Source: Calothrix anomala FACHB-343
GTDB lineage: Bacteria > Cyanobacteriota > Cyanobacteriia > Cyanobacteriales > Nostocaceae
Assembly: GCF_014696435.1 (NCBI RefSeq)
Contig: NZ_JACJQG010000006.1
Location: forward strand, 1-64,000
Length of the DNA stretch: 64,000 nucleotides
Reading direction: 5' to 3'
Positions 1 to 64,000 of this stretch are shown piece by piece. Both the position numbers and the translations under genes were made by a program. The notes below the pieces were generated by a model that had not been told where the DNA came from, searched no databases, and worked only from the letters and a program-made list of their open reading frames with translations. How positions within the stretch are numbered: the stretch's first letter is position 1; every line of letters starts with the position of its first letter.

Positions 1-84
1 CCTTCAACAAGTTTTTCAATGAATCTGTTAATTCCATTGACACCTATGTACATTCAAAAATCGAATCATCATTGAATTTACTAC

Positions 85-128
85 AAAAAGGGAAGGAAGA
101 GGTTGCCAACGGCAACCTCTTCCTTCCC
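85..128 (-). terminator. Strong hairpin, likely intrinsic terminator for minus-strand transcripts
   Basis: An 18-bp perfect inverted repeat (90-107 with 111-128) closes a 3-nt loop. On the minus strand it is followed directly by CTTTTTG, the usual layout of a Rho-independent terminator. On the plus strand no T-run follows. The nearest minus-strand gene ends about 540 bp upstream at 665, so it may terminate a long 3' UTR or a transcript not resolved here. Confidence 0.55.
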
Positions 129-132
129 CACC

Positions 133-149
133 AGAATGATTATCATTCT
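133..149. promoter_or_regulatory. Fur-box-like 17-bp perfect palindrome
   Basis: AGAATGATTATCATTCT is a perfect palindrome with 8-bp arms around a central T. It resembles the core of the classical Fur box (GATAATGATAATCATTATC). No gene start lies just beside it inside the window, so the target is unknown and could be to the left of the window. The match is by eye only. Confidence 0.3.
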
Positions 150-170
150 TATAAGTTGTATATTTTATTC

Positions 171-186
171 TCTGGAAGTCCCTAAC
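171..186. repeat. End of the AGGGACTTCCA dispersed repeat
   Basis: The motif TCTGGAAGTCCCTAAC is the right-hand end of a repeat family seen complete at 34660-34786. Left ends lie at 19774 and 40277. Only this end is recognisable here, next to a second Nostoc-type repeat (about 205-240) rich in CTACGCGAAAGCG-like sequence. Confidence 0.5.
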
Positions 187-296
187 GCGCCTTTTTTATT
201 TATTACGCTTCTCTACGAGACCCTACGCGAAAGCGTGTCAAAATTCCCACCAATTTAAATTATACAGCAGATTGCCAGTTGGTGAAGTACAGATGA

Positions 297-336
297 TCGT
301 TGATTGTAGGGGCACTGGCACTGCCATGCCCCAAAG
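297..336. repeat. Palindromic dispersed repeat (GTAGGGGCA...TGCCATGCCCC)
   Basis: The 19 bases starting ATCGTTGATTGTAGGGG are identical to those at 20605. They lead into an imperfect palindrome of the GGGGCATGGCA/TGCCATGCCCC type. Related palindromes occur at 20615-20643 and 27758-27783. The 88-codon open frame starting at 300 lies entirely in repeats and is not taken as a gene. Confidence 0.6.
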
Positions 337-394
337 CGCGTAACCTAATTTACCTTGAATATACCGTATTTGCGGCACATCAATATATTCTAGA

Positions 395-612
395 GGGTAT
401 GGCAATGCCCATAGGTGTCAACTTAAGCTCAAAACCTTTCTCTATCTCGTTTCCAGCCTCCGGCTGGAAATGCGTATTGCGAGGCTCTGCCTCGGAAGCT
501 GATAAATTGAGGCGGCAGCCCACAGATCATCGCTCCCACTCAGAGCATGGGAGCCAGTTAGGATAAGGGTTTTGCGTTAAGTTGACACCAATGGGCAATG
601 CCATGCCCCTAC
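395..612. repeat. MITE-like element with about 30-bp terminal inverted repeats
   Basis: The left arm from about 399 (ATGGCAATGCCCATAGGTGT, continuing through CAACTTAA) matches the reverse complement of the right arm near 577-604 with one mismatch over 28 bp. The pairing continues inward with AAAACC/GGTTTT. The interior holds smaller palindromes (CCAGCCTCCGGCTGG near 451). There is no coding potential. It looks like a non-autonomous element, possibly built on the GGGCATGGCA palindrome family. Size is about 218 bp. Confidence 0.6.
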
Positions 613-664
613 CACGCTTTTAAACCCCAATCCGTAGGTGGAGTTTTTGATATTGAGAGTATAT

Positions 665-1141
665 TCAAAGAAATTGACTCTGATATTTTAAAGAAATCTC
701 TTGCAATTTATTTAAAAGCTTGGTTATTAGCTCGCAGAGTTCCAGTTCTGTAAAATTATTAGGAGTATGACCATTATTTTCTTCTATAAAGCTATTAGTT
801 AAAAAATTCCTGAAAGCAAACATTCTTTCTGCTTCTGGGAAACTAAAGTACTTTTCTAGCTTTTCAGCAATTTCGGGAATTGGTTTATTAGCTAGCTGCT
901 GGCGAACTATTAAGGCTATGGAGTCATCACTTTTGAGAAAATCAATCACTGAGTCTAAAAAACTCTGCTGTTCTTCTTCCTCCCATTTTTCCCACCAATC
1001 TCCATCTACGTCTTCAACATACCTATCTACATAATCAAGTCCATAAGTCATCCAATTTCTTTGTAAATCTCTAGCTGCTGCTAAATGCTCTAAAAATGTT
1101 TCCAATCTTTCTTGAGGTTCTACTGACCTTTGTTTCCCCAT
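665..1141 (-). CDS. Acidic protein of unknown function (paralogue of the gene at 4855-5322)
   Basis: This encodes 158 residues, acidic and probably mostly helical, and no family was recognised. A conserved signature near residues 44-52 (DVDGDWWEKW) recurs as DVDGDWLDTW in the 155-residue protein at 4855-5322. The two also share the spacing of several Leu/Glu-rich helices, so they are clearly paralogues. No signal peptide or membrane segment is visible. It is the last gene of a minus-strand cassette, 44 bp after the 231-residue protein at 1186-1881. The same order (231-residue gene, then this type) occurs upstream of the CHAT gene. Its repeated pairing suggests that it works with its 231-residue partner. 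Confidence 0.75.
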   Translation of the reverse strand: MGKQRSVEPQERLETFLEHLAAARDLQRNWMTYGLDYVDRYVEDVDGDWWEKWEEEEQQSFLDSVIDFLKSDDSIALIVRQQLANKPIPEIAEKLEKYFSFPEAERMFAFRNFLTNSFIEENNGHTPNNFTELELCELITKLLNKLQEISLKYQSQFL

Positions 1142-1185
1142 AGTGGTGTAGTTTAGTTAAGACAGTACAGGAAAAAGACTTAAAA

Positions 1186-1881
1186 CTATAAACTAAATTT
1201 TAAATAAACGCCAGTTTTTAGGCGATCGCTGTTATACAGTGATATATTCACTAGCTGAGTGACAAAATCCGTAATATGGGGGTTGTAACTTAAAAACAAA
1301 CCTCTATCTATGCCCCATTGTTGTAAGGTATTTTCCCAATTATCAGATTTTTCTTGAGAAAATTCATCCGAGAGGCTCGTAATCTGAATGCACAGTGGTT
1401 GCTGCTCTTTATTACTTATAATTATATCAGTTGCCATCGAAAAGTCTGCTATATAGCAATGCCAAAATGTCCCTTCTCGATGGACAACATCTGTAGCGAT
1501 CGCTCTTAATATATTGATATCCTCTTGCTGAAACTCCCCAGCCATCAATTTTCTTTTCCAGATAGAAAACTTAGGATCTGGTTGATTGAGCCATTTGGGA
1601 AATAAATACTTATACCAATAATATTCTGATGGCGTCATTCGCGCAAAGTATTTATCCTGCTCCTCCGGCGATTCTAACGCTTGAATATCCAGCCAAATTA
1701 GCGCATCTTGAATAATTTGTTGCAGAAAAAAAAGCACAAATTTTTTAGCTGTTAAAGAACCAGGCTTAACATCTTTAACCCAGCGATTTATATCTTCTAA
1801 TTTTCTCGCTAAACCCGGATCGATAACAGATGCTTCCTCTATGAGTAATCTTAATTGTTTTTTAATATCTTTGGCGTGCAA
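1186..1881 (-). CDS. Protein of unknown function, 231-residue family (copy A)
   Basis: The 231 residues match the protein at 5387-6082 almost end to end at the same length. Long identical stretches include INRWVKDVKPGSLTAK (about 31-46), KLMAGEF and DRGLFLSYNP. The N-terminal half is helical. The C-terminal half has a beta-rich stretch with ATDIIIS followed by PLCIQITS. This loosely recalls the D...(E/Q)xK arrangement of PD-(D/E)XK nuclease folds, but the lysine is replaced, so nuclease activity is only a guess. The gene lies 133 bp after the CHAT gene and 44 bp before its small acidic partner. No signal peptide or TM segment is seen. Confidence 0.75.
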   Translation of the reverse strand: MHAKDIKKQLRLLIEEASVIDPGLARKLEDINRWVKDVKPGSLTAKKFVLFFLQQIIQDALIWLDIQALESPEEQDKYFARMTPSEYYWYKYLFPKWLNQPDPKFSIWKRKLMAGEFQQEDINILRAIATDVVHREGTFWHCYIADFSMATDIIISNKEQQPLCIQITSLSDEFSQEKSDNWENTLQQWGIDRGLFLSYNPHITDFVTQLVNISLYNSDRLKTGVYLKFSL

Positions 1882-2014
1882 ATAATGATAAACCTCTAAA
1901 CTGGAGTGAGTCGCTGGAATTGTAAATTTATTTTATAGCATTCTCACCTATTAACCTGCAAAAACCCTAAACCATCGTGTTGACGGTTAAGGAATCAGCA
2001 AGTGCGATCGCTTA

Positions 2015-4786
2015 TCATCGTAAACCTTGACAGATAAAAGCAGACCAATAACGCGGATGGGAAAAGGGAAACTGCTCTATCAAATTTTCTACCGCCTCAA
2101 GTTGATTTTTCAGCTTGCCGTAGTTTAAAAATTTACTATCCCATTTTAAGCGCTCTACTGAACCTCGCTGGTATTGGGATCTCTTATTCTTTGCTTCTTC
2201 AAATTCGGTTTTTGCGTGATTGTATAGTTTTTTAATATCCGTCCTCTGCAAAAATTCCTCTTTTTTCATCTGGCGCAGTTGAAGTTGTGCTTGTCGTAAA
2301 GCTTCCGGACGGCTTTTACTATGTTGTCTATTTTGGTAGTAAAATACTGAAAATACTGCTGTTGCTAAATCATTAACTGCCCACAGAGTACTGACAACGC
2401 TTCTAGCACCAGCACACAAAAAGCCTGTGGAAAGAGTGAGAATATCATCAGTTAGCGAAGGAATACCCAAATTCGTCTCGCAGCAGGAAAGAAAAACATC
2501 AGAGAGATTGGGTAAACGCCATCCTGGTGTCATCAATTGCCCTAAAGTAATATTCCCATCTCCTAATTTCAAATGTGATTCCAGGGGATTGTCAAGACAA
2601 GATTCCGCATGATGACAGCAGTGAAGTACCTTGACTTGTTCAGCTAGCTGGCGATATTTAGCTTTAGTAGCTTGATTACTACCCCTCAAGCGTTGAGAGT
2701 GAGGAATGTTGTACAGTTTGGCAAGCTGTTCGCCTTCAAAACTGGCACAGGGTAGATCGTCTGTAGCATCTTCCACAGTACCGTATGATAGATCGCCGCT
2801 TTCTATCTTGTCGCGTTGTTGACAAAATTCCAAAATTTGGCAGCTAGGAGTATAGCGAATGAGAAACTTATCTCCTAAATATTGATTATTCGCAATAGGT
2901 AAAGCCGCGAAGGGAATTTGGTGGAGCAATAAGTGAGGTACTAGAATTAGTTCTTCAATACCTTCTAAATGTTGGGAAATGAGTTCAGCCAGTTGCAAGC
3001 GTTGAGATAGTTCGCCGAGAAACCAATCGATTTGACTCCCCCATGTGGGATTATCATTTACATACACTAATAACCAATTATCAAAAATCCACTGTTGTAG
3101 CGTTTTTAGCCCTTGTTGGGTGCAAGTGTGGAGGGTAATTTGATTTTGTCGCAGGACAAAAATATGGGTGTCATTATCGGTAGTGTAGAAACTGAGAATA
3201 GCGGTATTAGGGTTGTCAATTAGGTTTTGAATTTTTGACAAGCTGAGAGGGTTAACTTGAATTTCGCCAGCTAACACAGGATCTAGGCGTCTGATTTGTT
3301 CCCAAACTTGCTGTTTTTCAGTTTCTAGAGATGCGATCGCTTCGTTGTAAGCTTGGAATGCAGCGCGTGTTTGACTCCGGTTATCGTTGGATTTTAAGCG
3401 ATCGCGTTGTTGATCAATTTGCTGTTGCAGTTCTTCATACTGCTGCAATAATTCTTTAACTTCTGGAGGAATTTCGCCGCTTTGGTAGAGATCGTTACTT
3501 GCCATTAAATCTACCAGACGTTTAGAGCGCGATCGCTCTGCGTATTCAAAAGCTTTTTCTATTTCTCCCGCGTTGATGGAGGCTTGTACCATTTTCTGAT
3601 AAACACCAATGGCTTCTTCGATAATTTCTTGGCGACGATAATCAGACTTTAGGCGATTGCGGCTAATTTCTACTGCTTGAATAGCAATACTGTAGCCATA
3701 AATAGCTTCTTTCCAAATTCCTGATTTAAAAGCAGTGTTTCCAATATTGCGAGCAGTTCTAAATGCTTCAGCAGGATATATTTCAGGTGTATGAACTTCT
3801 AGAGCTAATCTATAATTGGCTATTGCTGAAGCGATTAAACCTTGCTCACGATAAGCATTACCCAAATTATTCTGAAGAATGGCATAAGCAAATGGATAAT
3901 TTTCACGGGTATAGAATTTCAAAGAATTCTGACAAGCTTGAACTGCTAATTGCAAATTTTCTTGTGTATCTCCTTGAACCCTTTTATTATATGCCATACC
4001 CAGATTCATTTGAGTATTTGCCCATTGTTCAGGAAATGATTTCTGATTTATAACTCCTAATACCTCATTGTAAATATCTATTGCTAATTCCCAATTTTTT
4101 GAACGATTATCATTAGGTATATCACAATAAGCAGATGCAAGAGTATTTTTTACAATACACCATTTTTCAATCAATTGATTTTTATTGAAAATCTCTAATA
4201 TTTGATTACAAATTTTGACTATTCTATTTAAATCTTCATCAAACTCAATTATATTTTTGGTAAGTTTAATCTTTTTTAAATAAAAAATTACCCAATTAGT
4301 TTGAGTTTCTGCCCACTCTACAGGAAATTTTTCATAAGAGTAAAATTGTAAAGCATCTTGATAAGCTAACAATGCTTTTTCCAAATTTTCTACTGGATCA
4401 CCATAAATGCGATATCCATAAGAATTTCCCAAATTTAGTTTAGATGTAGCCCAAAATTGAGGAAATTTATCACGAGTGAAAATAACTTCAATAACTTCGT
4501 AACAAGCAATTGCAATATCTAAGTTGTAAGCTATGTTTCCATGTGGAAACTGTCCAATTATTGTGCCAAAATTTCCAATAGCTTCTGCTGCTGCTAATGT
4601 TTGTGCATTGTACAGGCTTTCTCTAGCAAAGTAATTTTTAGCCCAATGACGCAACAATACAGCCAAATTCAAATCTAGTTTGTCTAGATTATCTTGGAGT
4701 AAAGGATAAACTGTATTTTTATCGCCATAACTGTGTGATGTTTTTAACAATAAAGTCAACAAAAAATCTATAGGTTCTTCTTTCAT
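2015..4786 (-). CDS. TPR-CHAT domain protein (caspase-like peptidase family)
   Basis: This encodes 923 residues. About residues 60-400 carry repeated TPR-like helices (for example WANTQMNLGMAYNKR and LQNNLGNAYREQG). A charged coiled coil follows at about 440-500. A C-terminal CHAT domain runs from about 560 to the end. The CHAT catalytic pair is visible: His726 in LHCCHHAE (aligning with the family's VHLATHA) and Cys769 in LSCCETN (family LSACETG). The conserved tail FPFSHPRYWSAFICQG is also present. CHAT proteins are caspase-clan peptidases, many of them in bacterial conflict or programmed-death systems. TPRs usually sense a partner. The gene sits between two copies of an unknown gene pair, which makes those proteins candidate regulators or substrates. 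Confidence 0.88.
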   Translation of the reverse strand: MKEEPIDFLLTLLLKTSHSYGDKNTVYPLLQDNLDKLDLNLAVLLRHWAKNYFARESLYNAQTLAAAEAIGNFGTIIGQFPHGNIAYNLDIAIACYEVIEVIFTRDKFPQFWATSKLNLGNSYGYRIYGDPVENLEKALLAYQDALQFYSYEKFPVEWAETQTNWVIFYLKKIKLTKNIIEFDEDLNRIVKICNQILEIFNKNQLIEKWCIVKNTLASAYCDIPNDNRSKNWELAIDIYNEVLGVINQKSFPEQWANTQMNLGMAYNKRVQGDTQENLQLAVQACQNSLKFYTRENYPFAYAILQNNLGNAYREQGLIASAIANYRLALEVHTPEIYPAEAFRTARNIGNTAFKSGIWKEAIYGYSIAIQAVEISRNRLKSDYRRQEIIEEAIGVYQKMVQASINAGEIEKAFEYAERSRSKRLVDLMASNDLYQSGEIPPEVKELLQQYEELQQQIDQQRDRLKSNDNRSQTRAAFQAYNEAIASLETEKQQVWEQIRRLDPVLAGEIQVNPLSLSKIQNLIDNPNTAILSFYTTDNDTHIFVLRQNQITLHTCTQQGLKTLQQWIFDNWLLVYVNDNPTWGSQIDWFLGELSQRLQLAELISQHLEGIEELILVPHLLLHQIPFAALPIANNQYLGDKFLIRYTPSCQILEFCQQRDKIESGDLSYGTVEDATDDLPCASFEGEQLAKLYNIPHSQRLRGSNQATKAKYRQLAEQVKVLHCCHHAESCLDNPLESHLKLGDGNITLGQLMTPGWRLPNLSDVFLSCCETNLGIPSLTDDILTLSTGFLCAGARSVVSTLWAVNDLATAVFSVFYYQNRQHSKSRPEALRQAQLQLRQMKKEEFLQRTDIKKLYNHAKTEFEEAKNKRSQYQRGSVERLKWDSKFLNYGKLKNQLEAVENLIEQFPFSHPRYWSAFICQGLR

Positions 4787-4854
4787 TTATAATTAGCTTT
4801 TAGCTTGTTATTTGAAGGTCTTTTACTATTTATAAAAACATATGTATCAAAAAA

Positions 4855-5322
4855 TTATTTCCACATTTCTGCCAACTTCTCCAGCAATTCCTCAGCTAAA
4901 TCCAATAACTCAATTTCATCAATTTCATTACTAATTCCGCGAGTAGTTTCTGAAACTGTAAAACTATCCGCTAATACATTTTTGACGGCAAAAATCTGGT
5001 CTTCTTCTTCAGATAAATTCAGACATTTTTCTAATTCAACAGCAATCTCTTTTAGCGGTTTATCTTTTAGCTGCTTTCTGACCCTCACCGCTACCAAGTC
5101 ATCACTTTGCAGGAAATTAATCACTAATTCTACAAAACTTTGCTGCTCATCTTCGTCTTCTCCCCATGTATCTAGCCAATCTCCGTCAACATCATCACAA
5201 TATAAATGAGCGGCATCAAGCCCATATTTTATGATGTCATCCTGTAATTTTTGAGCAGCTTCTACAGCTTGTAAAAAGTTGTCTAATCTCTGTTGACGGT
5301 CAGATTGTTTTTCCTGAACCAT
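4855..5322 (-). CDS. Acidic protein of unknown function (paralogue of the gene at 665-1141)
   Basis: This encodes 155 residues, strongly acidic (an EDEDEQQSF run near residue 55) and helical. It shares the DVDGDWLDTW signature and overall length with the 158-residue protein at 665-1141. No known domain, signal peptide or membrane segment is visible. It begins 64 bp after the 231-residue gene (copy B) and ends 68 bp before the CHAT gene. All three face the same way and are probably co-transcribed. A plus-strand reading frame overlaps most of it, but the paralogue supports the minus strand. Confidence 0.75.
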   Translation of the reverse strand: MVQEKQSDRQQRLDNFLQAVEAAQKLQDDIIKYGLDAAHLYCDDVDGDWLDTWGEDEDEQQSFVELVINFLQSDDLVAVRVRKQLKDKPLKEIAVELEKCLNLSEEEDQIFAVKNVLADSFTVSETTRGISNEIDEIELLDLAEELLEKLAEMWK

Positions 5323-5386
5323 AAGGACTCACTTTGTTAAGTAATAACGTGGCTAGACAAATCCAGTAAATGAAAGTGACCGACAA

Positions 5387-6082
5387 CTATAAATTAAATT
5401 TTAAATAACTACCTATACTGAGATTATCGCTGTTATATAATAATATGTTGACTATCTGATTCACAAAATCTGTTGCACGGGGATTGTAACTTAAAAATAA
5501 TCCTCTATCTATTGCCCAAAAAATTAGGGTATTTTCCCAATCATCAAACTTGTCTTGAGAAAATTCCTCGGAAACGCTAGTGAGTTGAATACATAGTGGC
5601 ATCTCTTGCCTACTGCTAACAATTATATCAGTTGCCATAGATAGGTCTGCAATATAGCGTTGTACAATGGTTCTGCCACAATTTTTAATGTTATTAGCAA
5701 TAGAGTCAATTAATTTGGCATCTTCCTGATTAAACTCCCCCGCCATTAGTTTTCGTCTCCAGATATAAAATTTAGGGTCGTTTTCACTCAACCATTTAGG
5801 GAACAAGTAGCCATACCAATATTTTAAAGTTGGATTCAGCGCTGTTAAAGCTGATTGCTGCTCTTCTTGGGATGGTAATGATTTAAGTCTCAACCAAACT
5901 TCAGCATCTTGGAGAATTTGTTGCAAAAACAGGATGACAAATCTTTTTGCAGTCAGCGAACCTGGTTTAACATCTTTTACCCAGCGATTTATCTCTTGTA
6001 ATCTATTCGCTAACCTGGGATCAATCGCAGATGCTTCCTCAATCAATGACTTTAGCCTGTCTTTAATTTCTCTTGCTTGCAA
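5387..6082 (-). CDS. Protein of unknown function, 231-residue family (copy B)
   Basis: This 231-residue paralogue of the protein at 1186-1881 has the same length and is roughly 60% identical by eye. Conserved blocks are EINRWVKDVKPGSLTAKRF (about 30-48), RRKLMAGEFNQED, SMATDIIVS, PLCIQLTS and AIDRGLFLSYNPR. As in copy A, the second half has a beta-rich region that might be a degenerate nuclease-like fold, but no catalytic set is complete. It is the first gene of the CHAT cassette, starting about 70 bp downstream of the hairpin that likely terminates lysS. It probably has its own promoter in the AT-rich stretch 6083-6150. Confidence 0.75.
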   Translation of the reverse strand: MQAREIKDRLKSLIEEASAIDPRLANRLQEINRWVKDVKPGSLTAKRFVILFLQQILQDAEVWLRLKSLPSQEEQQSALTALNPTLKYWYGYLFPKWLSENDPKFYIWRRKLMAGEFNQEDAKLIDSIANNIKNCGRTIVQRYIADLSMATDIIVSSRQEMPLCIQLTSVSEEFSQDKFDDWENTLIFWAIDRGLFLSYNPRATDFVNQIVNILLYNSDNLSIGSYLKFNL

Positions 6083-6151
6083 AAAACACCATACCTCAAA
6101 AAATGAGTTAATTTCGCATATTTTACGACTATATTAATAGCAATATCAAGT

Positions 6152-6197
6152 AAAAAACCTGTACAAATGCGGTTTTTCGCCCTTATACAGGTTTTTT
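6152..6197 (-). terminator. Intrinsic terminator downstream of lysS
   Basis: A perfect 12-bp inverted repeat, AAAAAACCTGTA (6152-6163) with TACAGGTTTTTT (6186-6197), lies 15 bp past the lysS stop codon. Each arm ends in a run of six A/T, so it could act in both directions. It separates lysS from the CHAT cassette. Confidence 0.65.
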
Positions 6198-6212
6198 GGA
6201 TTTAAGTATGAC

Positions 6213-7745
6213 TTATTGCTCAGTTGTGGTTTCTGGGGATGATTCAGATTTTTCGGGTTTGAGTAGAGGGAAAGCGATCGCATCCCGAATACTAGCAGCA
6301 TCAGTTAATAGCATCACTAACCGATCTATCCCAATTCCTAAACCCCCTGTAGGTGGCATTCCATATTCCAAAGCTGTCAAAAAGTCCTCATCAACACCTT
6401 GGGCTTCTAAGTCGCCAGCAGCTTTACGCGCAGCTTGGGCTTCCAGGCGTTCCCTTTGATCGATGGGATCGGTAAGTTCGGAGAAACTATTCGCCGTCTC
6501 CCGCCCAACGATAAATAATTCAAACCGTTCTACCAACCCAGGCTGAGAACGATGGGGTTTAGCCAAAGGCGAAATTTCTACCGGATAGTCAATCACAAAG
6601 GTAGGCTGAATTAAATTAGCTTCTACCTTTTCTTCAAAGGCTAAATTCAGTAATTTGCCAATTGATTGAGCTTCATCTATACCCGGAATTCCAGCATTTT
6701 TACTAGCTGCTTTTGCTTCTTCCAAAGTTTGGAAAGACTTAAAATCTAAGCCTGTATATTCTTTTACTAAATCATGCATTGTTACCCGCCGCCAAGGTGG
6801 TGTTAAATCCACAGCTAGCCCTTGGTAGGTAATATGCAGCGTGCCGAGAACATCTTGGGCAACAGTGGTGACAATTCCCTCTGTCAGCTCCATCATATCG
6901 TTGTAATCGGCGTAGGCTTGGTAAATTTCAATGGTGGTAAATTCTGGGTTGTGTCGGGTAGAAATTCCTTCATTGCGGAAAATTCGCCCTAACTCAAACA
7001 CCTTTTCAAAACCACCCACAATCAACCTTTTAAGATGCAGTTCTGTGGCAATCCGCAGATACAACTCCATATCTAAGGTATTGTGATAGGTGATAAACGG
7101 ACGCGCATCTGCACCCCCAGCTTCACTTTGTAGCACTGGCGTTTCAATTTCTAGAAAATCGCGCTGTTCTAAATAGCGACGAATTCCCGCCGTGATTTGG
7201 GCGCGACGGCGGAAAGTTTGCCGCACATCAGGGTTGACAATTAAGTCAACATAACGCTGACGGTAGCGTTTAGCCACATCCGTCAACCCATGCCACTTGT
7301 CGGGTAGAGGCAACAAAGATTTAGTGAGGATGCTGTATTGTTTGACGTATACCGATAACTCGCCCTTTTCAGTCCGTTTGATAGTGCCTTTGACTCCCAA
7401 GATGTCGCCAGCATCTGACAATTGCTTCAGGTGGTTGAAAGCATCAGCATCAATATCTGCCATGCTTTCTTGAATGCGATTTTTCTCTAAATAAAGCTGA
7501 ATTGTGCCTGTTTCATCTTGCAAAGTGAAGAAAGCCAGTTTACCAAACACGCGACGCGCTAGAATGCGTCCAGCAATGGCAACTTCTAAATCAACTTCTT
7601 CGCCACTGGCTAAGTCAGCAAATTTTTCTTGCAATTGTGCGGCATGGTGGGTAGATTCCCATCGATAGGCATAGGGATTCATTCCCAGCTGTTTTAGCTG
7701 ATCTACTTTTTCCAGCCTCGCGGCACGGATATCTTCTTCCGACAT
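6213..7745 (-). CDS. lysS: Lysyl-tRNA synthetase, class II
   Basis: LysS charges tRNA-Lys in the cytoplasm in an ATP-dependent reaction. The 510 residues are normal for the bacterial family. An OB-fold anticodon-binding domain lies at about 50-155 ([20 protein letters not shown]). The class II catalytic core follows. Motif 2 is seen in [13 protein letters not shown] followed by [10 protein letters not shown], and motif 3 in [12 protein letters not shown] near 475. The start at 7745 (ATG) fits the family N-terminus. The C-terminus has a short Ser/Glu/Thr tail typical of cyanobacterial versions. It appears to be a single-gene transcript followed by a hairpin terminator. Confidence 0.96.
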
Positions 7746-8307
7746 GGTAACGAACGCTCATAGGGCAAGATTAATTATAGATGCTGCAAAAGTAGCCGCG
7801 ACTGTCAAAGCTAAAAACAGACAGCACAAAATAAAGCAACAGAGAAAGAATAACTCTCAATACTGCTCGATTCAGCCCAAAAATCTTAACCTGCGTAGCG
7901 GGGTTCCCGGCTTGTAGACGCGGAGCGGCTTCCCGCAGGGTAGTAAGTTTGAGGAACGTAGGGGACTTACAAAAAATAAATTACCCATATTTTCGTAGTG
8001 CGAGCATCTTGCTCGCTCTTGAACACCAGCGAGCGAGACGTTTGTCCTTCGGACACGCTACGCGTTAAGCGAAGCTATGCCGAAGGCTTTACGCACTACA
8101 AATGTATTGGGTATTTAAAAAATTGGATGTACCTAGAGCAAACATTGGGGGGCTGTGTTGGGTTTCGCAGAGCCTCAACCCAACCTACGATTTTCTATTC
8201 CCTCCGGGAGTAAGATACTTGTACTTCTACAAGTAGCAAGTTTTGACTGTGGTTTAAATCCTCATCCAAAACATTCTGTTGCCTGTTGCCTGTTGCCTGT
8301 TCCCTTT
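7746..8307. repeat. Intergenic region filled with Nostoc-type dispersed repeats
   Basis: No gene is seen. The stretch holds a hairpin repeat at 7890-7939 (CCTGCG...CGCAGG around GGGTTCCCGGCTTG). It also holds a cluster of CGAGCATCTTGCTCGCTC and GCGAAGCTATGCCGAAGGC-type palindromes (8000-8095), a GTTGGGTTTCGC...CAACCCAACCTACG palindrome (8155-8190), and a GTTGCCT heptamer run (8278-8300). Short open frames here lie wholly within repeats. Confidence 0.7.
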
Positions 8308-8709
8308 TTAAATTGCCGGAGTTTTTTTCGGAAACATAAATTTTAATTTGAGATTGGTAAATTTCAAAATTGCTTGAATCAGTTCTCGCTGTTCTGGTTG
8401 TAAATTTAATTTTTCTAAAGCTTGATTGAGTTTAGCACCTTGATGTAATTCTTTCGCTAGTTTCTCACGTTGTGCTGAATTTAAAATAGCCCGGATTTCT
8501 CTGTTTCTTCTTTGGCGTAATCCCTGAATTCTTTGGCGCTGTAAAGGGCTTAATTCAACATCTGAGGATGATTGAGTAGATTGGGCAACAATGAAGTGAG
8601 ATTTGCTATTAATTGTGTCTGGTGATGCTATAGCAATTCCAGATGTGAAGCAGAACAGCAAAACTATATAAGTCAATAGGCAGAGAAATTTGCTAAATTT
8701 AATTATCAT
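8308..8709 (-). CDS. Small exported helical protein, possibly Spy/CpxP-like
   Basis: This encodes 133 residues. An N-terminal signal peptide is visible, with a hydrophobic core at about 8-27 ending in AIASP. The rest is charged and helical (LSPLQRQRIQGLRQRRNREI and LNLQPEQRELIQAILK). The spacing of LSPLQ/LQPEQ before Arg-rich helices recalls the LTxxQ repeats of Spy/CpxP-type periplasmic chaperones, but the match is loose. It stands alone between a repeat region and the M48 protease gene, with no clear operon partner. Confidence 0.65.
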   Translation of the reverse strand: MIIKFSKFLCLLTYIVLLFCFTSGIAIASPDTINSKSHFIVAQSTQSSSDVELSPLQRQRIQGLRQRRNREIRAILNSAQREKLAKELHQGAKLNQALEKLNLQPEQRELIQAILKFTNLKLKFMFPKKTPAI

Positions 8710-8909
8710 TGATAAAACTTATTTATTACATTTTGATTACAATGGTAATAAACAAAAAAAGGGCAATTTTTAGTTTGATTATTCAACCTATCTTTTATAA
8801 TAAAATAATTGGAGCAATTACAAAACTATTATTTTTTGAGCATAAAAGAGTAAATGGTACGTTATGAAAATCCTAACGTACCTGCATACAAAATACTGAG
8901 TAACTAAAA

Positions 8910-9872
8910 TTACTCTTGTTTTTTAATTCTGTTAATTTCTCGTTGCAATTCTTCAATTTGTTGACGCAATTTTTCTGCATCATTAGCAGCAGTTTCAGAG
9001 GAAACATTCACAGATCCAGAGGCAGGCGATCGCTGATAATTTCCTTGGCGAATTTGCTGGTATTCTGCGGATACTGCCCACTCCCGTAAATAGCGCAGGC
9101 GTTCCACCGCAAACGGATGACTAAGCATCATGCCTTGTGCGCCATTGTACATCAGAAATTTGTACACTTGATTGAGTACATCTGTATCTAATGCCTGATA
9201 ATTTTCGGACTGCTGGATAAATTCTTGTAAACTACATTCATTGGCATATTTGATACTACCGCCTGAGACTTTCATCATCGAAGACATGACGGTATTTAAG
9301 TCATCAATCACCAACAGCGCCGCCCTATCTGCTGATAACTCGGCTTTGCGCCGCCACTCAAAAAAGGCATAAATTAAAGCTTGAGTCACAACATTACCTA
9401 AACCAAAGGTTAATTCACCTAAGGCGGAAGCAGCACTCATCGCCCACATCGCCATTTGAATTAAAATAGTATGACCACATTTAATATGCCCCAGTTCATG
9501 GGCTAGCACCGCCCGAATCTCGACTTCGTCTAGTAAGTCAAGTATCCCTGTGTTTATGACTATGTAAGGATTTTCTTGCCCCAAAGCATAGCTATTTGCT
9601 TGGGGATTCTGCAAGACAAAAAGTGTAGGTTCTGGATAAATATCCAAATCCCGCACACATTCGCGAAACATCTGGTAAATAGTGGAGTATTGTCGCGGCC
9701 CAACTTGGATGGTGTTACCCATTAGATAAACTAACTGCGGGCGTTCATAGATAAATTCCACAAATTTACGAGCGATTAAATCAAATCCCGGTAAACTGCG
9801 TAAAGCTTGCTCGGCTTGGCGATCCAGTGGATGCCTAAAGGCTTCGCTGGAGATTCCTGTGTAAATTGGCAT
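8910..9872 (-). CDS. M48 family zinc metalloprotease
   Basis: This encodes 320 residues. The zinc-binding HELGH motif lies at 125-129 (AVLAHELGHIKCGH), and the third ligand is probably the Glu of KAELSADRA near 175. These are hallmarks of M48/Ste24-HtpX-like peptidases. The hydrophobic stretch just after HELGH (about 135-165) could associate with the membrane. There is no N-terminal signal. The C-terminal 40 residues form a short coiled coil (EKLRQQIEELQREINRIKK). Such proteases remove damaged or misfolded proteins, but the substrate here is unknown. A heptamer repeat array lies directly upstream of the start. Confidence 0.88.
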   Translation of the reverse strand: MPIYTGISSEAFRHPLDRQAEQALRSLPGFDLIARKFVEFIYERPQLVYLMGNTIQVGPRQYSTIYQMFRECVRDLDIYPEPTLFVLQNPQANSYALGQENPYIVINTGILDLLDEVEIRAVLAHELGHIKCGHTILIQMAMWAMSAASALGELTFGLGNVVTQALIYAFFEWRRKAELSADRAALLVIDDLNTVMSSMMKVSGGSIKYANECSLQEFIQQSENYQALDTDVLNQVYKFLMYNGAQGMMLSHPFAVERLRYLREWAVSAEYQQIRQGNYQRSPASGSVNVSSETAANDAEKLRQQIEELQREINRIKKQE

Positions 9873-9893
9873 GATTCAGGTAATTGGTGATTT

Positions 9894-9957
9894 GTCATTA
9901 GTCATTAGTCATTAGTCATTGGCAATTACAAAGGACAACTGACAATTGACTAATGAC
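9894..9957. repeat. Heptameric short tandem repeats (TCATTAG type)
   Basis: Several copies of GTCATTA, then degenerate GACAATTGACTAATGACAAG, occupy the divergent intergenic space between the M48 protease and the DinG-like gene. They belong to the short tandemly repeated sequences common in heterocystous cyanobacteria. Confidence 0.7.
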
Positions 9958-10017
9958 AAGATAATGGAAATGGGGCTATTCGGAAGTAAAAATCATTTTG
10001 TATGGGATTAGAAGCGT

Positions 10018-11580
10018 GTGATTGAAGCAGAAGTTCATTTGTCACTACATAACTTTTTGCGATCGCAGGCGGGTTTCCCTTCCTGGCCCCATCATTTGAC
10101 GATGGCAAGGTTGGTAGCACGCGCCTTGCGCTTGGGACGTAGCGCCTTAATTCAAGTCGGGGCTGTTTGTGGGTATCAAGGACGATATCGCACGAGTTTT
10201 GTCGCCTCGGCATTGATGTGGCACGGCCCTGTAATTATTGTGGCTTCTCAAACAGTACAGCAACGGTTGTTAAAAGTGGAAATTCCGCGCCTACAGCAGT
10301 GGTTGCAAGCCAAAAAGCCAATTAGAACAGGTGACGCTTGGCCTGGTGCGGAGTTCCAAGGGCTACTGCTAACTACCCCAGCCGCTTGGTTAAGCAAACA
10401 AATTCAAGATGAGGGACATTTCCCGCCTGGGGTGCCGACAATTATTGATGGGGTGGACGATTTGGAAGATTGGGTACGCCAAGAACTTACCCAAACTATT
10501 CAACCCCATGACTGGGATGAACTCATGCTAGCTTGTCCAGAACAAGGGGAAATTATTCGTTCTGCCAGGGCACAACTGACAAAGGATTTTTTCCAGCACC
10601 CAGCTAATCCTTATGAGTGCTATCTGATTTCCCAAGCCGAAATCGATGTTTTACAGCATCTCTATGCAGCGTTAGCGTTAGCAGAACTTCCCGCAGCTTG
10701 GAAAAATTTCTGGCAATACTTCCAAAATGTTGACGAAAATCTTTCCGGATCTTCTGCTGCATCTCCTCCTCTCCTCTGGGCTACTATTGCTCGTCGTCAA
10801 GGTTTATTTTCCTTACACTGCGCCCCCATTGAATTAGGCAAAATCGTCGCCCCAATTTGGCAACGACAGCCGATAGTTTTTGTCGGTAGCGCCTTAGAAC
10901 CGGAAACAGAAGCGCCCCTATTCCGTCAGCGCTTGGGCTTGGATGATGTGACTTGTTTGAAATTCTCATCTGATAGCCAAACAGATGCGATTCAGCTGTA
11001 CATCCCCTATAAGCTACCTTTACCCAACACCCCAGAATTTCAAGCGGCGTTTATTCACAAGGTGCGCACCCTGTTGTGTTTGAGTGCAACTGCGCCAGGA
11101 TTAACAGTCATCTTAATTGGGGATGTGCCACTGAAGGCGCAAACCGGGGCAATTCTCGCGGCGGAGTTTGGTTCGCGGGTGCAGGTAGAAAAAACTTGTC
11201 TCGATGACAATGGGATTTTAATTAGCGGCTGGGAATTTTGGCGAGAACATCAAGGGGTTTTACCGCCACCTCATTTGTTAATTATTGCGACATTGCCTTT
11301 GCCATCTTTGGAAAGCCCCCTAGTAGCTGGTAGGGTAGCTCACTATAAGCGATCGCATCAAGACTGGTTCCGTTTATACCTATTGCCCACAGCCTTAAAT
11401 GAACTCCAACGCGCCGTAGCACCCGCACGAGAAAGTCAAGGCATAGTAGCATTACTAGATGGGCGTGTAGTCAATCGCAGCTACGGTGCGCAAATTCTCG
11501 CCGCTTTAAGTCCCCTTGCCCGCATCAACTACCTCGATCCCAGCCTGTTCTCCCACAACAACGAAGAAAATTCAGCTTAG
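10018..11580 (+). CDS. DinG/XPD-like helicase relative, apparently without a Walker A motif
   Basis: This encodes 520 residues from a GTG start. The C-terminal half resembles the DinG/XPD second helicase domain: LPPPHLLIIATLPLPSLESP, then a VAGRVAHY block, and ALLDGRVVNRSYGAQIL near residue 490 (family DRR....YG). At the N-terminus, where DinG has a P-loop, the sequence reads RSALIQVGAVCGYQGRYRTS, with no GxGKT/S. The DEAH box position appears to be IIDGVDDLEDW. It therefore looks like a catalytically changed paralogue that may bind DNA or partners without normal ATPase activity. Family length is normal and the frame is intact, so it is not an obvious pseudogene. The SOS or repair role of DinG should not be assumed. 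Confidence 0.7.
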   Translation: MIEAEVHLSLHNFLRSQAGFPSWPHHLTMARLVARALRLGRSALIQVGAVCGYQGRYRTSFVASALMWHGPVIIVASQTVQQRLLKVEIPRLQQWLQAKKPIRTGDAWPGAEFQGLLLTTPAAWLSKQIQDEGHFPPGVPTIIDGVDDLEDWVRQELTQTIQPHDWDELMLACPEQGEIIRSARAQLTKDFFQHPANPYECYLISQAEIDVLQHLYAALALAELPAAWKNFWQYFQNVDENLSGSSAASPPLLWATIARRQGLFSLHCAPIELGKIVAPIWQRQPIVFVGSALEPETEAPLFRQRLGLDDVTCLKFSSDSQTDAIQLYIPYKLPLPNTPEFQAAFIHKVRTLLCLSATAPGLTVILIGDVPLKAQTGAILAAEFGSRVQVEKTCLDDNGILISGWEFWREHQGVLPPPHLLIIATLPLPSLESPLVAGRVAHYKRSHQDWFRLYLLPTALNELQRAVAPARESQGIVALLDGRVVNRSYGAQILAALSPLARINYLDPSLFSHNNEENSA

Positions 11581-11889
11581 TCCAAAAAGTCAACCGTCAA
11601 CAGTCAACCGTCAACAGTCAACCGTCAACAGTCAAAAGAATAACGCCTGTCTGACAAGCTTTGTGCTGAATTTACACTTAGCTGGATTTCCACCTGATTC
11701 TATAACTCTATTTCAATGCCCCATGCCCAATGCCCAATGCCCATTAACTATTTACGTTTTGTCAACCGCAAAGCGATCGCTCTACACCACGAGCTATCAT
11801 CTGTTTACATACCTTAATGGCTTGCCACAGGCATTGCAGCCAATCTCAACCAAAAACTTAGATGAAATTAGAAATTTAAATTGCTGATT
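11581..11889. repeat. Intergenic region with CAACCGT/CAACAGT heptamers
   Basis: The region begins with about seven GTCAACA/GTCAACC heptamers (11588-11637) and later has ATGCCCA repeats (11716-11742). A 123-codon open frame crosses it but starts inside the helicase gene and consists largely of repeats, so it was not called. No promoter could be assigned for the DUF2839 gene. Confidence 0.6.
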
Positions 11890-12108
11890 ATGGGTGAAGC
11901 AAAGCGTCGTAAAGATACATTAGGCGAAAATTACGGTCAAGATACTACCCGAATCTTACCTTGGGTGCCAATTTCCAAATCTCAAGCCGAACAATTTGTC
12001 AGTTGGACGACTCGTGGGGCTTGGATTGGTATAGGAGTTATGGTAGCTGCTTGGGTAACCATCCGTTTTATCGGCCCGGCTTTTGGTTGGTGGGATGTAG
12101 TTTATTAA
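11890..12108 (+). CDS. DUF2839 family small membrane protein
   Basis: This encodes 72 residues starting at ATG 11890 (MGEAKRRK). An upstream in-frame TTG at 11881 is less likely. The conserved MGEAKRRKDTLG N-terminus is followed by a Pro-containing loop and one hydrophobic segment (about 40-60, GAWIGIGVMVAAWVTIRFIG). This is the layout of the cyanobacterial DUF2839 family, whose function is unknown. One predicted membrane span suggests an inner or thylakoid membrane location. It ends 5 bp before the end of the convergent tnpB. Confidence 0.85.
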   Translation: MGEAKRRKDTLGENYGQDTTRILPWVPISKSQAEQFVSWTTRGAWIGIGVMVAAWVTIRFIGPAFGWWDVVY

Positions 12109-12113
12109 GTGAA

Positions 12114-13367
12114 CTACCTACACTGACCTGACGGTACAGTGTAGGCTTCCTGTCCAACAGAAAGCGTAGTAGTGGATTTCTTGCGTCCTCCCTTACTTCG
12201 GCTTACATCTGGGCGACAGGCTTTATCCCCCGTTCCAGAGGTCAAAATTCGTGAGCCACTGCGTTGGACGGGTTCCCCGGCTTGAAGCAAGTGGCGTAGT
12301 CCCTCATCTCTGAGGCTAATAGCTGCATTTACATCCCGATCATGTTTTGTATGGCAGTTTTCGCAGGTCCAGAATCTTACATCTAGCGGTAAACTGCCAA
12401 CTTGATTTAGACACACATGACAGGTTTTTGAACTGGGGAAGAATCTATCAACTTCCTGATATACCTTCCCTTCCATTTCTGCCTTATATTTCAACATGGT
12501 GCAAAACATTCCCCATCCAACTTGATGGATGGATTTAGCCAAACAATGATTTTGCATCATGCCCTTAACATTAAGATTTTCAAGCACGATGACTTGGTTT
12601 TCGTTGACTATCCTACGAGATAGCTTGTGCAGAAAATCCTCACGGCAGTTAGTTATTTTTCTGTGGACTCTAGCAACCTTCTTTCTAGCTTTGGTACGGT
12701 TATTAGAACCTTTCTGCTTCCTAGATAGTTGCTGTTGTTTTAGTTTTAAATTCTTCTCATACTTGTTGAGTATTCTAGGATTGTCAAACTTAGAGCCATC
12801 GCTAGTAACAGCAAAGTGGGTCAATCCCAAATCAATACCTATTGCCTTGCCATCCGTGTTCGCGGAAGGTTTGTCTTTACCATCATCAAACAGAATAGCT
12901 GCAAAGTATTGATTAGAACAGTTCTTGGATATAGTTACAGTTTTGACTTTCCCCTCAACAGGTCTATGAATTATTGCTGATACGTCCCCTATTTTGGGAA
13001 GACTTAAATAATTATCGGCAACCTTGACGTTTTGGGGATATTGTATTGACTGCTTGCCATGTTTTGATTTGAATCTTGGGTATTTAGCTCTTTTTTCAAA
13101 GAAATTGTTGAAGGCTACACCCAAATTCAAGCAGACTTGCTGCAAACATTGTGAATATGTCGAAGTTAGCCATTCATACTCTTTCTTTAACTGGGGAATT
13201 ATCTTTTTTACTGCGTAGCCAGATAAACCCTTACCAGTTTCCTTGTATGTTTGGTTCATCAAATTCAGGCAGTAATTCCAAAGCCAACGACAACAACCAA
13301 AAGCTTGCGCTAGAGACTGCTGTTGTTGGATATCTGGATATAACCTGACTTTGACGACCTTTAACAT
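12114..13367 (-). CDS. tnpB: TnpB (OrfB) RNA-guided nuclease of an IS200/IS605-type element
   Basis: This encodes 417 residues from ATG 13367 (MLKVVKVRLYP); the frame is open further upstream, but this start fits the family. The N-terminal helix-turn-helix region (CCRWLWNYCLN) is followed by a RuvC-like core. Its three acidic positions are visible: Asp in GIDLGLTHFA, Glu in VLENLNVKGM, and Asp in HDRDVNAA. A four-cysteine zinc finger (CHVCLNQ...CENCHTKHD) lies between the last two. All catalytic residues are present, so it could be active. No tnpA transposase gene is nearby, making this an IS1341-like orphan. The guide (omega) RNA of such elements comes from the 3' end on the same strand, here about 12114-12300. 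Confidence 0.93.
   Translation of the reverse strand: MLKVVKVRLYPDIQQQQSLAQAFGCCRWLWNYCLNLMNQTYKETGKGLSGYAVKKIIPQLKKEYEWLTSTYSQCLQQVCLNLGVAFNNFFEKRAKYPRFKSKHGKQSIQYPQNVKVADNYLSLPKIGDVSAIIHRPVEGKVKTVTISKNCSNQYFAAILFDDGKDKPSANTDGKAIGIDLGLTHFAVTSDGSKFDNPRILNKYEKNLKLKQQQLSRKQKGSNNRTKARKKVARVHRKITNCREDFLHKLSRRIVNENQVIVLENLNVKGMMQNHCLAKSIHQVGWGMFCTMLKYKAEMEGKVYQEVDRFFPSSKTCHVCLNQVGSLPLDVRFWTCENCHTKHDRDVNAAISLRDEGLRHLLQAGEPVQRSGSRILTSGTGDKACRPDVSRSKGGRKKSTTTLSVGQEAYTVPSGQCR
12117..12145. repeat. Hairpin at the 3' end of tnpB, candidate right-end palindrome
   Basis: CCTACACTG (12117-12125) and CAGTGTAGG (12137-12145) form a 9-bp perfect inverted repeat with an 11-nt loop, overlapping the last codons of tnpB. 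IS200/IS605 elements carry subterminal palindromes at their ends. A bidirectional terminator between the convergent DUF2839 and tnpB genes is an alternative reading. Confidence 0.5.
12255..12295. repeat. 41-bp hairpin repeat, copy A (inside tnpB 3' end)
   Basis: GCCACT and AGTGGC arms flank a conserved core containing GGGTTCCCCGGCTTGAAGCA. Copies of exactly the same 41-bp length lie at 13522-13562 and, in reverse orientation, at 47300-47340. The arms of copy B differ by two compensatory changes. The repeat is in frame within the tnpB C-terminal tail. Confidence 0.75.
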
Positions 13368-13521
13368 ATTAGAGTAAACAGCGTTTGCTATAAAAGAGTA
13401 TAACACAAGATTTGTACCCCTTCGGGGAAGCAAGCTACGTTTCCTCCATGTTCTGCTCCCTGAACTTCGGTGCGGAAGAATTTGGTCACAGAACTGTCGT
13501 CAACTCCCGCGCAATTCATGA

Positions 13522-13562
13522 GGCAGTGCGTTGGGCGGCTCTGCCGACTTGAAGCAACTGCC
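13522..13562. repeat. 41-bp hairpin repeat, copy B
   Basis: The arms GGCAGT/ACTGCC enclose a core like that of copy A (TTGGGCGG..CTGCCGACTTGAAGC). Relative to copy A both arms differ at two positions, and both changes keep base pairing. This argues for selection on a folded RNA or DNA hairpin. Confidence 0.75.
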
Positions 13563-13681
13563 GTCTCAACACTTCCGCTTCGCGCGCTCGTGTGAGGCTT
13601 CTTGCTGTTCAAGCTAATCCCAGGGAATTCCCATCACACTGAAATATTGGGTAAATCAATCATCCCAACTTATATCAAGTA

Positions 13682-13710
13682 CTTAGGGCACAATTTGATT
13701 GTGCCCTAAG
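13682..13710. terminator. Perfect 13-bp hairpin, possible terminator
   Basis: CTTAGGGCACAAT (13682-13694) pairs perfectly with ATTGTGCCCTAAG (13698-13710) across a 3-nt loop. No U-run follows on either strand, so it could equally be a palindromic repeat or an RNA-stabilising element. Confidence 0.4.
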
Positions 13711-14522
13711 TAGTTAATGAAGAGTAACAGTTAGACCGCATAATTACGCTTAACTATAAAGTTTTCTGTATTTTATGTAACTTTTTTCTATAATGACCAA
13801 AAAAAATTAGTACCTTATGTAACAATATCTCTGCAATCTAAAAATTCCCGAAAATCCTGCCTAAATGGCAACATAGGTTTTTTCACTAGAGTTATTCTCA
13901 GTGTTTAATCCGATGACAAGGGGTTTTACATTTGGCATCGTGGTTACGTTACACTGAATGTATAATCCAAGACAGATAAATTATCTCAGTTTAGGAAATA
14001 CTAAATCTCAAAGTTTTATGGTCATCTGCCAAATGCCATAGATTGAGGACAATGTAACTCAAGGTATCAAGTACTTGGGCAAGACCAAGCAGATGTTAGA
14101 GAATAAATTAGTTGATTAAGGGAGCCTATGTTGCTCAGGCTACGAAAACTATTCCCAAAGTCTTTACCAGTAAGGAATTTGGCTTCACTAGCCAATCTCA
14201 ACCCAAGATGTATCTTTTATCTGGTTGACTAGTAGCAAATTTAAGTTACTCTTAAAGCGGATTACTATCTCAGACATCTAAACTGACAGAAGCATCTAAA
14301 GATAATCTTAAATTTAGGAATTCTGTCTGATATTTGGTCTTTGTAAATTGAATACTTTGATACGGTACTTAAAACCGTTATCTACTACCCTAAGCTAGGT
14401 AGTCAAAAAAGTCTACGTAAACGTGTGGTTATTGTAATGGATAGTTTACAATACCATTGGATGAGAAAATCTAAAGAAAATATAAAAGAAATTCAAATGA
14501 CTGTGGTGTCTGGAGGACAAAA

Positions 14523-14870
14523 GTGTTTCTGAGACTAGCGCATCAACATCGGCAATTCGTACAAGACTTGGTAATGAACCTACAAGCCTTGGCAATAGTA
14601 CTGGAGCGACGCGGATATCCTGCATCCTGCTATACCTGTGGCGACCAGATGAATAGTGCTTCATTTATGGTGAGTTTGGGAGATAATCACCTAATTCGGT
14701 TTTTAGTATCTGACTACGGTATTACTTGGACAGAAATGCGAGACGATCGCGAATTAATGAAGTTAGAAGGTGCGGAAGCGATTAGTCAACTACAAGAGTT
14801 GGCGAATATTGTCAAGCAGTCTGCACCACCAGCGATCGCTGCAAATAAAGCCTTGGCTAAGAAGTTTTAA
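14523..14870 (+). CDS. DUF1815 family protein
   Basis: This encodes 115 residues from a GTG start, with a clear ribosome-binding site (TGGAGGA, 5 bases before the GTG). The sequence (HRQFVQDLVMNLQALA, CYTCGDQMNSASFMV and WTEMRDDRELMKLEGAEA) matches the cyanobacterial DUF1815 family as I know it. Function is unknown. Two cysteines in CYTCGD are notable. It appears monocistronic, with a long AT-rich non-coding region upstream and none of its neighbours in the same direction. Confidence 0.85.
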   Translation: MFLRLAHQHRQFVQDLVMNLQALAIVLERRGYPASCYTCGDQMNSASFMVSLGDNHLIRFLVSDYGITWTEMRDDRELMKLEGAEAISQLQELANIVKQSAPPAIAANKALAKKF

Positions 14871-15191
14871 GGATTATTGCGGCTGATGGGCTATTGTCAA
14901 ACAAGTATTGAGAATATATCTGGTAATCGGGAATCGGTAATTAGGAGTAAGTTATGACTCATCTATTACCTATTCACCGTTACCTTTAGTTATTTTATGG
15001 ATGAATGGCTGACTACATCTTTGGAAACAATCAAGTTTACTGTGGCTAAAATTAACGCCTTACCATACACCTGATGTAGGATAGCGAGATTTTTAACAAA
15101 GATTTATTTTCACTACCCAGCGAGTGACAGATACCAGAAAACTATTCTTGGAGATATTTCCTAGCCAACTGAGCGGATTGAGTGATAAATA
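14871..15191. other. Intergenic region, nothing recognised
   Basis: The 321 bp between the convergent DUF1815 and CHAT-lipoprotein genes contain short AT-rich stretches and no open frame above about 25 codons. There is no clear hairpin and no repeat shared elsewhere in the window. Confidence 0.5.
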
Positions 15192-17240
15192 TTACAAGCC
15201 ATTACCAATGAGAATAAAAGGGGCCCAATAGTAGGGATGGCTGAAACCGCTACTGATAGCTATGGGAAGAGGATTGTTTTCCGGAGATTTCCCCGTAATT
15301 AAGGCGATTTGTGTTTGTCGCAAAGCCTCAGCTTTTGTCAATTTACCGGAAGATAACAAGGTGTAAAAAGCGCTCATTAAGGCTTGCGTACCACCATCAT
15401 CTACAGACCATAATGAGGCAATTGTGGCTCTAGCGCCAGTTTTTTGCATTTGGTAAGCAAACCCTAAAATCTCCTCACCGTTACCTAATTTACCGCCTAA
15501 ACCGGTTTCACAGGCACTCAAGACGACTAAATCAACGTTAGGTAAAGACCAGTTGGCGACATCTTGCAAGTGAATGCGATCGCCATTACCAAATAAAATA
15601 AATGAGTCTTCTGGTTTACCGACCACAAAAGCCGCATGGGTAGCTAAATGGACAATCGGATAGTCGTCCATTTGCGGGATGGTAGCTTGGGGATTAAAGG
15701 CTTGATCGAGTAGTTTTTGCGATCCGGGGAGGGTAGTGGCGATACTTTCTACTTCTTGTCCCGCAAATTGTAACCCAGCATAATTGAGTTGTTGAGTACC
15801 TACCTGAAATTGATAGTTACCCTTAGTAAACGCACCTGCTAAAGCCCGAAAATTTCTTTTTGGTGGGGTGTTAAAGTTACTCAGGCTAGCAGCAGTGATG
15901 TAATTAACACTAAAGCGCTCAACTAGCCATTGCTTGCCATCATACAAAGCGCTCAGGGGAATGTAACGTAACTGATCGTCTGGTGCATAAATTAGTTGCT
16001 TCGCCCCTGCGAGTTTAATGTCATTTTCTAAGGGTTTAATCAGCCAATCGTATAATTGGTTGGCTGTTTTTTTCGCATCTTGACGCCGAGGACTTTGTAA
16101 ATCTTGGCGAAAAGTGGCTATTGTTTGGTTTAGCTGTTCTCTGGTGACTTTAACTGGGCGATGGACGGGTACAGATTCGGGGCTGACTACTACCAATTCC
16201 AAGCTATCTTGGAGAACTAGGGGATAAATTAACACAGATTTTTCTGGTAATTTGGCTAAATTATCTCGGAGTTCATTGATACTACCTAAATCTAAATTTT
16301 GCCCTTTGGCTGCGCGGCTAATTTGGTCTAATTGTGCTTTTACAGGCGGGCTAGCGATAAAATCGTTAAATTGCTTTAAGAGTTTTTGCTGAGTTAAGAC
16401 GATTTCTTCTATACGTTGTTTTTCCTGGGGCGATCGCTGTTCGGGGGGAATTTTTCGCAACTTGGTTAACTCTTTACCCAGTTCGACAGCATTATCTAGA
16501 GTTTGCTCTAACTTTTGTTTTGTTGCTGTTTCTTGGGGGATAATATTGATCCCTTTAGCAGTTTGCTGATTACCCCTTACTCCCGAAGCAAAACCTTGTA
16601 ATTCTTCTACCTTGAGTAAATCTAGACTGCGTTGGGCTTCTGCTACCCTTCCCTGTTTCAATAGTTTGTCGCCCAAAATGCGATAGGTTTGGGCAACTGT
16701 AATACTATAGGCGTCTGGTTGGGGTGCAGATAGCAATGATGGCTCTAACCTGGCTTGCTCGCGATTGATGAGACAATGTTTATAAAAGAAAATTGCTAAC
16801 TCTGGTTGCTTTTGAATATCAAATAGGTAGCCAATGTTACTATAGGTTTTACCTAATTGGACGCGATCGCCTAATTCTTTGTTAATTAATAAAGCTTGCT
16901 GATAGGATTGCAGCGCTTGGGCGTAATTGGCTTGTTTTTGGTAAATTCTGCCCATATTATTCAAAGTCACAGCTTCCCAAAAACGCTCGCCCCTATCTGT
17001 ACTAATAGTTAAAGCTTGTTCTAATTTCTGAAAACCTTCTTTTAACTGACCTTGCTCTGATAATTTTACTGCTTCTTCATTCAGCAGTTTAATCTGGCTA
17101 GATGGCTGATTGTTTTCTGGTGAGTTTTGCTGGGTGCTAGGAGTTTGATTTACCTGTTGCTTTTGTGGGGTAGTACACCCAGAAAGGCAAATCATCAAGG
17201 TAGTTATAATAACAATATATATTTGAGAATAATATCGCAT
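15192..17240 (-). CDS. TPR-CHAT domain lipoprotein (caspase-like peptidase family)
   Basis: The likely start is ATG 17240, which places a lipoprotein signal at the N-terminus: hydrophobic core IYIVIITTLMI, then lipobox LSGC. The frame stays open to 17318, but that would bury the signal. The product has 682 residues. TPR motifs run from about residue 50 to 220 (AVTLNNMGRIYQKQANYAQA), then a helical linker, then a CHAT domain from about 340. Both catalytic motifs are canonical: VHLATHA and VLSACETGLGG. CHAT proteins of this TPR type are abundant in filamentous cyanobacteria. A lipid anchor would place this peptidase on the outer face of the membrane. The gene stands alone. Confidence 0.9.
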   Translation of the reverse strand: MRYYSQIYIVIITTLMICLSGCTTPQKQQVNQTPSTQQNSPENNQPSSQIKLLNEEAVKLSEQGQLKEGFQKLEQALTISTDRGERFWEAVTLNNMGRIYQKQANYAQALQSYQQALLINKELGDRVQLGKTYSNIGYLFDIQKQPELAIFFYKHCLINREQARLEPSLLSAPQPDAYSITVAQTYRILGDKLLKQGRVAEAQRSLDLLKVEELQGFASGVRGNQQTAKGINIIPQETATKQKLEQTLDNAVELGKELTKLRKIPPEQRSPQEKQRIEEIVLTQQKLLKQFNDFIASPPVKAQLDQISRAAKGQNLDLGSINELRDNLAKLPEKSVLIYPLVLQDSLELVVVSPESVPVHRPVKVTREQLNQTIATFRQDLQSPRRQDAKKTANQLYDWLIKPLENDIKLAGAKQLIYAPDDQLRYIPLSALYDGKQWLVERFSVNYITAASLSNFNTPPKRNFRALAGAFTKGNYQFQVGTQQLNYAGLQFAGQEVESIATTLPGSQKLLDQAFNPQATIPQMDDYPIVHLATHAAFVVGKPEDSFILFGNGDRIHLQDVANWSLPNVDLVVLSACETGLGGKLGNGEEILGFAYQMQKTGARATIASLWSVDDGGTQALMSAFYTLLSSGKLTKAEALRQTQIALITGKSPENNPLPIAISSGFSHPYYWAPFILIGNGL

Positions 17241-17505
17241 AACAAAACACCCCCTATTTTTGGGAGCGTAGATGATAAAGTAATAAATTATCTGATTTTG
17301 CCGCTCCTGAGTTAACAAAGCTAACTCAGCATCTACATATATTGATACTATTCTAACAGAAAGAGGCGCATGGAAGTTTTAGCCCGACTCTGAGCTTGCT
17401 TTGAGCAGAGAGAAATATCAGGCTTTGACAAAGCATCAACTATTTTGTTAGTAATTTTTATGTTACTCAAGAGGTAGACATTCATAAATACTGAGAAATT
17501 TAAAC

Positions 17506-18006
17506 ATGTCAACAGCTCAACCAACTCAACCAGAAATCCCACCAACTAGCGCCATTGATAAACCCACAAATTATGCATTTGAAGATTGGTTTACCTATCC
17601 TGTCAGGGTGTATCCTCACCATACTGATTGTGCAGGAATTGTTTGGCATGGTAACTATATAACTTGGATGGAAGAAGCCAGGGTAGAATGCTTAAGATCT
17701 ATTGGGATTGATTATACCGATTTAGTGGCTTTAGGCTGCGATCTCGCAGTTGTCAATCTTTCCCTGCATTATCATCGTTCTCTGGTTTTAGGTTTGGATG
17801 TGTTAGTCAAAACACGCATGACTGATGTAACTGGTGTCAGGATGAATTGGGATTATGCGATCGTTTCTCCTGATAGACAACAATTGTATACCACCGCCAA
17901 AGTAACTTTAGTAGCCTTAGATCGGGAAAGAGGCAAAATTATGCGTCAGTTACCAGGTGCTTTCAAAGATGCATTACTAAAAATTTCCACATTTAAAAAT
18001 AATTAA
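17506..18006 (+). CDS. Acyl-CoA thioesterase, 4HBT/YbgC-like hotdog fold
   Basis: This encodes 166 residues. After a disordered N-terminus of about 30 residues comes the 4-hydroxybenzoyl-CoA thioesterase signature HHTDCAGIVWHGNYITWMEE (about 44-63), with the catalytic Asp in TDCAG. The hotdog fold extends to residue about 150 (LSLHYHRSLVLGLDVLVKT). Family members hydrolyse short- to medium-chain acyl-CoA. In cyanobacteria some relatives release DHNA in phylloquinone synthesis, but the substrate here cannot be told from sequence. The ATG at 17506 was chosen. No operon partner is evident. Confidence 0.88.
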   Translation: MSTAQPTQPEIPPTSAIDKPTNYAFEDWFTYPVRVYPHHTDCAGIVWHGNYITWMEEARVECLRSIGIDYTDLVALGCDLAVVNLSLHYHRSLVLGLDVLVKTRMTDVTGVRMNWDYAIVSPDRQQLYTTAKVTLVALDRERGKIMRQLPGAFKDALLKISTFKNN

Positions 18007-18071
18007 TTTAACAGGATGAAGCGTGAAATATGTAGCTGTTTAATGTCTACATATGACACACTTCATCTTGA

Positions 18072-18269
18072 TTATTTTCTAATACCTACTTGCGAGAAAG
18101 TTTGTGGTAAATTCACAATTGCATCCCAAATATCTTGGGGTGTAATACCAAAATTGATGTGCAATAATATCAAGAGCGCTGCTAAAGTTAGTGCAGTTCT
18201 GATAGTCGTTTTGACAACTTTCCATAATACTGCAAATACGATCCAAGCTAAAATTAAGGTAGGAATCAT
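18072..18269 (-). CDS. Small membrane protein of unknown function
   Basis: This encodes 65 residues with two hydrophobic stretches (about 3-18, TLILAWIVFAVLWKVV, and 25-40, RTALTLAALLILLHI) and a soluble amphipathic tail (DIWDAIVNLPQTFSQVG). It converges on the thioesterase gene. The opposite strand has a slightly longer open frame (18016-18285), but that translation has mixed composition. The minus-strand product looks like a genuine membrane protein. No clear Shine-Dalgarno is seen, so the call is moderate. Confidence 0.55.
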   Translation of the reverse strand: MIPTLILAWIVFAVLWKVVKTTIRTALTLAALLILLHINFGITPQDIWDAIVNLPQTFSQVGIRK

Positions 18270-18462
18270 AGGTATAAATTGCTGAAAAATGTCCCTTGTT
18301 TCAAAGGCTCTTTGCGCTCACAATTCCGACTGCAAAAGCTAAATTCTCCTTTGGGCAGGAATGATGTTCAGCATTATACTCGATAAGATGCCAAATAGTG
18401 AAAATTCAATTAATAATTTTTGCTACAAATAGGTATGTGGGTAATTGCGCCACTCCACTTAA

Positions 18463-18867
18463 CTAAGAATCGTGATCGCGATTAAAGAAATCTTTAGAAC
18501 TTGATTTGTTAGTAGAAGGTGAATATTCAGAGCAGTTTTTCGCCTCTTCTGTCATCACCAAAGAAGGTTGAACTGCACATTTAAGATAATGATTATTTGC
18601 ATAAAACTGACAATTTTTACAAGGAACTTTACGTAAAGTCTGAATTATAAAACCTTTTTTATTATCTCTAGATGTTTGGTATTTGCGTAACAGGATAAAA
18701 AAACCGAGCCAAGTAATTAACACAGCTAGAGGAGTCACAGATATAGCTACATCGGGTATGCTAAATGGCGCTGGCTTTTGTGGCTCAGACTTAACATCAT
18801 TTCTTGTTTCTTGAGCTATATTTTGATTGGCGATCGCATTTTTTTGCAGTATGAGTTCCAGGGACAT
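18463..18867 (-). CDS. Single-TM protein with a cysteine motif, unknown function
   Basis: This encodes 134 residues. An N-terminal Gln/Asn-rich segment is followed by a transmembrane helix at about 45-65 (SVTPLAVLITWLGFFILLRK) and then a basic stretch. A cytoplasm-style cysteine-rich module follows (PCKNCQFYANNHYLKC and later KNCSEY, about 85-120) with CxxC spacing that could bind metal. The Ser/Lys-rich tail is unstructured. It stands alone, with a 425-bp gap to the divergent membrane-protein gene at 19293. Confidence 0.65.
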   Translation of the reverse strand: MSLELILQKNAIANQNIAQETRNDVKSEPQKPAPFSIPDVAISVTPLAVLITWLGFFILLRKYQTSRDNKKGFIIQTLRKVPCKNCQFYANNHYLKCAVQPSLVMTEEAKNCSEYSPSTNKSSSKDFFNRDHDS

Positions 18868-19292
18868 ATTATTTACCTTGGTTAATTAACATAAAGAAAA
18901 TTATTTTCATAAATCTTTAATTTGAGCAGATGAAGAGGAAGCAAGCAATCCTTCAATTATAGGTTTAGCAAAACACCAGTTAAGGTATATCTGCCAAGGG
19001 TTTTGCTTGTTATTTATAGTTATATATCTAAAGGCATAAATTAAGGATGTGATGTTTATATCTAAACTACTGTGTTAGAATATATTTGCTCATTCTTATA
19101 AATGAATAGCAATTTCTGATACATACTATTAATCTTGACATCAGCCAAAACTTAAGTATAAAAGTCTACAAAAAATTGCAATTTTGGCTGGGCAACCCTG
19201 GCAATTTACTAAAAGTAACACAAGTAAAATACTTGCGCAATTAGAAAATTGTAATTGCCGTATTAGATATTAAGTTTAATTGTTAACAAGTT
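18868..19292. other. AT-rich divergent intergenic region
   Basis: The 425 bp separate two divergent membrane-protein genes and presumably hold both promoters. No repeat, hairpin or reading frame of note was seen. Confidence 0.5.
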
Positions 19293-19721
19293 ATGAATAT
19301 AGAATTTTACAAGAGGATGCCTTGGATGTCTTTGGCATTACTCTGTATAGCTTATATCCTTTTAGGCTGGTATCTTGCAGCACATCACATTATTTGGTTG
19401 GTGGGAGGTTTTATCACGGCTGTAGCGCTAGTTATAGCCAGAAAGAGTATTGTTTGGTTAGAACAATTGTTTACTTTTGGTTCTCAAACTTTAGTTATTG
19501 TGTTATTTTTAAGTCTTTCTATTGCCATAGTTGCCACTTGGTCTATTATATTAAGTCTTTTTCTTATCCCAATTGCCACGACATTTTTAGCCGATTTAGA
19601 GATGCGGTTTGCAGGTTTTAGCAAACTAGATTCATTTTTAGCGTTAACAATATTAGCATTATCAGGCTTATTCGTAGGTGAAATCGTAGATATTCTGCTT
19701 TTACCTAGTAGTAGGTATTAA
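19293..19721 (+). CDS. Integral membrane protein of unknown function
   Basis: This encodes 142 residues with four hydrophobic segments (about 11-28, 31-50, 62-95, 110-135). Charged residues are confined to short loops (ARKSIVWLEQ, ADLEMRFAGFSKLD). No domain was recognised. The start ATG at 19293 gives MNIEFYKRMPW. A longer frame in another phase (19280-19621) is rejected because its composition is irregular. The palindromic repeats at 19770-19860 lie just downstream. Confidence 0.65.
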   Translation: MNIEFYKRMPWMSLALLCIAYILLGWYLAAHHIIWLVGGFITAVALVIARKSIVWLEQLFTFGSQTLVIVLFLSLSIAIVATWSIILSLFLIPIATTFLADLEMRFAGFSKLDSFLALTILALSGLFVGEIVDILLLPSSRY

Positions 19722-19773
19722 TTGAAAATGGGCATGGGGCATGGGGCATTGGGAAGAGGGATTTTTTCGCGAT

Positions 19774-19855
19774 TAGGGACTTCCAAATAAAAAATATTCC
19801 AATCATTAACTTACCAAACCCGCCACTCGTAGGGGCGGGGTTACCCCGCCCCTAC
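19774..19855. repeat. AGGGACTTCCA repeat end plus GTAGGGGCGGGG palindrome
   Basis: AGGGACTTCCAAATAAAAAA with TATTCC is a left end of the family seen complete at 34660-34786. It is followed by a perfect palindrome with 12-bp arms, GTAGGGGCGGGG (19829-19840) and CCCCGCCCCTAC (19844-19855). The expected TGGAAGTCCCT right end is absent or diverged, so this looks like a truncated copy with another palindrome inserted. Confidence 0.6.
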
Positions 19856-19886
19856 AATTTGGCATAATTTATTTTTTTGATGTTGT

Positions 19887-20516
19887 TTAACCTCGCAAAA
19901 ATAACTGAGTAATAACGTAGGTGTTACCTTTGCGCCACACTCCTACACCTGTTTCTCTAAATACTGGCCTGAGAATATTTTCTCGATGTCCGGGACTAGC
20001 TAACCAGCCTTCTACTGCTGGCGATACAGGCTGAGAAATATTTTTACTTCTAAATAAATTTTCGCCAATCATCCAATAAGATATATTACCAGCACGCACT
20101 CTTTGAGAGAGAGTACTACCATCAATTCCTGTGTGGCTGAAGAAGTTTTGTTCCATCATTTGACGGCTGTATTTTCTGGCGACTTGGGCTAATTTCTCAT
20201 TATTTTGTAAAGGTTGTAGTCCATTTTTTTGACGCACTTTATTAATTTCTTGGCGAATTTCTGACTCAATTTGTGCTGTTTGGGATGTTTGCGCTAGCTG
20301 GGGCGACTGTGGCGGTTGGTTAGTGGGAATTTCAATATTTGGTAGCGGTGGTAAATACTCAATTGCTTGTTCGCATCCAGTTAAAGAAAGTGCGATCGCA
20401 ATCCAACCTGCACCAATTACTCTAGATAAGTACGGGTGTTTTTGGGATGTATTATTTAGCCAATGGAATAAACTAGAAATCAACATCCTTCCATTGGGGG
20501 ATATTGGCTTAATCAC
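19887..20516 (-). CDS. CAP (SCP/PR-1) domain lipoprotein
   Basis: This encodes 209 residues. The N-terminus has a basic stretch, a hydrophobic core (GAGWIAIALSLTGC) and a good lipobox ending at Cys, so it is probably a secreted lipoprotein. A Pro-rich linker follows, then a CAP domain from about 85 with the conserved residues visible: His in FFSHTG, Glu in MIGENLF, and the pair in SPGHRENIL. The C-terminal strand is TYVITQLFLRG. Bacterial CAP proteins of the YkwD type are extracytoplasmic with unknown substrates. ATG 20516 and 20486 are both possible starts. Confidence 0.87.
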   Translation of the reverse strand: MIKPISPNGRMLISSLFHWLNNTSQKHPYLSRVIGAGWIAIALSLTGCEQAIEYLPPLPNIEIPTNQPPQSPQLAQTSQTAQIESEIRQEINKVRQKNGLQPLQNNEKLAQVARKYSRQMMEQNFFSHTGIDGSTLSQRVRAGNISYWMIGENLFRSKNISQPVSPAVEGWLASPGHRENILRPVFRETGVGVWRKGNTYVITQLFLRG

Positions 20517-20604
20517 GTAATACTTTTTGCTGCTGAATGTCTTGGTTTCAGTTCAATTTTAACAAAATTAAATTGATGCTTGCTCGCCAAAAGTATGAAT
20601 TATA

Positions 20605-20643
20605 ATCGTTGATTGTAGGGGCATGGCATTGCCATGCCCCTAC
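20605..20643. repeat. Palindromic repeat GTAGGGGCATGGCA/TGCCATGCCCCTAC
   Basis: Fourteen-base arms (20615-20628 and 20630-20643) form a perfect palindrome around one base. The preceding bases ATCGTTGATT are shared with the copy at 297. Confidence 0.7.
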
Positions 20644-20761
20644 CTGCGGGTGTTTATAAAAACTGGGATGTTCCCTAAAGATAATTACCCTAGATGTGTA
20701 ATGAATTTATCTGCAATACGCTAGAAACTAAATGAAAAATTGCTGCCTGAATTCTGCAAAT

Positions 20762-21421
20762 TTATGGCGTATTGCTAATTGCAGATTTTAGCTTCAGTTT
20801 GACTTTTGTACCTTTTTTCAATACTACTTCACCCCCAGGACTTGATAAAACATAAGCAGTTGCAGCCGCAGCGCCAGCTAAACCACCATGCTTGACATTG
20901 GTTTTTTTACCAATAAAATGACCAGCAACGGTTCCACCTAAAATAATGCCAGCATTTTGGATAAATTTGCCTTTAGTTTTGGTTTCTACTTGGGTGTTGA
21001 CTAAACCCGCATCAATGGGATAGGTATCGCCATTTTTAAAGGTAATTTCATCAAAAACTAGATGTAAACTTGCTTTTTTACCCTTCGCTGCTTTGACCAC
21101 ATTTTCTAAATGTCCTTGAATTTCTGCATCTTTTAAGTCAGGTGTTACACCTTTAACAGAGTTTTTTACTTTGAGAGTAAACCGCTCATTATTAGTATTT
21201 TTACCAGTAGATAATTCTTGTTGCAGAACTGTTTCTAAATTGGTATTTGCGGGTATGGATGCTGGAGAAGTTGGAGTTTTGCTGGCTTGATTATTTGTAG
21301 CTTGAGTAGCAGTAGTTTGATTAGATGTAGCATTATTGGAAGTGCGATCGCTTGTTTTGCTACAAGCAACAGTGTTACTAAGTAAAGCTGCACTTAGTAA
21401 TAATGGTATGATTTTTTTCAT
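20762..21421 (-). CDS. Exported lipoprotein with a Gly-rich C-terminal segment, unknown function
   Basis: The start at ATG 21421 (MKKIIPLLLSAALLSNTVAC) gives a clean lipoprotein signal ending in a Val-Ala-Cys lipobox. An upstream in-frame ATG (21484) would mask it. The product is 219 residues. A Thr/Asn/Gln-rich low-complexity linker (about 22-65) precedes a folded domain with alternating strands (VVKAAKGKKASLHLVFDEIT). The Gly-rich GIILGGTVAGHFIGKK to GGLAGAAAATAYVL segment resembles glycine-zipper regions. Function is unknown. Confidence 0.7.
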   Translation of the reverse strand: MKKIIPLLLSAALLSNTVACSKTSDRTSNNATSNQTTATQATNNQASKTPTSPASIPANTNLETVLQQELSTGKNTNNERFTLKVKNSVKGVTPDLKDAEIQGHLENVVKAAKGKKASLHLVFDEITFKNGDTYPIDAGLVNTQVETKTKGKFIQNAGIILGGTVAGHFIGKKTNVKHGGLAGAAAATAYVLSSPGGEVVLKKGTKVKLKLKSAISNTP

Positions 21422-21657
21422 GGTTTTTGGTATTTTAAATTTTGTAAAGTAGAAAATCTGAAATTCAGTGCAAAAAAACGGCATAAAACCTGATTTTTTA
21501 CAGATTATATGCCGAATTTAAATCTGAATAATTCGCGATAATGTTACTTAATATGTATAGGGCATTGGGCATTGGGCATTGGGCATGGCGCAGAGACGTG
21601 ATTAATCGCGTCTCTACAATTTCTGCCTTGTCTGCCTTTGCTTCAATTACAACAAGA

Positions 21658-24600
21658 CTAGGAACTAGGGGTTTCTTCTACTGGACGAACAATTGGCGGT
21701 GCTGGGGTTACTTGTGGTTGGAAGATGGCTTGTAATCCCTGTTCTAAGGTTTGCGTCATGACAATGCGATTTTCGTAAGCGACAATTACCCGAACTAATG
21801 TTGGTAAGCTATTTTGGGCTGCTTCTAAATAAATTGGCTCAACGTAAAGCAGGGATTGTTCGATGGGTATGACTAAAAGATTACCCTGAACTGCTCTTGA
21901 ACCTTGACGATTCCACAAAGAGATTTGTTGAGAAATGACGGGATCTTGATTAATTCTGGCTTCAATTTGCTCTGGGCCGTAAATCAGACGTTCTTTAGGA
22001 AAGACGTATAATAACAACTTACCGTAGTTATCAACATCCGATCGCGCTGCTAACCAAGCAATTAAGTTAGTCCGTTCTTTAGGAGTATAAGGCAGTAACA
22101 GGATAAATTCTTCAAAGGGTACAGTAGGTAAGCTGGTAATCAAATAATAGGGTTCTACGGAACGGGCTTTACTACCATAAATTTCGTTTGGAATCTGCCA
22201 TTGGTCTTCCCGGTTGTAAAATACTTGGGTATCGGTCATGTGATAAGTCATTAACCGTTCCGCTTGAATATTGAAAAAGTCTACTGGATAGCGGAGATGA
22301 CTTTTGAGTGTTGCAGGCATGTCACTCAATGGTTTAAATAATTGCGGGAATATTTTCTCCCAAGTGGCAATTATAGGATCGCTAGCATCGGCAATGTAAA
22401 AGTTAACAGAACCGTTATAAGCATCTATGATAACTTTGACGGAATTCCGAATGTAGTTGATCCCATCTGAATCTACATCGGAATAGGGATAGTGATTATT
22501 GATGGTGTAAGCATCGACAATCCAGTACAGATAATTCTGATTTGTGGAAAAGTCTGGATTATTATTATTGAGATTGGCATTAGCAACTACTAAATAAGGG
22601 TCGCTATCATATTTTAAAAAAGGTGCGATCGCGCGAATTCTTTGTTGTATATTTCGCCTTAATAAAACTTTTGTCTCTGGTAAAAAATCTCGCGTCAGTA
22701 CCATCTGCCAATCCTTCAAATATGTGGCAAATAACCACTTTCGCCAAGAATTACCAATAGTAATACCACCTGCTCCATCGTATGTATTGTAAACATTGTC
22801 ACTACCACTTGGATAGTCGAGTTCTCTAACTCTTGTGCCAGTCATGACATAATTATTGGTAATTTCTCCGTAATAAATTCGTGGTTGACCAATGGGGATG
22901 CTATTACGAATTGCTTGACTAGAAGTTGTTAAGGCGCGGCTATCACCGCTAATATCTTTGACAAAATATTCAGGTAATCCACCAGGTGCAACTGTATTTA
23001 CAGGGCTAAGGGTAAAACCAAAACCATGAGTATAAATTAAATGACGGTTCACCCAAGTCTGCGCCGCCTGTGGAACTGCGCTATAGTCTAATTCTCTGGC
23101 AGCAATTAATACTTGACGTTGTTCGGTTGTTGGTAAAGGTTCTGGCTGAGAATTTGGGGAATCTTCGGAAGCAGCTGGCCTAGTGCTACTGCTGTCTGTT
23201 TCTAGGGTGTAGCGGTCAATATCAGCACCAGGAAAGCGATAGTATGGGCGAATTTGTTGTAACTGGCGGTTGGTTTGCAGTAGGGGTTGCTGATCCCACA
23301 GGCGAATATTCCGAATTGTTAGTTCATTGGCTTTAAGGTCGGCTTCAGTTAATTGACCTTGAGGGTTGAAAACTTGTGCATCAATCGCTGCTAAATTGAA
23401 TGCCTGCCTTGTTGCGGTAATAGTACGCTGAATGTAGGGTTGCTCTCGTTGTAATTCATTCGGCTCTACTAGCAAATATTGTACAGCCGTGGGGATGAAA
23501 ATACCGCCGACTACCATCAGCGCGAGATAAATTCCTAACCCATAGAATACAAATCGCTGGCTGTAGGATTTGGGTTTCCAAAAAATCGTGCGCCATAACA
23601 AATAAAATGCGATCGCTAATCCGAAGACAAATAAAATGTCATAAGCTGGCAATTGCGCTCTGACATCGGTATAGCTAGCACCGTAACTTACCCCACGGGA
23701 AGAATACACCAATTCATAACGACTCAATAAATAACAGCAAGCCACACCTAGCATAAATGCACCACCCAAACCATATAAATGGCGTTGCTGTGGTGGCGAA
23801 AACCCCGGAAAAATTCCTTGACTGAGACTATCTCCTGATAACAGATAAGTCAGAGTTACAGCAATTAAACTATAGAGGAATAATCCAAATAGCCAAATTA
23901 ACAGTAGTTCCCATAGAGGTAAGCCAAATACGTAAAAGCTAATATTTTTATTGAATAAAGGGTCAGAGAAGTCAAATGGCTGGGGATGGAAATACTGTAA
24001 AACATGTGCCCAATTGTGGAATAGGAATATCCCAAATAAAATACTGAAGATAATGGCGATCGCATTTAGCAACAATCGGGGGTAAATTAAAATAGCGATC
24101 GCAATTCCGCCAATTAAACCCAGATACCAAATTTGAGCAATGATTATCTTAAATAACTGCCAAAAACTGTCCAATTGAAACAAAGCGTTAACCGTAAGAT
24201 TAGCTTTGTTCAGGTCAGCAGTTGAGTAAGACCAGATAATTTGCCCATAGTAAGCTAGCATCAACCCGACTACTAGGGTTAATCCTAAACTTACAGGTAA
24301 CAACCAGCGCAGTCTGAATGTTTGCCAACGTTCTGATTTAGCTATTTTTCGCTCATCGCCTCTAGGATATTGCGGACTTAAAAAGTTTCTAATTTGACTA
24401 CTAATTACTGCTTCTTCACGGCGAACTGGGGCAATTTTTAAATTTTGGGGATATTTCCACTTTTGCGCCAAGTAGAGGTTTCCCAGAATATAAGTAGCAC
24501 TTATGCTGAATCCAACTACCCATAAACCGGCTTTTGTGACAAATCGCAACAAAAAAGCTTGCAGATAGCCAACTTCCTGAAACCATAGAATCTCACATCC

Positions 24601-24681
24601 TAGACGGGCAGCTATATCTAAGACTAGCCATAGTCCCAGGAATAATCTCAAAAACCCTTTCCAAAACATTCTTGGCAGCAC
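21658..24681 (-). CDS. UPF0182 family large membrane protein
   Basis: This encodes 1007 residues. The N-terminal third has about seven to eight transmembrane helices (10-30, 45-66, 128-146, 170-230, 245-280 and on to about 395). A large extracytoplasmic domain follows, with conserved blocks such as [54 protein letters not shown] and [13 protein letters not shown]. Length and these motifs fit the UPF0182 (DUF-type) family of bacteria and cyanobacteria, which has no assigned function. A divergent gene starts 280 bp away at 24961. Confidence 0.9.
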
Positions 24682-24960
24682 CTTTTCCCTAAACTACATA
24701 GACTTATAAACAATTGTCCTGTGCTGTTGTGCGGAAAAAAAATTTTTTGGCATTGCGAAAACAAGTCAGAAATCTTAACATTAAAATCTAAAAATTTTCA
24801 TCCTCTTTGCGTCTGAATTAGCACTAAACTGCTTTCAGCCTCTAAGTGTCTACATTACTAGTCCCTAGCCCCTAGCCCATTCTGTTACCCATTCACACCT
24901 GTTTTGGGTAGAACCTGTGCAAGATGACCTAAAATAATGTTTGATTTTTAACTTGCTATC

Positions 24961-25404
24961 ATGCTGACCAGCGTTGACCGTTTATTATTTGTGCGGCGAG
25001 TCCCGATTTTTAAAGAATTGCGGGATGATTTTATCGTGCGGCTTGCTTCGGTGATGAGCGAGCTGTCATTTCCTGCCAATCATGCCATTTTTAGGCAAGG
25101 AGAAGAAGGGCGATCGCTCTACATTGTAGTATCTGGGCGTGTCAAAGTTCACATTGGTAATAAAAAGTTGGCAGAGGTAGATAAAGGCAAGTATTTTGGC
25201 GAAATGGCAGTTTTTGACACTCAACCCCGTTCTGCTTCCGCCACAACTTTAGAACCTTGTGACTGTTTAGAACTGACACAAGAACAACTTTATGACGCCA
25301 TTGAAGAAACTCCAGAAATTGCAGTTAATATTATTCGGGAATTATCACGGTTAATTCGTGAATTGAATGAAAAAATTAATGTGGATAGTTCACAGAGTCG
25401 TTAG
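24961..25404 (+). CDS. Stand-alone cyclic nucleotide-binding domain protein
   Basis: This encodes 147 residues, a single CRP/FNR-type cyclic nucleotide-binding fold. It begins VPIFKELRDDFIVRLASVM. The phosphate-binding cassette is visible as GKYFGEMAVFDTQPRSASAT (about 78-97), including the Gly-Glu and Arg-Ser positions used to hold cAMP or cGMP. There is no DNA-binding helix-turn-helix or enzymatic domain after it. It may therefore act through protein contacts. A heptamer repeat array lies directly after the stop. Confidence 0.88.
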   Translation: MLTSVDRLLFVRRVPIFKELRDDFIVRLASVMSELSFPANHAIFRQGEEGRSLYIVVSGRVKVHIGNKKLAEVDKGKYFGEMAVFDTQPRSASATTLEPCDCLELTQEQLYDAIEETPEIAVNIIRELSRLIRELNEKINVDSSQSR

Positions 25405-25466
25405 TCAATGGTCAATGGTCAATAGTCAATAGTCAACAGTCAACAGTCAACAGTTAACAGTCAACA
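25405..25466. repeat. Heptameric short tandem repeats (GTCAATG/GTCAACA type)
   Basis: About eight heptamers (GTCAATG, GTCAATA, GTCAACA) fill the gap between the convergent cNMP-binding gene and cobyrinate synthase. They run into the end of the latter. Confidence 0.75.
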
Positions 25467-26911
25467 GCTATAGTTTTAAATTCCAGACATTTATGAATAA
25501 ATTGCTGGGGTATCTCTACAGTTGCGCCCCAGTGTAAATGAATATAAGAAGCATGAATATTTGCAGGTAAATTCCAGCCTTCATAACCCATATTTTCTGC
25601 ACAATCGTAACGATAAGTTTCAAATAAAGGTTGATTTGGTGGTGTTTTCAGCCGCGAACGATGAAATTCATGTCCATAAATATTTGTCCCTGAATTTATT
25701 AACAAACTATCTTGTAAAGCCACTGCACGACGATAACCTAAAGTTAAGCGTCCTCCCATTTCCGCAGATGTGGGTAACACTCCTAGCATCGGCCAAGATT
25801 CCCCAGCAAAATCAATTATTTGCTCACATAAATACATCAATCCGCCACATTCAGCAATTGTGGGTATTCCTTGCAGAATTGCATTTTTAACAGATTTACG
25901 CAAGCTAATATTTTCTGATAATTGTTGAGCAAAAACTTCCGGAAATCCACCACCAAAATATATCCCTTGGACGTTTTCTGGTAATTCACTATCAGCTAAA
26001 GGACTCCAAAAAACCAATTCTGCGCCCAATTTTTGCAACAAATCCAAATTATCTTGATAGTAAAAATTAAAAGCGCGATCGCGTGCTACCGCAACCCTCA
26101 CCACAGCCTTACCAGACAAACTCAAACATTCCTCAATTTTGAATTTTGTTAGCGCAGCGTTAGCGAGTCCTCGAGCGTCATTTTGAATTTTGAATTGTTT
26201 CTCCCCCTTGTCCCCACTTTGCAACAAAGGTAACAAGCGTTCCCAGTCAAAACAACTATCGCCCAAATCAGCAAGGCGATTAATCACAGCATCCAGTTCG
26301 GGAAGTTCGGCTGTAGGCACTAAACCCAAATGGCGATCGGGAATTGTGATATCATCTTGACGCCGCATGATGCCAAGGATTGGTAGATTTAAAGGTTCTA
26401 GGGCATTTTTAAGTAAAGTGAGATGGCGATCGCTTCCAACGCGATTTAAAACTAAACCGGCTATTTTAATATTGGGATCAAAAGTACAATAACCATGTGC
26501 GATCGCTGCTACCGAACCAGACAAGCGACTGCAATCAATTACCAACACCACAGGTAAATTCAATAATCTGGCAATATGGGCTGTACTAGCAAAATCAGTT
26601 ATTGGTATTTTGTCATTTGCAAATGACGAGATTCCATCAAATAAGCCCATTACGCCTTCTACTAGCGAATATTGACTTTTTTGGCTGTGTATGGTAAAGC
26701 AAGACTGAACATAAGCTTCAGAAGTTAATACTGGGTCTAAATTACGACAAGCAAGCCCAGTGACATGCTGATGAAACATCGGATCGATATAGTCCGGGCC
26801 GACCTTAAAAGATTGGACTGCGATCGCGCGCCGACATAATGATGCTAAAAGGGTGAGCGTTACTGTTGTTTTACCTACGCCGCTACGCTCTCCGGCAATT
26901 ACTAAAGCCAT
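25454..26911 (-). CDS. cbiA: Cobyrinate a,c-diamide synthase
   Basis: CbiA amidates carboxyls a and c of cobyrinic acid using glutamine and ATP, in cobalamin synthesis. The 485 residues show an N-terminal P-loop (GERSGVGKTT, 7-16) and FKVGPDYIDPMFH, the switch region VEGVMGLFDG, and VLVIDCSR. A C-terminal type 1 glutamine amidotransferase follows, with its nucleophile in IAECGGLMYL and a His in GHEFHRS. An unusual linker near residues 240-258 (NDARGLANAALTKFKIEE) is encoded by a dispersed repeat inserted in frame at 26136-26192. A standing annotation of CobB/hydrogenobyrinate synthase is the alternative name. Confidence 0.93.
   Translation of the reverse strand: MALVIAGERSGVGKTTVTLTLLASLCRRAIAVQSFKVGPDYIDPMFHQHVTGLACRNLDPVLTSEAYVQSCFTIHSQKSQYSLVEGVMGLFDGISSFANDKIPITDFASTAHIARLLNLPVVLVIDCSRLSGSVAAIAHGYCTFDPNIKIAGLVLNRVGSDRHLTLLKNALEPLNLPILGIMRRQDDITIPDRHLGLVPTAELPELDAVINRLADLGDSCFDWERLLPLLQSGDKGEKQFKIQNDARGLANAALTKFKIEECLSLSGKAVVRVAVARDRAFNFYYQDNLDLLQKLGAELVFWSPLADSELPENVQGIYFGGGFPEVFAQQLSENISLRKSVKNAILQGIPTIAECGGLMYLCEQIIDFAGESWPMLGVLPTSAEMGGRLTLGYRRAVALQDSLLINSGTNIYGHEFHRSRLKTPPNQPLFETYRYDCAENMGYEGWNLPANIHASYIHLHWGATVEIPQQFIHKCLEFKTIAVDC
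26136..26192. repeat. Dispersed repeat inserted inside cbiA, flanked by 13-bp direct repeats
   Basis: ATTTTGAATTTTG occurs at 26136-26148 and again at 26180-26192. Between them lies AGCGCAGCGTTAGCGAGTCC-type sequence, a Nostoc repeat motif. The reading frame of cbiA stays open across it, adding a linker between the two enzyme domains. Confidence 0.65.
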
Positions 26912-27002
26912 AAAAATAGTTGTGAATGAAAAATGCGATCGCTAACTAAACAAAGACTGAGAAATCACTATGACTTAGAATCAAAATAAAATCATTGTAT
27001 AA

Positions 27003-27332
27003 ATGGAAATTACCAATATGGAAGTGACTCTAAATCAGCATATTGAAATGACTCCGGGAATACGAAGCGGTAAGGCACGTATTGCAGGAACAAGAATTAC
27101 TGTGGCAGATGTTGCCATTATGTATCTCCGAATGGGACAGTCTTTAGAAGAAATTGCTGGCAAATATGAATTATCGTTAGCATCAGTTCATGCAGCAATG
27201 GCATTTTACTATGATAATCGCCCTGAAATTGACCAACGTATCGCTGAAACAGAAGCCCTGGTAGAAACTGAGCGTCTTAAAACTCCTTCCCTGTTGCAGG
27301 AAAAGTTGGATGCAATGAGAAACTATGCCTGA
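27003..27332 (+). CDS. DUF433 family protein, putative antitoxin
   Basis: This encodes 109 residues. The DUF433 core is clear: GIRSGKARIAGTRITVADVA (about 19-38), then GQSLEEIAGKYELSLASVHA, a helix-turn-helix-like arrangement, and AMAFYYDNRPEID. DUF433 proteins commonly precede a PIN-like DUF5615 gene and are regarded as VapB-like antitoxins that bind DNA. Here the partner begins inside this gene with an 8-bp overlap, so the two are translated together. ATG 27018 is an alternative start. Confidence 0.88.
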   Translation: MEITNMEVTLNQHIEMTPGIRSGKARIAGTRITVADVAIMYLRMGQSLEEIAGKYELSLASVHAAMAFYYDNRPEIDQRIAETEALVETERLKTPSLLQEKLDAMRNYA

Positions 27333-27660
27333 ACGCCTTCAGTTTCACCTGGATGAGAACGTTGATCCTGATATCGCTTTAGCTTTGAGACGAGCTGGTA
27401 TTAACGTCACAACCTCACAGTCAGCGAATCTCTTAGCACAGAGTGATAACGTTCAGTTGGACTTTGCTAAAACAAACTCCCGTGTATTGATAACACATGA
27501 TGATGATTTTTTGATTCTTAACAGTCAAGGAATTGAGCACGCTGGCATAGTTTACGTTCAAAAAGATGCAAAGCCAATCGGCTACATAATTCGGATGCTC
27601 ATCTTGCTTTATGAAGTCGCTACACCTGAAGAATTGATAGGCAGAGTCGAATACTTGTGA
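27325..27660 (+). CDS. DUF5615 PIN-like protein, putative toxin
   Basis: This encodes 111 residues. The PIN-like fold is recognised by FHLDENVDPDIALALRRAGI (7-26), with the first acidic pair, and by RVLITHDDDFLIL (about 52-64), with the second acidic cluster. These are the positions of PIN/Mut7-C-type metal-binding nucleases. It overlaps the DUF433 gene by 8 bp, a typical toxin-antitoxin arrangement. RNase activity is inferred from the fold and not shown for most DUF5615 members. Confidence 0.87.
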   Translation: MPERLQFHLDENVDPDIALALRRAGINVTTSQSANLLAQSDNVQLDFAKTNSRVLITHDDDFLILNSQGIEHAGIVYVQKDAKPIGYIIRMLILLYEVATPEELIGRVEYL

Positions 27661-27727
27661 ACTAATAGCGGCATTTCACATCTTTTTTAGGGATTTAGAA
27701 ATGCCAAACCCTAGCACCAATTAATTA

Positions 27728-27827
27728 ATACCAAGTTGAAAAAAGAATGCCACAGATGGTAGGGGCATGGCAGTGCCATGCCCTCTAGAATATATTGATG
27801 TTTCGCAAACATTATTTGAATTGGTAT
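27728..27827. repeat. Small MITE-like element carrying the GGGGCATGGCA palindrome
   Basis: Imperfect terminal inverted repeats ATACCAAGTTGAA and TTGAATTGGTAT bound about 100 bp. Inside are GTAGGGGCATGGCAGTGCCA and TCTAGAATATATTGATGT. The second block appears in inverted form next to the palindrome at 369-393, linking the two repeats. Confidence 0.55.
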
Positions 27828-27860
27828 AACCCAACAAAACTCAAATTGCTAATAGATATA

Positions 27861-27905
27861 ATACCTCCAGACTAGAGATCAAAATATCATCAAATCTGGA
27901 GGTAT
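27861..27905 (-). terminator. Hairpin downstream of opcA
   Basis: ATACCTCCAGA (27861-27871) and TCTGGAGGTAT (27895-27905) are perfectly complementary across a 23-nt loop, 27 bp past the opcA stop. No long U-run follows, so it may be an inefficient terminator or a 3'-end stabiliser for the pentose phosphate operon. Confidence 0.45.
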
Positions 27906-27931
27906 TGAAATTATTGAATTTTCAGGCTGAA

Positions 27932-29308
27932 CTAACTCTTAACGCCTAACTTTAACGATTGCGCTGTTAATACCAGACTATCTTCAAACAGAGTCTCATG
28001 ACCCCAGCGCTGTACCTGCTGACTCAGCAACGCTTCTGCCTTTTGTTCCGAAAGTGAACTGACTTGTTGGAACAAACCAGCAGATTGCGCACCACCGTGG
28101 GTTTCCATCCGCATACAACCGCCGGTTTCGGTACAAATTACTGTACCGCAGTCAGCTTTTGGATTGGTAGAACTCAAGCGCAGGGCAATTAAATCACCTG
28201 CTACTTCCCCTGCATCAGCGACAGGAACACCAGCAACCTCAGCTTCTACTTGCTTTTGATCCTGCGTCACAAAGCGAATCTTCGCAATATCATAATCTCC
28301 GCTTTCTCTTTCATAGGCAACTGGCTGCCATTGCAAGCGACTAGCCAACCAACCTAAAAATAGTAAAGCTTGTGAAGGATTACCTTTTTCGTAATCAATA
28401 TTCACTCTGTCAATTTCTTTCAGCGCCGCACGACGATTGGGTGAATCGTAAGCCTGTGCTGTTAATTCTTGCCAAGCAGCCAAACGCCGCCAGTTCAAAT
28501 CAGCTAAAGGTACACCATTTTCTACCAACTCTTGCAAGCTGAGTAAATCGTTTTCTGGCTCGTTGAAATTGCAAGAATCGACGATCACATTGTTACAAAC
28601 CGCTGCCAGCTTTTTAAATAAAGGGCTGTTGGGATCTGGTGTAGCTTTCCACCACAAAAACTTAGGTAAACCACCAATCAACAAAGCGGGAATCATACCC
28701 CCAATCCGTTCCAAAGCACTGGGAGTTCCCGATAGAGTGATGTATTCACAGCAAATAAGTGTACTGGAAGATTGCTTTTGAATTGGGCAATAGGCAGAAA
28801 CCTGCGCTTTCACCCCTTCATCTTCACCAGCAATAGGGCACAGGGCAATAATTCGGCATGGGTTACGAATCGCAATTTCATCAGCAATCCGGGGACTAGC
28901 TGCATCTCCATAAGAGACAGGAGCAGAACTATCGCCAATAGCTCCGTGGCGGTGACCTTTAGCAAATTGTTCCCGCAATTTAGCCAGGGTTTCTGGGGTT
29001 GCAGTTCCGGTTTCTGGTAATTGGAATTTGCGCTGCACTTCTCGCAGTGCAGCTTCTGTTTGCGGCCCTAAGATGCCGTCAATTGGCCCGTTATAAAACC
29101 CTAAAGTCGCCAAAAGATACTGAGTTTCTTCTGGTTCATAAACTACTAAGGTAAAAGTCGTGGCGCGGGTAGCGGCTGGTAGGGCACCATCATCACCAGC
29201 AATACCATAACTTTGCCAAATTTGATTTAGTTCCGCTTCTATTTCTGTGAGCGAAATGTCCTTTGGTGCTTGTAGTGAGAAAATCGTAGGAGCTTGAGTC
29301 ATAGTCAA
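27932..29308 (-). CDS. opcA: Glucose-6-phosphate dehydrogenase assembly/activator protein OpcA
   Basis: OpcA activates G6PDH (Zwf) and links it to thioredoxin-dependent redox control in cyanobacteria. The 458 residues carry a short peptidoglycan-binding-type helical domain at about 58-112 (LATLGFYNGPIDGILGPQTE), also seen in other cyanobacterial OpcA proteins. The OpcA core follows from about 150. Cysteine-containing segments are CRIIALCPIAGED, CGTVICTETGGCMRMETHGG and VDSCNF. The gene lies directly downstream of zwf with a 118-bp spacer made of TCATTTG heptamers, and ends the fbp-tal-zwf-opcA series. Confidence 0.95.
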   Translation of the reverse strand: MTMTQAPTIFSLQAPKDISLTEIEAELNQIWQSYGIAGDDGALPAATRATTFTLVVYEPEETQYLLATLGFYNGPIDGILGPQTEAALREVQRKFQLPETGTATPETLAKLREQFAKGHRHGAIGDSSAPVSYGDAASPRIADEIAIRNPCRIIALCPIAGEDEGVKAQVSAYCPIQKQSSSTLICCEYITLSGTPSALERIGGMIPALLIGGLPKFLWWKATPDPNSPLFKKLAAVCNNVIVDSCNFNEPENDLLSLQELVENGVPLADLNWRRLAAWQELTAQAYDSPNRRAALKEIDRVNIDYEKGNPSQALLFLGWLASRLQWQPVAYERESGDYDIAKIRFVTQDQKQVEAEVAGVPVADAGEVAGDLIALRLSSTNPKADCGTVICTETGGCMRMETHGGAQSAGLFQQVSSLSEQKAEALLSQQVQRWGHETLFEDSLVLTAQSLKLGVKS

Positions 29309-29426
29309 TTTTGGATTTTGTCATTTGTCCTTTGTCATTTGTCCTTGGTCATTTGTCCTTTGTCATTTGTCATTCAGGTTTTTACTAATGACTAATGACT
29401 AATGACTAATGACTAGTGACGAATAC
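29309..29426. repeat. Heptameric short tandem repeats between zwf and opcA
   Basis: Runs of TTTGTCA/TTGTCCT and then GACTAAT heptamers fill the spacer between the two co-oriented genes. The transcript probably reads through it, which places the repeats in the opcA leader. Confidence 0.7.
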
Positions 29427-30956
29427 TTAAAGCCTGCGCCAGCGACGACCATCTTGATTAATCAAGAGTTCCGCTTCTGCTGGTTCCCAGGTACCGGCTT
29501 CGTATTGAGGAATAGTTGCGGGATCGCTTGGTGCATCCCAAACGGAAAGGGCTGGTGTTACTACCTGCCAAGCTGCTTCTACTTCGTCGGCTCTGGTGAA
29601 TAATGTTTGGTCGCCCATCATACAATCAAGGAAAAGGCGATCGTAGGCATCGGACGTAGCTTGGATACCAAAGGAACCATAGCTAAAGTCCATATCCACG
29701 GAACGGGTGCGGAATTCTGCCCCAGGCATTTTTACATCAAACCGCAGGGAGATACCTTCATTCGGTTGAATCCGCATCGCTAAAATGTTGGCATTTCTTT
29801 GTTGAGCCGCCGATGGGAACATCCGAGAAGGAACTTCACGGAAATGGATGGAAATCTCACTGACTTTTTTCGGCATCCGTTTGCCAGTGCGCAGGTAGAA
29901 AGGCACGCCTTGCCAGCGCCAGTTATCCACTAAGAACTTCATCGCTACATAAGTAGGGGTGGTGGAGTTGGGGTCAACTCCAGGCTCAGTACGATACCCC
30001 GGTACTTGTTCTCCCTTCATCCAACCAGCGCTGTATTGCCCACGTACACAAGAACGGGACAAATTATTCACATTCGCTAATCTAGTAGCTTGTAGCACCT
30101 TAACTTTTTCCGTGCGGATACTATCAGCATCCATTGAGTTTGGTGCTTCCATTGCGGTTAAACAATAGAGTTGCATCAAGTGGTTCTGCAACATATCCCG
30201 CAACGCCCCGGATTTTTCGTAATATCCAGCCCGGTCTTCAACTCCTACGGTTTCTGCTACGGTAATTTGCACATGGTCAACAAACTGACGATTCCACAAA
30301 GGTTCAAAAATCGCATTGGCAAAGCGAAATACCAATAAGTTCTGAACAGTTTCTTTACCTAAGTAGTGGTCAATCCGATAAACTTGGCTTTCTTTGCAGT
30401 ATTTCTGCACGACTTTGTTCAGGCTTTGGGCAGAGGCTAAGTCTCTACCAAAAGGCTTTTCAATTACCAGACGGTGTTTGTAGGGATCGTCTAACATTCC
30501 TGCTCCCCCTAGCTGTTTAATAGCTTCGGGGAAGAAATTAGGAGCAACAGAAAGATAGAACATTCTATTGCCCCTAGTACCGCGTTTTTCGTCTAATTCA
30601 GTTAGTAAATCTTTTAATTTTTGGTAACTTTCTGGTTTATCTATGTCACCAGGACAGTAGAACAGACCTTGTAAGAAGTCTTGCCAGAGTTCCCCTAGCT
30701 CAACATTACTATGAGCTTCTTCCATGCCTTTTTGCATTTGCTCGCGGAAGTACTCGTGGCTCCATTCGCGACGAGCTACGCCAACAATGGTGGTTTCTGG
30801 GGGAATGCGCCGTTCCCGTCGCAATTTGAAAAGTGCTGGTACGAGTTTGCGCCAGGTAAGGTCACCAGAAGCGCCGAAAATAACGATAATTTGGGGTTCG
30901 GGCATCCCTTGTTGTTGCAGACCAACGCGCAGGGGATTTTCTAACAGACTAACCAT
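29427..30956 (-). CDS. zwf: Glucose-6-phosphate 1-dehydrogenase
   Basis: Zwf oxidises glucose-6-phosphate to 6-phosphogluconolactone with NADP+, the entry step of the oxidative pentose phosphate pathway and a main source of reductant in the dark and in heterocysts. The start ATG 30956 ([11 protein letters not shown]) gives 509 residues, the usual cyanobacterial length; the frame is open for 35 more codons upstream. The Rossmann motif is [16 protein letters not shown] (about 26-41), and the active-site signature is [10 protein letters not shown]. Cysteines near [13 protein letters not shown] and elsewhere may serve redox control. It is co-transcribed with tal upstream and opcA downstream. Confidence 0.97.
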
Positions 30957-31101
30957 AAGAATTTGGGATGTTGGATGAAGTGGGTATTGGGCATGGGGCA
31001 TCGAAAACAATTTTGGATTTTGGATTTGCGATTTTGGATTGTATTTGAATCTAAAATCCAAAATCTAAAATCTAAAATTCCTAGTCCCTAGCCCCTAGCC
31101 C

Positions 31102-32247
31102 CTATACAGGTGACAATAGCTTGACTTTGCCTTCTAAAGAGTTCATTAATGACTGGAAGGGTTGGACGAATTTATCAATCCCTTCGGTGAGTAATTCCTC
31201 CATGACGGTATCGATATTGATATTGATGTCGGGATCTTTGAGGTTGTCGATCAGGTTGTAAGCTTCTTGTATGCCTGTTTCTATGCGATTGGCGACATTG
31301 CAATGATCCGCACAAGCACTGATGGTGGCAGGTGGTAGGGTATTGACTGTATCGGGGCCAATCAACTCATCGACATACATCACATCGTTGTAGTTGGGGT
31401 CTTTGGTGCTGGTGCTAGCCCAAAGTAAGCGCTGTACTTTAGCTCCTTTTGTGGCTAGGGCTTGCCAATTATCGCTTTCAATGATTTTCTTGTATTCTTG
31501 ATAAGCAATCTTGGCATTTGCGATCGCTACTTTTCCTTTCACAGCTTTTAATTTGGCCTCAATAGCAATATCATCAACGCCTTTTTTCAACTTACCATCA
31601 ATTTTGCCGTCAATGTTGCTATCAATCCGGCTGAGGAAAAAGCTAGCGACAGAAGCTACTTTACTGATGTCCTTACCCTCGCTGGCACGTTTTTCTAAAC
31701 CGCGAATATGAGCCGCTGCTGTATTAATGTAGCTTTGGACAGAAAACAGCAATGTGACATTAACATTGATCCCCTCAGCTATTACCTGTTCGACTGCTGG
31801 TAACCCAGCTGCTGTACCTGGAATTTTAATCATCAAATTTTCCCGGCCAACTTCTTGGAAATAGCGCCGGGCTTCATTGATTGTGGCTTCAGTATCGTGG
31901 GCGATAGTTGGCGGGACTTCGATACTCACATAACCATCGAGTCTATCGGAAGCATCATATACAGGGCGCAAAATATCACAAGCATTGCGGATATCTGCAA
32001 AAGCTAAGGATTCGTAAATTTTGTATGTGGGTAACCCAGCACGCACTCCAGCCTCAATATCGGCATCATAAATTACATTACCAGCGATCGCTTTTTCAAA
32101 AATTGCTGGATTGGAAGTAATCCCACAAATTCCTTGATTTTCCACCAAATTTTTGAGTTCGCCCGATTGAATAATGTCCCGACTCAAATTATCCATCCAG
32201 ATACTTTGACCGTATTGTTTAATCTCTAGTAAATGATTGGTTGCCAT
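31102..32247 (-). CDS. tal: Transaldolase
   Basis: Tal transfers a dihydroxyacetone unit between sugar phosphates in the non-oxidative pentose phosphate pathway. The start at ATG 32247 (MATNHLLEIKQYGQSIW) gives 381 residues, matching cyanobacterial enzymes. An upstream extension of 32 codons is open but unlikely. The substrate and Schiff-base lysine region is ENLMIKIPGTAAGLPAVEQV, followed by GINVNVTLLFSVQSY. Asp in WMDNLSRD and Asn in ITSNPAIFEKAI are the other family signatures. It lies between fbp and zwf, the classical order in Nostoc-type genomes. Confidence 0.96.
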   Translation of the reverse strand: MATNHLLEIKQYGQSIWMDNLSRDIIQSGELKNLVENQGICGITSNPAIFEKAIAGNVIYDADIEAGVRAGLPTYKIYESLAFADIRNACDILRPVYDASDRLDGYVSIEVPPTIAHDTEATINEARRYFQEVGRENLMIKIPGTAAGLPAVEQVIAEGINVNVTLLFSVQSYINTAAAHIRGLEKRASEGKDISKVASVASFFLSRIDSNIDGKIDGKLKKGVDDIAIEAKLKAVKGKVAIANAKIAYQEYKKIIESDNWQALATKGAKVQRLLWASTSTKDPNYNDVMYVDELIGPDTVNTLPPATISACADHCNVANRIETGIQEAYNLIDNLKDPDININIDTVMEELLTEGIDKFVQPFQSLMNSLEGKVKLLSPV

Positions 32248-32482
32248 AGCTATATTTGTTTCACTCCTGTGAGGAATTTTTTCAGTGAACTTGGCACAAC
32301 CCATCAAAGGTTGATGGTGACTTTTGAATTGTGGCGTTGCCAATCACTTCTCGCATCGACCTGCTGAGATAATGTTTCATTCACTTCCAAAACAGCTATT
32401 GTGCATTTCCAATCGCCGTAATTATTTGTTACTCACCTTGTTACACCTTTATCATTGAACAAAGTCGAAGTGACTGTTTACA

Positions 32483-33532
32483 CTAGTGACCGTTTTGAAT
32501 AAACGACTCTACCTTAGCAACATCCTCTCTACTACCAATAATTAAAGGTGTACGTTGATGCAGCTTTTTCGGTACTACGTCCAAGATATCAACTAGTCCT
32601 GTGGTGGCACGACCTCCTGCTTGCTCAATCACATAAGCTAAAGGAGCCGTCTCATAAAGCAGGCGCAACTTGCCTTCTGGTTTTTGAATTGTGCCTGGAT
32701 AGAGAAAAACTCCGCCTTGAACCAAAACTCTGTGAATATCACTCACCATTGCTCCGCTATAGCGAGCCGTATAACCTTCGGTACGGTGGACATAGCGGAT
32801 ATATTCCCGAATGGATTCTTCCCACTGCCAAAAATTCCCTTCATTCACGCTATACACCGAACCGTGATTAGGAATTTTGATATTTTCTTCCGTGAGAATA
32901 AACTCACCCAAGCTGGGATCAAGGGTAAATGAGTGAACTCCTTTACCTATAGTATAGACCAGCATGGTGCTAGGCCCATAGAGTATGTAACCAGCAGCCA
33001 GTTGGTTGCGTCCATTGGCTAGTAAGTCAGTAGCCTTGCCATCAATATCGTCACCTTCTTGCTGGCGAATGGAAAAAATCGAACCTAAGCTGAGATTGGT
33101 ATCAGTATTTGAGGAACCATCAATTGGGTCATATAACAAGGTATAGCGCCCAATCGGACAGTTTTCGGGAATGTAATAAGGCTTATCCATCTCCTCGGAA
33201 GCCAAGCGACAAACTAAGCCGCTTTGCTTAAACACAGCAATGAATACGTCATTGGCGTAAACGTCCATTTTTTTGACAGATTCACCTTGAACATTGACTT
33301 CGCCAGTGAATCCGAGAACACCTTCCATTAATCCCGCACGACTGAGGTGACGGGCTATGAGTTTTCCTGCTAAACCAATCCGATTCATCAAGGCACTCAA
33401 ATCCTGCGCTTGGGCGGAAAAACTTTGACATTGCTGTAAGACATGACGAGATAACGTTGTACAATCTCTATCTAAGGTCTTATCTTCAGCTTCCTTATAA
33501 GATAAATTTAAAGATTCAGGTGCTTGAGCCAT
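32483..33532 (-). CDS. fbp: Fructose-1,6-bisphosphatase class I
   Basis: This enzyme hydrolyses fructose-1,6-bisphosphate to fructose-6-phosphate, in gluconeogenesis and recycling of the oxidative pentose pathway. The 349 residues are normal for the class I family. The metal-binding and catalytic signature is [20 protein letters not shown] near 128-147. The active-site block is [20 protein letters not shown]. It is the first gene of the fbp-tal-zwf-opcA operon. A good ribosome-binding site (AGGGAGAA) lies 7 bases before the ATG. AT-rich promoter-like sequence with a TAAGAT element lies at about 33580. Confidence 0.97.
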
Positions 33533-34018
33533 TGTTTTGTTCTCCCTAGTAGTTATGGCTATCGATCGTTGTCGCTGCCTCTATCTTAGAAAGGGAATTT
33601 GATAACCTATATTTGTTTTTAGATAAACTAAAGAAATGAGCAAGGAAAAAAATACTTCCTGCCAAATCTCCATACCTGATTTTTTTGCTAGCGATTCACG
33701 CCCAGTTTGCTACAACCAAGCGTGAAAATCTCTATTCCCTAGCCTTTAGCACCTAACGGCTATCCCCAATTTTCCCGCTAGTCAATCTCCGGAGAATCGC
33801 GTAACACAAAAAGAAAGATTTTCTATCCCTAGCCCTTAGCCCTCAATTTTCCGCTATTAATGCGAAAAACCGACTAGCTGTGAGATTTGCCTACTCATCG
33901 TAACTAGCCGGGTCGAATTCTAGTAAGTTATTTGATTGTGAATTGTTTCTAGTGAATTTCACTGACTAATGTCTTGCGTAACTAGAAAACAATTTGTTAT
34001 TATTGTATTTCACACTTT
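33533..34018. promoter_or_regulatory. Promoter region of the fbp-tal-zwf-opcA operon
   Basis: On the minus strand upstream of fbp there is an AGGGAGAA ribosome-binding site, TAAGAT as a possible -10 box (about 33580), and AT-rich sequence before it. I did not find a convincing GTA-N8-TAC NtcA site. The rest of this gap has CCCTAGCC heptamer-like repeats and no gene. Confidence 0.4.
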
Positions 34019-34303
34019 TTATATTTCTTGTTTGTTCGCCCAGCTACCTCGTCGGTTATCTTCTCGTGGTTTAGCTTTATTGACTCTGAGTTGACGCCCC
34101 ATCCATTCTGCGCCATCTAATTCTGTGATAGCAGCGTCTTCTTGGGCATCTTCAGTCATATCAACAAAGGCAAAGCCCCGGAGCCTGCCTGTTTCGCGAT
34201 CGGTGGGCAAAACTACCCTTTTGACTTCGCCATAATCTGTAAATACTGCTCTTAAGTCCGCTTCAGTAGCGCGGTATGAGAGATTTCCAACGTAAATAGT
34301 CAT
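34019..34303 (-). CDS. RRM-type RNA-binding protein (cyanobacterial Rbp family)
   Basis: This encodes 94 residues, a single RNA recognition motif with RNP2 IYVGNLSYRA at 3-12 and RNP1 GRLRGFAFVDM at about 39-49. A short Arg/Gly/Asn tail follows (PREDNRRGSWANKQ). Cyanobacterial Rbp proteins of this size are often cold-induced and bind U- or A-rich RNA. Some are linked to localisation of thylakoid-protein mRNA. A long AT-rich upstream region (34304-34660) is consistent with a regulated 5' leader, although no specific element could be identified. Confidence 0.92.
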   Translation of the reverse strand: MTIYVGNLSYRATEADLRAVFTDYGEVKRVVLPTDRETGRLRGFAFVDMTEDAQEDAAITELDGAEWMGRQLRVNKAKPREDNRRGSWANKQEI

Positions 34304-34975
34304 GTGGGTTACGTAAGTTTCAACAAGGAGCGATGAGTTCAGCTAAAAACAGATGTAAATAACTTGCAAATTTTGCATAGTTTTCTCTGATTCACCTCTG
34401 GCAAATATTGTAGATCGGCTCCAAAAATTATGGTATGTCTACAATTATGGTGTGCCATAGGGCTGAACTTACTCATACGCTCATATGATAACCGATCGCG
34501 ATATTGTTCAAAGTATGAGATTTTACAAACCCTAATACCATAAAATCAGCAAGTCTTATCATTTATATATTTTTACTTAGATTGTTTTATATTTTACCCT
34601 AGATAATTAAGTATTTAAACTTAAAATTCTCCTAGTGTTAAAAGTGACTCTAGCTCAATTAGGGACTTCCAACTAAAAAAATATTCCATCGCTGTGTATG
34701 CAGAGGAAGCAGAGGAAGCAGAGGAAGCAGAGGAGAAAGAATCTGCCGCTATGAAAATGGGATAATTTATTTTCTGGAAGTCCCTTAACAGCCTCAACTA
34801 CAGTTTTATTTAGTGAAAATAAGCTATAGTCCTAAATATTTGAGCTTAATCGGGCAAAATACACAGGCTTTCTGGATTATGCGGCGTAGATAGAATATTT
34901 TATCGACTGTGCTTTATAGGCTACTGCCAAGGTACTGGAAGTCTTGAGTTAATGTATTTTGAAACCTTGCAGGCT
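34304..34975. other. Intergenic region: probable rbp leader and one complete MITE
   Basis: The part nearest rbp is AT-rich with TATGGTGTGCCATA (a small palindrome near 34444-34460). A complete AGGGACTTCCA element lies at 34660-34786. No gene was seen in the 672 bp. The stretch 34790-34975 has no feature apart from an AT-rich downstream region of hisC. Confidence 0.5.
34660..34786. repeat. AGGGACTTCCA...TGGAAGTCCCT MITE with internal 9-bp tandem repeats
   Basis: Inverted ends AGGGACTTCCA (34661-34671) and TGGAAGTCCCT (34775-34785) enclose about 125 bp, with TTA on both flanks as a possible target duplication. The interior has four tandem copies of CAGAGGAAG (about 34699-34735). Partial copies occur at 171, 19774 and 40277. 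Confidence 0.7.
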
Positions 34976-36037
34976 TTATTCTCCGGTTTTTAGCAAACTA
35001 GTTAAGGCTTGTACCAAAGTTTGATTTTGCTCATCAGTTCCAATAGAAATGCGTAATTTATCCTCTAATCCTGGTTGCTTGAAATAGCGGATGAGAATTT
35101 GTTGTTCCTTCAGTTTTTGATAAAGGTACTCTGCATTTCCTTGCGGTGGCTGAACTAGTAAAAAATTAGCTTGGGAATCCCAAACAATAAAACCTAATTG
35201 TTTTAAATCGGTTGCTAGCTGATTTTTTGAGGCTTTAATTTTAGCTACACAAGCATTTTTATACTCTTGATCGGTAATTGCCGCAGTTGCAACTGCACAG
35301 GCGATCGCATCAATATTATAACTATCTTTGACTTTAAACAACCCAGACAATAATTGGGGATTCGCTATCCCAAATCCTAAGCGCAATCCGGCTAAAGAGT
35401 AACCTTTGGAAAGGGTGCGAATTAAAATGACGTTTTCATATTCCCGGACTAAATCTAAAGCATTTTCTGTAGCAAAATCTACATAAGCCTCGTCAATGAC
35501 TAAAACCCCAGATAACGTACTGGCTAATTTGCGCAAATCTTCACCTGGGACTACATGTCCAGAGGGACTATTAGGAGAAGCAATAAAAGTTACTGCACCA
35601 TCAGCAGCAATAATTTCTTCTATTGGTAAGCTGTAATTCTCTTGATAAGGAATTTCTAAAACATCTGCTGCTTGCATTTCGGTTAATGTGCGGTAAAGCA
35701 CATAAGTAGGCATTGGGTAAACTACTTTTCGACCCTGTTCAGTACAAGCACGAATAACAATACTTAAAACTTCATCGCTACCATTACCCACAATAATCCA
35801 ATCGCTAGGAATGCCCAAAACTTTACTAGCAGCTTGGCGAAATTCGCCGCCAAAGGGTTCAGGATAGCGCCGCAACCATTCGCCATCAATATTCCGCAAC
35901 ACTTCTAAAGCCGCAGGTGAGGGAGGATAAGGGTTTTCGTTGCTATTTAGCTTGATAATTGGTGTACCTCGCGGTGGCTGTTCGCCAGGTACATAGCTAG
36001 CCATTGCATTAACATTAGAACGGAAATAGTTAGTCAT
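34976..36037 (-). CDS. hisC: Histidinol-phosphate aminotransferase
   Basis: HisC is a PLP enzyme that converts imidazole-acetol phosphate and glutamate to histidinol phosphate in histidine synthesis. The product is 353 residues from ATG 36037 (MTNYFRSNVNAMASYVPGE); ATG 36043 is two codons upstream. Fold-type I aminotransferase signatures are visible: KLNSNENPYPPSP near the N-terminus, VGNGSDEVL, the SPNSPSGHV pyridoxal pocket, and the PLP lysine in IRTLSKGYSLAGLRLGFG near 215. A GGGCATGGGGCAT-type heptamer repeat lies directly before the start, so the ribosome-binding site is unclear. Confidence 0.95.
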   Translation of the reverse strand: MTNYFRSNVNAMASYVPGEQPPRGTPIIKLNSNENPYPPSPAALEVLRNIDGEWLRRYPEPFGGEFRQAASKVLGIPSDWIIVGNGSDEVLSIVIRACTEQGRKVVYPMPTYVLYRTLTEMQAADVLEIPYQENYSLPIEEIIAADGAVTFIASPNSPSGHVVPGEDLRKLASTLSGVLVIDEAYVDFATENALDLVREYENVILIRTLSKGYSLAGLRLGFGIANPQLLSGLFKVKDSYNIDAIACAVATAAITDQEYKNACVAKIKASKNQLATDLKQLGFIVWDSQANFLLVQPPQGNAEYLYQKLKEQQILIRYFKQPGLEDKLRISIGTDEQNQTLVQALTSLLKTGE

Positions 36038-36043
36038 GGGCAT

Positions 36044-36359
36044 GGGGCATTAGGCATTGGGCATGGAAAATTTCAGCTACAATTTTTGACAATATCGTTT
36101 TTTGCGATTTACATCAATGCCAAATGTTTCCAATCTCGAAGGGTTGAAGTATTTCGGAGGATTTGAAATACAGTAATTTTTACATATAAATATCAAATAA
36201 TAAATATGGGAATTATGCATATATAGAGACTGGCAATTACCAAATAGATAATAGTTTATTTGCTCAATACCTATCTTACGTATATTCCAAATCTCCCGAA
36301 AATCAGGTATGAGTGATATCAGAGTGCTATAAACTAGATAAAGTTGTGAGGGCGCAATC
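36044..36359. other. Intergenic region, no feature recognised
   Basis: The 316-bp divergent gap between hisC and the SDR-CIA30 gene is AT-rich. It holds only a short GGGCATTGGGCAT repeat near hisC. It presumably carries promoters for both genes. Confidence 0.45.
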
Positions 36360-37844
36360 GTGACTGAAAAAAATCGTTCTCAATGGGACTTTGGCAGATT
36401 CATCAAAACCTTGAGCTATTTTGAGGTTATTCCTTTTTTAAACTGCATTCAAAAATTAATTCAAGGACGTACTAAACATGAAAAAAATCAACCTAATGGA
36501 GGAATAAATGTGAGTCCAATATTAGTAGCTGGTGCAACTGGCGGTTTAGGTAAGCGTGTAGTCAAGGGATTATTAGAACGTGGCTATCAGGTAAGATGTC
36601 TTGTCCGCGATATTGAAAAGGCAAGAACAGTTTTGGGTAATGATGTTGATTTAGTAGTTGCCGATATTACTAAATCAGAAACATTATCATCTCTTGTGAT
36701 GGCGAATATTCAAGCTGTAATTTGTTGTACGGCGGTGCGGGTGCAACCTATAGAAGGAGATACAGCAGATAGAGCTAAATATTATCAAGGAGTCAAATTT
36801 TATCAGCCAGAAATTGTTGGCGATACACCCGAAAATGTGGAATATCGGGGTGTGAAAAATTTGGTGGAAGCTGCAAAACCATATCTCGCTCAATCAAATG
36901 AAAAAATAATATTTGATTTTACTAAACCTTCAGATGAATTGCGGAATATCTGGGGAGCTTTAGATGATGTTGTAATGGGTGGTGTCAGTGCAAGTAATAT
37001 CCAATTTTTAGATAATACAGCTTTGTTTGCTGGTAATGTCTCTACTGCTAATTCTGGTGGTTTTGCTTCTGTGAGAACTAAGAATTTCGATACACCTTTT
37101 AATTTAGTTGGTTATGAAGGTGTAGAACTGCGTGTTAGAGGCGATGGAAAACGCTATAAATTATTTTTGCGGACTGATGGGAAATGGGATGGCATTGGTT
37201 ATAGCTATTCTTTTGATACTGTAGCTAATACCTGGATAAATCTTCGCATTCCTTTTGCAGATTTTATTCCTGTATTTCGCGCCAAAGTTGTGAATGATGC
37301 GCCAGCAATTGACAGTAGCAGAGTTTGCTCATTGCAATTGATGTTGAGTAAATTTGAATATGATGGCGCATTAAATCCTCATTTTTCGCCAGGGGGATTC
37401 ACTTTACAAGTGGAGTCAATTAAAGCTTATGGTGGCACAACTTTACCCAAGTTTATCTTAGTTAGTTCCGCAGGTGTAACTCGTCCCGGTCGTCCTGGGA
37501 TTAATCTTGATGAAGAACCGCCTGCAGTAAGATTAAACGATCAATTGGGAGGAATTTTAACTTGGAAATTGCAAGGTGAAGAAAGTTTAAGAAATAGCGG
37601 AATTCCTTACACAATTATTCGACCTTGTGCGTTAACTGAAGAAGCTGGTGGAAAGGAATTAATTTTTGAGCAAGGCGATAATATTCGCGGTAAAATCAGC
37701 CGTGAAGATGTTGCAGAAATTTGTATAGAAGCTTTGAAACAACCACAAGCTACTAATCTGACATTTGAAGTTAAATCTGGAGAAAATGAAGTTAAATCTA
37801 CCGATTGGCAGAGGCTTTTTTCTAACCTACAATCTGATAAATAA
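36360..37844 (+). CDS. Atypical SDR protein with an inserted CIA30 domain
   Basis: This encodes 494 residues from a GTG start. An NAD(P)-binding Rossmann domain begins with ILVAGATGGLGKRVVKGLL (about 52-70) and continues to about 175. A CIA30 (complex I intermediate-associated protein 30) beta-sandwich is then inserted (about 180-355: IFDFTKPSDELRNIWGALDD, LFLRTDGKWDGIGYSYSF, SLQLMLSKFEY). The SDR fold resumes with FILVSSAGVTRPGRPGI, then WKLQGEESLRNSGIPYTIIR. The nested layout is shared by plant and cyanobacterial relatives. Members of this NAD-binding group assist assembly of photosynthetic or NDH complexes, but the specific role is not known here. Confidence 0.88.
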   Translation: MTEKNRSQWDFGRFIKTLSYFEVIPFLNCIQKLIQGRTKHEKNQPNGGINVSPILVAGATGGLGKRVVKGLLERGYQVRCLVRDIEKARTVLGNDVDLVVADITKSETLSSLVMANIQAVICCTAVRVQPIEGDTADRAKYYQGVKFYQPEIVGDTPENVEYRGVKNLVEAAKPYLAQSNEKIIFDFTKPSDELRNIWGALDDVVMGGVSASNIQFLDNTALFAGNVSTANSGGFASVRTKNFDTPFNLVGYEGVELRVRGDGKRYKLFLRTDGKWDGIGYSYSFDTVANTWINLRIPFADFIPVFRAKVVNDAPAIDSSRVCSLQLMLSKFEYDGALNPHFSPGGFTLQVESIKAYGGTTLPKFILVSSAGVTRPGRPGINLDEEPPAVRLNDQLGGILTWKLQGEESLRNSGIPYTIIRPCALTEEAGGKELIFEQGDNIRGKISREDVAEICIEALKQPQATNLTFEVKSGENEVKSTDWQRLFSNLQSDK

Positions 37845-37940
37845 AGCTGAATAATAGGGAGAAAACATGTAAGAAAATACGTCAAGGGTAGTTGATAGTG
37901 ATTTTTTCTACTATCTACTTACCCAAGGGAGTAAATTATC

Positions 37941-38288
37941 GTGTTTAAAAGATTATTTTTGGCTGGTATTTTTGCACTTGTGCTTTGGTTAGGATTATTA
38001 TCTAATAGTGCTTCATCACAACAAGTAGAATCGCGAATTAATAACCTAGAAGCTGATTTAAATCGCGTGCAGTTACAGTTAAATCAGTTGCAGTATCAAC
38101 TTGGTCAAACTAGGGTGTCGCCATCACCAAGAACAACTCTGACACCCAGAACTTCAAGTGGTTCTGGCAGAAGTTTATCACAGACAGAACGTGACAAAAT
38201 GTTCGATCGTCTTGCAACTTTAGTAGTCGAACTCAAGCAACAAGTTAACAAATTAGAGTCACGAGTCGCCAAGCTAGAGGCGCGTTAA
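37941..38288 (+). CDS. Small exported coiled-coil protein
   Basis: This encodes 115 residues from a GTG start at 37941. A signal peptide or signal anchor is visible (LFLAGIFALVLWLGLLSNSA, 5-24). Two coiled-coil stretches follow (QVESRINNLEADLNRVQLQL and LVVELKQQVNKLESRVAKLE), joined by a Ser/Thr/Pro-rich linker. It is probably periplasmic or membrane-attached and oligomeric. It follows the SDR-CIA30 gene by 96 bp in the same direction, so co-transcription is possible. No family was recognised. Confidence 0.75.
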   Translation: MFKRLFLAGIFALVLWLGLLSNSASSQQVESRINNLEADLNRVQLQLNQLQYQLGQTRVSPSPRTTLTPRTSSGSGRSLSQTERDKMFDRLATLVVELKQQVNKLESRVAKLEAR

Positions 38289-38305
38289 AAAAATTAATAA
38301 TTAAA

Positions 38306-39223
38306 TTACGCTTCTAAGGCTGTCAAAATGCGATCGCTCAACGCCCAACGGTTAGAATTAGGTCTAATCCAGCATTTTTCTGCTTCGTTGTAATTGCGTT
38401 GATGTACTAGCACTGAGTGTAAGTCTTGTTTCTGCTGATTATTAAGTTTTATTACCATCTTTTCTACAGCGCGTAATGCACAAGTCTGTTCAAAAGCGGT
38501 TTCCGAATTATTAATCATATTTAGCACAGTATAAAAATAAGTCGAATCTCCAGACCATTCTGTCACAGAAAGTCCTAACAATCGCTTACCTTGGTCGTTA
38601 GATTTCAGCAGATTATTTACCTCTGGTTCAGAAAAATTTACCTCTGAAGCTAACGCACGCATTCTACCTGCAATCGATTCCATTTCAAATGTACGTTTTG
38701 CGCCTGGTGGTAGAGAATTTCTCAGTTCTTTGTAGCGTTGACTTAAGCTTTCAATTTGTTTTCTCGCTTCTGAAGAAGGGACTGTTGAAGCATAAGCTTT
38801 TTCCCATTCATGGCGCATTTGTCGCATTTCTAATTGCTGTTGTGGTGGTGCTACATCTTCTGCTAATTTAGTATGCTCAATTAAAAAGCCTAGAGTATCT
38901 CCAGTTAATGATTGTAGCATCGGCATCATGCTAGAGCCTGTAATTTCTCCTGCTGGTGTTTTGATTGCGCCTCCGGTTAAAGCTATAATTTTTAGCAAAG
39001 ATGGGAGCCAAATTAAAGCTGAGAAAATAGCTGTAGTATTGGTTACTTGAAATTTAAAAGTTAATTTTTCACCACCAGTAATTTGAATGGTGCTGAGTAA
39101 AATAAAAATACTGCTAATAATTAACCAATTTTTGGGGATGTGAGTAATTCTTCTGAGTAGCCAGTCTACTGCTTCTCTGGAAATTTGGTTGTTACTTGGT
39201 TCGTGATTTGATTTGCTAATCAT
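38306..39223 (-). CDS. Two-TM protein with a long helical soluble part, unknown function
   Basis: This encodes 305 residues. Two membrane helices are predicted at about 33-50 (WLIISSIFILLSTIQI) and 63-82 (TAIFSALIWLPSLLKIIAL). The remainder is helical and charged (RKQIESLSQRYKELRNSL). The C-terminal segment resembles a small HEAT- or ARM-type helical bundle (FEQTCALRAVEKMVIKLNNQ). It lies convergent to the exported coiled-coil gene, 17 bp away. No enzymatic motif is seen. Confidence 0.7.
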   Translation of the reverse strand: MISKSNHEPSNNQISREAVDWLLRRITHIPKNWLIISSIFILLSTIQITGGEKLTFKFQVTNTTAIFSALIWLPSLLKIIALTGGAIKTPAGEITGSSMMPMLQSLTGDTLGFLIEHTKLAEDVAPPQQQLEMRQMRHEWEKAYASTVPSSEARKQIESLSQRYKELRNSLPPGAKRTFEMESIAGRMRALASEVNFSEPEVNNLLKSNDQGKRLLGLSVTEWSGDSTYFYTVLNMINNSETAFEQTCALRAVEKMVIKLNNQQKQDLHSVLVHQRNYNEAEKCWIRPNSNRWALSDRILTALEA

Positions 39224-39279
39224 AATTTTTCTACAAATTTAATTAATCATAGCCATATATAAATTATCGTCAAGAAAAG

Positions 39280-39331
39280 GGCGGGGTTGAATTATGATCG
39301 AGAAAAGGGCGGGGAGACCCCGCCCCTACGT
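39280..39331. repeat. GGGCGGGG/CCCCGCCC palindromic repeat
   Basis: AAAAGGGCGGGG occurs twice (39276 and 39303). The second copy continues into a palindrome, GGGCGGGG AGA CCCCGCCC (39307-39325), related to the one at 19829-19855. Confidence 0.6.
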
Positions 39332-39458
39332 GAATTGATGGTAAAAAAATTAATATATCTTACCAACAAAACCACGATGTTATGGGTAATTTTATATTTG
39401 CTAATAACAACTGACCACTGACAATTGTACAGACAAGGGTTATCGCGGCTCTAACAAA

Positions 39459-40139
39459 TTACCAATAAGGAATTACTTCTAAATTATTATCTTCGGCTGC
39501 TTTTAAAATTACGCCTCGTAATAATTCATGTCTTAGTGGCAAGATATTTTCTGGTTTACAAGTGAAGAAATGTTCGGCACGCTCGTAAATTGCGATCGCT
39601 TCTTCGTTATTATGGGCATTGTAATAAATTAACCCATGAATTTGAGAGTAAATTGCTGATTGCTCATAAAAATAGCGTGACCAAGCTTGGCTAAGACCGC
39701 GTTTTTCTGTTTTTGCTAAGGTGGCTTCATTGGCACCAGCACGCATTGCACCATCACCACGTAGATCTAGTAATTTTAAATCTCTTGTGGCTGTGACGAT
39801 CGCAATTTGCTGATCGGAAATTTCAATACAACCAACATCGCCAAAAATTTCTACTAAACAACTAGAAACTTTTGGTGCAAGGTAATAGATACCGCGTTCT
39901 TTGTCATTGTCTGGTTGATGGTAATCCAGAGGTTCGTAGGAAACTTTATCTAATTTCCCCCGATGATGATCGAAGCGATAAAGGGGCCCCCAAAAGCGAA
40001 AACTTAAAGCAGTCGTACCAAAATCTGTCCGGAAAATTCTGAACAGTTCCGTACCCTTTTTTAAGGTATGAAATTTTGGTTTTGGCCTGCCAAAGTTAGG
40101 TGGCGGGACAATTAGTTTAACCACCTTGTCACTCCTCAT
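39459..40139 (-). CDS. RES-domain protein, putative NAD+-degrading toxin
   Basis: This encodes 226 residues. The RES fold is recognised by ELFRIFRTDFGTTALSFRFW (Arg of RES, about 31-50), YYLAPKVSSCLVEIFGD (Glu, about 85-101) and a Ser in SQIHGLIYYNA near 170. RES toxins in characterised RES-Xre pairs destroy NAD+. The cognate antitoxin gene is usually directly upstream; here the only candidate is at 40973-41590 with 833 bp between. ATG 40139 has no ribosome-binding site before it. An AGGAGTGACAAG site inside the first codons favours a GTG start at 40124. Confidence 0.85.
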   Translation of the reverse strand: MRSDKVVKLIVPPPNFGRPKPKFHTLKKGTELFRIFRTDFGTTALSFRFWGPLYRFDHHRGKLDKVSYEPLDYHQPDNDKERGIYYLAPKVSSCLVEIFGDVGCIEISDQQIAIVTATRDLKLLDLRGDGAMRAGANEATLAKTEKRGLSQAWSRYFYEQSAIYSQIHGLIYYNAHNNEEAIAIYERAEHFFTCKPENILPLRHELLRGVILKAAEDNNLEVIPYW

Positions 40140-40972
40140 CTAGTTGATGGAGAAATTAGAAATACTTGAGCGAATAAGAATGAACGATAAAGGATCAAAG
40201 ATGAAAGTTCCTGTGAATGGAAAACAACACAAAACCAAGATGTCTTTGATGAGGTGTTTTACCTCCTGACAAATTGAGTAAGGGACTTCCAACTAAAAAA
40301 TATTCCATTGCTATTGTTCACTGTTGATAGTTGACGGTTCACGGTTAACAGTCAACAGTCAACAGTCAACAGTCAACAGGCAACAGCCTTCACAATGGAT
40401 TGTGCAACTTAAAAGCAGAATAGCTTTAGCTTTGATTTCATCTTGTATCCTTGATAATTCAGCCTTTTATTGAACTTGCAGACTTTGACTGCATTGGTAA
40501 ATTAAAGCCGCCATACTAAATTCAAAATTCAACCAGCTGATTACGTAGCTTTTTGATCTATTTTGAATATTAGCTGCATTTCTGCTGTGCTGGACTAGTA
40601 CATTACAACTACATCTACTGCAAATTTCATGTATTAGCTACGTGTTTCCGGACATTTTTATCAATTTAACTGTAGTTTATGCAACTTTTAGCCGCCACTG
40701 ATTTGCTTTTTTGGCAGGATTTATACTTAGTTAAGAGTCAAGGGTCAATAGTCAATAGTCAATAGTCCAGGGTCAATAGTCAAGAGTCCTAGATATTGAT
40801 GAAAGATGCAGGGATTTAGGCGTTGGGGGAAGCTTGAATCAACTAAATGACTAACTATTGACCATTGACGATTGACCATTGACTAACCCTTATACAGAAA
40901 CAGAGACGCAGGGAAGGTTAATTCCCCGCGTCTCCGCGTTAATTTGATTGATCATTTGTTGAATACAGACTA
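40140..40972. other. 833-bp gap between putative antitoxin and toxin, with repeats
   Basis: The gap holds an AGGGACTTCCA repeat end (about 40277-40310), GTCAACA heptamers (40330-40385) and GTCAATA heptamers (40736-40790, 40845-40885). There are AT-rich stretches and no gene. It looks like repeat expansion within what is normally a tight two-gene operon. Confidence 0.6.
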
Positions 40973-41590
40973 CTACAAGACGCTTACCGTCCTGGCTTCG
41001 GCAATGACATCATTTATTTGACCAAATTTTAAGGCTTCTATGGGTGTTAAACCATTTAAACCTCTATTGGGTCGGGTTAACCAGCTAATTTTGGAGAAAG
41101 CAGGAACTTTTAAGGCTTTTAACACATCTGGTAGCCCAGTGACTACTCCATCTGGCCCCTCAGGATCGAATTGCCAGGTGGGAAATTTCCAGACTCCGTT
41201 ATCTTGAACAGCAATTAAGCTATTCTTTTTTAAGCGATCGTGTGGTGTCTGACGAGTTGTATTGAGTAAATCGGCTACCTGTGGTGCCGTTAATGACGAT
41301 TTAAGTAATTCTTGTCTCCATCTAAAATTTCTTGTGAGGGTAGCCAGTTCTAAGCGGCTACGTTCTTCATCAGTAATTTGTTCTGCGCCTAGCTTGGCTG
41401 CAAAGTCTATTTCGGCTTGAGAATACTTTGGCTTAATATTTTTTGGCGTTAATCGTTCAGCTAAACATTTTATTTCCTCAGGTTGTAGTGAATTGAGATA
41501 ATCCTGAAATTCTCCGGCGATTTTCTCTAGTGCTTGCTGCATAACATGTTTTCCGGAAGGAGCATCAATGGTGACGTTAATCCCGCTCAT
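40973..41590 (-). CDS. Xre/MbcA/ParS-type antitoxin-like protein
   Basis: This encodes 205 residues. The middle has a helix-turn-helix-like segment (LTAPQVADLLNTTRQTPHDR, about 106-125) with a following wing-like PTWQF. The C-terminal stretch NRGLNGLTPIEALKFGQIND resembles the toxin-binding domain of Xre/MbcA/ParS antitoxins (L.G.TP...L..G). Together with the downstream RES gene in the same orientation, this suggests a RES-Xre toxin-antitoxin pair. The unusually long N-terminal helical region (1-90) is not typical of minimal antitoxins. Confidence 0.72.
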   Translation of the reverse strand: MSGINVTIDAPSGKHVMQQALEKIAGEFQDYLNSLQPEEIKCLAERLTPKNIKPKYSQAEIDFAAKLGAEQITDEERSRLELATLTRNFRWRQELLKSSLTAPQVADLLNTTRQTPHDRLKKNSLIAVQDNGVWKFPTWQFDPEGPDGVVTGLPDVLKALKVPAFSKISWLTRPNRGLNGLTPIEALKFGQINDVIAEARTVSVL

Positions 41591-41793
41591 AATCCCTCCT
41601 AAACCGATCGCGTAACATAATATTTCACTTCTTTATGTAAGAGATGTCAAATACCTAGATCTCTAGATTCGCACTCTTATGCATGTTTTACAATCATTCT
41701 TAGGCATGACTTATGTATGACTTTTGCATGAGATAAGTATGATTTTTTGGAAAAATAGTTATATAATTAACAAAATGCTTTGATATAGGGGTA

Positions 41794-43263
41794 ATGAGTA
41801 GGCGATCGCTTCAAGCATCGGCTAAGGGAATTAGTAAGGCTGAAGCTGCGCTAATCCGCAATTCTTTGACGCAGCAAGGGTTAGCGGGAGAATTAGGAAT
41901 TAGTCGTCAGCCGGTTACTAAGTTTTTTCAAGGTAAAGCTGTCGATCGCTATATTTTCGTGACAATTTGCGAGAAGCTTAATTTAAATTGGGAAGATATT
42001 GTCAAGCCTTCATCGTTCCCAGAGGAAGAAGCATCAGCTAGTGTCAGCCAAATTCAAGTTTTGGTACAGAATGTCCGCGAAAAAGTTCATAACAGCATTC
42101 AAAGGCGTTGTGGGGTGATGCGGGTGCTGGATATGGAAAAGCCCCGAAGGTTGGATAATATCTACACTCCTGTTTACATTTGGGAGCGAATCACTGGACG
42201 CAGAAGGCTGGAAATTGGGGAGATAGTCAGAGATTTCGATCCAACAAAGTTTAACTGTTTTAACTTGGGTATTCTCCAACAACCGCGCTTACCAGCGATA
42301 GAAGCTGTAGAACGCTACGATAAATTGATGATTTTGGGGAAACCGGGAAGCGGGAAGACGATTTTTTTAAAGTGGCTGGCTATTCAGTGTAACTTGGGTG
42401 AGTATCGAGGCGATCGCGTTCCTATATTTATTGACCTCAACGACTTTGCACAGATAAAAGAGCAACCCAGCTTACTAGAGTATATTACAGAACAGTTTGA
42501 AGATTGCGGTGTGACTACACCCAATGCGGCGCTAACTCTTCTCACTCAAGGACAAGCGGTAGTTTTATTAGATGGGTTAGATCGAGTAAGGGATAGAGAC
42601 TATAACCGAATTTTGCAAGAAATTCGCCAGTTTACTACCCGATTTTATGCCAATTCTTTTGTAATTACCTGCCGAGTTGCGGCACAAAATTATATTTTTG
42701 AGCAGTTCACAGAAGTAGAAATTGCTGATTTTGATGAGCAGCAGATTACTGAGTTTGCTATTCAATGGTTTCAGGATAAAGCCGCAAGACAATCTGAAGA
42801 TTTTTTATATAAACTGCGACAGAATCAAGCATTAAAATCACTAGCAACTAATCCTTTATTATTAACCTTTCTCTGTTCAGTTTTTGAAGATAGAGCAGAT
42901 TTTACCTTGAATCCATTAGCAATTTATCAAGAAGCATTAGATATTTTACTTGCACAATGGGATAACCAGCGTCATATTCAACGTGATGCTATGTTTCAGC
43001 AAATTTCTGTGAGCCAGACAGCAGAATTATTGCGTAATATTGCAAAAAATTATTGTTATAAAGGCGAATATTTGTTTTTAAAAGCAGCTATTGAGCAGCA
43101 GATTCACGAATATATTTTAAGTTTAGATTTAGCAGTAATTGATAGCGCTGCAATTCTTAAATATATTCAATCTCACAATAGTTTATTAGTTGAGAGAGCA
43201 AAGGGTATTTACTCTTTTTGCCATATTAGTCTTCAAGAATATTTAGCCGCTAAAGATATTTAA
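41794..43263 (+). CDS. NACHT-domain NTPase with N-terminal HTH, C-terminally short
   Basis: This encodes 489 residues. The N-terminus has a helix-turn-helix-like domain (LTQQGLAGELGISRQPVTKF, 25-44) common in cyanobacterial NACHT proteins. The NACHT ATPase shows Walker A GKPGSGKT at 182-189, Walker B AVVLLDGLDRV at 255-265, and the sensor region FVITCRVAAQNY. The protein stops right after SFCHISLQEYLAAKDI, where related STAND proteins usually continue into a sensor domain. It may therefore be truncated by the event that brought the methyltransferase gene, 60 bp downstream, or be a minimal form. It is divergent from the RES-Xre locus, 203 bp away. Confidence 0.85.
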   Translation: MSRRSLQASAKGISKAEAALIRNSLTQQGLAGELGISRQPVTKFFQGKAVDRYIFVTICEKLNLNWEDIVKPSSFPEEEASASVSQIQVLVQNVREKVHNSIQRRCGVMRVLDMEKPRRLDNIYTPVYIWERITGRRRLEIGEIVRDFDPTKFNCFNLGILQQPRLPAIEAVERYDKLMILGKPGSGKTIFLKWLAIQCNLGEYRGDRVPIFIDLNDFAQIKEQPSLLEYITEQFEDCGVTTPNAALTLLTQGQAVVLLDGLDRVRDRDYNRILQEIRQFTTRFYANSFVITCRVAAQNYIFEQFTEVEIADFDEQQITEFAIQWFQDKAARQSEDFLYKLRQNQALKSLATNPLLLTFLCSVFEDRADFTLNPLAIYQEALDILLAQWDNQRHIQRDAMFQQISVSQTAELLRNIAKNYCYKGEYLFLKAAIEQQIHEYILSLDLAVIDSAAILKYIQSHNSLLVERAKGIYSFCHISLQEYLAAKDI

Positions 43264-43323
43264 GCTATAAAATAGTTAAAATTTCATTTTTTATATTGAA
43301 AATTCTTTATAAGAATAGAGCAA

Positions 43324-44481
43324 ATGAAACTTGAGAAAACAGCAGCAGACTTTTTTGCAGGGATTGGTCTCGTTACAATGGGTCTTATTAAGCAAGGATG
43401 GCAAGTGGAATATGCCCTTGACTATAGTAACGAGAAGCAAAAAATGTATGAGGAAAATTTTGGAGTAGGTCACTATTGCTGCAAAGATATCAAACAAATT
43501 AGAGGAATCGATATTCCTAGAGTTACTTTAGCTCATGCTTCCTTCCCATGTACTAATATCTCTGTTGCAGGGTCTAGAAGTGGATTAAACTCAGGAGAAT
43601 CATCTACATTTTGGGAATTTATCAGAATCATCAATGAAATGGGGGAAGTTGCTTCAGTAGGTAAACCCCCTATCATTCTTATTGAAAATGTAGAAGGTTT
43701 CCTGACTTCTGGGTCTGGCGAAGATTTAATTATTGCATTAAAGGCCTTGAATAATCTTGGTTATACAGTCGATATTTTGCTAATAGATGCTGCCTATTTT
43801 GTACCCCAAAGTAGGGTGCGTTTATTTATTATAGGTAATCTGTTTGGTTTATCACAAAATCGTAATGAATTGGATGTATTCATAAGTAAACTAATTTATA
43901 CAAGACCTCAAAAAATCAAAGATTTTATTGTAGCTCATCCGGAAATTAAATGGAGCCTTAGCAATCTTCCAGATTTACCTAAAAGAATAATAAATTTAGC
44001 TGATATTGTTGATGAGACTGAAGAATGGTGGACAAAAGAACGAACAGAGTATTTATTCAATCAGATGTTTGCACGTCATCAAGAGCAAATTCGTTTAATG
44101 ATGAATAATGAATATTTCTCATACGGAACTGTCTTTCGGCGGATGAGAGTGCGTAATGGTATTAAACAATCAACAGCAGAACTAAGAATCGATGGTATTG
44201 CTGGATGTTTACGAACTCCTAAAGGCGGAAGTGCTCGTCAAATTCTTGTCAGATTTGGTAAAGGACGGTTTGATGCTAGATTGATTAATGCTCGTGAAAG
44301 TGCACATCTTATGGGAGCGCCGGAGTATTTAATACCTGAACATATATCATTTAACAATATACTTTTTGGTTTTGGTGATGCTGTTTGTGTTCCAGTAATT
44401 GAATGGATTGCTCAGTATTATCTAAATTTATTATTTGAACAATTAAATAGCACAATAACATCTGAAGAATTAGCTGCTTAA
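43324..44481 (+). CDS. DNA cytosine-5 methyltransferase (type II modification enzyme)
   Basis: This encodes 385 residues. C5-methyltransferase motifs occur in order: I, AADFFAGIGLVTMGL (8-22); IV, with the catalytic Cys in HASFPCTNIS (about 73-82); VI, ILIENVEGF; VIII, QSRVRLFIIG; IX/X, INARESAHLMGAPEYL and FGFGDAVCVPVIEWI. The target-recognition region between VIII and IX is about 140 residues, a single-specificity size. The gene ends within 4 bp of the convergent 173-residue nuclease gene, so the two form a restriction-modification pair. The recognition sequence cannot be read from the protein. Confidence 0.95.
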   Translation: MKLEKTAADFFAGIGLVTMGLIKQGWQVEYALDYSNEKQKMYEENFGVGHYCCKDIKQIRGIDIPRVTLAHASFPCTNISVAGSRSGLNSGESSTFWEFIRIINEMGEVASVGKPPIILIENVEGFLTSGSGEDLIIALKALNNLGYTVDILLIDAAYFVPQSRVRLFIIGNLFGLSQNRNELDVFISKLIYTRPQKIKDFIVAHPEIKWSLSNLPDLPKRIINLADIVDETEEWWTKERTEYLFNQMFARHQEQIRLMMNNEYFSYGTVFRRMRVRNGIKQSTAELRIDGIAGCLRTPKGGSARQILVRFGKGRFDARLINARESAHLMGAPEYLIPEHISFNNILFGFGDAVCVPVIEWIAQYYLNLLFEQLNSTITSEELAA

Positions 44482-44999
44482 CTAATCAAAGGATATGTAA
44501 GTATACCATCCTGAACGCTCATCACTACTTGACCATGTGCTTTGACGATACTGTAGCTGATATTTTTGCGGTATCGACGATTAGATTCTTGAGTACTATA
44601 CCTTTCCTCTAACCCAGGTAACCAATTTTGAAAAATTTCTTTGAGGAAATCTCCTGTAAGTTTACGGACTGTAACATTTTTGTAGTCTCGGCTGTAAGAC
44701 ACGTATAAATGATCTACAGCCATATCTTTTAGCAGCTTATTTCTACCAGTTCTAAGATGATATTGGTACTCAAAAGAGTTGTTATCAATACTAGATTTCA
44801 CTTCATAATTGCTAAGATCGGCTCCATAGCTGCCAGTGCCTCTATCGCCAGTAAGTATAGCGCCAAACAACTCCCAAATCTGTGGCGAAATGCTTCCAGG
44901 TATTCGGATATTATATTCTCTCAATAAGCTAATAAGTTCTTCGTTGTAGATGTATTTTCTGTAAAACTCATATGCTTCTTGTATCCTCAGTTCTGTCAT
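44478..44999 (-). CDS. Putative type II restriction endonuclease, PD-(D/E)XK fold
   Basis: This encodes 173 residues. The nuclease motif is visible as YGADLSNYEVKSS, with Asp61, Glu66 and Lys68 (D-x4-E-x-K), preceded by a helical N-terminus. No other domain is present. Its stop overlaps the methyltransferase stop by 4 bp in a tail-to-tail arrangement, common for R-M systems whose two genes are regulated separately. Sequence similarity to a named enzyme was not recognised, so specificity is unknown. The call rests on the motif plus the neighbouring methyltransferase. Confidence 0.8.
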   Translation of the reverse strand: MTELRIQEAYEFYRKYIYNEELISLLREYNIRIPGSISPQIWELFGAILTGDRGTGSYGADLSNYEVKSSIDNNSFEYQYHLRTGRNKLLKDMAVDHLYVSYSRDYKNVTVRKLTGDFLKEIFQNWLPGLEERYSTQESNRRYRKNISYSIVKAHGQVVMSVQDGILTYPLIS

Positions 45000-45239
45000 A
45001 GGTTTTCGTCAAGTATGAAAAAGCAGTCACTTAGGTATGTAGTATCCACCTACTTGACTGTTTTATTTTGACTAATATAACCTTTGCGTTGACTAGGTCA
45101 GTTGTACATGGAAGGGTATACTTAGAGAAACTTTATGCAAAAATTAGTTGATTTTTGAGCAAAAGGTTAAGGTAAGGAACCGCAGAGGAGGCGAAGAAGA
45201 GTAATTTTGAGGAGAATTGAGTTTAGGCTTCCAATATCA

Positions 45240-45935
45240 TTAAATATTATCTGGGTCGATGCCTAATTCTCTGAGCTTGGCTGCTAATTTTTCTGTTTTT
45301 TGGCGTTCGGCTTGTGCAATTTCATCAGCAGTAGGGTAGCGAGTACCAGTTTCATCATACCAATACAGTACCTCTCGTTGAATTGTGCCAGATGTATAAC
45401 GGGATCGCCCAATTCCTAAGTTAATTTCTGGCATCCAAAAGGGTTCGCCTATTTGTAGTTGATATTCCCCATTAATCAATTTATACAATTCAAATGGCTG
45501 ATGTTGGTCGCGTCGCCAATATTGCGGGTTGTAGATGAGGTAATAAAGTACACCTAATTGGGCGTAAATATTCAGCTTTGTATCATATTCATCACCAGGA
45601 GTTTTAGAAACTACTTCCAAAACAAACTTGGGGACAATGTTTTGTTCTTCCCATACTACATAGCTGAGACGGGATTTATCTGCTTTGCGTCGTTCCACTC
45701 CTAAGCTTAAAAAACCATCTGGAACTACTGGTACTAGATGACTCACGCCTGTAGTGTGGTAAATACCCATGTCAACGCCAAAAAACCAATCATTCCTCTG
45801 TGCCCAAATTGACTCAAGGAGAAAAAGCAGTAAGTTGGGAATAAAATTTTGATCTTCATTATCCACAGGCGTATCATCTGAACATGGGAGTTCAGTGCTG
45901 GTTGGGAGGACGCGATCGCGTTGATAATTTACCAT
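45240..45935 (-). CDS. Uma2 family (DUF820) putative endonuclease
   Basis: This encodes 231 residues. The Uma2 fold is recognised by DWFFGVDMGIYHT and PDGFLSLGVERR. The nuclease-type core PKFVLEVVSKTPGDEYDTKL (about 108-127) carries the Glu-x-x-Ser-Lys arrangement. The final strand is YLIYNPQYWRRD. The C-terminus has a short coiled coil (AERQKTEKLAAKLRELGIDP), typical of cyanobacterial members. These genes occur in dozens of copies in filamentous cyanobacteria, with unproven function. It stands alone, 240 bp from the restriction gene. Confidence 0.9.
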   Translation of the reverse strand: MVNYQRDRVLPTSTELPCSDDTPVDNEDQNFIPNLLLFLLESIWAQRNDWFFGVDMGIYHTTGVSHLVPVVPDGFLSLGVERRKADKSRLSYVVWEEQNIVPKFVLEVVSKTPGDEYDTKLNIYAQLGVLYYLIYNPQYWRRDQHQPFELYKLINGEYQLQIGEPFWMPEINLGIGRSRYTSGTIQREVLYWYDETGTRYPTADEIAQAERQKTEKLAAKLRELGIDPDNI

Positions 45936-46087
45936 AGGTCATGAATATTTTACCCAATAGTGTAATTTAGTGTAATTTTAGGCGATCGCGCGCTGTTAAC
46001 TTTATTCTCAACTTAAGCTAATCCTCTCCCTTGCTCCCTGCTCCCTGCTCCCTGCAGACTCAATGTGGATATTCAATGCTTAAGAGC

Positions 46088-46966
46088 CTATTCCCAACGC
46101 CCTTCTTCCCAAGCTTTGATGGCATAAAACACCGATGAATAATCATCATTGGCAAATGACATTTTCATTGCTGAGTGCAATATTTGCCTGACACCTTTAA
46201 TACTACTAACATCTAATTCAGCTGCTTTGGCTTCGTTGATAAATAAGTCTGTATCTTTCAACAAATGTTTGGTGGGAAAATTCGGATTGGCAAAGTTACC
46301 ATCTAACATTCGCGATAGCTTTTTATCAAAAGTAGGAGCGTAAAGGGTACTTTCTCGGAGAATTTCCATAAACACTTCAACGTCAATATACTGACGTTGA
46401 ATAAAAGCCAAACTCAAAGAAAAACTAGTTGTCAGGGCAGCAATTAGTTGATTTAAAGCTAGTTTAACTGATGCGCCAGCACCCACAGGCCCGACTAAAC
46501 GCGGTTCGGGGCCAAAGTTTTGCAATAAACTCAAGTGGCGTTGAAATTGGTCTTCGCGAGCGCCTACCATGAGAATTAGTTTACCAGCTTGGGCTTCGGG
46601 TATACTGCCTAAAACCGGAGCTTCAATATATTCACCACCTGCGGAGACAACAGCATCTCTAATTTCTAAGCTTTCTGTAGGGGTGATTGTGCCCATTTGG
46701 ATGACGGTGCGTCCGGAAAGCGCACGCCAGGAAGTATCTGAAAGCAACACGCTATAAATTGCAGCAGCATTTGTCAGCATGAGGATGATGCAATCAGCAG
46801 CGCGAATTGCATAGCGGGGTTCTGTTGCGATTTCGGCACCAGCTGCTTGTAGTGGTGCTAATTTTTCTGGGGTGCGGTTGTAGGCAACTAACTCTATATT
46901 TGCTGCCAATAGCCTTTGCGCCATTGGTAGTCCCATCAGTCCAGTTCCCAGAAATGCCACCTTCAT
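46088..46966 (-). CDS. NAD(P)-dependent beta-hydroxyacid dehydrogenase family protein
   Basis: This encodes 292 residues. The N-terminal Rossmann motif is VAFLGTGLMGLPMAQRLLAA (3-22). The conserved substrate block is EAPVLGSIPEAQAGKLILMV (about 115-134), with the family VSGG replaced by LGSI. The catalytic lysine is in GAGASVKLALNQLIAA (about 163-178). This places it in the 3-hydroxyisobutyrate dehydrogenase and glyoxylate/succinic semialdehyde reductase group, but the substrate is not determined. No operon partners are evident. Confidence 0.88.
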   Translation of the reverse strand: MKVAFLGTGLMGLPMAQRLLAANIELVAYNRTPEKLAPLQAAGAEIATEPRYAIRAADCIILMLTNAAAIYSVLLSDTSWRALSGRTVIQMGTITPTESLEIRDAVVSAGGEYIEAPVLGSIPEAQAGKLILMVGAREDQFQRHLSLLQNFGPEPRLVGPVGAGASVKLALNQLIAALTTSFSLSLAFIQRQYIDVEVFMEILRESTLYAPTFDKKLSRMLDGNFANPNFPTKHLLKDTDLFINEAKAAELDVSSIKGVRQILHSAMKMSFANDDYSSVFYAIKAWEEGRWE

Positions 46967-47361
46967 TGTTTAGTTCCTTTCGTACAGCTTAGGCGAAGCC
47001 TGTGTGAGACTTCGCGTTTCTATTATCGATTAATCGCGTACAGTTAACAGTTAATAGTTAACAGTGATGGCTGATAACTGAAGAAAGGCAGAGGGCAGAG
47101 GGCAGAGGGCAGAAGGTTAAAAGAAAGATTCTTTTTTCTGCCACAAGTTCACAGAGTAAGTAAATTTATTTATGAACTAAAATCAGAAATGTATTTAATT
47201 AGACTTATTTAATCAATACAATTTCCTGAAAAAATTCCCGTTTATTTACTATATATCTGGAAATTCCTTCTGCCTACTGCCTTCCTGCCCTTCGGGTTCG
47301 CCACTTGCTTTATGCCGGGGAACCCGTCCACCGCAGTGGCTCACCTCCTGCCTTCTTTTAA
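46967..47361. repeat. Intergenic region with tandem and hairpin repeats
   Basis: The region contains AGTTAACA heptamers (47040-47065), GCAGAGG heptamers (47088-47115) and a CTGCCTTC array (about 47268-47360). The CTGCCTTC array is interrupted by the 41-bp hairpin repeat at 47300-47340. No gene was seen before the small ORF at 47362. Confidence 0.6.
47300..47340. repeat. 41-bp hairpin repeat, copy C (solo)
   Basis: This is the same length and core as the copies at 12255 and 13522, in reverse orientation (GCCACT...AGTGGC arms). It sits inside a CTGCCTTC tandem array with no tnpB nearby, as if inserted on its own. Confidence 0.75.
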
Positions 47362-47457
47362 CTAGCCACCTGCGGCAAATGTCACCAAAATGACAACAGA
47401 TAGTAAGATACCGGGGGCAAGTAGTGTCACTAGCATTAACAAATCATGGGTATTCAT
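47362..47457 (-). CDS. 31-residue single-TM protein
   Basis: The ATG at 47457 is preceded by a strong ribosome-binding site (GAGGAATT). It opens a 31-codon frame: MNTHDLLMLVTLLAPGILLS, then VVILVTFAAGG. Residues 7-28 form one transmembrane helix containing an Ala-Pro-Gly break. The size and composition are like the small subunits of photosynthetic or NDH complexes, but I do not recognise it as any named one. It follows the MidA gene by about 100 bp in the same direction. Evidence is the ribosome-binding site plus the hydrophobic pattern; no homologues were checked. Confidence 0.6.
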   Translation of the reverse strand: MNTHDLLMLVTLLAPGILLSVVILVTFAAGG

Positions 47458-47559
47458 AATTCCTCGTTTCCTTAGGTTTTTAGTTGTCACTGTTACAGTG
47501 TTACCTTAGTCAACTGAGACTAGTACAGCATTAATAGAGTTTTAACTTTTAGCCTACTT

Positions 47560-48744
47560 TTACTCTGGCACAATTAAGCCTGTTAGCGGTTGAGAAATTT
47601 CTGTTTCTGTTAAGCCTTTGCTTTGAACTAACACCCCAAAGCCGCCTAATCCTAAAGGGTTGAGCAGTTCGTGGAGAGATTCTCGCCGCCGCAATAATTG
47701 AGAAATGGACTTTTCTTGCTCGGAAAGGGCAGAAATCCGGTTTCCCAACCCTAATGCCATTAAAAATAATCCCTGTTGAGTAAAACCTACTTTATCTAAT
47801 CCGCAGCGATCGCCCCATCGTTCCAAAGCGGTAAAATCAACATGGGCTGTAATATCCTGCGCTCCTATGTTGACATAAGGGTTGTCATGGTGGCGATGCT
47901 GATAATAGCACTGTAAGGTTCCTTGCGATCGCCTGGGGTTATAGTAACGGCTGGCAGGGTAGCCATAATCAATTGTTAACACATACCCGCACCGCAAGCG
48001 GTCTGCCACTATACTCAACCAGTCTAAAGCCGCTAAATTAATTTCACTTCGATACCCATCGGGGTAATTATTCTGGCGCAAATCAATGCCCACCAAATCC
48101 CAATATTCCGCCAACCTGGGGGTAGACAATTCCCCTGTAACTTCTACAAATCCTCCCCCCTTGTCCCCCTCATCCCCCTCACCGTGCGTTGTCACATAAA
48201 CCTCTTGCAACTCCCCCGCCTCAAAAATAAACTGATGCACTGGGAAAGCATCGACTAATTCATTAGAAAAAAAGCAACCTGTAATGGAATTAGATGCTAT
48301 GTCTGCTAAATTGCACCATTGCACGGAGAAATTTTGTAAGCGTTGCTGTTGTTCTTGTTTAAGCGTGGGTGATTTTTCAATAATTAAATATTTCAGTACC
48401 GCTAAAAATTCTGGGTGATGCTGTTGATAATAATTAAGAATATGCGATGCTAAAAGTCCTTGCCCTGCTCCCATTTCTACTAAATCAAAGCTTTCTGGTT
48501 TTCCTAAAATTTCCCACATTTGCAGAAATTGTACTGCTAGTAATTCGCCAAAGTCATTACCCAAATGCACAGATGTAAAAAAGTCACCACCTTTAAAACC
48601 TAGTTTATCTGCTTGACTGGAATAGTAACCATGTTCGGGATGGTATAAAACTGTATCCATATATTCAGCAAAAGTAATTCGCCTTTCGGGACTTGTAGCG
48701 ATACGATTAGCGATGACTGTATACAATGCGGAATTAAAACCCAT
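47560..48744 (-). CDS. MidA/NDUFAF7-type SAM-dependent methyltransferase
   Basis: This encodes 394 residues. The SAM-binding motif is FDLVEMGAGQGLLASHIL near 85-102. Other family blocks are FFSNELVDAFPVHQF (about 162-176) and YVLTIDYGYPASRYY (about 250-264), with DITAHVDFTAL near 300. In eukaryotes NDUFAF7/MidA dimethylates an arginine of a complex I subunit. Bacterial relatives may act on the equivalent NDH subunit, which is inference here. The frame is intact and length is normal for the family. Confidence 0.9.
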   Translation of the reverse strand: MGFNSALYTVIANRIATSPERRITFAEYMDTVLYHPEHGYYSSQADKLGFKGGDFFTSVHLGNDFGELLAVQFLQMWEILGKPESFDLVEMGAGQGLLASHILNYYQQHHPEFLAVLKYLIIEKSPTLKQEQQQRLQNFSVQWCNLADIASNSITGCFFSNELVDAFPVHQFIFEAGELQEVYVTTHGEGDEGDKGGGFVEVTGELSTPRLAEYWDLVGIDLRQNNYPDGYRSEINLAALDWLSIVADRLRCGYVLTIDYGYPASRYYNPRRSQGTLQCYYQHRHHDNPYVNIGAQDITAHVDFTALERWGDRCGLDKVGFTQQGLFLMALGLGNRISALSEQEKSISQLLRRRESLHELLNPLGLGGFGVLVQSKGLTETEISQPLTGLIVPE

Positions 48745-48808
48745 AAAATTTAGTGAAGAGTGAGACTTTAATTATCTATTAAAATAGGTCGGTGTAATTT
48801 AAGGTCAT

Positions 48809-48969
48809 GGGAGCATCCCAAATGTGCAAAAACGCCCTCACCCTATAAGGGTGGGGCTAGAAATACGAAGCCTGCCTTCGCAGGCTAAAAGTTTGATAGC
48901 CTGCGAAGGCAGGCTTTGTTGGTATAGCAATACCCTTCTAGGGTATTGCGTCAAAATTGGGATGCTCCC
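48809..48969. mobile_element. MITE copy 1 (161 bp) with 8-bp target duplication
   Basis: Terminal inverted repeats GGGAGCATCCCAA and TTGGGATGCTCCC bound the element. Both flanks read AAGGTCAT (48801-48808 and 48970-48977), an 8-bp target-site duplication. The interior has three hairpins (CCTCACCCTATAAGGGTGGGG; a GCCTGC..GCAGGC stem; CAATACCC...GGGTATTG) and no reading frame. It is nearly identical to the copy at 63174-63333, except that two loop segments are inverted. Confidence 0.9.
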
Positions 48970-49049
48970 AAGGTCATTTGTCATTTGTCATTTGTCATTA
49001 TACGTAGTTATTAAAAAATGCGATCGCTCTAGTATTTTTGGCTGATAAT

Positions 49050-49571
49050 CTAATCTAAACTCCATTTATCTGTAGCAGCGCGAGAACTAATTTGTGCTTC
49101 CGTTTCTGTCGCTGACTCTGAAGCAGATGTAGAGTTATTATCTTGCTTATCTACCTCTGGCTTTTGCATCGCAGAGGAAGTCTTAGCTTTTTTGCGATCC
49201 ACAACTTTGATATTTGAGACAGATGTATTTATCTGCTGTGGATTATTGCTGGAAATCTGGCTATTTACAGCAGATGATTGGCTATATGATATCTCTACAG
49301 CTAAAATAAAACGTCTTTTATAATGTTCCTTGATTCCTTGACACCATTCAGCAATAATATAATCTAAAATCTCATTGCCAATTGCAGATCTTGCCAGTTT
49401 TTCTTGTAAATTCTGGCGTAATCTTTCTCGATTAGCTAACCCTACCGCAGTTTGAGATGCAAAAAAGTCTTGTGGATGTTGCTCATAAAGCCCTGACAAA
49501 ACTATTGAGTCTATAATTACTTCCTTATTTCCTGCCAGAATATCTCGAATGATTAAAGTGTACTCAGGCAT
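49050..49571 (-). CDS. Protein of unknown function with a disordered tail
   Basis: This encodes 173 residues. The N-terminal 100 residues look folded and helical (RDILAGNKEVIIDSIVLSGL and HYKRRFILAVEISYS). The rest is Ser/Thr/Gln/Glu-rich and probably disordered. No domain, signal or TM segment was recognised. It lies divergent from the small lipoprotein gene, 102 bp away. Confidence 0.6.
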   Translation of the reverse strand: MPEYTLIIRDILAGNKEVIIDSIVLSGLYEQHPQDFFASQTAVGLANRERLRQNLQEKLARSAIGNEILDYIIAEWCQGIKEHYKRRFILAVEISYSQSSAVNSQISSNNPQQINTSVSNIKVVDRKKAKTSSAMQKPEVDKQDNNSTSASESATETEAQISSRAATDKWSLD

Positions 49572-49673
49572 TTTGATGATTTATTGTCAATTAAAGTTTA
49601 CTTAATTATACCTTGAAACGGTTATTGCTTTTAGCATAAAATTAAACCAAGATAATTAGTGATAATTACTGCC

Positions 49674-50147
49674 ATGTTTAAATTTAAATGGCAATATCTT
49701 TACTCGGTCATTTTTATAGCCAATACTGTTATATTATCTAGTTGCGGCGCTCAAGTCGAGAGTACGCGCGATCAGTGTCAAAGATTTACCCAAGTGCTGC
49801 AAACTGTTGTGGATGAAAATCAGAAATTCAAACAGATTAATCAGTTTGATAGAGATAGTCTTTTACAATTTATTAAAATTGCGACAAAATCAGCAGCAGC
49901 AATCGAAAATCAACCAGTATTTAATGACAAATTCCTGGTAAATTTTCAAAAGCACTTGATTAGCTTGTATAAAACATATAATTATGCTGGCTCAAATATT
50001 CTCAAACCATCTAATACAAATACCAAGGGTGAGACTAGATACAGTAGTTTGAATATCCTCAAACAATCTCTTGCTGAAGAGAAAGAAATATTAATATCTT
50101 TTAACGATTACTGCAATGCTCACGGATTCAAAATTAATAATATATAG
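49674..50147 (+). CDS. Small lipoprotein of unknown function
   Basis: The start at ATG 49674 (MFKFKWQYLYSVIFIANTVI) places a signal peptide before the lipobox LSSC. A GTG at 49659 is five codons further upstream. The mature part (about 130 residues) is helical with a Cys pair (DQCQRFTQVLQTVVDENQKF; later FNDYCNAHGF) that might form a disulfide. No family was recognised. It ends about 55 bp before a repeat cluster and is convergent with the vWA gene. Confidence 0.65.
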   Translation: MFKFKWQYLYSVIFIANTVILSSCGAQVESTRDQCQRFTQVLQTVVDENQKFKQINQFDRDSLLQFIKIATKSAAAIENQPVFNDKFLVNFQKHLISLYKTYNYAGSNILKPSNTNTKGETRYSSLNILKQSLAEEKEILISFNDYCNAHGFKINNI

Positions 50148-50203
50148 CAATCCTATTTTAGTTGTAAATAATATCGGTTTTGGCTATTGACTATTGACAA
50201 CTG

Positions 50204-50264
50204 TACGGGCGGGTTCACAAATATCATCACTGATTAACGATAATTCTCAATAAACCCGCCCCTA
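50204..50264. repeat. GGGCGGGTT...AACCCGCCC inverted repeat, copy 1
   Basis: GGGCGGGTTCACAAATATC opens and AAACCCGCCCCTAC closes a roughly 61-bp element. A second copy with the same ends lies at 59550-59612, inside the GTPase operon. Confidence 0.7.
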
Positions 50265-50265
50265 C

Positions 50266-50335
50266 TGACTATTGACTATTGACTATTGACTATTGACTAT
50301 TGACTATTGACTATTGACTATTGACTATTGACTAT
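50266..50335. repeat. Ten tandem copies of TGACTAT
   Basis: Exactly ten uninterrupted TGACTAT heptamers (70 bp) lie just past the stop of the vWA gene. It is the longest perfect heptamer array in the window. Confidence 0.9.
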
Positions 50336-50345
50336 TAACTCCACC

Positions 50346-51758
50346 TTAATTATTAATAGCACGTTCTGAATCAGATCTAAGTTGACTAGTCCATCGCCAG
50401 AAGATAATAAACCATGCGAGAGCAAAGGCGAAAGTCATGGCGATGATAATTAAATAATTATGCCAAGAAAGTGCAGCTTGAAACCCGATATTGTTGAGTC
50501 GAATTTGCTTTTGTGGGGAAGAAAATTTAAAATTTCGTTCTGGTGAAGTAACTGTGACGATAGTTTTATATTGTGTAGCTTGTTGCGCATCTGTTTGTTT
50601 ATAGGTTACTTCATACTCTCGCAGGGTTTTAAAGAAGGTAATTAAACTATTGGCGACATCCTGAGAATTTTTGGAGAATTTATATAATCCGCCGGTAGCT
50701 TTAGCAATATCATTGAGTCTTTGCTCATCTACAATAAATGTATTGATATCAGTAGTAGGTGGAGCATATTGATTATCTTTTCCGGCTATTAATTGCATAG
50801 CTTCAAAGATAAATTCTTCTGGTTTGAGTTTGGGTATTTTACATATACTGCTAACTTGATTAACGGTTAATTCATTATCTTTAAGGGGACATTTAGTGCG
50901 ATCGCGTAATTCTTGTAAATTTTCTCCGTAGCCCAGGGTATGAACTGTTACTTTGGTACTATATTGTTGTAAAGTCTTTCTCAAGCTCTCAAACTGCTGC
51001 GATTCTTGAGGACGATTAACTACATGGTAGCCATCTGATAGTAAAATTACTGCTAGTCGAGGTTTTATTTTGTCTTGATTTTGTGGTGAATTTCCCCCAG
51101 TACCTAAAAACTTTACAGCTTCTGCGACTGGTTGATAAAGATTAGTTGCAGCACAGACATTTTGCGCGGCTAGTTGATTAATTTCATTGTCCAGTTTAGT
51201 ATCTTTGATATCGCGAAAACTATTTTGAATTTTGTTTTGGCTGACATCATAAACTAGGGCACAATTTTGTTCGGATATGGAAAAGCCAAAAGGTACAATG
51301 GCAATTTCATAAGGTAAATTTTGCTTTCTGAGTTGTTGTAAAATTTCTCTAATTGCTTGGGTTGCACCATTAAGTTTTCTGACTTTGTTTGCATCTCGTT
51401 GCTGCATACTGCCACTCATATCCAGTAAAATTACAATTTTGGCAGGATCTGGTTGTGCAAGTTCTGGTGAGATGACTTGAGTGACAGGGAAACTCGCAGT
51501 TTTACCCTGTTCATCTATGGTTTTAATTTGAAAATTATCGCGCTTGAGGCTAGAAACAGGCTGATTTTCTTGATCTAATACTCTTACCTTCAAAATTACG
51601 CGATCGCCATCGGTTTGATAATTGAGAATTTCTACCGAACCATTAGCAGCTAACAAAGGTGTAGGTATCCAGGTTAAAAGCATAGCTAATAACCCCAGTT
51701 TGTTATTGCGGATCGAGGAAGCGATCGTAAAACACAAAGCGATAAAATTCTTCACCAT
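50346..51758 (-). CDS. Membrane-anchored von Willebrand factor A (vWA) domain protein
   Basis: This encodes 470 residues. The N-terminal signal peptide ends near TPLLAANG (about 40). A small beta domain (41-100) precedes the vWA domain, whose MIDAS motif DMSGS lies at 113-117 (VILLDMSGSM). The second metal site region lies around KPRLAVILLSDGYHVV. A C-terminal transmembrane helix (IIIAMTFAFALAWFIIFW) ends in a basic tail, so the vWA domain probably faces the periplasm. It is the last gene of the nine-gene operon and overlaps the preceding gene by 56 bp. Paired with the upstream AAA+ gene, it recalls MoxR-vWA systems. Confidence 0.87.
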   Translation of the reverse strand: MVKNFIALCFTIASSIRNNKLGLLAMLLTWIPTPLLAANGSVEILNYQTDGDRVILKVRVLDQENQPVSSLKRDNFQIKTIDEQGKTASFPVTQVISPELAQPDPAKIVILLDMSGSMQQRDANKVRKLNGATQAIREILQQLRKQNLPYEIAIVPFGFSISEQNCALVYDVSQNKIQNSFRDIKDTKLDNEINQLAAQNVCAATNLYQPVAEAVKFLGTGGNSPQNQDKIKPRLAVILLSDGYHVVNRPQESQQFESLRKTLQQYSTKVTVHTLGYGENLQELRDRTKCPLKDNELTVNQVSSICKIPKLKPEEFIFEAMQLIAGKDNQYAPPTTDINTFIVDEQRLNDIAKATGGLYKFSKNSQDVANSLITFFKTLREYEVTYKQTDAQQATQYKTIVTVTSPERNFKFSSPQKQIRLNNIGFQAALSWHNYLIIIAMTFAFALAWFIIFWRWTSQLRSDSERAINN

Positions 51759-52797
51759 CGGGATTTTTAAAGGTGATAACTTGATTATGCCAAAGATTGT
51801 ATTTAGAATCTGAAGATTTCTTTTTCGGTTGAGGATAAATTTCTACCACGCTTTGATGATGACAAGTAATTTCAGCGTAGGGAATTTTGACTTGAATTAC
51901 TGCACATTGGGGAGGTATTTTGGGGAGATAAATATCATCGTCAGTGCTACCACCAATTGTAATAATTCTCCCCGCAGGTAATTGAATTGATAACCCTTCT
52001 TCAATGACATCGGGTTCTTTGGCGTTTACTCCTGTGTTATCTGGTTCAATCACAAATTGAAATCCACCCTTGGGTTTTAATTTAGGGCGATCGCGTATTA
52101 CTCCAGTGAGTATTTCTTCTTTGATTACCTGGGGATTAATAGATTCTAATCCTTCACCTGCGCGTAACGCGACTTGAGAAGTTGGGGAAGTAGCAAAGCA
52201 GAGAAATGTTCCCAAAATCAAGCCAAAGGTTAAAAAACCAAATGGTTCGTGATATTCCTGGGGTAAACTGTTGTGAGTAAGTAACTTTTCGATAATTAAA
52301 GCCGCGCTAAACCCTGCAATACTCCCAAAAATAATAGTATTTTTAATCCTTTGATTTCCCCGTTCGGTTAAGCCTTCAATACTGCGCGATCGCCAGCTTA
52401 AACCTTCGCAAATTCCCGTACATAATCCCACAATACACCAAGCAACCCGTTTGATATTTGTGGCTGATAAGGGCGTAAATTCGTATAAAATAACCGTAGA
52501 AAATGCTGCAACAATACCAGCGATAAAACTCCATAAGATAGTTTTGATAAAATAGCTGCGTAATGTCTGAAAATTATTGCGATATCGGGTAGGGTTGCTG
52601 AGGAATATTTCTGTCGCTACCATAGTAATAGCGAAGAAAAATGCTAGCACAGGTAATAAAATAAAGTCTGGTCTAAATGGTAGAGTACCGCTACTGAGAA
52701 TTCGCACTATTCTCAAAATCATTTGACTAAAATTCCAACTGAGCAAGGCAGCAATAATACCCGATAAAATATATAGTATCAGTCTTTCTAGTCTCAC
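51703..52797 (-). CDS. Multi-TM protein with possible FHA-like C-terminal domain
   Basis: This encodes 364 residues from a GTG start with a good ribosome-binding site (AGAGGTA). At least six hydrophobic segments occupy about residues 1-205. The C-terminal domain (about 270-364: GRIITIGGSTDDDIYLPKIP, then VIQVKIPYAEIT) resembles a diverged forkhead-associated beta-sandwich but lacks the usual Gly-Arg and Ser-x-x-His residues, so phosphopeptide binding is doubtful. It lies 15 bp after the 756-residue gene and overlaps the vWA gene, so it belongs to the same operon and probably the same membrane complex. Confidence 0.7.
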   Translation of the reverse strand: MRLERLILYILSGIIAALLSWNFSQMILRIVRILSSGTLPFRPDFILLPVLAFFFAITMVATEIFLSNPTRYRNNFQTLRSYFIKTILWSFIAGIVAAFSTVILYEFTPLSATNIKRVAWCIVGLCTGICEGLSWRSRSIEGLTERGNQRIKNTIIFGSIAGFSAALIIEKLLTHNSLPQEYHEPFGFLTFGLILGTFLCFATSPTSQVALRAGEGLESINPQVIKEEILTGVIRDRPKLKPKGGFQFVIEPDNTGVNAKEPDVIEEGLSIQLPAGRIITIGGSTDDDIYLPKIPPQCAVIQVKIPYAEITCHHQSVVEIYPQPKKKSSDSKYNLWHNQVITFKNPDGEEFYRFVFYDRFLDPQ

Positions 52798-52812
52798 ATG
52801 CTACCTCTTTAA

Positions 52813-55083
52813 TTATTTGTTATCTAAATTTTGTAAACAAGCTTGAAAATCTTCTATTTGCGTTTTAATTGCACATTTTTCTAGAGGTGGTAAAATTTGT
52901 TGATAAGATTTTTTTTGTTTAAAAGATAATTGGAAGTAATTCATAATCTCTAAAACATATTGGTCTTTTTCTGGATAACTACTGTGTAAATACACTCTTG
53001 GATAAATAAACATATTCGCGACATCAGAATATATTTCGCTATTTCTAATCTGGCTTTTTTCCTCATCAGTTATTTGCTGTTTATTTAGGCCATTAATTAC
53101 ATTGATTTTTTCGTTAACAATTTTCTGAAGTTGCAATTCACATTTTTTTAGCTCTTGTTCTGATGACTCAGTACTACTATTATTAGTATCTATATTTTTA
53201 CAACTTTCAATAATTTCTTCTAAAGATAGGTTTGATGAACCTGACAAATTTTGCAATATGTAGTTTGATAAATTTAAATAAGCATAAAGTAATAAAGTTG
53301 GCATACTTAAGATAACAAGAAGCACTAACAGACGATTTCTCCATATTTTCAAACTATGTCCTCTTTCTTGAGGTTCTGGAATTCGCAAGATTGTTCTAAT
53401 TGTGCCTTTATGAAATGGATTTAGCTTAGAAAAAACAGGTGATGGAATGCTATCTTCACTATATTGATAGAAAATTGCTGATAATAAATTCACATTCAAA
53501 ATTTTTCGATCGTACTGATTAAATAAATATCTAATTGGATTCAGTTCCGTTTGCGCTATTTCCTGGAGTAAATTAGCTAGATTATTCAGCCCCAAATGAT
53601 TAATATTGGCTTTTTTTCCCGAAAGAATATCCCCAATTCGATTTTGATTTGGTTTTGGCTGATAATTCATCAACATATTCGCTAATCCGCTAAAAATATG
53701 GTTTGTAATCTCTCCGCCAAATTCTTCTGTAATCTCAGTGGTAATAGTACATTTTCTCTCTATATAAATTAAATAGTCTTTAACATATGGGTTAATTAAT
53801 TCTGCCCAAACATTGTTGCGATTTTCTGCTAACAACCATCGAGAATTATGATAAGTATTAATATCTCTTTTAAGTATTTGATAAAACAAAAATGAAATTC
53901 CATCATAAATTTGCTTTACCAAAACATGTTTTTGTTGCTCATGACAGTATTTAATTAATAAATTTTGAGTTTTGCAGGAAGCTTTAATATATTCTTGATT
54001 ATTTGATTTGCGCAACCAAGCTAACCATTCTCCAATTCTATCAGGAACTAAAATCGGCATTAGCGCATAATATTTCACAGACTCAATTATGGGATTTTCA
54101 TCTTGCTGAAGATGTTTGATATGTTGATTTTCGTCAACAAAAAATTTATTCCAATCTAAATCTGTTGCATTACACAATATTTCCACTAGCGCTTGGACTT
54201 TTTCAGTAATTATTTTCTCATAATTAGCCGATATCAAGTCATCTAATATTTTTTCAATTGATTTTTCATCTCTAGTTAAATAATCTTTATCTACTCTTTG
54301 AACTATTTGTATAGGTGCAGGATTGACTTCAGCATCACCCACATCATTCCTAGCTAATTCACGTTCAATAGTTTGTTTAGCGGCTTCATTTTCACACCAA
54401 ATAGCTATATACATGGAAGGAAAATTTAATTTGCGCACATTCCAAGCCCATGCTAGGGGAATTCCCATTTTTTTTGCTGTTTGCGCAGCTTGATAATGTA
54501 ATTCTATGAGGCGATCGCTCTGATAATCAGCTATGGTGAGAATCTGGGGATAAACAGGATAATCTTGTGGTTGTTCTGGATGATAATTTTCAGTATCTTC
54601 TATATATTCTTTACAAACTAACTCTTCTCCTGTAAAAGACTCCGGGTTCATGTCAAATACCAAGGGATTCTTGCTCCACCAATTGAGTAAAGTGGCGACA
54701 CCATCCATTGCTGGTAAATGTTGGTTAATCATTGAATATGTGTCTAGCCAAAAGTAGCGATAGCCCACAACTCCATCCCTACCTCTATTATCTTTACCTA
54801 AAGAATTAGCAACTGCTAAAACACAGTAACGATTATCGATAACCCGCGCAATTAAAGCTACTTGCTCCTCCGCAGGTGCAAAACCAGTGGGAATCCCAAA
54901 AATATTTTGGTTATTGTTAATAAACTGGCGAATAGGACTAGGTATTTCTTCATTATAATTAGAACGATCGATAGCATTACCAAAACCGCCAGAAATCCAC
55001 CGTTCATTTTCCAATACTTCAGTAAAACCGCGAGAAAATTCGTATATTTCCACTTCTCCACTGAGGATATTAAAAGTAGACAT
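52813..55083 (-). CDS. 756-residue one-TM protein of the GTPase operon, possible GAP1-like
   Basis: The N-terminal part (about 1-150) has a folded module with SGEVEIYEFSRGFTEVLE, then ALIARVIDN and NSLGKDNRGRDGVVGYRYFW. This recalls GTPase-associated protein 1 (GAP1)-type N-terminal domains of bacterial conflict operons, by recollection only. The middle (about 250-600) is helical. A single transmembrane helix lies at about 608-630 (RLLVLLVILSMPTLLLYAYL), followed by a Cys-containing helical tail that would be extracytoplasmic. The ribosome-binding site AGAGGTT precedes the ATG at 55083. It sits 19 bp after the third GTPase gene. Confidence 0.7.
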   Translation of the reverse strand: MSTFNILSGEVEIYEFSRGFTEVLENERWISGGFGNAIDRSNYNEEIPSPIRQFINNNQNIFGIPTGFAPAEEQVALIARVIDNRYCVLAVANSLGKDNRGRDGVVGYRYFWLDTYSMINQHLPAMDGVATLLNWWSKNPLVFDMNPESFTGEELVCKEYIEDTENYHPEQPQDYPVYPQILTIADYQSDRLIELHYQAAQTAKKMGIPLAWAWNVRKLNFPSMYIAIWCENEAAKQTIERELARNDVGDAEVNPAPIQIVQRVDKDYLTRDEKSIEKILDDLISANYEKIITEKVQALVEILCNATDLDWNKFFVDENQHIKHLQQDENPIIESVKYYALMPILVPDRIGEWLAWLRKSNNQEYIKASCKTQNLLIKYCHEQQKHVLVKQIYDGISFLFYQILKRDINTYHNSRWLLAENRNNVWAELINPYVKDYLIYIERKCTITTEITEEFGGEITNHIFSGLANMLMNYQPKPNQNRIGDILSGKKANINHLGLNNLANLLQEIAQTELNPIRYLFNQYDRKILNVNLLSAIFYQYSEDSIPSPVFSKLNPFHKGTIRTILRIPEPQERGHSLKIWRNRLLVLLVILSMPTLLLYAYLNLSNYILQNLSGSSNLSLEEIIESCKNIDTNNSSTESSEQELKKCELQLQKIVNEKINVINGLNKQQITDEEKSQIRNSEIYSDVANMFIYPRVYLHSSYPEKDQYVLEIMNYFQLSFKQKKSYQQILPPLEKCAIKTQIEDFQACLQNLDNK

Positions 55084-55102
55084 AATTTAACCTCTAATAT
55101 GG

Positions 55103-55984
55103 TTATCGCAATTGACGATCGTCTTTACCTGTTTGCAACCAATAGATAGGAGCAACTAAACCAAAAGCTTGCCAAGCGTCGGGTTTGCTGAGAGTATATG
55201 CTTTACTTCCCTGAATTGGGCGACAATTGGGTTGAAGTGTATCACCAATAAAGCCAAATGCAGAACACATAAAAAAGTTGAGAGAACAACCCCAACTTTG
55301 TTGCCAATTTTGTAATATAGCGAAAGTTCGAGCAAATTTAAGTTCGGCAAATTCTTGAGGTTTGTAGCGATAAACATCATTTTGTTCGCCTTTGGTAAAC
55401 ACAATAGCGATGCGATGTCTGCTTAATCTGCGGCGATTTTTTTGTGTGCCGATAATGTTATTGAGTTCTTTTTGTAAGTTAGTAATTGCTTGGGCATAAT
55501 CTTTATCTCTTTTGGGTGTAGTGCTATCAAGTACGAGCATTAAACCGACTACAGAAGCACAATCATTAATTGCATCTTCGCTGACGTTACCAGCAATTAA
55601 GTTTTCAATTAATTCGCCTGTGGGTGCTGTAATAGATATATTTAATCTGAGGGGTTTATTTTGAATTGTGGCAATTGGATTTAAGAAAAATCTGGGCTTC
55701 AGCTTGATGGAAAATTTACAGGAATCTGCATATTCGCTAGCAGAAATTACTAGCCCATTTTTTAAGACATTCTCGGCATTATTTTGGACATATTGCGCAC
55801 CATAGCCGTAGGGATCTACAGACATAATTCGCCCTTCTAAATAGTTCTGAGCTTCCCAACAAATAGATAAGGCGGCGAGATAAGATGTTTTACCGACATC
55901 ACGCGCGCCAATCATGCGGATATCACCGCCTGGTAGGTTAATGGGAGCAGAATTGAAGATGTTAAAAAATTTAAAGAAATTCAT
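55103..55984 (-). CDS. P-loop GTPase-like protein 3 of the operon
   Basis: The start ATG 55984 has an AGGAGA ribosome-binding site, giving 293 residues; the frame is open to 56026. Walker A is GARDVGKT at 26-33. The G3 position reads SITAPTGELIENL, where the usual DxxG is changed to APTG. The guanine-specificity position reads VFTKGEQND, with NKxD changed to TKGE. Both fit a diverged GTPase (double-GTPase or TRAFAC-like conflict family). It overlaps the preceding GTPase gene by 14 bp. Nucleotide specificity is uncertain given the motif changes. Confidence 0.8.
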   Translation of the reverse strand: MNFFKFFNIFNSAPINLPGGDIRMIGARDVGKTSYLAALSICWEAQNYLEGRIMSVDPYGYGAQYVQNNAENVLKNGLVISASEYADSCKFSIKLKPRFFLNPIATIQNKPLRLNISITAPTGELIENLIAGNVSEDAINDCASVVGLMLVLDSTTPKRDKDYAQAITNLQKELNNIIGTQKNRRRLSRHRIAIVFTKGEQNDVYRYKPQEFAELKFARTFAILQNWQQSWGCSLNFFMCSAFGFIGDTLQPNCRPIQGSKAYTLSKPDAWQAFGLVAPIYWLQTGKDDRQLR

Positions 55985-56861
55985 TGTGTAGATTTTCTCC
56001 TGTACCCAACCAGTAAATTGGTTCAATTACGCCATAAGGATGCCAATTATCAAAGTCTCGCAGGCGAGCGCGATACTCGGCATGAGTACCATCATCTTCA
56101 GTATAAAATCGATTGGGACGAGGATCGTATTTGCCTAATATGCCATAGGCAGAACAAGCGAAAAAGTTAACTTTTTTCTTTAAACGATTTTTTAATAAAT
56201 TATAAGTTTTATGTAATCTAATCTTAAATAAATCTGCTTCTGGATCGAGACGCCCTCCCCAAATTTCGCCGCGTTCGCATTTAGCCATGACTACAGCGAC
56301 TCTGAGAGTTTGAATAGACCTTAATTTACTATTTTCATCGATGCGATCGCACAACCATTGAAAAACTTTAAAATATTCTTCGTCTTTCCCCGTTTGCCAT
56401 TCTGTTAACATAAACATCCAGCGATTCATGGTGAAACATTGACTGAGAAAGTCTTGAACATCTTCCGCTAGTTGTTTTTGTTCTTGGGGAGATTTGAGGC
56501 TTGCAGGGTTAATATGAGCCTGAAAAATTCTGTCAAACCGCTCTCCGGAAAGATCCTTGGCGCTAAGTTGGATTTTGTGGGCTTGACGAAAGCGTTTAGC
56601 ATTCTCAATTGCAATCTCAAAGCGATAATCGTATTCTTCGTTTAAATCTGTGGGGGGAACGGCTTTTTTTTGTTGAATAAAGTTGCTAATTATATCTTCT
56701 AGTTTGTGGATTTTTAATCCTCCTGCTTTTACAGCACCGCTATTTTTTGCTCTTAATCCAGGGGCGAGTAATGAGGCGAGGTAAGTTGTTTTTCCGGAAG
56801 CTCTCGGCCCCATAATACACATTTGTACGGGTATAGATTTAATTAGAGTTTTCGCCTTCAT
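55971..56861 (-). CDS. P-loop GTPase-like protein 2 of the operon
   Basis: ATG 56861 forms an ATGA overlap with the stop of the preceding gene, which decides the start (296 residues). An upstream in-frame ATG at 56909 would overlap by 52 bp. Walker A is GPRASGKT at 18-25. The G3-like motif is SAKDLSGERFDRIF. The base-recognition position reads VMAKCERGE, where NKxD would be expected. The conserved tail WHPYGVIEPIYWLGTGE is nearly repeated in GTPase 3 (FGLVAPIYWLQTG), showing that the two are paralogues within the operon. Confidence 0.82.
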   Translation of the reverse strand: MKAKTLIKSIPVQMCIMGPRASGKTTYLASLLAPGLRAKNSGAVKAGGLKIHKLEDIISNFIQQKKAVPPTDLNEEYDYRFEIAIENAKRFRQAHKIQLSAKDLSGERFDRIFQAHINPASLKSPQEQKQLAEDVQDFLSQCFTMNRWMFMLTEWQTGKDEEYFKVFQWLCDRIDENSKLRSIQTLRVAVVMAKCERGEIWGGRLDPEADLFKIRLHKTYNLLKNRLKKKVNFFACSAYGILGKYDPRPNRFYTEDDGTHAEYRARLRDFDNWHPYGVIEPIYWLGTGENLHNEFL

Positions 56862-57667
56862 CTCCCTACCTCTGCATCTGCACTTAAATAGGTTCCTAAA
56901 CTTAACCAAGGAATTTCTAATAAGTTTCTATCTTTTTTAGTAGTGATAAAAAAGCTTAATTTAGAAGCGCCAACTTGATTTTTATTAAAATCTTTAATTA
57001 CATCTCTCGCTACAGCAAAGTAGCGGGTTCTAATTCTGTCTAAATAAGTGCCAAAATCATTATTACCTGCTGGATTATATCGCCATCTTGCACTTTCTTC
57101 TTGGTAATTACAAAAAAGGTCTGCTTTGTGCAGACAGATAAAGAAATGTTTAGCAGATGGACAATTATTTTTGAGAATTTCTAAATTTCGTTGGAGATTT
57201 TTCACCCAGACATGACAGGGATATAAATCATCTTGTTTATTGATTTTATCTAGAGAATTGGCTGCTGCAACTAAATATTCTTCTCTAACTAACTCTTGGT
57301 AGGGATGTAAAAGTAACATAATATAACGTGCCTGGGCAATCTTTTCCATAAAGTCTTGGTAGGCACTAGGAAATTGCTTTTGCGGACTGTCTGTAGCTTT
57401 AATATCTCCCCAAAATTCTCCGCGAGTATCGATTAAATCCACTGTGATTTCTCGCGGTCTGGGTAGCCTTAAATAGATGGAAAGGAAATGTAAGTTAATC
57501 GGATTTTCTGTGGGCAATACTTGTCCGTGGGGGCTAAGTTGTTCTTGTAGTCGGCGACAATCATCGCTATCAACAACAACATATTTTTCTTGTGTCGATG
57601 GTTCGCATAATCCTAAAATCATGCTACTTTTGCCCACTGCTCTATCACCAATGACTATCACACTCAT
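56858..57667 (-). CDS. P-loop GTPase-like protein 1 of the operon
   Basis: This encodes 269 residues. Walker A is GDRAVGKS at 7-14. The G3 motif DLIDTRGEFWGD (about 81-92) is close to the classical DxxG. The recognition position reads ICLHKADLF, with His in place of Asn in NKxD. A C-terminal region (KLSFFITTKKDRNLLEIPWL) continues the fold. It starts in an ATGA overlap with the radical-SAM gene and ends in an ATGA overlap with GTPase 2, a strong sign of translational coupling and complex formation. Confidence 0.83.
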   Translation of the reverse strand: MSVIVIGDRAVGKSSMILGLCEPSTQEKYVVVDSDDCRRLQEQLSPHGQVLPTENPINLHFLSIYLRLPRPREITVDLIDTRGEFWGDIKATDSPQKQFPSAYQDFMEKIAQARYIMLLLHPYQELVREEYLVAAANSLDKINKQDDLYPCHVWVKNLQRNLEILKNNCPSAKHFFICLHKADLFCNYQEESARWRYNPAGNNDFGTYLDRIRTRYFAVARDVIKDFNKNQVGASKLSFFITTKKDRNLLEIPWLSLGTYLSADAEVGR

Positions 57668-58251
57668 AAGATTTTATCTTCTGTTTCTACGCGATCGCCT
57701 GGAATTGGAAACCCTGTATAAGTCAAAATGGCATCATTAATAATCCATTCTTGACGGGGAATATTTTTTAAGTCTGCTGGGGTAATTCTGCCTGATAAAA
57801 AGTGTAGTTGTTGATTATGGGAACCTCTCAAGGTATCGTCACTTAACTGTTGTTGAATGAAAAGACCATCGATTAATAAATCTATAGATTGTAAGAGATG
57901 AATTGCGCCTTTAATTTGTCCAGATTTTAATTGTTCTAAGCGGTATCCTGTCCAACAAACTACGGTTTTACCAGCAGATTGTACGAGACTTGCTAACTCA
58001 GCTAAGGCGACAGCTTGGGCGAAGGGTTCGCCACCGGAGAAGGAAACGCCAGCTAAATCAGGTAGTTGTTGGAAAACTTGCCAAACATCATCAACAGTAA
58101 CTACTTGATTGAGGCGAAATTGGAGAAAGTCGGGATTTTGACAACCAGGACAGCGAAAGGGACAACCTTGCACCCATAACACCATTCTGGTTCCGGGGCC
58201 ATTAGCGGAAGAACGAGGTAACCAAGCAGCGAGATTTAGAAGTTTGGTCAT
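57664..58251 (-). CDS. Radical-SAM activase-like protein (NrdG/PflA type)
   Basis: This encodes 195 residues. The 4Fe-4S/SAM motif is C-x3-C-x2-C (GCPFRCPGCQNPDF, Cys30, 34, 37), followed by GVSFSGGEPFAQA (about 68-80). The size and N-terminus (LLNLAAWLPRSSANGPGTRM) match activases of anaerobic ribonucleotide reductase, but no glycyl-radical enzyme gene is in the window. It may modify a protein or peptide of this operon instead. Its ATG lies inside a TCATTTG heptamer array, so the leader is made of repeats. It is coupled by ATGA overlap to GTPase 1. Confidence 0.85.
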   Translation of the reverse strand: MTKLLNLAAWLPRSSANGPGTRMVLWVQGCPFRCPGCQNPDFLQFRLNQVVTVDDVWQVFQQLPDLAGVSFSGGEPFAQAVALAELASLVQSAGKTVVCWTGYRLEQLKSGQIKGAIHLLQSIDLLIDGLFIQQQLSDDTLRGSHNQQLHFLSGRITPADLKNIPRQEWIINDAILTYTGFPIPGDRVETEDKIL

Positions 58252-58333
58252 TTGTCATTTGTCATTTGTCATTGGTCATTTGTCATTGGTCATTTGTCAT
58301 TTGTCCTCCTTGTCCTCCTTGTCCTCCTTGTCC
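58252..58333. repeat. Heptamer/octamer tandem repeats in the radical-SAM leader
   Basis: Runs of GTCATTT/GTCATTG and then four TTGTCCTCC-like units lie between the coiled-coil gene and the radical-SAM gene, inside the operon. Confidence 0.8.
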
Positions 58334-59473
58334 TTAATAAGTCTCTAGTTCTGGGCGGCGTTGAGGTGGTTCGATTTCTAAGGTGGTTGTTTCTGGGGCT
58401 GAATATATTTGTCTGTATTCTTCGGGGATGGGTTGTCCGTCTAGGCTATCCCACTCTAGGTAATATCCTTGTTCTTGGAATATTTGCAGGGCTTGTCCGG
58501 TTCTGGCTGCGCAGTTGCTAGTCTCTTCATGGGGGCCTTTTAAGTCTATTTGCTGTCCGGTAAATTGCACTCGCATGACTGTGTTGACGGCTTCGCCTGT
58601 TTGTTGGTTTTCATGGGTTTCGATTTCAACAACAACGTCGCCATCGTCAATACCAATAATTCTGGCTGTATAGTCTACGTCTGGGTTTTGCCATGCTTTG
58701 ACTAAGTTTTCTGCGGCTTCCCAAACGCGATCTATTTGTAATTCGGCGGTGGTAATTTGTTGATGAATGGCTAACAAATCTGCATCCCTGATGGGGCGAT
58801 CGCGCTGATGTATGCGTTCAATTGTGCTGGCTATGTTTTGGGCGATCGCTTTTGGTAACCGTTCGGCGATCGCATCTAGTCTGGTTTGAGCATATTCTGC
58901 TGCAGATTGCAGTTGCGATCGCAGTTGTTTAAATGCTTCAATTCGGGCATTATCTAAGGCTTGCAGATATGCTTCGGCTGCTGGTAAATCTGAGCTATCC
59001 AGTGCTTGTTCTACATTTTGCCAAGCTTGTAATACGGTGGCTGCATCTAATAATTCGCTTTCAATTAAATTTTGATACTCTTTTTTTATCCGTGGTAACC
59101 GTGATTTTTGTTCTCTAATCTTGATTTGTAAATCTTTTTTGATTAAATCTACATCATTATTACTCAGTGTATTTACTAGCCTTGGCTTTTGATTTATTTG
59201 CGGTAATTGCACCATCGTCTTAGTTTGAGAATAAGAACGTCGCGCTGCTATAATTTGGCGCTGGATTTCTGCTTCTTGCTGTAAGGCTTTCTCTGCTTCT
59301 CTTTTAATTCTTTCCTGATAGGCTTTCGCCGCTTTCGCCGCCATCACTACTGCTGTTCCTGTCGCCATTACACCAGAAGCGACAGTAAAACCAGCTACCG
59401 CTACCCCTGCTAACAATGCTTGGGTTGCTAGTGGCGCAATACCTGATACTGTATATGCTTTTGTGCCACTCAT
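58334..59473 (-). CDS. Coiled-coil protein of the GTPase operon, unknown function
   Basis: The ATG at 59473 has a strong ribosome-binding site (GGAGGTT), giving 379 residues; the frame is open 14 codons upstream. A Gly/Ala-rich hydrophobic stretch (about 11-48, GIAPLATQALLAGVAVAGFT) could insert in or lie on a membrane. A long charged coiled coil follows to about 265. A C-terminal beta domain (VDYTARIIGIDDGDVVVEIE and later LQIFQEQGYYLEWDSLDGQP) completes it. No named family was recognised. It separates the AAA+ gene from the radical-SAM gene. Confidence 0.72.
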   Translation of the reverse strand: MSGTKAYTVSGIAPLATQALLAGVAVAGFTVASGVMATGTAVVMAAKAAKAYQERIKREAEKALQQEAEIQRQIIAARRSYSQTKTMVQLPQINQKPRLVNTLSNNDVDLIKKDLQIKIREQKSRLPRIKKEYQNLIESELLDAATVLQAWQNVEQALDSSDLPAAEAYLQALDNARIEAFKQLRSQLQSAAEYAQTRLDAIAERLPKAIAQNIASTIERIHQRDRPIRDADLLAIHQQITTAELQIDRVWEAAENLVKAWQNPDVDYTARIIGIDDGDVVVEIETHENQQTGEAVNTVMRVQFTGQQIDLKGPHEETSNCAARTGQALQIFQEQGYYLEWDSLDGQPIPEEYRQIYSAPETTTLEIEPPQRRPELETY

Positions 59474-59549
59474 TGTTGGAACCTCCAGATTTAAGTAAGT
59501 CGGTGGAAAAACCAAACTATGTACTTTACGTAAATTTGCTTGAAACCCT

Positions 59550-59612
59550 GTAAGGGCGGGTTCACAAATATCCTCAAATATGCATGATTATCTCGCATAA
59601 ACCCGCCCCTAC
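59550..59612. repeat. GGGCGGGTT...AACCCGCCC inverted repeat, copy 2
   Basis: This has the same ends as the copy at 50204-50264, including GGGCGGGTTCACAAATATC. It lies in the 204-bp spacer between the AAA+ gene and the coiled-coil gene. Confidence 0.7.
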
Positions 59613-59677
59613 TGACAAATGACAGCCCCCACCAGTTATGTTTAATTGCACCACCCTACTTAAAGAAATATTTATGT

Positions 59678-61345
59678 TTATAAAATTAATTGATTTAAAA
59701 AACCTGGTTCATCAACGGAAGCCGATAAGCCTCCGCCATCTGACAAAACTTTGAGATACTTTTGCAGCAATATTTGCATCTTTTCAGTTCGATATTGCGG
59801 GTTGATTTTTCCTAGAGCCTGTTCCCAATTACTATCAGTGAGTGTACCTTTAAAACCTGCTAAATATTTTGTTTCTTTAACTAATTTATCTAATTCAGCC
59901 CCAGAAAAACCTGCTGTTTGCTTGACTAATTCTGCTAAGGTAAAGTTATCAATGGGTGATAATTTATGGCTGTGGATACATTTTTGAATAATTTCTCCTC
60001 GTTCTTTGGTGTTGGGTGGCATAACTATAAATATTTCATCGAAACGACCTGCACGAAATAGTTCGGCTGGTAACTTGTCTCGGTCGTTAGAAGTGGCAAT
60101 GAAAAAGATAGGATATTGATGATCGTTTAACCATGATAAAAAAGTCCCAAATTGACGGGTACTCACTCCAGAACTGTCAGTTCCCGTGCCGGCAAAAGCC
60201 TTTTCAATTTCATCCATAAATAGAATATTCGGCGCAGAAGCTTCAATGGCTCGTAAAGCTTGATATGTGTTACTTTCCGATTCACCGACGAATTTAGATT
60301 GCAGACGGGAAATTTCAAAATTGATTTGGGGAACGCACCATTCTTGCGCGATCGCTCTGGCGATGAAAGTTTTACCACAGCCGGGAAACCCTTCTAGTAA
60401 AATCGCTCTAGGGCGCATTTGCGGTTCTAAATCTTGCTCGAACCAAATTTTGCGACTCTCTATCCAAGCTTTAATATTTTCTAGTCCGCCAACAGCTTTT
60501 AGCCCGTCTCCTTGAGGAGAATAATATTCTAAAACACCTGTTTTTCTAATTTCTTGTTTTTTAACTTCAAGTAATAATTTACCTGTGGCTTCTGGCTGGT
60601 TCCACAACTTGCGCGTAGTCACTAACATTGCGGTTTGAATTGCTGCTTGTAGTGGTATACCTTGAGCCAGTTCTGCTAATCGTTTAGCCTCTGTTTCTTG
60701 TAATTCATAATTCTCGGCTGCCAGACTAAAAACGTTATCGTAAAGCTCTCTACCTGTGGGTAAAGCTAAATCAAGAATATGTACGTGATTGCGCAAAATT
60801 GGCGGAATTGACCAGTCAGCACCAATGACAATTAATGTCATATAAGGGCGCGGTCTACTATCTTCAATATCTAATAGTAATTCCTTGAGTCTACGGGCAA
60901 TCAAATAGTCATCAGTACGAATTAAAGCCGACCAATCAGGCAGAATATAAGTATGTTGTATATCGGGATTTTTGATAACACAATTTTGTAATTGTTGTTG
61001 TAAAATATTGAGAGCGTGAATTACCGCATGGGTATTTTCTGCTGGTGGATTAGCTAACTGTTGCCACTGGGTTGCTGCTGAATCTTGCTTTGCTAATAAA
61101 CGTTTTTGGAAACCAGTTTTACTATCCCAACGGCAAATTTCTCCTGACTTGATTTTAAGCTCGTCTATGCATCCATCGTGGGAGCGAATAGCGCATCTGA
61201 CAGCCCGATTTTCTTCCGCAGAGCGCAAAAATACTAAAGGATAACGGGAGCGTAACAGATCCCGGAGTTCTCGCAAACATTTTTCATAGGGTTGATCGGC
61301 GGAAATATCGTCGTCATCTGGCTGGAAGCGATCGTTGCTATTCAT
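59678..61345 (-). CDS. AAA+ ATPase, Ycf46-like
   Basis: This encodes 555 residues. The N-terminal domain (about 15-240) begins CLRELRDLLRSRYPLVFLRS, as in Ycf46-type proteins. The AAA module follows: Walker A EGFPGCGKTFIARA (about 319-332), Walker B NILFMDEIEKAFAG (about 376-389) with the catalytic Asp-Glu, sensor FFIATSNDRDKLP, and arginine-finger region LFRAGRFDEIF. A C-terminal helical lid follows. Such ATPases remodel or unfold protein partners. It is the first gene of the operon (promoter in 61346-61486) and is functionally comparable to MoxR partners of vWA proteins, although it is not a MoxR by sequence. Confidence 0.88.
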   Translation of the reverse strand: MNSNDRFQPDDDDISADQPYEKCLRELRDLLRSRYPLVFLRSAEENRAVRCAIRSHDGCIDELKIKSGEICRWDSKTGFQKRLLAKQDSAATQWQQLANPPAENTHAVIHALNILQQQLQNCVIKNPDIQHTYILPDWSALIRTDDYLIARRLKELLLDIEDSRPRPYMTLIVIGADWSIPPILRNHVHILDLALPTGRELYDNVFSLAAENYELQETEAKRLAELAQGIPLQAAIQTAMLVTTRKLWNQPEATGKLLLEVKKQEIRKTGVLEYYSPQGDGLKAVGGLENIKAWIESRKIWFEQDLEPQMRPRAILLEGFPGCGKTFIARAIAQEWCVPQINFEISRLQSKFVGESESNTYQALRAIEASAPNILFMDEIEKAFAGTGTDSSGVSTRQFGTFLSWLNDHQYPIFFIATSNDRDKLPAELFRAGRFDEIFIVMPPNTKERGEIIQKCIHSHKLSPIDNFTLAELVKQTAGFSGAELDKLVKETKYLAGFKGTLTDSNWEQALGKINPQYRTEKMQILLQKYLKVLSDGGGLSASVDEPGFLNQLIL

Positions 61346-61486
61346 GATTCTTGTATCAAAAGTTAAAGATACGAAGATTCAGCAGTTTTACTTAAGTATA
61401 CTACAATGTAGGATGCTGAGGTGAGGAAAAACAGAAGCCGAAATTGGTAAATCCCTATTCCCTATTCCCTCGCCTATGCGATCGCA

Positions 61487-62956
61487 TTAACAACGCTGCA
61501 ACTGTGCTAATAACACCACAATTTCATCAATAGCTTGGCGTAATTCGCTGGCGGGGCGATCGCTTTGATTCACCATAATACTAAAAACTACAGGTTCATA
61601 CTTAGCATTATTCACATATCCAGCTAAAGAAACTGCACCAGTTAATGTCCCTGTTTTTGCTTGCACAATTCCCTCAGCCGGAGTGTTGCGGAAGCGATTT
61701 TTTAAAGTACCAGTCTTACCGGCAACAGGTAAAGATGCACGATAAATATTAGCTGCTGGTGTTGTCGCCATTAAGCGCAAAGTTTGCACCAAAGCTTCTG
61801 CTGATAATAAATTACGCCGCGATAAACCAGAGCCATCTACTAAAGAGTAACTTGTCGGATCGACTCCCAATTTAGTTAAACTTGCCTTTAAAACTTCTAA
61901 ACCAATATTCGCAGTAATTTTATTTTGCACTCTTGGTTGTTTCACCGCTAATGCTCGCAGCAATGCTTCGGCATATAAATTATTACTATTAACATTTACC
62001 TCTGTTACTAACTGTGATAAAGGAGGCGAATCAATAGCAGCAATTTCTTGTTGATTATTGCCACCATTAAATACTAAAGTTTGTCCTAAACTAATTTTTT
62101 CTGTTGCTAAAATTGTCCGGAAGCGCCGCAAAAAATAATAATTGGGATCGACTACAGGTAAGGTAACTAAATAAGGTTGAGAATTTTCTGTTAGCTGTCC
62201 TTGAATACGCAGAACTGTACCTGTTAAATCGCGAGTAACATCAATATAATTGGTTTGATTTTTGCTCACAGTTGTTGACTGATTAACAATCCGCCAGCGT
62301 CTTTCCTCATTGCTATCAGTCCAGGCTATTTGTAAGGGTTTACCTAAAGCTTGTGGTGTAAGTTTAAAGCTAAAAATATTTTCATTTAAAATAAAACTAC
62401 TAACAGGTGCGCCATAATCTGATTGCACATCTTCCCATTGCCAAGTAGGGTTAACTATATCTCCTTGAATATAGCTATCATCAGCAATCAATTGCTGAAT
62501 TTGGGTAATACCTTTTTGTCTTAATTGTTTTGCTAAGGCTTGCAATTGAGTATCACCTAAACTGGGATCTCCTCTACCCACAACACGCAAGACTCCATTA
62601 GAATTTTGATAAATAGAGGTGCGGATGCGAAAGTTTGCACCTAACTCTTGTAATGCGGCAGCAGTGGTCAGTAATTTTGTATTAGAAGCTGGTGTAAAGT
62701 ATTTTTGAGCATCTCGACTGTAGAGAGTTTGTCCAGATGACAAAGGTTGAATTAAGATTCCCCAGCGCACGCGATTAAATGAGGGGCGATTGATGATAGT
62801 CTCTATAGAATTTCCCAGTTGTGCGGGACAAATTTGTTTTGTGGTGGTAGTTGGTGGTGCTGGTGTGGGGGTTTGGGCTTTAGTTGGTTGCTGGGTAATA
62901 CCTAGTTGGGTAGTGAGAAGCAGTAGCGTTAAGCCAATGGTAGATTTTTGAGTCAT
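61487..62956 (-). CDS. dacB: D-alanyl-D-alanine carboxypeptidase/endopeptidase, PBP4 (DacB) type
   Basis: This enzyme trims or cleaves peptidoglycan cross-links in the periplasm. The 489 residues have a signal peptide (LTLLLLTTQLGITQQPTKAQ) and a Pro/Thr-rich linker. The S13 motifs follow: SxxK in FTPASNTKLLTTAAALQ (about 88-104), SxN in VNVNSNNLYAEALLR, and KTG in IVQAKTGTLTGAVSL near 445. Length fits the family. It is 141 bp from the AAA+ gene in the same orientation, but with an intervening promoter-like AT-rich region, so it is not clearly part of the same operon. Confidence 0.93.
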   Translation of the reverse strand: MTQKSTIGLTLLLLTTQLGITQQPTKAQTPTPAPPTTTTKQICPAQLGNSIETIINRPSFNRVRWGILIQPLSSGQTLYSRDAQKYFTPASNTKLLTTAAALQELGANFRIRTSIYQNSNGVLRVVGRGDPSLGDTQLQALAKQLRQKGITQIQQLIADDSYIQGDIVNPTWQWEDVQSDYGAPVSSFILNENIFSFKLTPQALGKPLQIAWTDSNEERRWRIVNQSTTVSKNQTNYIDVTRDLTGTVLRIQGQLTENSQPYLVTLPVVDPNYYFLRRFRTILATEKISLGQTLVFNGGNNQQEIAAIDSPPLSQLVTEVNVNSNNLYAEALLRALAVKQPRVQNKITANIGLEVLKASLTKLGVDPTSYSLVDGSGLSRRNLLSAEALVQTLRLMATTPAANIYRASLPVAGKTGTLKNRFRNTPAEGIVQAKTGTLTGAVSLAGYVNNAKYEPVVFSIMVNQSDRPASELRQAIDEIVVLLAQLQRC

Positions 62957-63465
62957 TCAATATTGCTGAAAAATATTTTTTGATAATAATACCAATTCAA
63001 ATTATCTTGGCAATACATCAATGATTCGTTAGGGTATAACAATGTTCCCTAACTATCTCTCATCTTCTTTTTGCAGATTCAGATAAATTAAAAGTGCATT
63101 TTTGAAGATTTTAGTTTTCCATGCCAGAGACATAAAAAATAATTTTTATTAAAATTAACAGTCAAATAAAAAGGGAGCATCCCAAATGTGCAAAAACGCC
63201 CTCACCCTATAAGGGTGGGGCTAGAAATACGAAGCCTGCCTTCGTAGGCTATCAAACTTTTAGCCTGCAAAGGCAGGCTTTGTTGGTATAGCAATACCCT
63301 AGAAGGGTATTGCGTCAAAATTGGGATGCTCCCAATAAAAAGCTCATAATAGCGCTGATAACGCCATCATGAGCCTGTTTTTGATTCTGCAAGTTTTATA
63401 TATAATGGTTTGTCCCCATCTCAGGTAACCCAGCTTTCAAGAGGGAACTTTTTGCACCAAAAAAA
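62957..63465. other. Intergenic region with MITE copy 2
   Basis: The gap of 509 bp holds the MITE at 63174-63333 and an AATACCAATTCAAAT repeat end (62988-63002). The remaining sequence is AT-rich, without genes. Confidence 0.6.
63174..63333. mobile_element. MITE copy 2 (160 bp) with 8-bp target duplication
   Basis: Ends GGGAGCATCCCAA and TTGGGATGCTCCC are identical to copy 1 at 48809. Both flanks read AATAAAAA (63166-63173 and 63334-63341). Relative to copy 1, the loop GCTATCAAACTTTTAGCC and the segment CCCTAGAAGGG are the reverse complements of their counterparts, while the surrounding stems are in the same orientation. Confidence 0.9.
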
Positions 63466-63936
63466 TTAATCTTCGTAATCGTATTCTTCGTCATCATCTT
63501 CGCCAAAGATGTGGTCTATAATCTGTTGTGCGCGGCGGTTGGAAATATTTAAGGCGTCTTGCAGTTCAGAGACATATTCCTGTTCGCCTTCGGGTACTTC
63601 ACCATCAATCCCTACTACTAAAAGGGCGGTAATATAAGCGGCTTCTCGATATTCTTCATCGGGTAAGGAAGCGATCGCTAGTTCAATGACTTCTTCTGGA
63701 TTTTCTTCTTCTAACAAATCGTACACTTTTTCTGTTAGTTCATCAAAGTCTTTCTCTGAGAAGTCTTCAAACTGGGAAATCCCAGCTAGCATTTCACTCA
63801 AAGCAAATTCTTCGGTTCTGCTGACACCTTCATCATCCGAAGCAGCAGAAAACAATCCAATAACGGCGATGGCTACTTCTGGTTCTAAGACAACGGAACT
63901 GTTGCTTCCTCTATTGGGAAATTTACGTTGAAACAT
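63466..63936 (-). CDS. TerB-like acidic helical protein
   Basis: This encodes 156 residues, very acidic, ending EDDDEEYDYED. The helical core (about 17-140) has the TerB-type pattern: VAIAVIGLFSAASDDEGVSR, then YITALLVVGIDGEVPEGEQE, and a final helix (RRAQQIIDHIFGE). Asp/Glu in DDEGVS and DGEVPEGE match the metal-binding acidic positions of TerB-type domains. TerB domains occur in stress and phage-conflict systems. Here the gene stands apart, past the MITE from the dacB and GTPase genes, so a link is speculative. Confidence 0.72.
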   Translation of the reverse strand: MFQRKFPNRGSNSSVVLEPEVAIAVIGLFSAASDDEGVSRTEEFALSEMLAGISQFEDFSEKDFDELTEKVYDLLEEENPEEVIELAIASLPDEEYREAAYITALLVVGIDGEVPEGEQEYVSELQDALNISNRRAQQIIDHIFGEDDDEEYDYED

Positions 63937-64000
63937 AATTATCCTTTAAAATTTCTGCGATCGTTGGGAATAGCTATCTTTTGTCCTGACATCTAGGATT

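Follow-up and report, generated by a model that had tools for sequence, protein, structure and literature searches.

Among described systems, those closest to the locus analysed here are NTP-dependent conflict systems (Kaur et al. 2020, PMC7159879), whose DO-GTPases are defined, in the available text of that survey, by features that include a conserved Glu of the Walker B region. As far as its text was available, the literature found rests the DO-GTPase class on comparative genomics so far. The same survey describes FtsH-type MoxR-vWA ternary systems that include a radical-SAM gene, for which its authors propose modification of a nearby-encoded peptide (available sections). A kinship of our locus with such conflict systems, first suggested by an earlier sequence-only reading, is supported.

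Layout of the unit

The window, by which we mean the whole 64,000-nucleotide stretch analysed, holds nine long minus-strand ORFs in 50,346-61,345, in the sequence which that reading gave. The unit reaches past these nine genes to the small EYTL gene at 49,050-49,571 (-). The features are:

59678..61345, minus strand: AAA+ ATPase, 555 aa; Pfam AAA E=2.5e-27
58334..59473, minus strand: coiled-coil protein (CC), 379 aa; conserved C-terminal domain with invariant Cys321
57664..58251, minus strand: small radical-SAM protein, 195 aa; Fer4_12 4.4e-33; CxxxCxxC and GGE motifs
56858..57667, minus strand: GTPase1, 269 aa; 10-member alignment
55971..56861, minus strand: GTPase2, 296 aa, DO-GTPase family; DO-GTPase1 28.3-28.5 bits, cutoff 27
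55103..55984, minus strand: GTPase3, 293 aa, a degenerate member of the DO-GTPase family that lacks the G3 Asp
52813..55083, minus strand: GAPL, 756 aa, large one-TM protein; TM 585-603
51703..52797, minus strand: multi-TM protein with C-terminal FHA-like domain; hydrophobic segments, weak FHA matches
50346..51758, minus strand: vWA protein with C-terminal TM 436-454; VWA_2 3.9e-6
49659..50147, plus strand: lipoprotein-like ORF within the unit; homolog in the same place in L024 only
49050..49571, minus strand: EYTL, small conserved protein, 173 aa; common to both lineages
48803..61487, no strand: island without counterpart in the closest congener; flank comparison

The ATGA overlaps claimed earlier could be read from the DNA at the radical-SAM/GTPase1 junction (57,664-57,667) and at the GTPase1/GTPase2 junction, where the GTPase2 start ATG lies at 56,861. 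GTPase2 and GTPase3 overlap by 14 nt (GTPase3 ATG at 55,984 in the same DNA reading) and the TM-FHA and vWA genes by 56 nt, and wider spacing separates the AAA+ and coiled-coil genes (204 nt) and the coiled-coil and radical-SAM genes (82 nt). A promoter scan returned promoter-like sites at chance level (46 found vs 40.2 expected). An EYTL profile built on lineage-A seeds gathers 41 locus proteins, and so does one built on lineage-B seeds. The lipoprotein-like ORF at 49,659-50,147 (+) has counterparts (2 hits) solely in L024, which is the closest relative.

DO-GTPases and membrane components

The Pfam matches of window GTPase2 and of relatives place the GTPases in the DO-GTPase family and not in housekeeping families, as had been proposed. 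Window GTPase2 passes the Pfam DO-GTPase1 cutoff (28.3 vs 27 bits); window GTPase1 and GTPase3 fall below every Pfam cutoff, GTPase3 with a sub-cutoff match to DO-GTPase2 (E=0.011). Among GTPase2/3 members, at E<=0.1, DO-GTPase2 was matched in 19/19 and DO-GTPase1 in 17/19, and in the 10-member GTPase1 set each of the two models was matched in 4/10, the window member not among them. The motifs of window GTPase1 are G1 GDRAVGKS, G3 DLIDTRGE and G4 HKAD; G3 of window GTPase3 reads ITAPTGEL and the Asp is missing. All three window GTPases retain the conserved Glu as GE (DTRGE, DLSGE and PTGE). A search of the PDB gave no relative of GTPase2/3. As judged from their sequences, the three GTPases are paralogs. 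At locus L039 an extra fourth GTPase is present, and the radical-SAM gene there reads as unknown bases.

Hydrophobic segments in the GAPL, TM/FHA and vWA proteins bear out the proposed membrane link. In GAPL a single strong segment (585-603) follows KIWRNR, and the predicted topology leaves the N-terminal ~580 aa in the cytoplasm and the C-terminal ~150 aa in the periplasm. The window GAPL has no Pfam match, PG_binding_1 was matched in 7/50 of its relatives, and the sole match in the PDB was DotF (E=0.095). The suggestion of a GAP1-type partner did not hold, as GAP1 models were absent from the matches of 12 GAPL members and matched 0/50 at E<=0.05. GAP1-N2 was likewise found in 0/194 cyanobacterial genomes (the C. 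glutamicum control was positive), GAP1 sequence in 0/3 actinobacterial plasmids searched, and a GASH/FNIII component had no Pfam match among the nine proteins. Since GAPL has no GAP1 match, the locus, a DO-GTPase system, belongs to neither of the types published so far, GAP1-N1 and GAP1-N2.

GAPL is the least conserved component. Its tail has the lowest identity of all parts in 288/293 locus pairs, with a median of 27.7% vs 57-63% for the GTPases, FHA and vWA, and an unconstrained linker may explain part of this low identity. A core that stays constant beside one highly variable part is a trait of DO-GTPase/GAP1 systems, and the locus shows it through the GAPL tail.

The multi-TM protein has five to six hydrophobic segments. 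Its description as FHA-like is weakly supported: Ki-67 FHA chains were matched at E=0.015 and 0.018, and Pfam FHA, below threshold, in 8/44 TM/FHA members (best E=0.019) and not in the window member. The canonical FHA motif is a phosphopeptide-binding Arg/Ser; the FHA matches are sub-threshold, and this Arg was not seen in the TM/FHA alignment. The vWA protein conserves the MIDAS motif DMSGSM (VWA_2 E=3.9e-6), and its vWA domain is predicted to be periplasmic.

Distribution and proposed function

A single-sequence GAPL query of genome contigs gave no match, so GTPase1 was used for the scan for relatives. This pattern-based scan, in which a single genome stood for each species, yielded 90 relatives, of which 80 were kept, all of them cyanobacterial. 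The core order GTPase1-GTPase2-GTPase3-GAPL-TM/FHA-like-vWA recurs in distant cyanobacteria, so that gene order is conserved outside this genome and chance assembly is untenable. Where a locus had sufficient DNA downstream to be scored, GTPase2 was found in 68/81, GTPase3 in 62/76, GAPL in 58/66, FHA in 48/61 and vWA in 47/61, the misses including broken or interrupted loci. EYTL also belongs to this conserved core.

Loci with coiled-coil, radical-SAM and AAA+ genes, the window among them, constitute lineage A. Coiled-coil and radical-SAM genes co-occur in 12/82 loci (the window, L024 and L035-L114); AAA+ is present in ten of the twelve, and the remaining two loci end early. In the tree, the lineage-A loci together with L042, which has AAA+ without the coiled-coil and radical-SAM genes, form one clade (SH-aLRT 100), and a long branch carries the window pair. 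Outside lineage A, a vWA/FHA cassette occurs in 18/68 tree rows, on plasmids with phosphatase and kinase; the cassette was counted across loci, and PP2C is known only from annotated plasmids and one Pfam check. The vWA-PP2C-kinase triad is known as TerY-P. Neighbours in the other lineage include SH3, serine hydrolase, ARC6-like and lipoprotein genes, an envelope-type set that suits wall or stress roles as well as defence. Both lineages are present within one strain in Dolichospermum ST_sed8 (L035 and L079) and in Anabaena FACHB-1237 (L040 and L070).

The distribution points to a cluster that is accessory and horizontally moving. GAPL is present in 10/59 relatives and in 0/8 congeners. The island at 48,803-61,487 is missing from the closest congener, which has another gene there; the flanks are 96% (46,196-48,802) and 94% (61,488-63,168) identical, and the sole match between them is a heptamer repeat. 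Eight plasmid records were found, six of them mobilizable or conjugative. GTPase2 had no match among 50,697 phage records, and GTPase1 had no relative in viral contigs. One plasmid copy adjoins MoxR, GUN4, SUMF1 and caspase genes, which is the make-up of cyanobacterial VMAP systems in the available text of Kaur et al. 2020 (PMC7159879).

The job of the cluster is probably defence or envelope stress. The reading that we prefer, and regard as an even call, is an accessory, mobile trans-envelope switch of the DO-GTPase class. The GAPL tail and vWA domain would sense either the envelope or invaders that have reached the wall; the cytoplasmic part of GAPL would set the GTP state of GTPase1 and GTPase2, GTPase3 would be a largely degenerate partner, and the TM/FHA protein would couple the membrane to the GTPases. 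In several relatives, a vWA2-FHA-PP2C-kinase cassette may add phospho-control. The output would be an anti-invader conflict response or, failing that, envelope-stress control. Pfam found no toxin, nuclease or pore domains in the window genes, which counts against the conflict response. PADLOC reported no system for the nine proteins, with AAA+ cross-matches to IetA and others and otherwise weak matches.

A lesser but substantial possibility is that the locus encodes an envelope-maintenance or membrane-remodelling machine and not an immune system, with a logic resembling FtsZl1-vWA-GTPase-OmpA operons and PSP-linked DO-GTPases. The PG_binding_1 matches of GAPL, the periplasmic prediction for vWA and the SH3-like, ARC6-like and serine-hydrolase genes of the other lineage speak for it, as do known vWA/GTPase/OmpA/kinase operons (Makarova and Koonin 2010, PMC2875224, available part) and the naming of DO-GTPase in PSP operons in the source text at hand. 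However, the nine genes include no tubulin/FtsZ-like gene, the GAPL tail is variable, and the locus is patchy, plasmid-borne and absent from 8/8 congeners searched.

The radical-SAM module and comparison with known systems

The AAA+ protein, called Ycf46-like from the earlier reading and from the neighbourhood of own-genome paralogs, is 80% identical in L024 and 65% in L026. On the AAA+ profile the window protein scores 1046 bits, and the strongest among 14 paralogous matches from its own genome reaches 245.5. The best models of the window protein are PF00004 AAA and CDC48/PAN-like, and no MoxR model is among the matches listed. No Pfam family exceeds its cutoff in CC, whose Cys321 is invariant across an 11-member alignment and whose C[AS]xRT motif is found in 14/15 listed ORFs, the lone exception being truncated. 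The radical-SAM protein has Fer4_12 (4.4e-33) and Radical_SAM (1.8e-7) domains and the cysteine motif CPFRCPGC, and its likeliest target would be the invariant cysteine of CC. In the switch that we prefer, radical-SAM modification near this cysteine would license CC in lineage A, CC and AAA+ would provide assembly and reset, and AAA+ might remodel the vWA/TM partners.

It is improbable that these genes form an independent operon that is an unrelated neighbour of the DO-GTPase core. The AAA+ gene opens the cluster in the window and in L024 but closes it in most lineage-A loci, L042 retains it alone, and radical-SAM/AAA+ pairs stand by themselves elsewhere, all of which would fit two units, but the ATGA overlap joins radical-SAM and GTPase1, the module is confined to one GTPase clade, and in 292 cyanobacterial genomes the 4/4 strong CC profile hits adjoin GTPase1 (one further match was weak and partial). 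That the radical-SAM protein is the ordinary NrdG activase of anaerobic ribonucleotide reductase, here by happenstance, is very improbable despite NrdG being its top NCBIfam model (E=1.2e-29), because the score is 103.2 bits under a cutoff of 126.1, class III ribonucleotide reductase (NrdD) occurs in 0/8 genomes bearing the gene (controls 6/14 positive), and a glycyl-radical domain in 2/8 only, the window's genome being one.

A common SC..T-like motif prompted comparison of the CC C-terminus with DUF2997 (19 sequences); direct homology was rejected, the score lying among controls with 10/100 and 47/300 column shuffles equally good.

Radical-SAM and AAA+ pairs were also found on unrelated plasmids; on plasmids of five genera, an identical five-gene order was seen. 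The helicase of this five-gene operon matches MkoA (7.6e-102), and its AAA+ belongs to another AAA+ branch (AAA_2) that the lineage-A profile does not find. Its 'hypothetical' protein resembles DUF2997 (0/300 shuffles as good, hhalign probability 19%) and, to a lesser degree, the CC C-terminus (2/300 column shuffles, 3.4%), a lead only since the hhalign probabilities are low. One may speculate, as an unlikely extension, that a portable radical-SAM/AAA+/coiled-coil module regulates unrelated conflict machines, namely cyanobacterial DO-GTPase switches and proteobacterial plasmid Mokosh-like helicase/PIN operons, with modification by the radical-SAM enzyme, at or near the invariant cysteine in the C-terminal domain of the coiled-coil protein, licensing AAA+-driven remodelling of the switch.

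The view that the radical-SAM gene is unusual is partly correct: our literature search found no description of a radical-SAM/AAA+ combination with DO-GTPases, but radical-SAM genes do occur in FtsH-type vWA systems, in the text available, and in the plasmid AAA+ pairs. DO-GTPase systems gain a cyanobacterial branch, in which GTPase switching would be tied to radical-SAM chemistry. Because an entire control cassette distinguishes one lineage from the other, and the two occur together in two strains, a single switch can be compared directly under phospho-control and under radical-SAM/AAA+ control. A radical-SAM protein without its expected glycyl-radical partner, beside an invariant-cysteine protein, offers a testable substrate prediction.

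In the available text of PMC7159879, DO-GTPase/GAP1-N2 systems likewise have multiple DO-family GTPases, a large partner with a C-terminal TM, vWA and TM components and wall-binding domains. Unlike them, our locus has no GAP1 domain or FNIII found, three GTPases, FHA-TM and EYTL proteins and, in lineage A, AAA+, coiled-coil and radical-SAM genes; cyanobacteria are not among the GAP1-N2 phyla listed there. The kinase-PP2C-vWA theme of the same text resembles the kinase/PP2C/vWA set of the sister lineage. MoxR-vWA ternary systems of the FtsH type, as that text gives them, likewise combine AAA+, vWA and radical-SAM genes, but our AAA+ is neither MoxR nor FtsH by best models, GTPases are central, and a peptide effector was not seen. 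FtsZl1-vWA-GTPase-OmpA-kinase operons, in the accessible part of PMC2875224, share a membrane-associated set of vWA, divergent GTPase, peptidoglycan-binding and kinase genes, and differ in that the window's nine proteins have no tubulin/FtsZ-like match. Finally, in a Paenibacillus plasmid cluster of AAA+, DUF1257, DUF2997 and 4Fe-4S radical-SAM genes, the AAA+ matches the lineage-A profile (E=5.4e-56) and adjoins a radical-SAM of the same family (2.2e-28), whereas in our locus the coiled-coil protein replaces DUF1257/DUF2997.

Operon organisation and distribution

As read from its open reading frames, the window holds nine co-directional genes filling 50,346-61,345 on the minus strand, in the order AAA+, CC, radical-SAM, GTPase1, GTPase2, GTPase3, GAPL, TM/FHA and vWA. 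Short overlaps in the window DNA at radical-SAM/GTPase1, GTPase1/GTPase2, GTPase2/GTPase3 and TM/FHA/vWA, four junctions in all, bear out the co-oriented, overlapping genes described in the sequence-only reading. Short tandem repeats lie in the gap after the vWA gene (50262-50339) and in the gap before the radical-SAM gene (58252-58333).

Features in and beside the operon
59,678-61,345, minus strand: AAA+, first gene of the operon
ATG at 59,473, minus strand: CC, coiled-coil protein
Minus strand: GAPL, 756 aa, one TM
Minus strand: TM/FHA protein, multi-TM with an FHA-like end
49,659-50,147, strand opposite to the operon: lipoprotein-like ORF downstream of vWA
49,050-49,571, downstream of the operon: EYTL, small protein recurring in relatives

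Conservation of the gene neighbourhood across cyanobacteria, which the sequence-only reading named as a check, was found as a core in the 82 loci compared and as a common order in lineage A, the loci of the window's kind. Of the 82 loci (the window, its closest relative L024, and L035-L114), 12 have CC and radical-SAM together; ten of these 12 carry AAA+ and the remaining two end early; L042 and L052 have AAA+ without CC and radical-SAM, and the AAA+ of L100 is longer and of a different kind. The usual lineage-A order is CC-radicalSAM-GTPase1-2-3-GAPL-FHA-vWA-EYTL-AAA, from which the window and L024 depart by having AAA+ first. In an 80-row tree, built by a quick method with SH-aLRT alone as support, the 11 lineage-A rows and L042 are split from the rest by a branch supported at 100, and the window and L024 stand on a long branch flagged by the program. 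An EYTL-vWA2-FHA cassette was seen in 18 of the other 68 rows, and in many of the 50 rows without a visible cassette the locus stops before that point. In annotated plasmids the cassette is followed by PP2C and kinase genes (one pair Pfam-checked), and no single locus among those listed combined the lineage-A AAA+ with the vWA2/FHA cassette. The CC profile gave four strong matches in 292 genomes, every one beside GTPase1, plus one weak partial match.

GAPL was present in 10/59 related genomes and in 0/8 congeners searched, and GTPase1 in 23/292 cyanobacterial genomes, two of these by short weak matches alone. Scanning genome contigs with the GTPase1 alignment yielded 90 relatives, of which 80 were kept, every title being cyanobacterial; distant relatives in other groups may be missed since the patterns derive from cyanobacterial proteins. 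GTPase2-like genes were found in 8 of 72,556 plasmid records, all cyanobacterial, several of them near-identical plasmids and six mobilizable or conjugative, and in none of 50,697 phage records. In one Tolypothrix plasmid, MoxR, GUN4, SUMF1 and caspase genes (L144:1-8897) immediately precede the GTPase operon.

In the closest congener, the genes flanking the island (48,803-61,487) are 95-96% identical to those of the window and lie ~1.2 kb apart, with another single gene, glycosyltransferase-like by eye, in its place (L172, about 2685-3934). This congener alone is informative, since in the other seven the flanking genes are not adjacent to each other, and the difference may reflect either gain in the window or loss in the congener. 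Near the left border, a MITE-like element (by eye) of ~140 bp at 48835-48975 has inverted GGGAGCATCCCAA/TTGGGATGCTCCC ends and an inner AGCCTGCGAAGGCAGGCT hairpin.

GTPase family assignment and sequence variability

Of the DO-GTPase and GAP1-type families that the sequence-only reading named for searching, the first was found, the window's GTPase2 scoring 28.3 bits against a cutoff of 27 for Pfam DO-GTPase1, and the second was not, GAP1 models matching none of first 12 and then 50 GAPL relatives. GTPase1 and GTPase3 of the window exceed no Pfam cutoff. Among relatives, DO-GTPase2 matches 19/19 and DO-GTPase1 17/19 of GTPase2/3 (Pfam, E<=0.1), and each matches 4/10 of GTPase1. The window's GAPL has no Pfam match, PG_binding_1 occurs in 7/50 GAPL relatives, and GAP1-N2 was not found in 194 cyanobacterial genomes searched, where a positive control worked. 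Judged by these profile matches, the GTPases are therefore DO-GTPase family members, yet the system lies outside the definition of both GAP1-N1 and GAP1-N2 systems.

In the motif table, G4 of GTPase1 is [LI]HKAD in 12/12 lineage-A rows; outside lineage A the commonest forms all start with Asn (66 rows listed of 67). The G3 Asp of GTPase3 is gone in 8 of 9 listed lineage-A rows (12 in all), one row being a fourth GTPase and not GTPase3, and is kept in 54 rows listed of 61 outside lineage A. In two lineage-A loci, radical-SAM and GTPase1 are separated by a fourth GTPase gene that is GTPase3-like (L039:9055-9906, L064:6099-7040). Additional genes with the helical C-terminal GAPL region alone stand beside full-length GAPL in L027, L033, L058, L061, L077 and L107.

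Between the window and L024, GAPL is 47% identical (56% over 1-573, 37% over 572-753) and the remaining eight proteins 70-83%. Across 293 non-independent locus pairs, which share loci and were chosen for 55-95% GTPase1 identity and complete core genes, median identities were 60.5, 59.2 and 60.5 for GTPase1, GTPase2 and GTPase3, 63.3 for FHA, 57.0 for vWA, 43.2 for GAPL 1-480 and 27.7 for GAPL after 540, the tail being lowest in 288/293 pairs. A fixed core with a rapidly changing part is described as a mark of conflict systems by Kaur et al. (PMC7159879).

Predicted topology and proposed mechanism

Hydropathy and charge suggest that GAPL has a cytoplasmic N-terminus, one TM and a periplasmic tail, that the vWA protein has a secreted domain and a C-terminal TM, and that the TM/FHA protein has five or six segments, its FHA-like end being probably cytoplasmic. 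With these predicted topologies the machine would cross the inner membrane. The most likely mechanism would be an envelope-spanning GTPase timer, in which outward parts would sense, the state of the GTPases would be set by GAPL, and assembly and reset would be governed by a control cassette that relies on phospho-signalling in the one lineage and on AAA+, CC and radical-SAM in the other. This account as a whole, with defence against invaders as the leading role, has, in our estimate, an even chance of being right; the MoxR, GUN4, SUMF1 and caspase neighbours of one plasmid copy speak for defence as an anecdote. The main rival is a role in envelope stress, which we hold possible but somewhat doubtful.

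Possible radical-SAM partners and similar gene sets

The radical-SAM protein has CxxxCxxC and GGE motifs and scores under the NrdG cutoff. Among eight genomes searched that carry its gene, none had NrdD and two, one being the window's own, had a glycyl-radical domain. Of 15 CC ORFs listed, among which two loci appear twice, 14 have the C[AS]xRT cysteine and the one lacking it is truncated. CC may be the substrate of the radical-SAM protein.

Radical-SAM relatives on plasmids comprised 177 records. The order AAA_11/12 helicase-PIN-hypothetical-AAA+-radicalSAM recurred in the five genera examined, Leisingera, Photobacterium, Polaromonas, Moellerella and Acinetobacter (L222, L223, L224/L228, L225 and L229). 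Its helicase matches PADLOC MkoA (7.6e-102) and its PIN protein weakly MkoB (1.4e-4). The operon looks like a Mokosh-related defence variant. The hypothetical protein is a coiled coil whose C-terminal domain has an invariant cysteine (5/5); its alignment with the CC C-terminus was beaten or matched by 2 of 300 column shuffles. In one of these plasmids the operon is followed by a second, small gene of the AAA family and by one more radical-SAM gene (L229:6558-8113).

The literature covered, which includes PMC7159879, PMC2875224 and PMC11237479 and has subscription papers and preprints mostly outside it, yielded no description of the window's combination. Within its own genome, the AAA+ of the window finds 14 weaker matches; of the three best, two adjoin MSHF-type, DUF1257-like genes and one lies near a DUF2997 gene. 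A Paenibacillus plasmid (L226:4721-7588) carries a cluster of AAA+, DUF1257, DUF2997 and 4Fe-4S radical-SAM genes in that order. The lineage-A AAA+ profile had no match to the AAA+ of the helicase operons, whereas the Paenibacillus AAA+ is matched at 5.4e-56.
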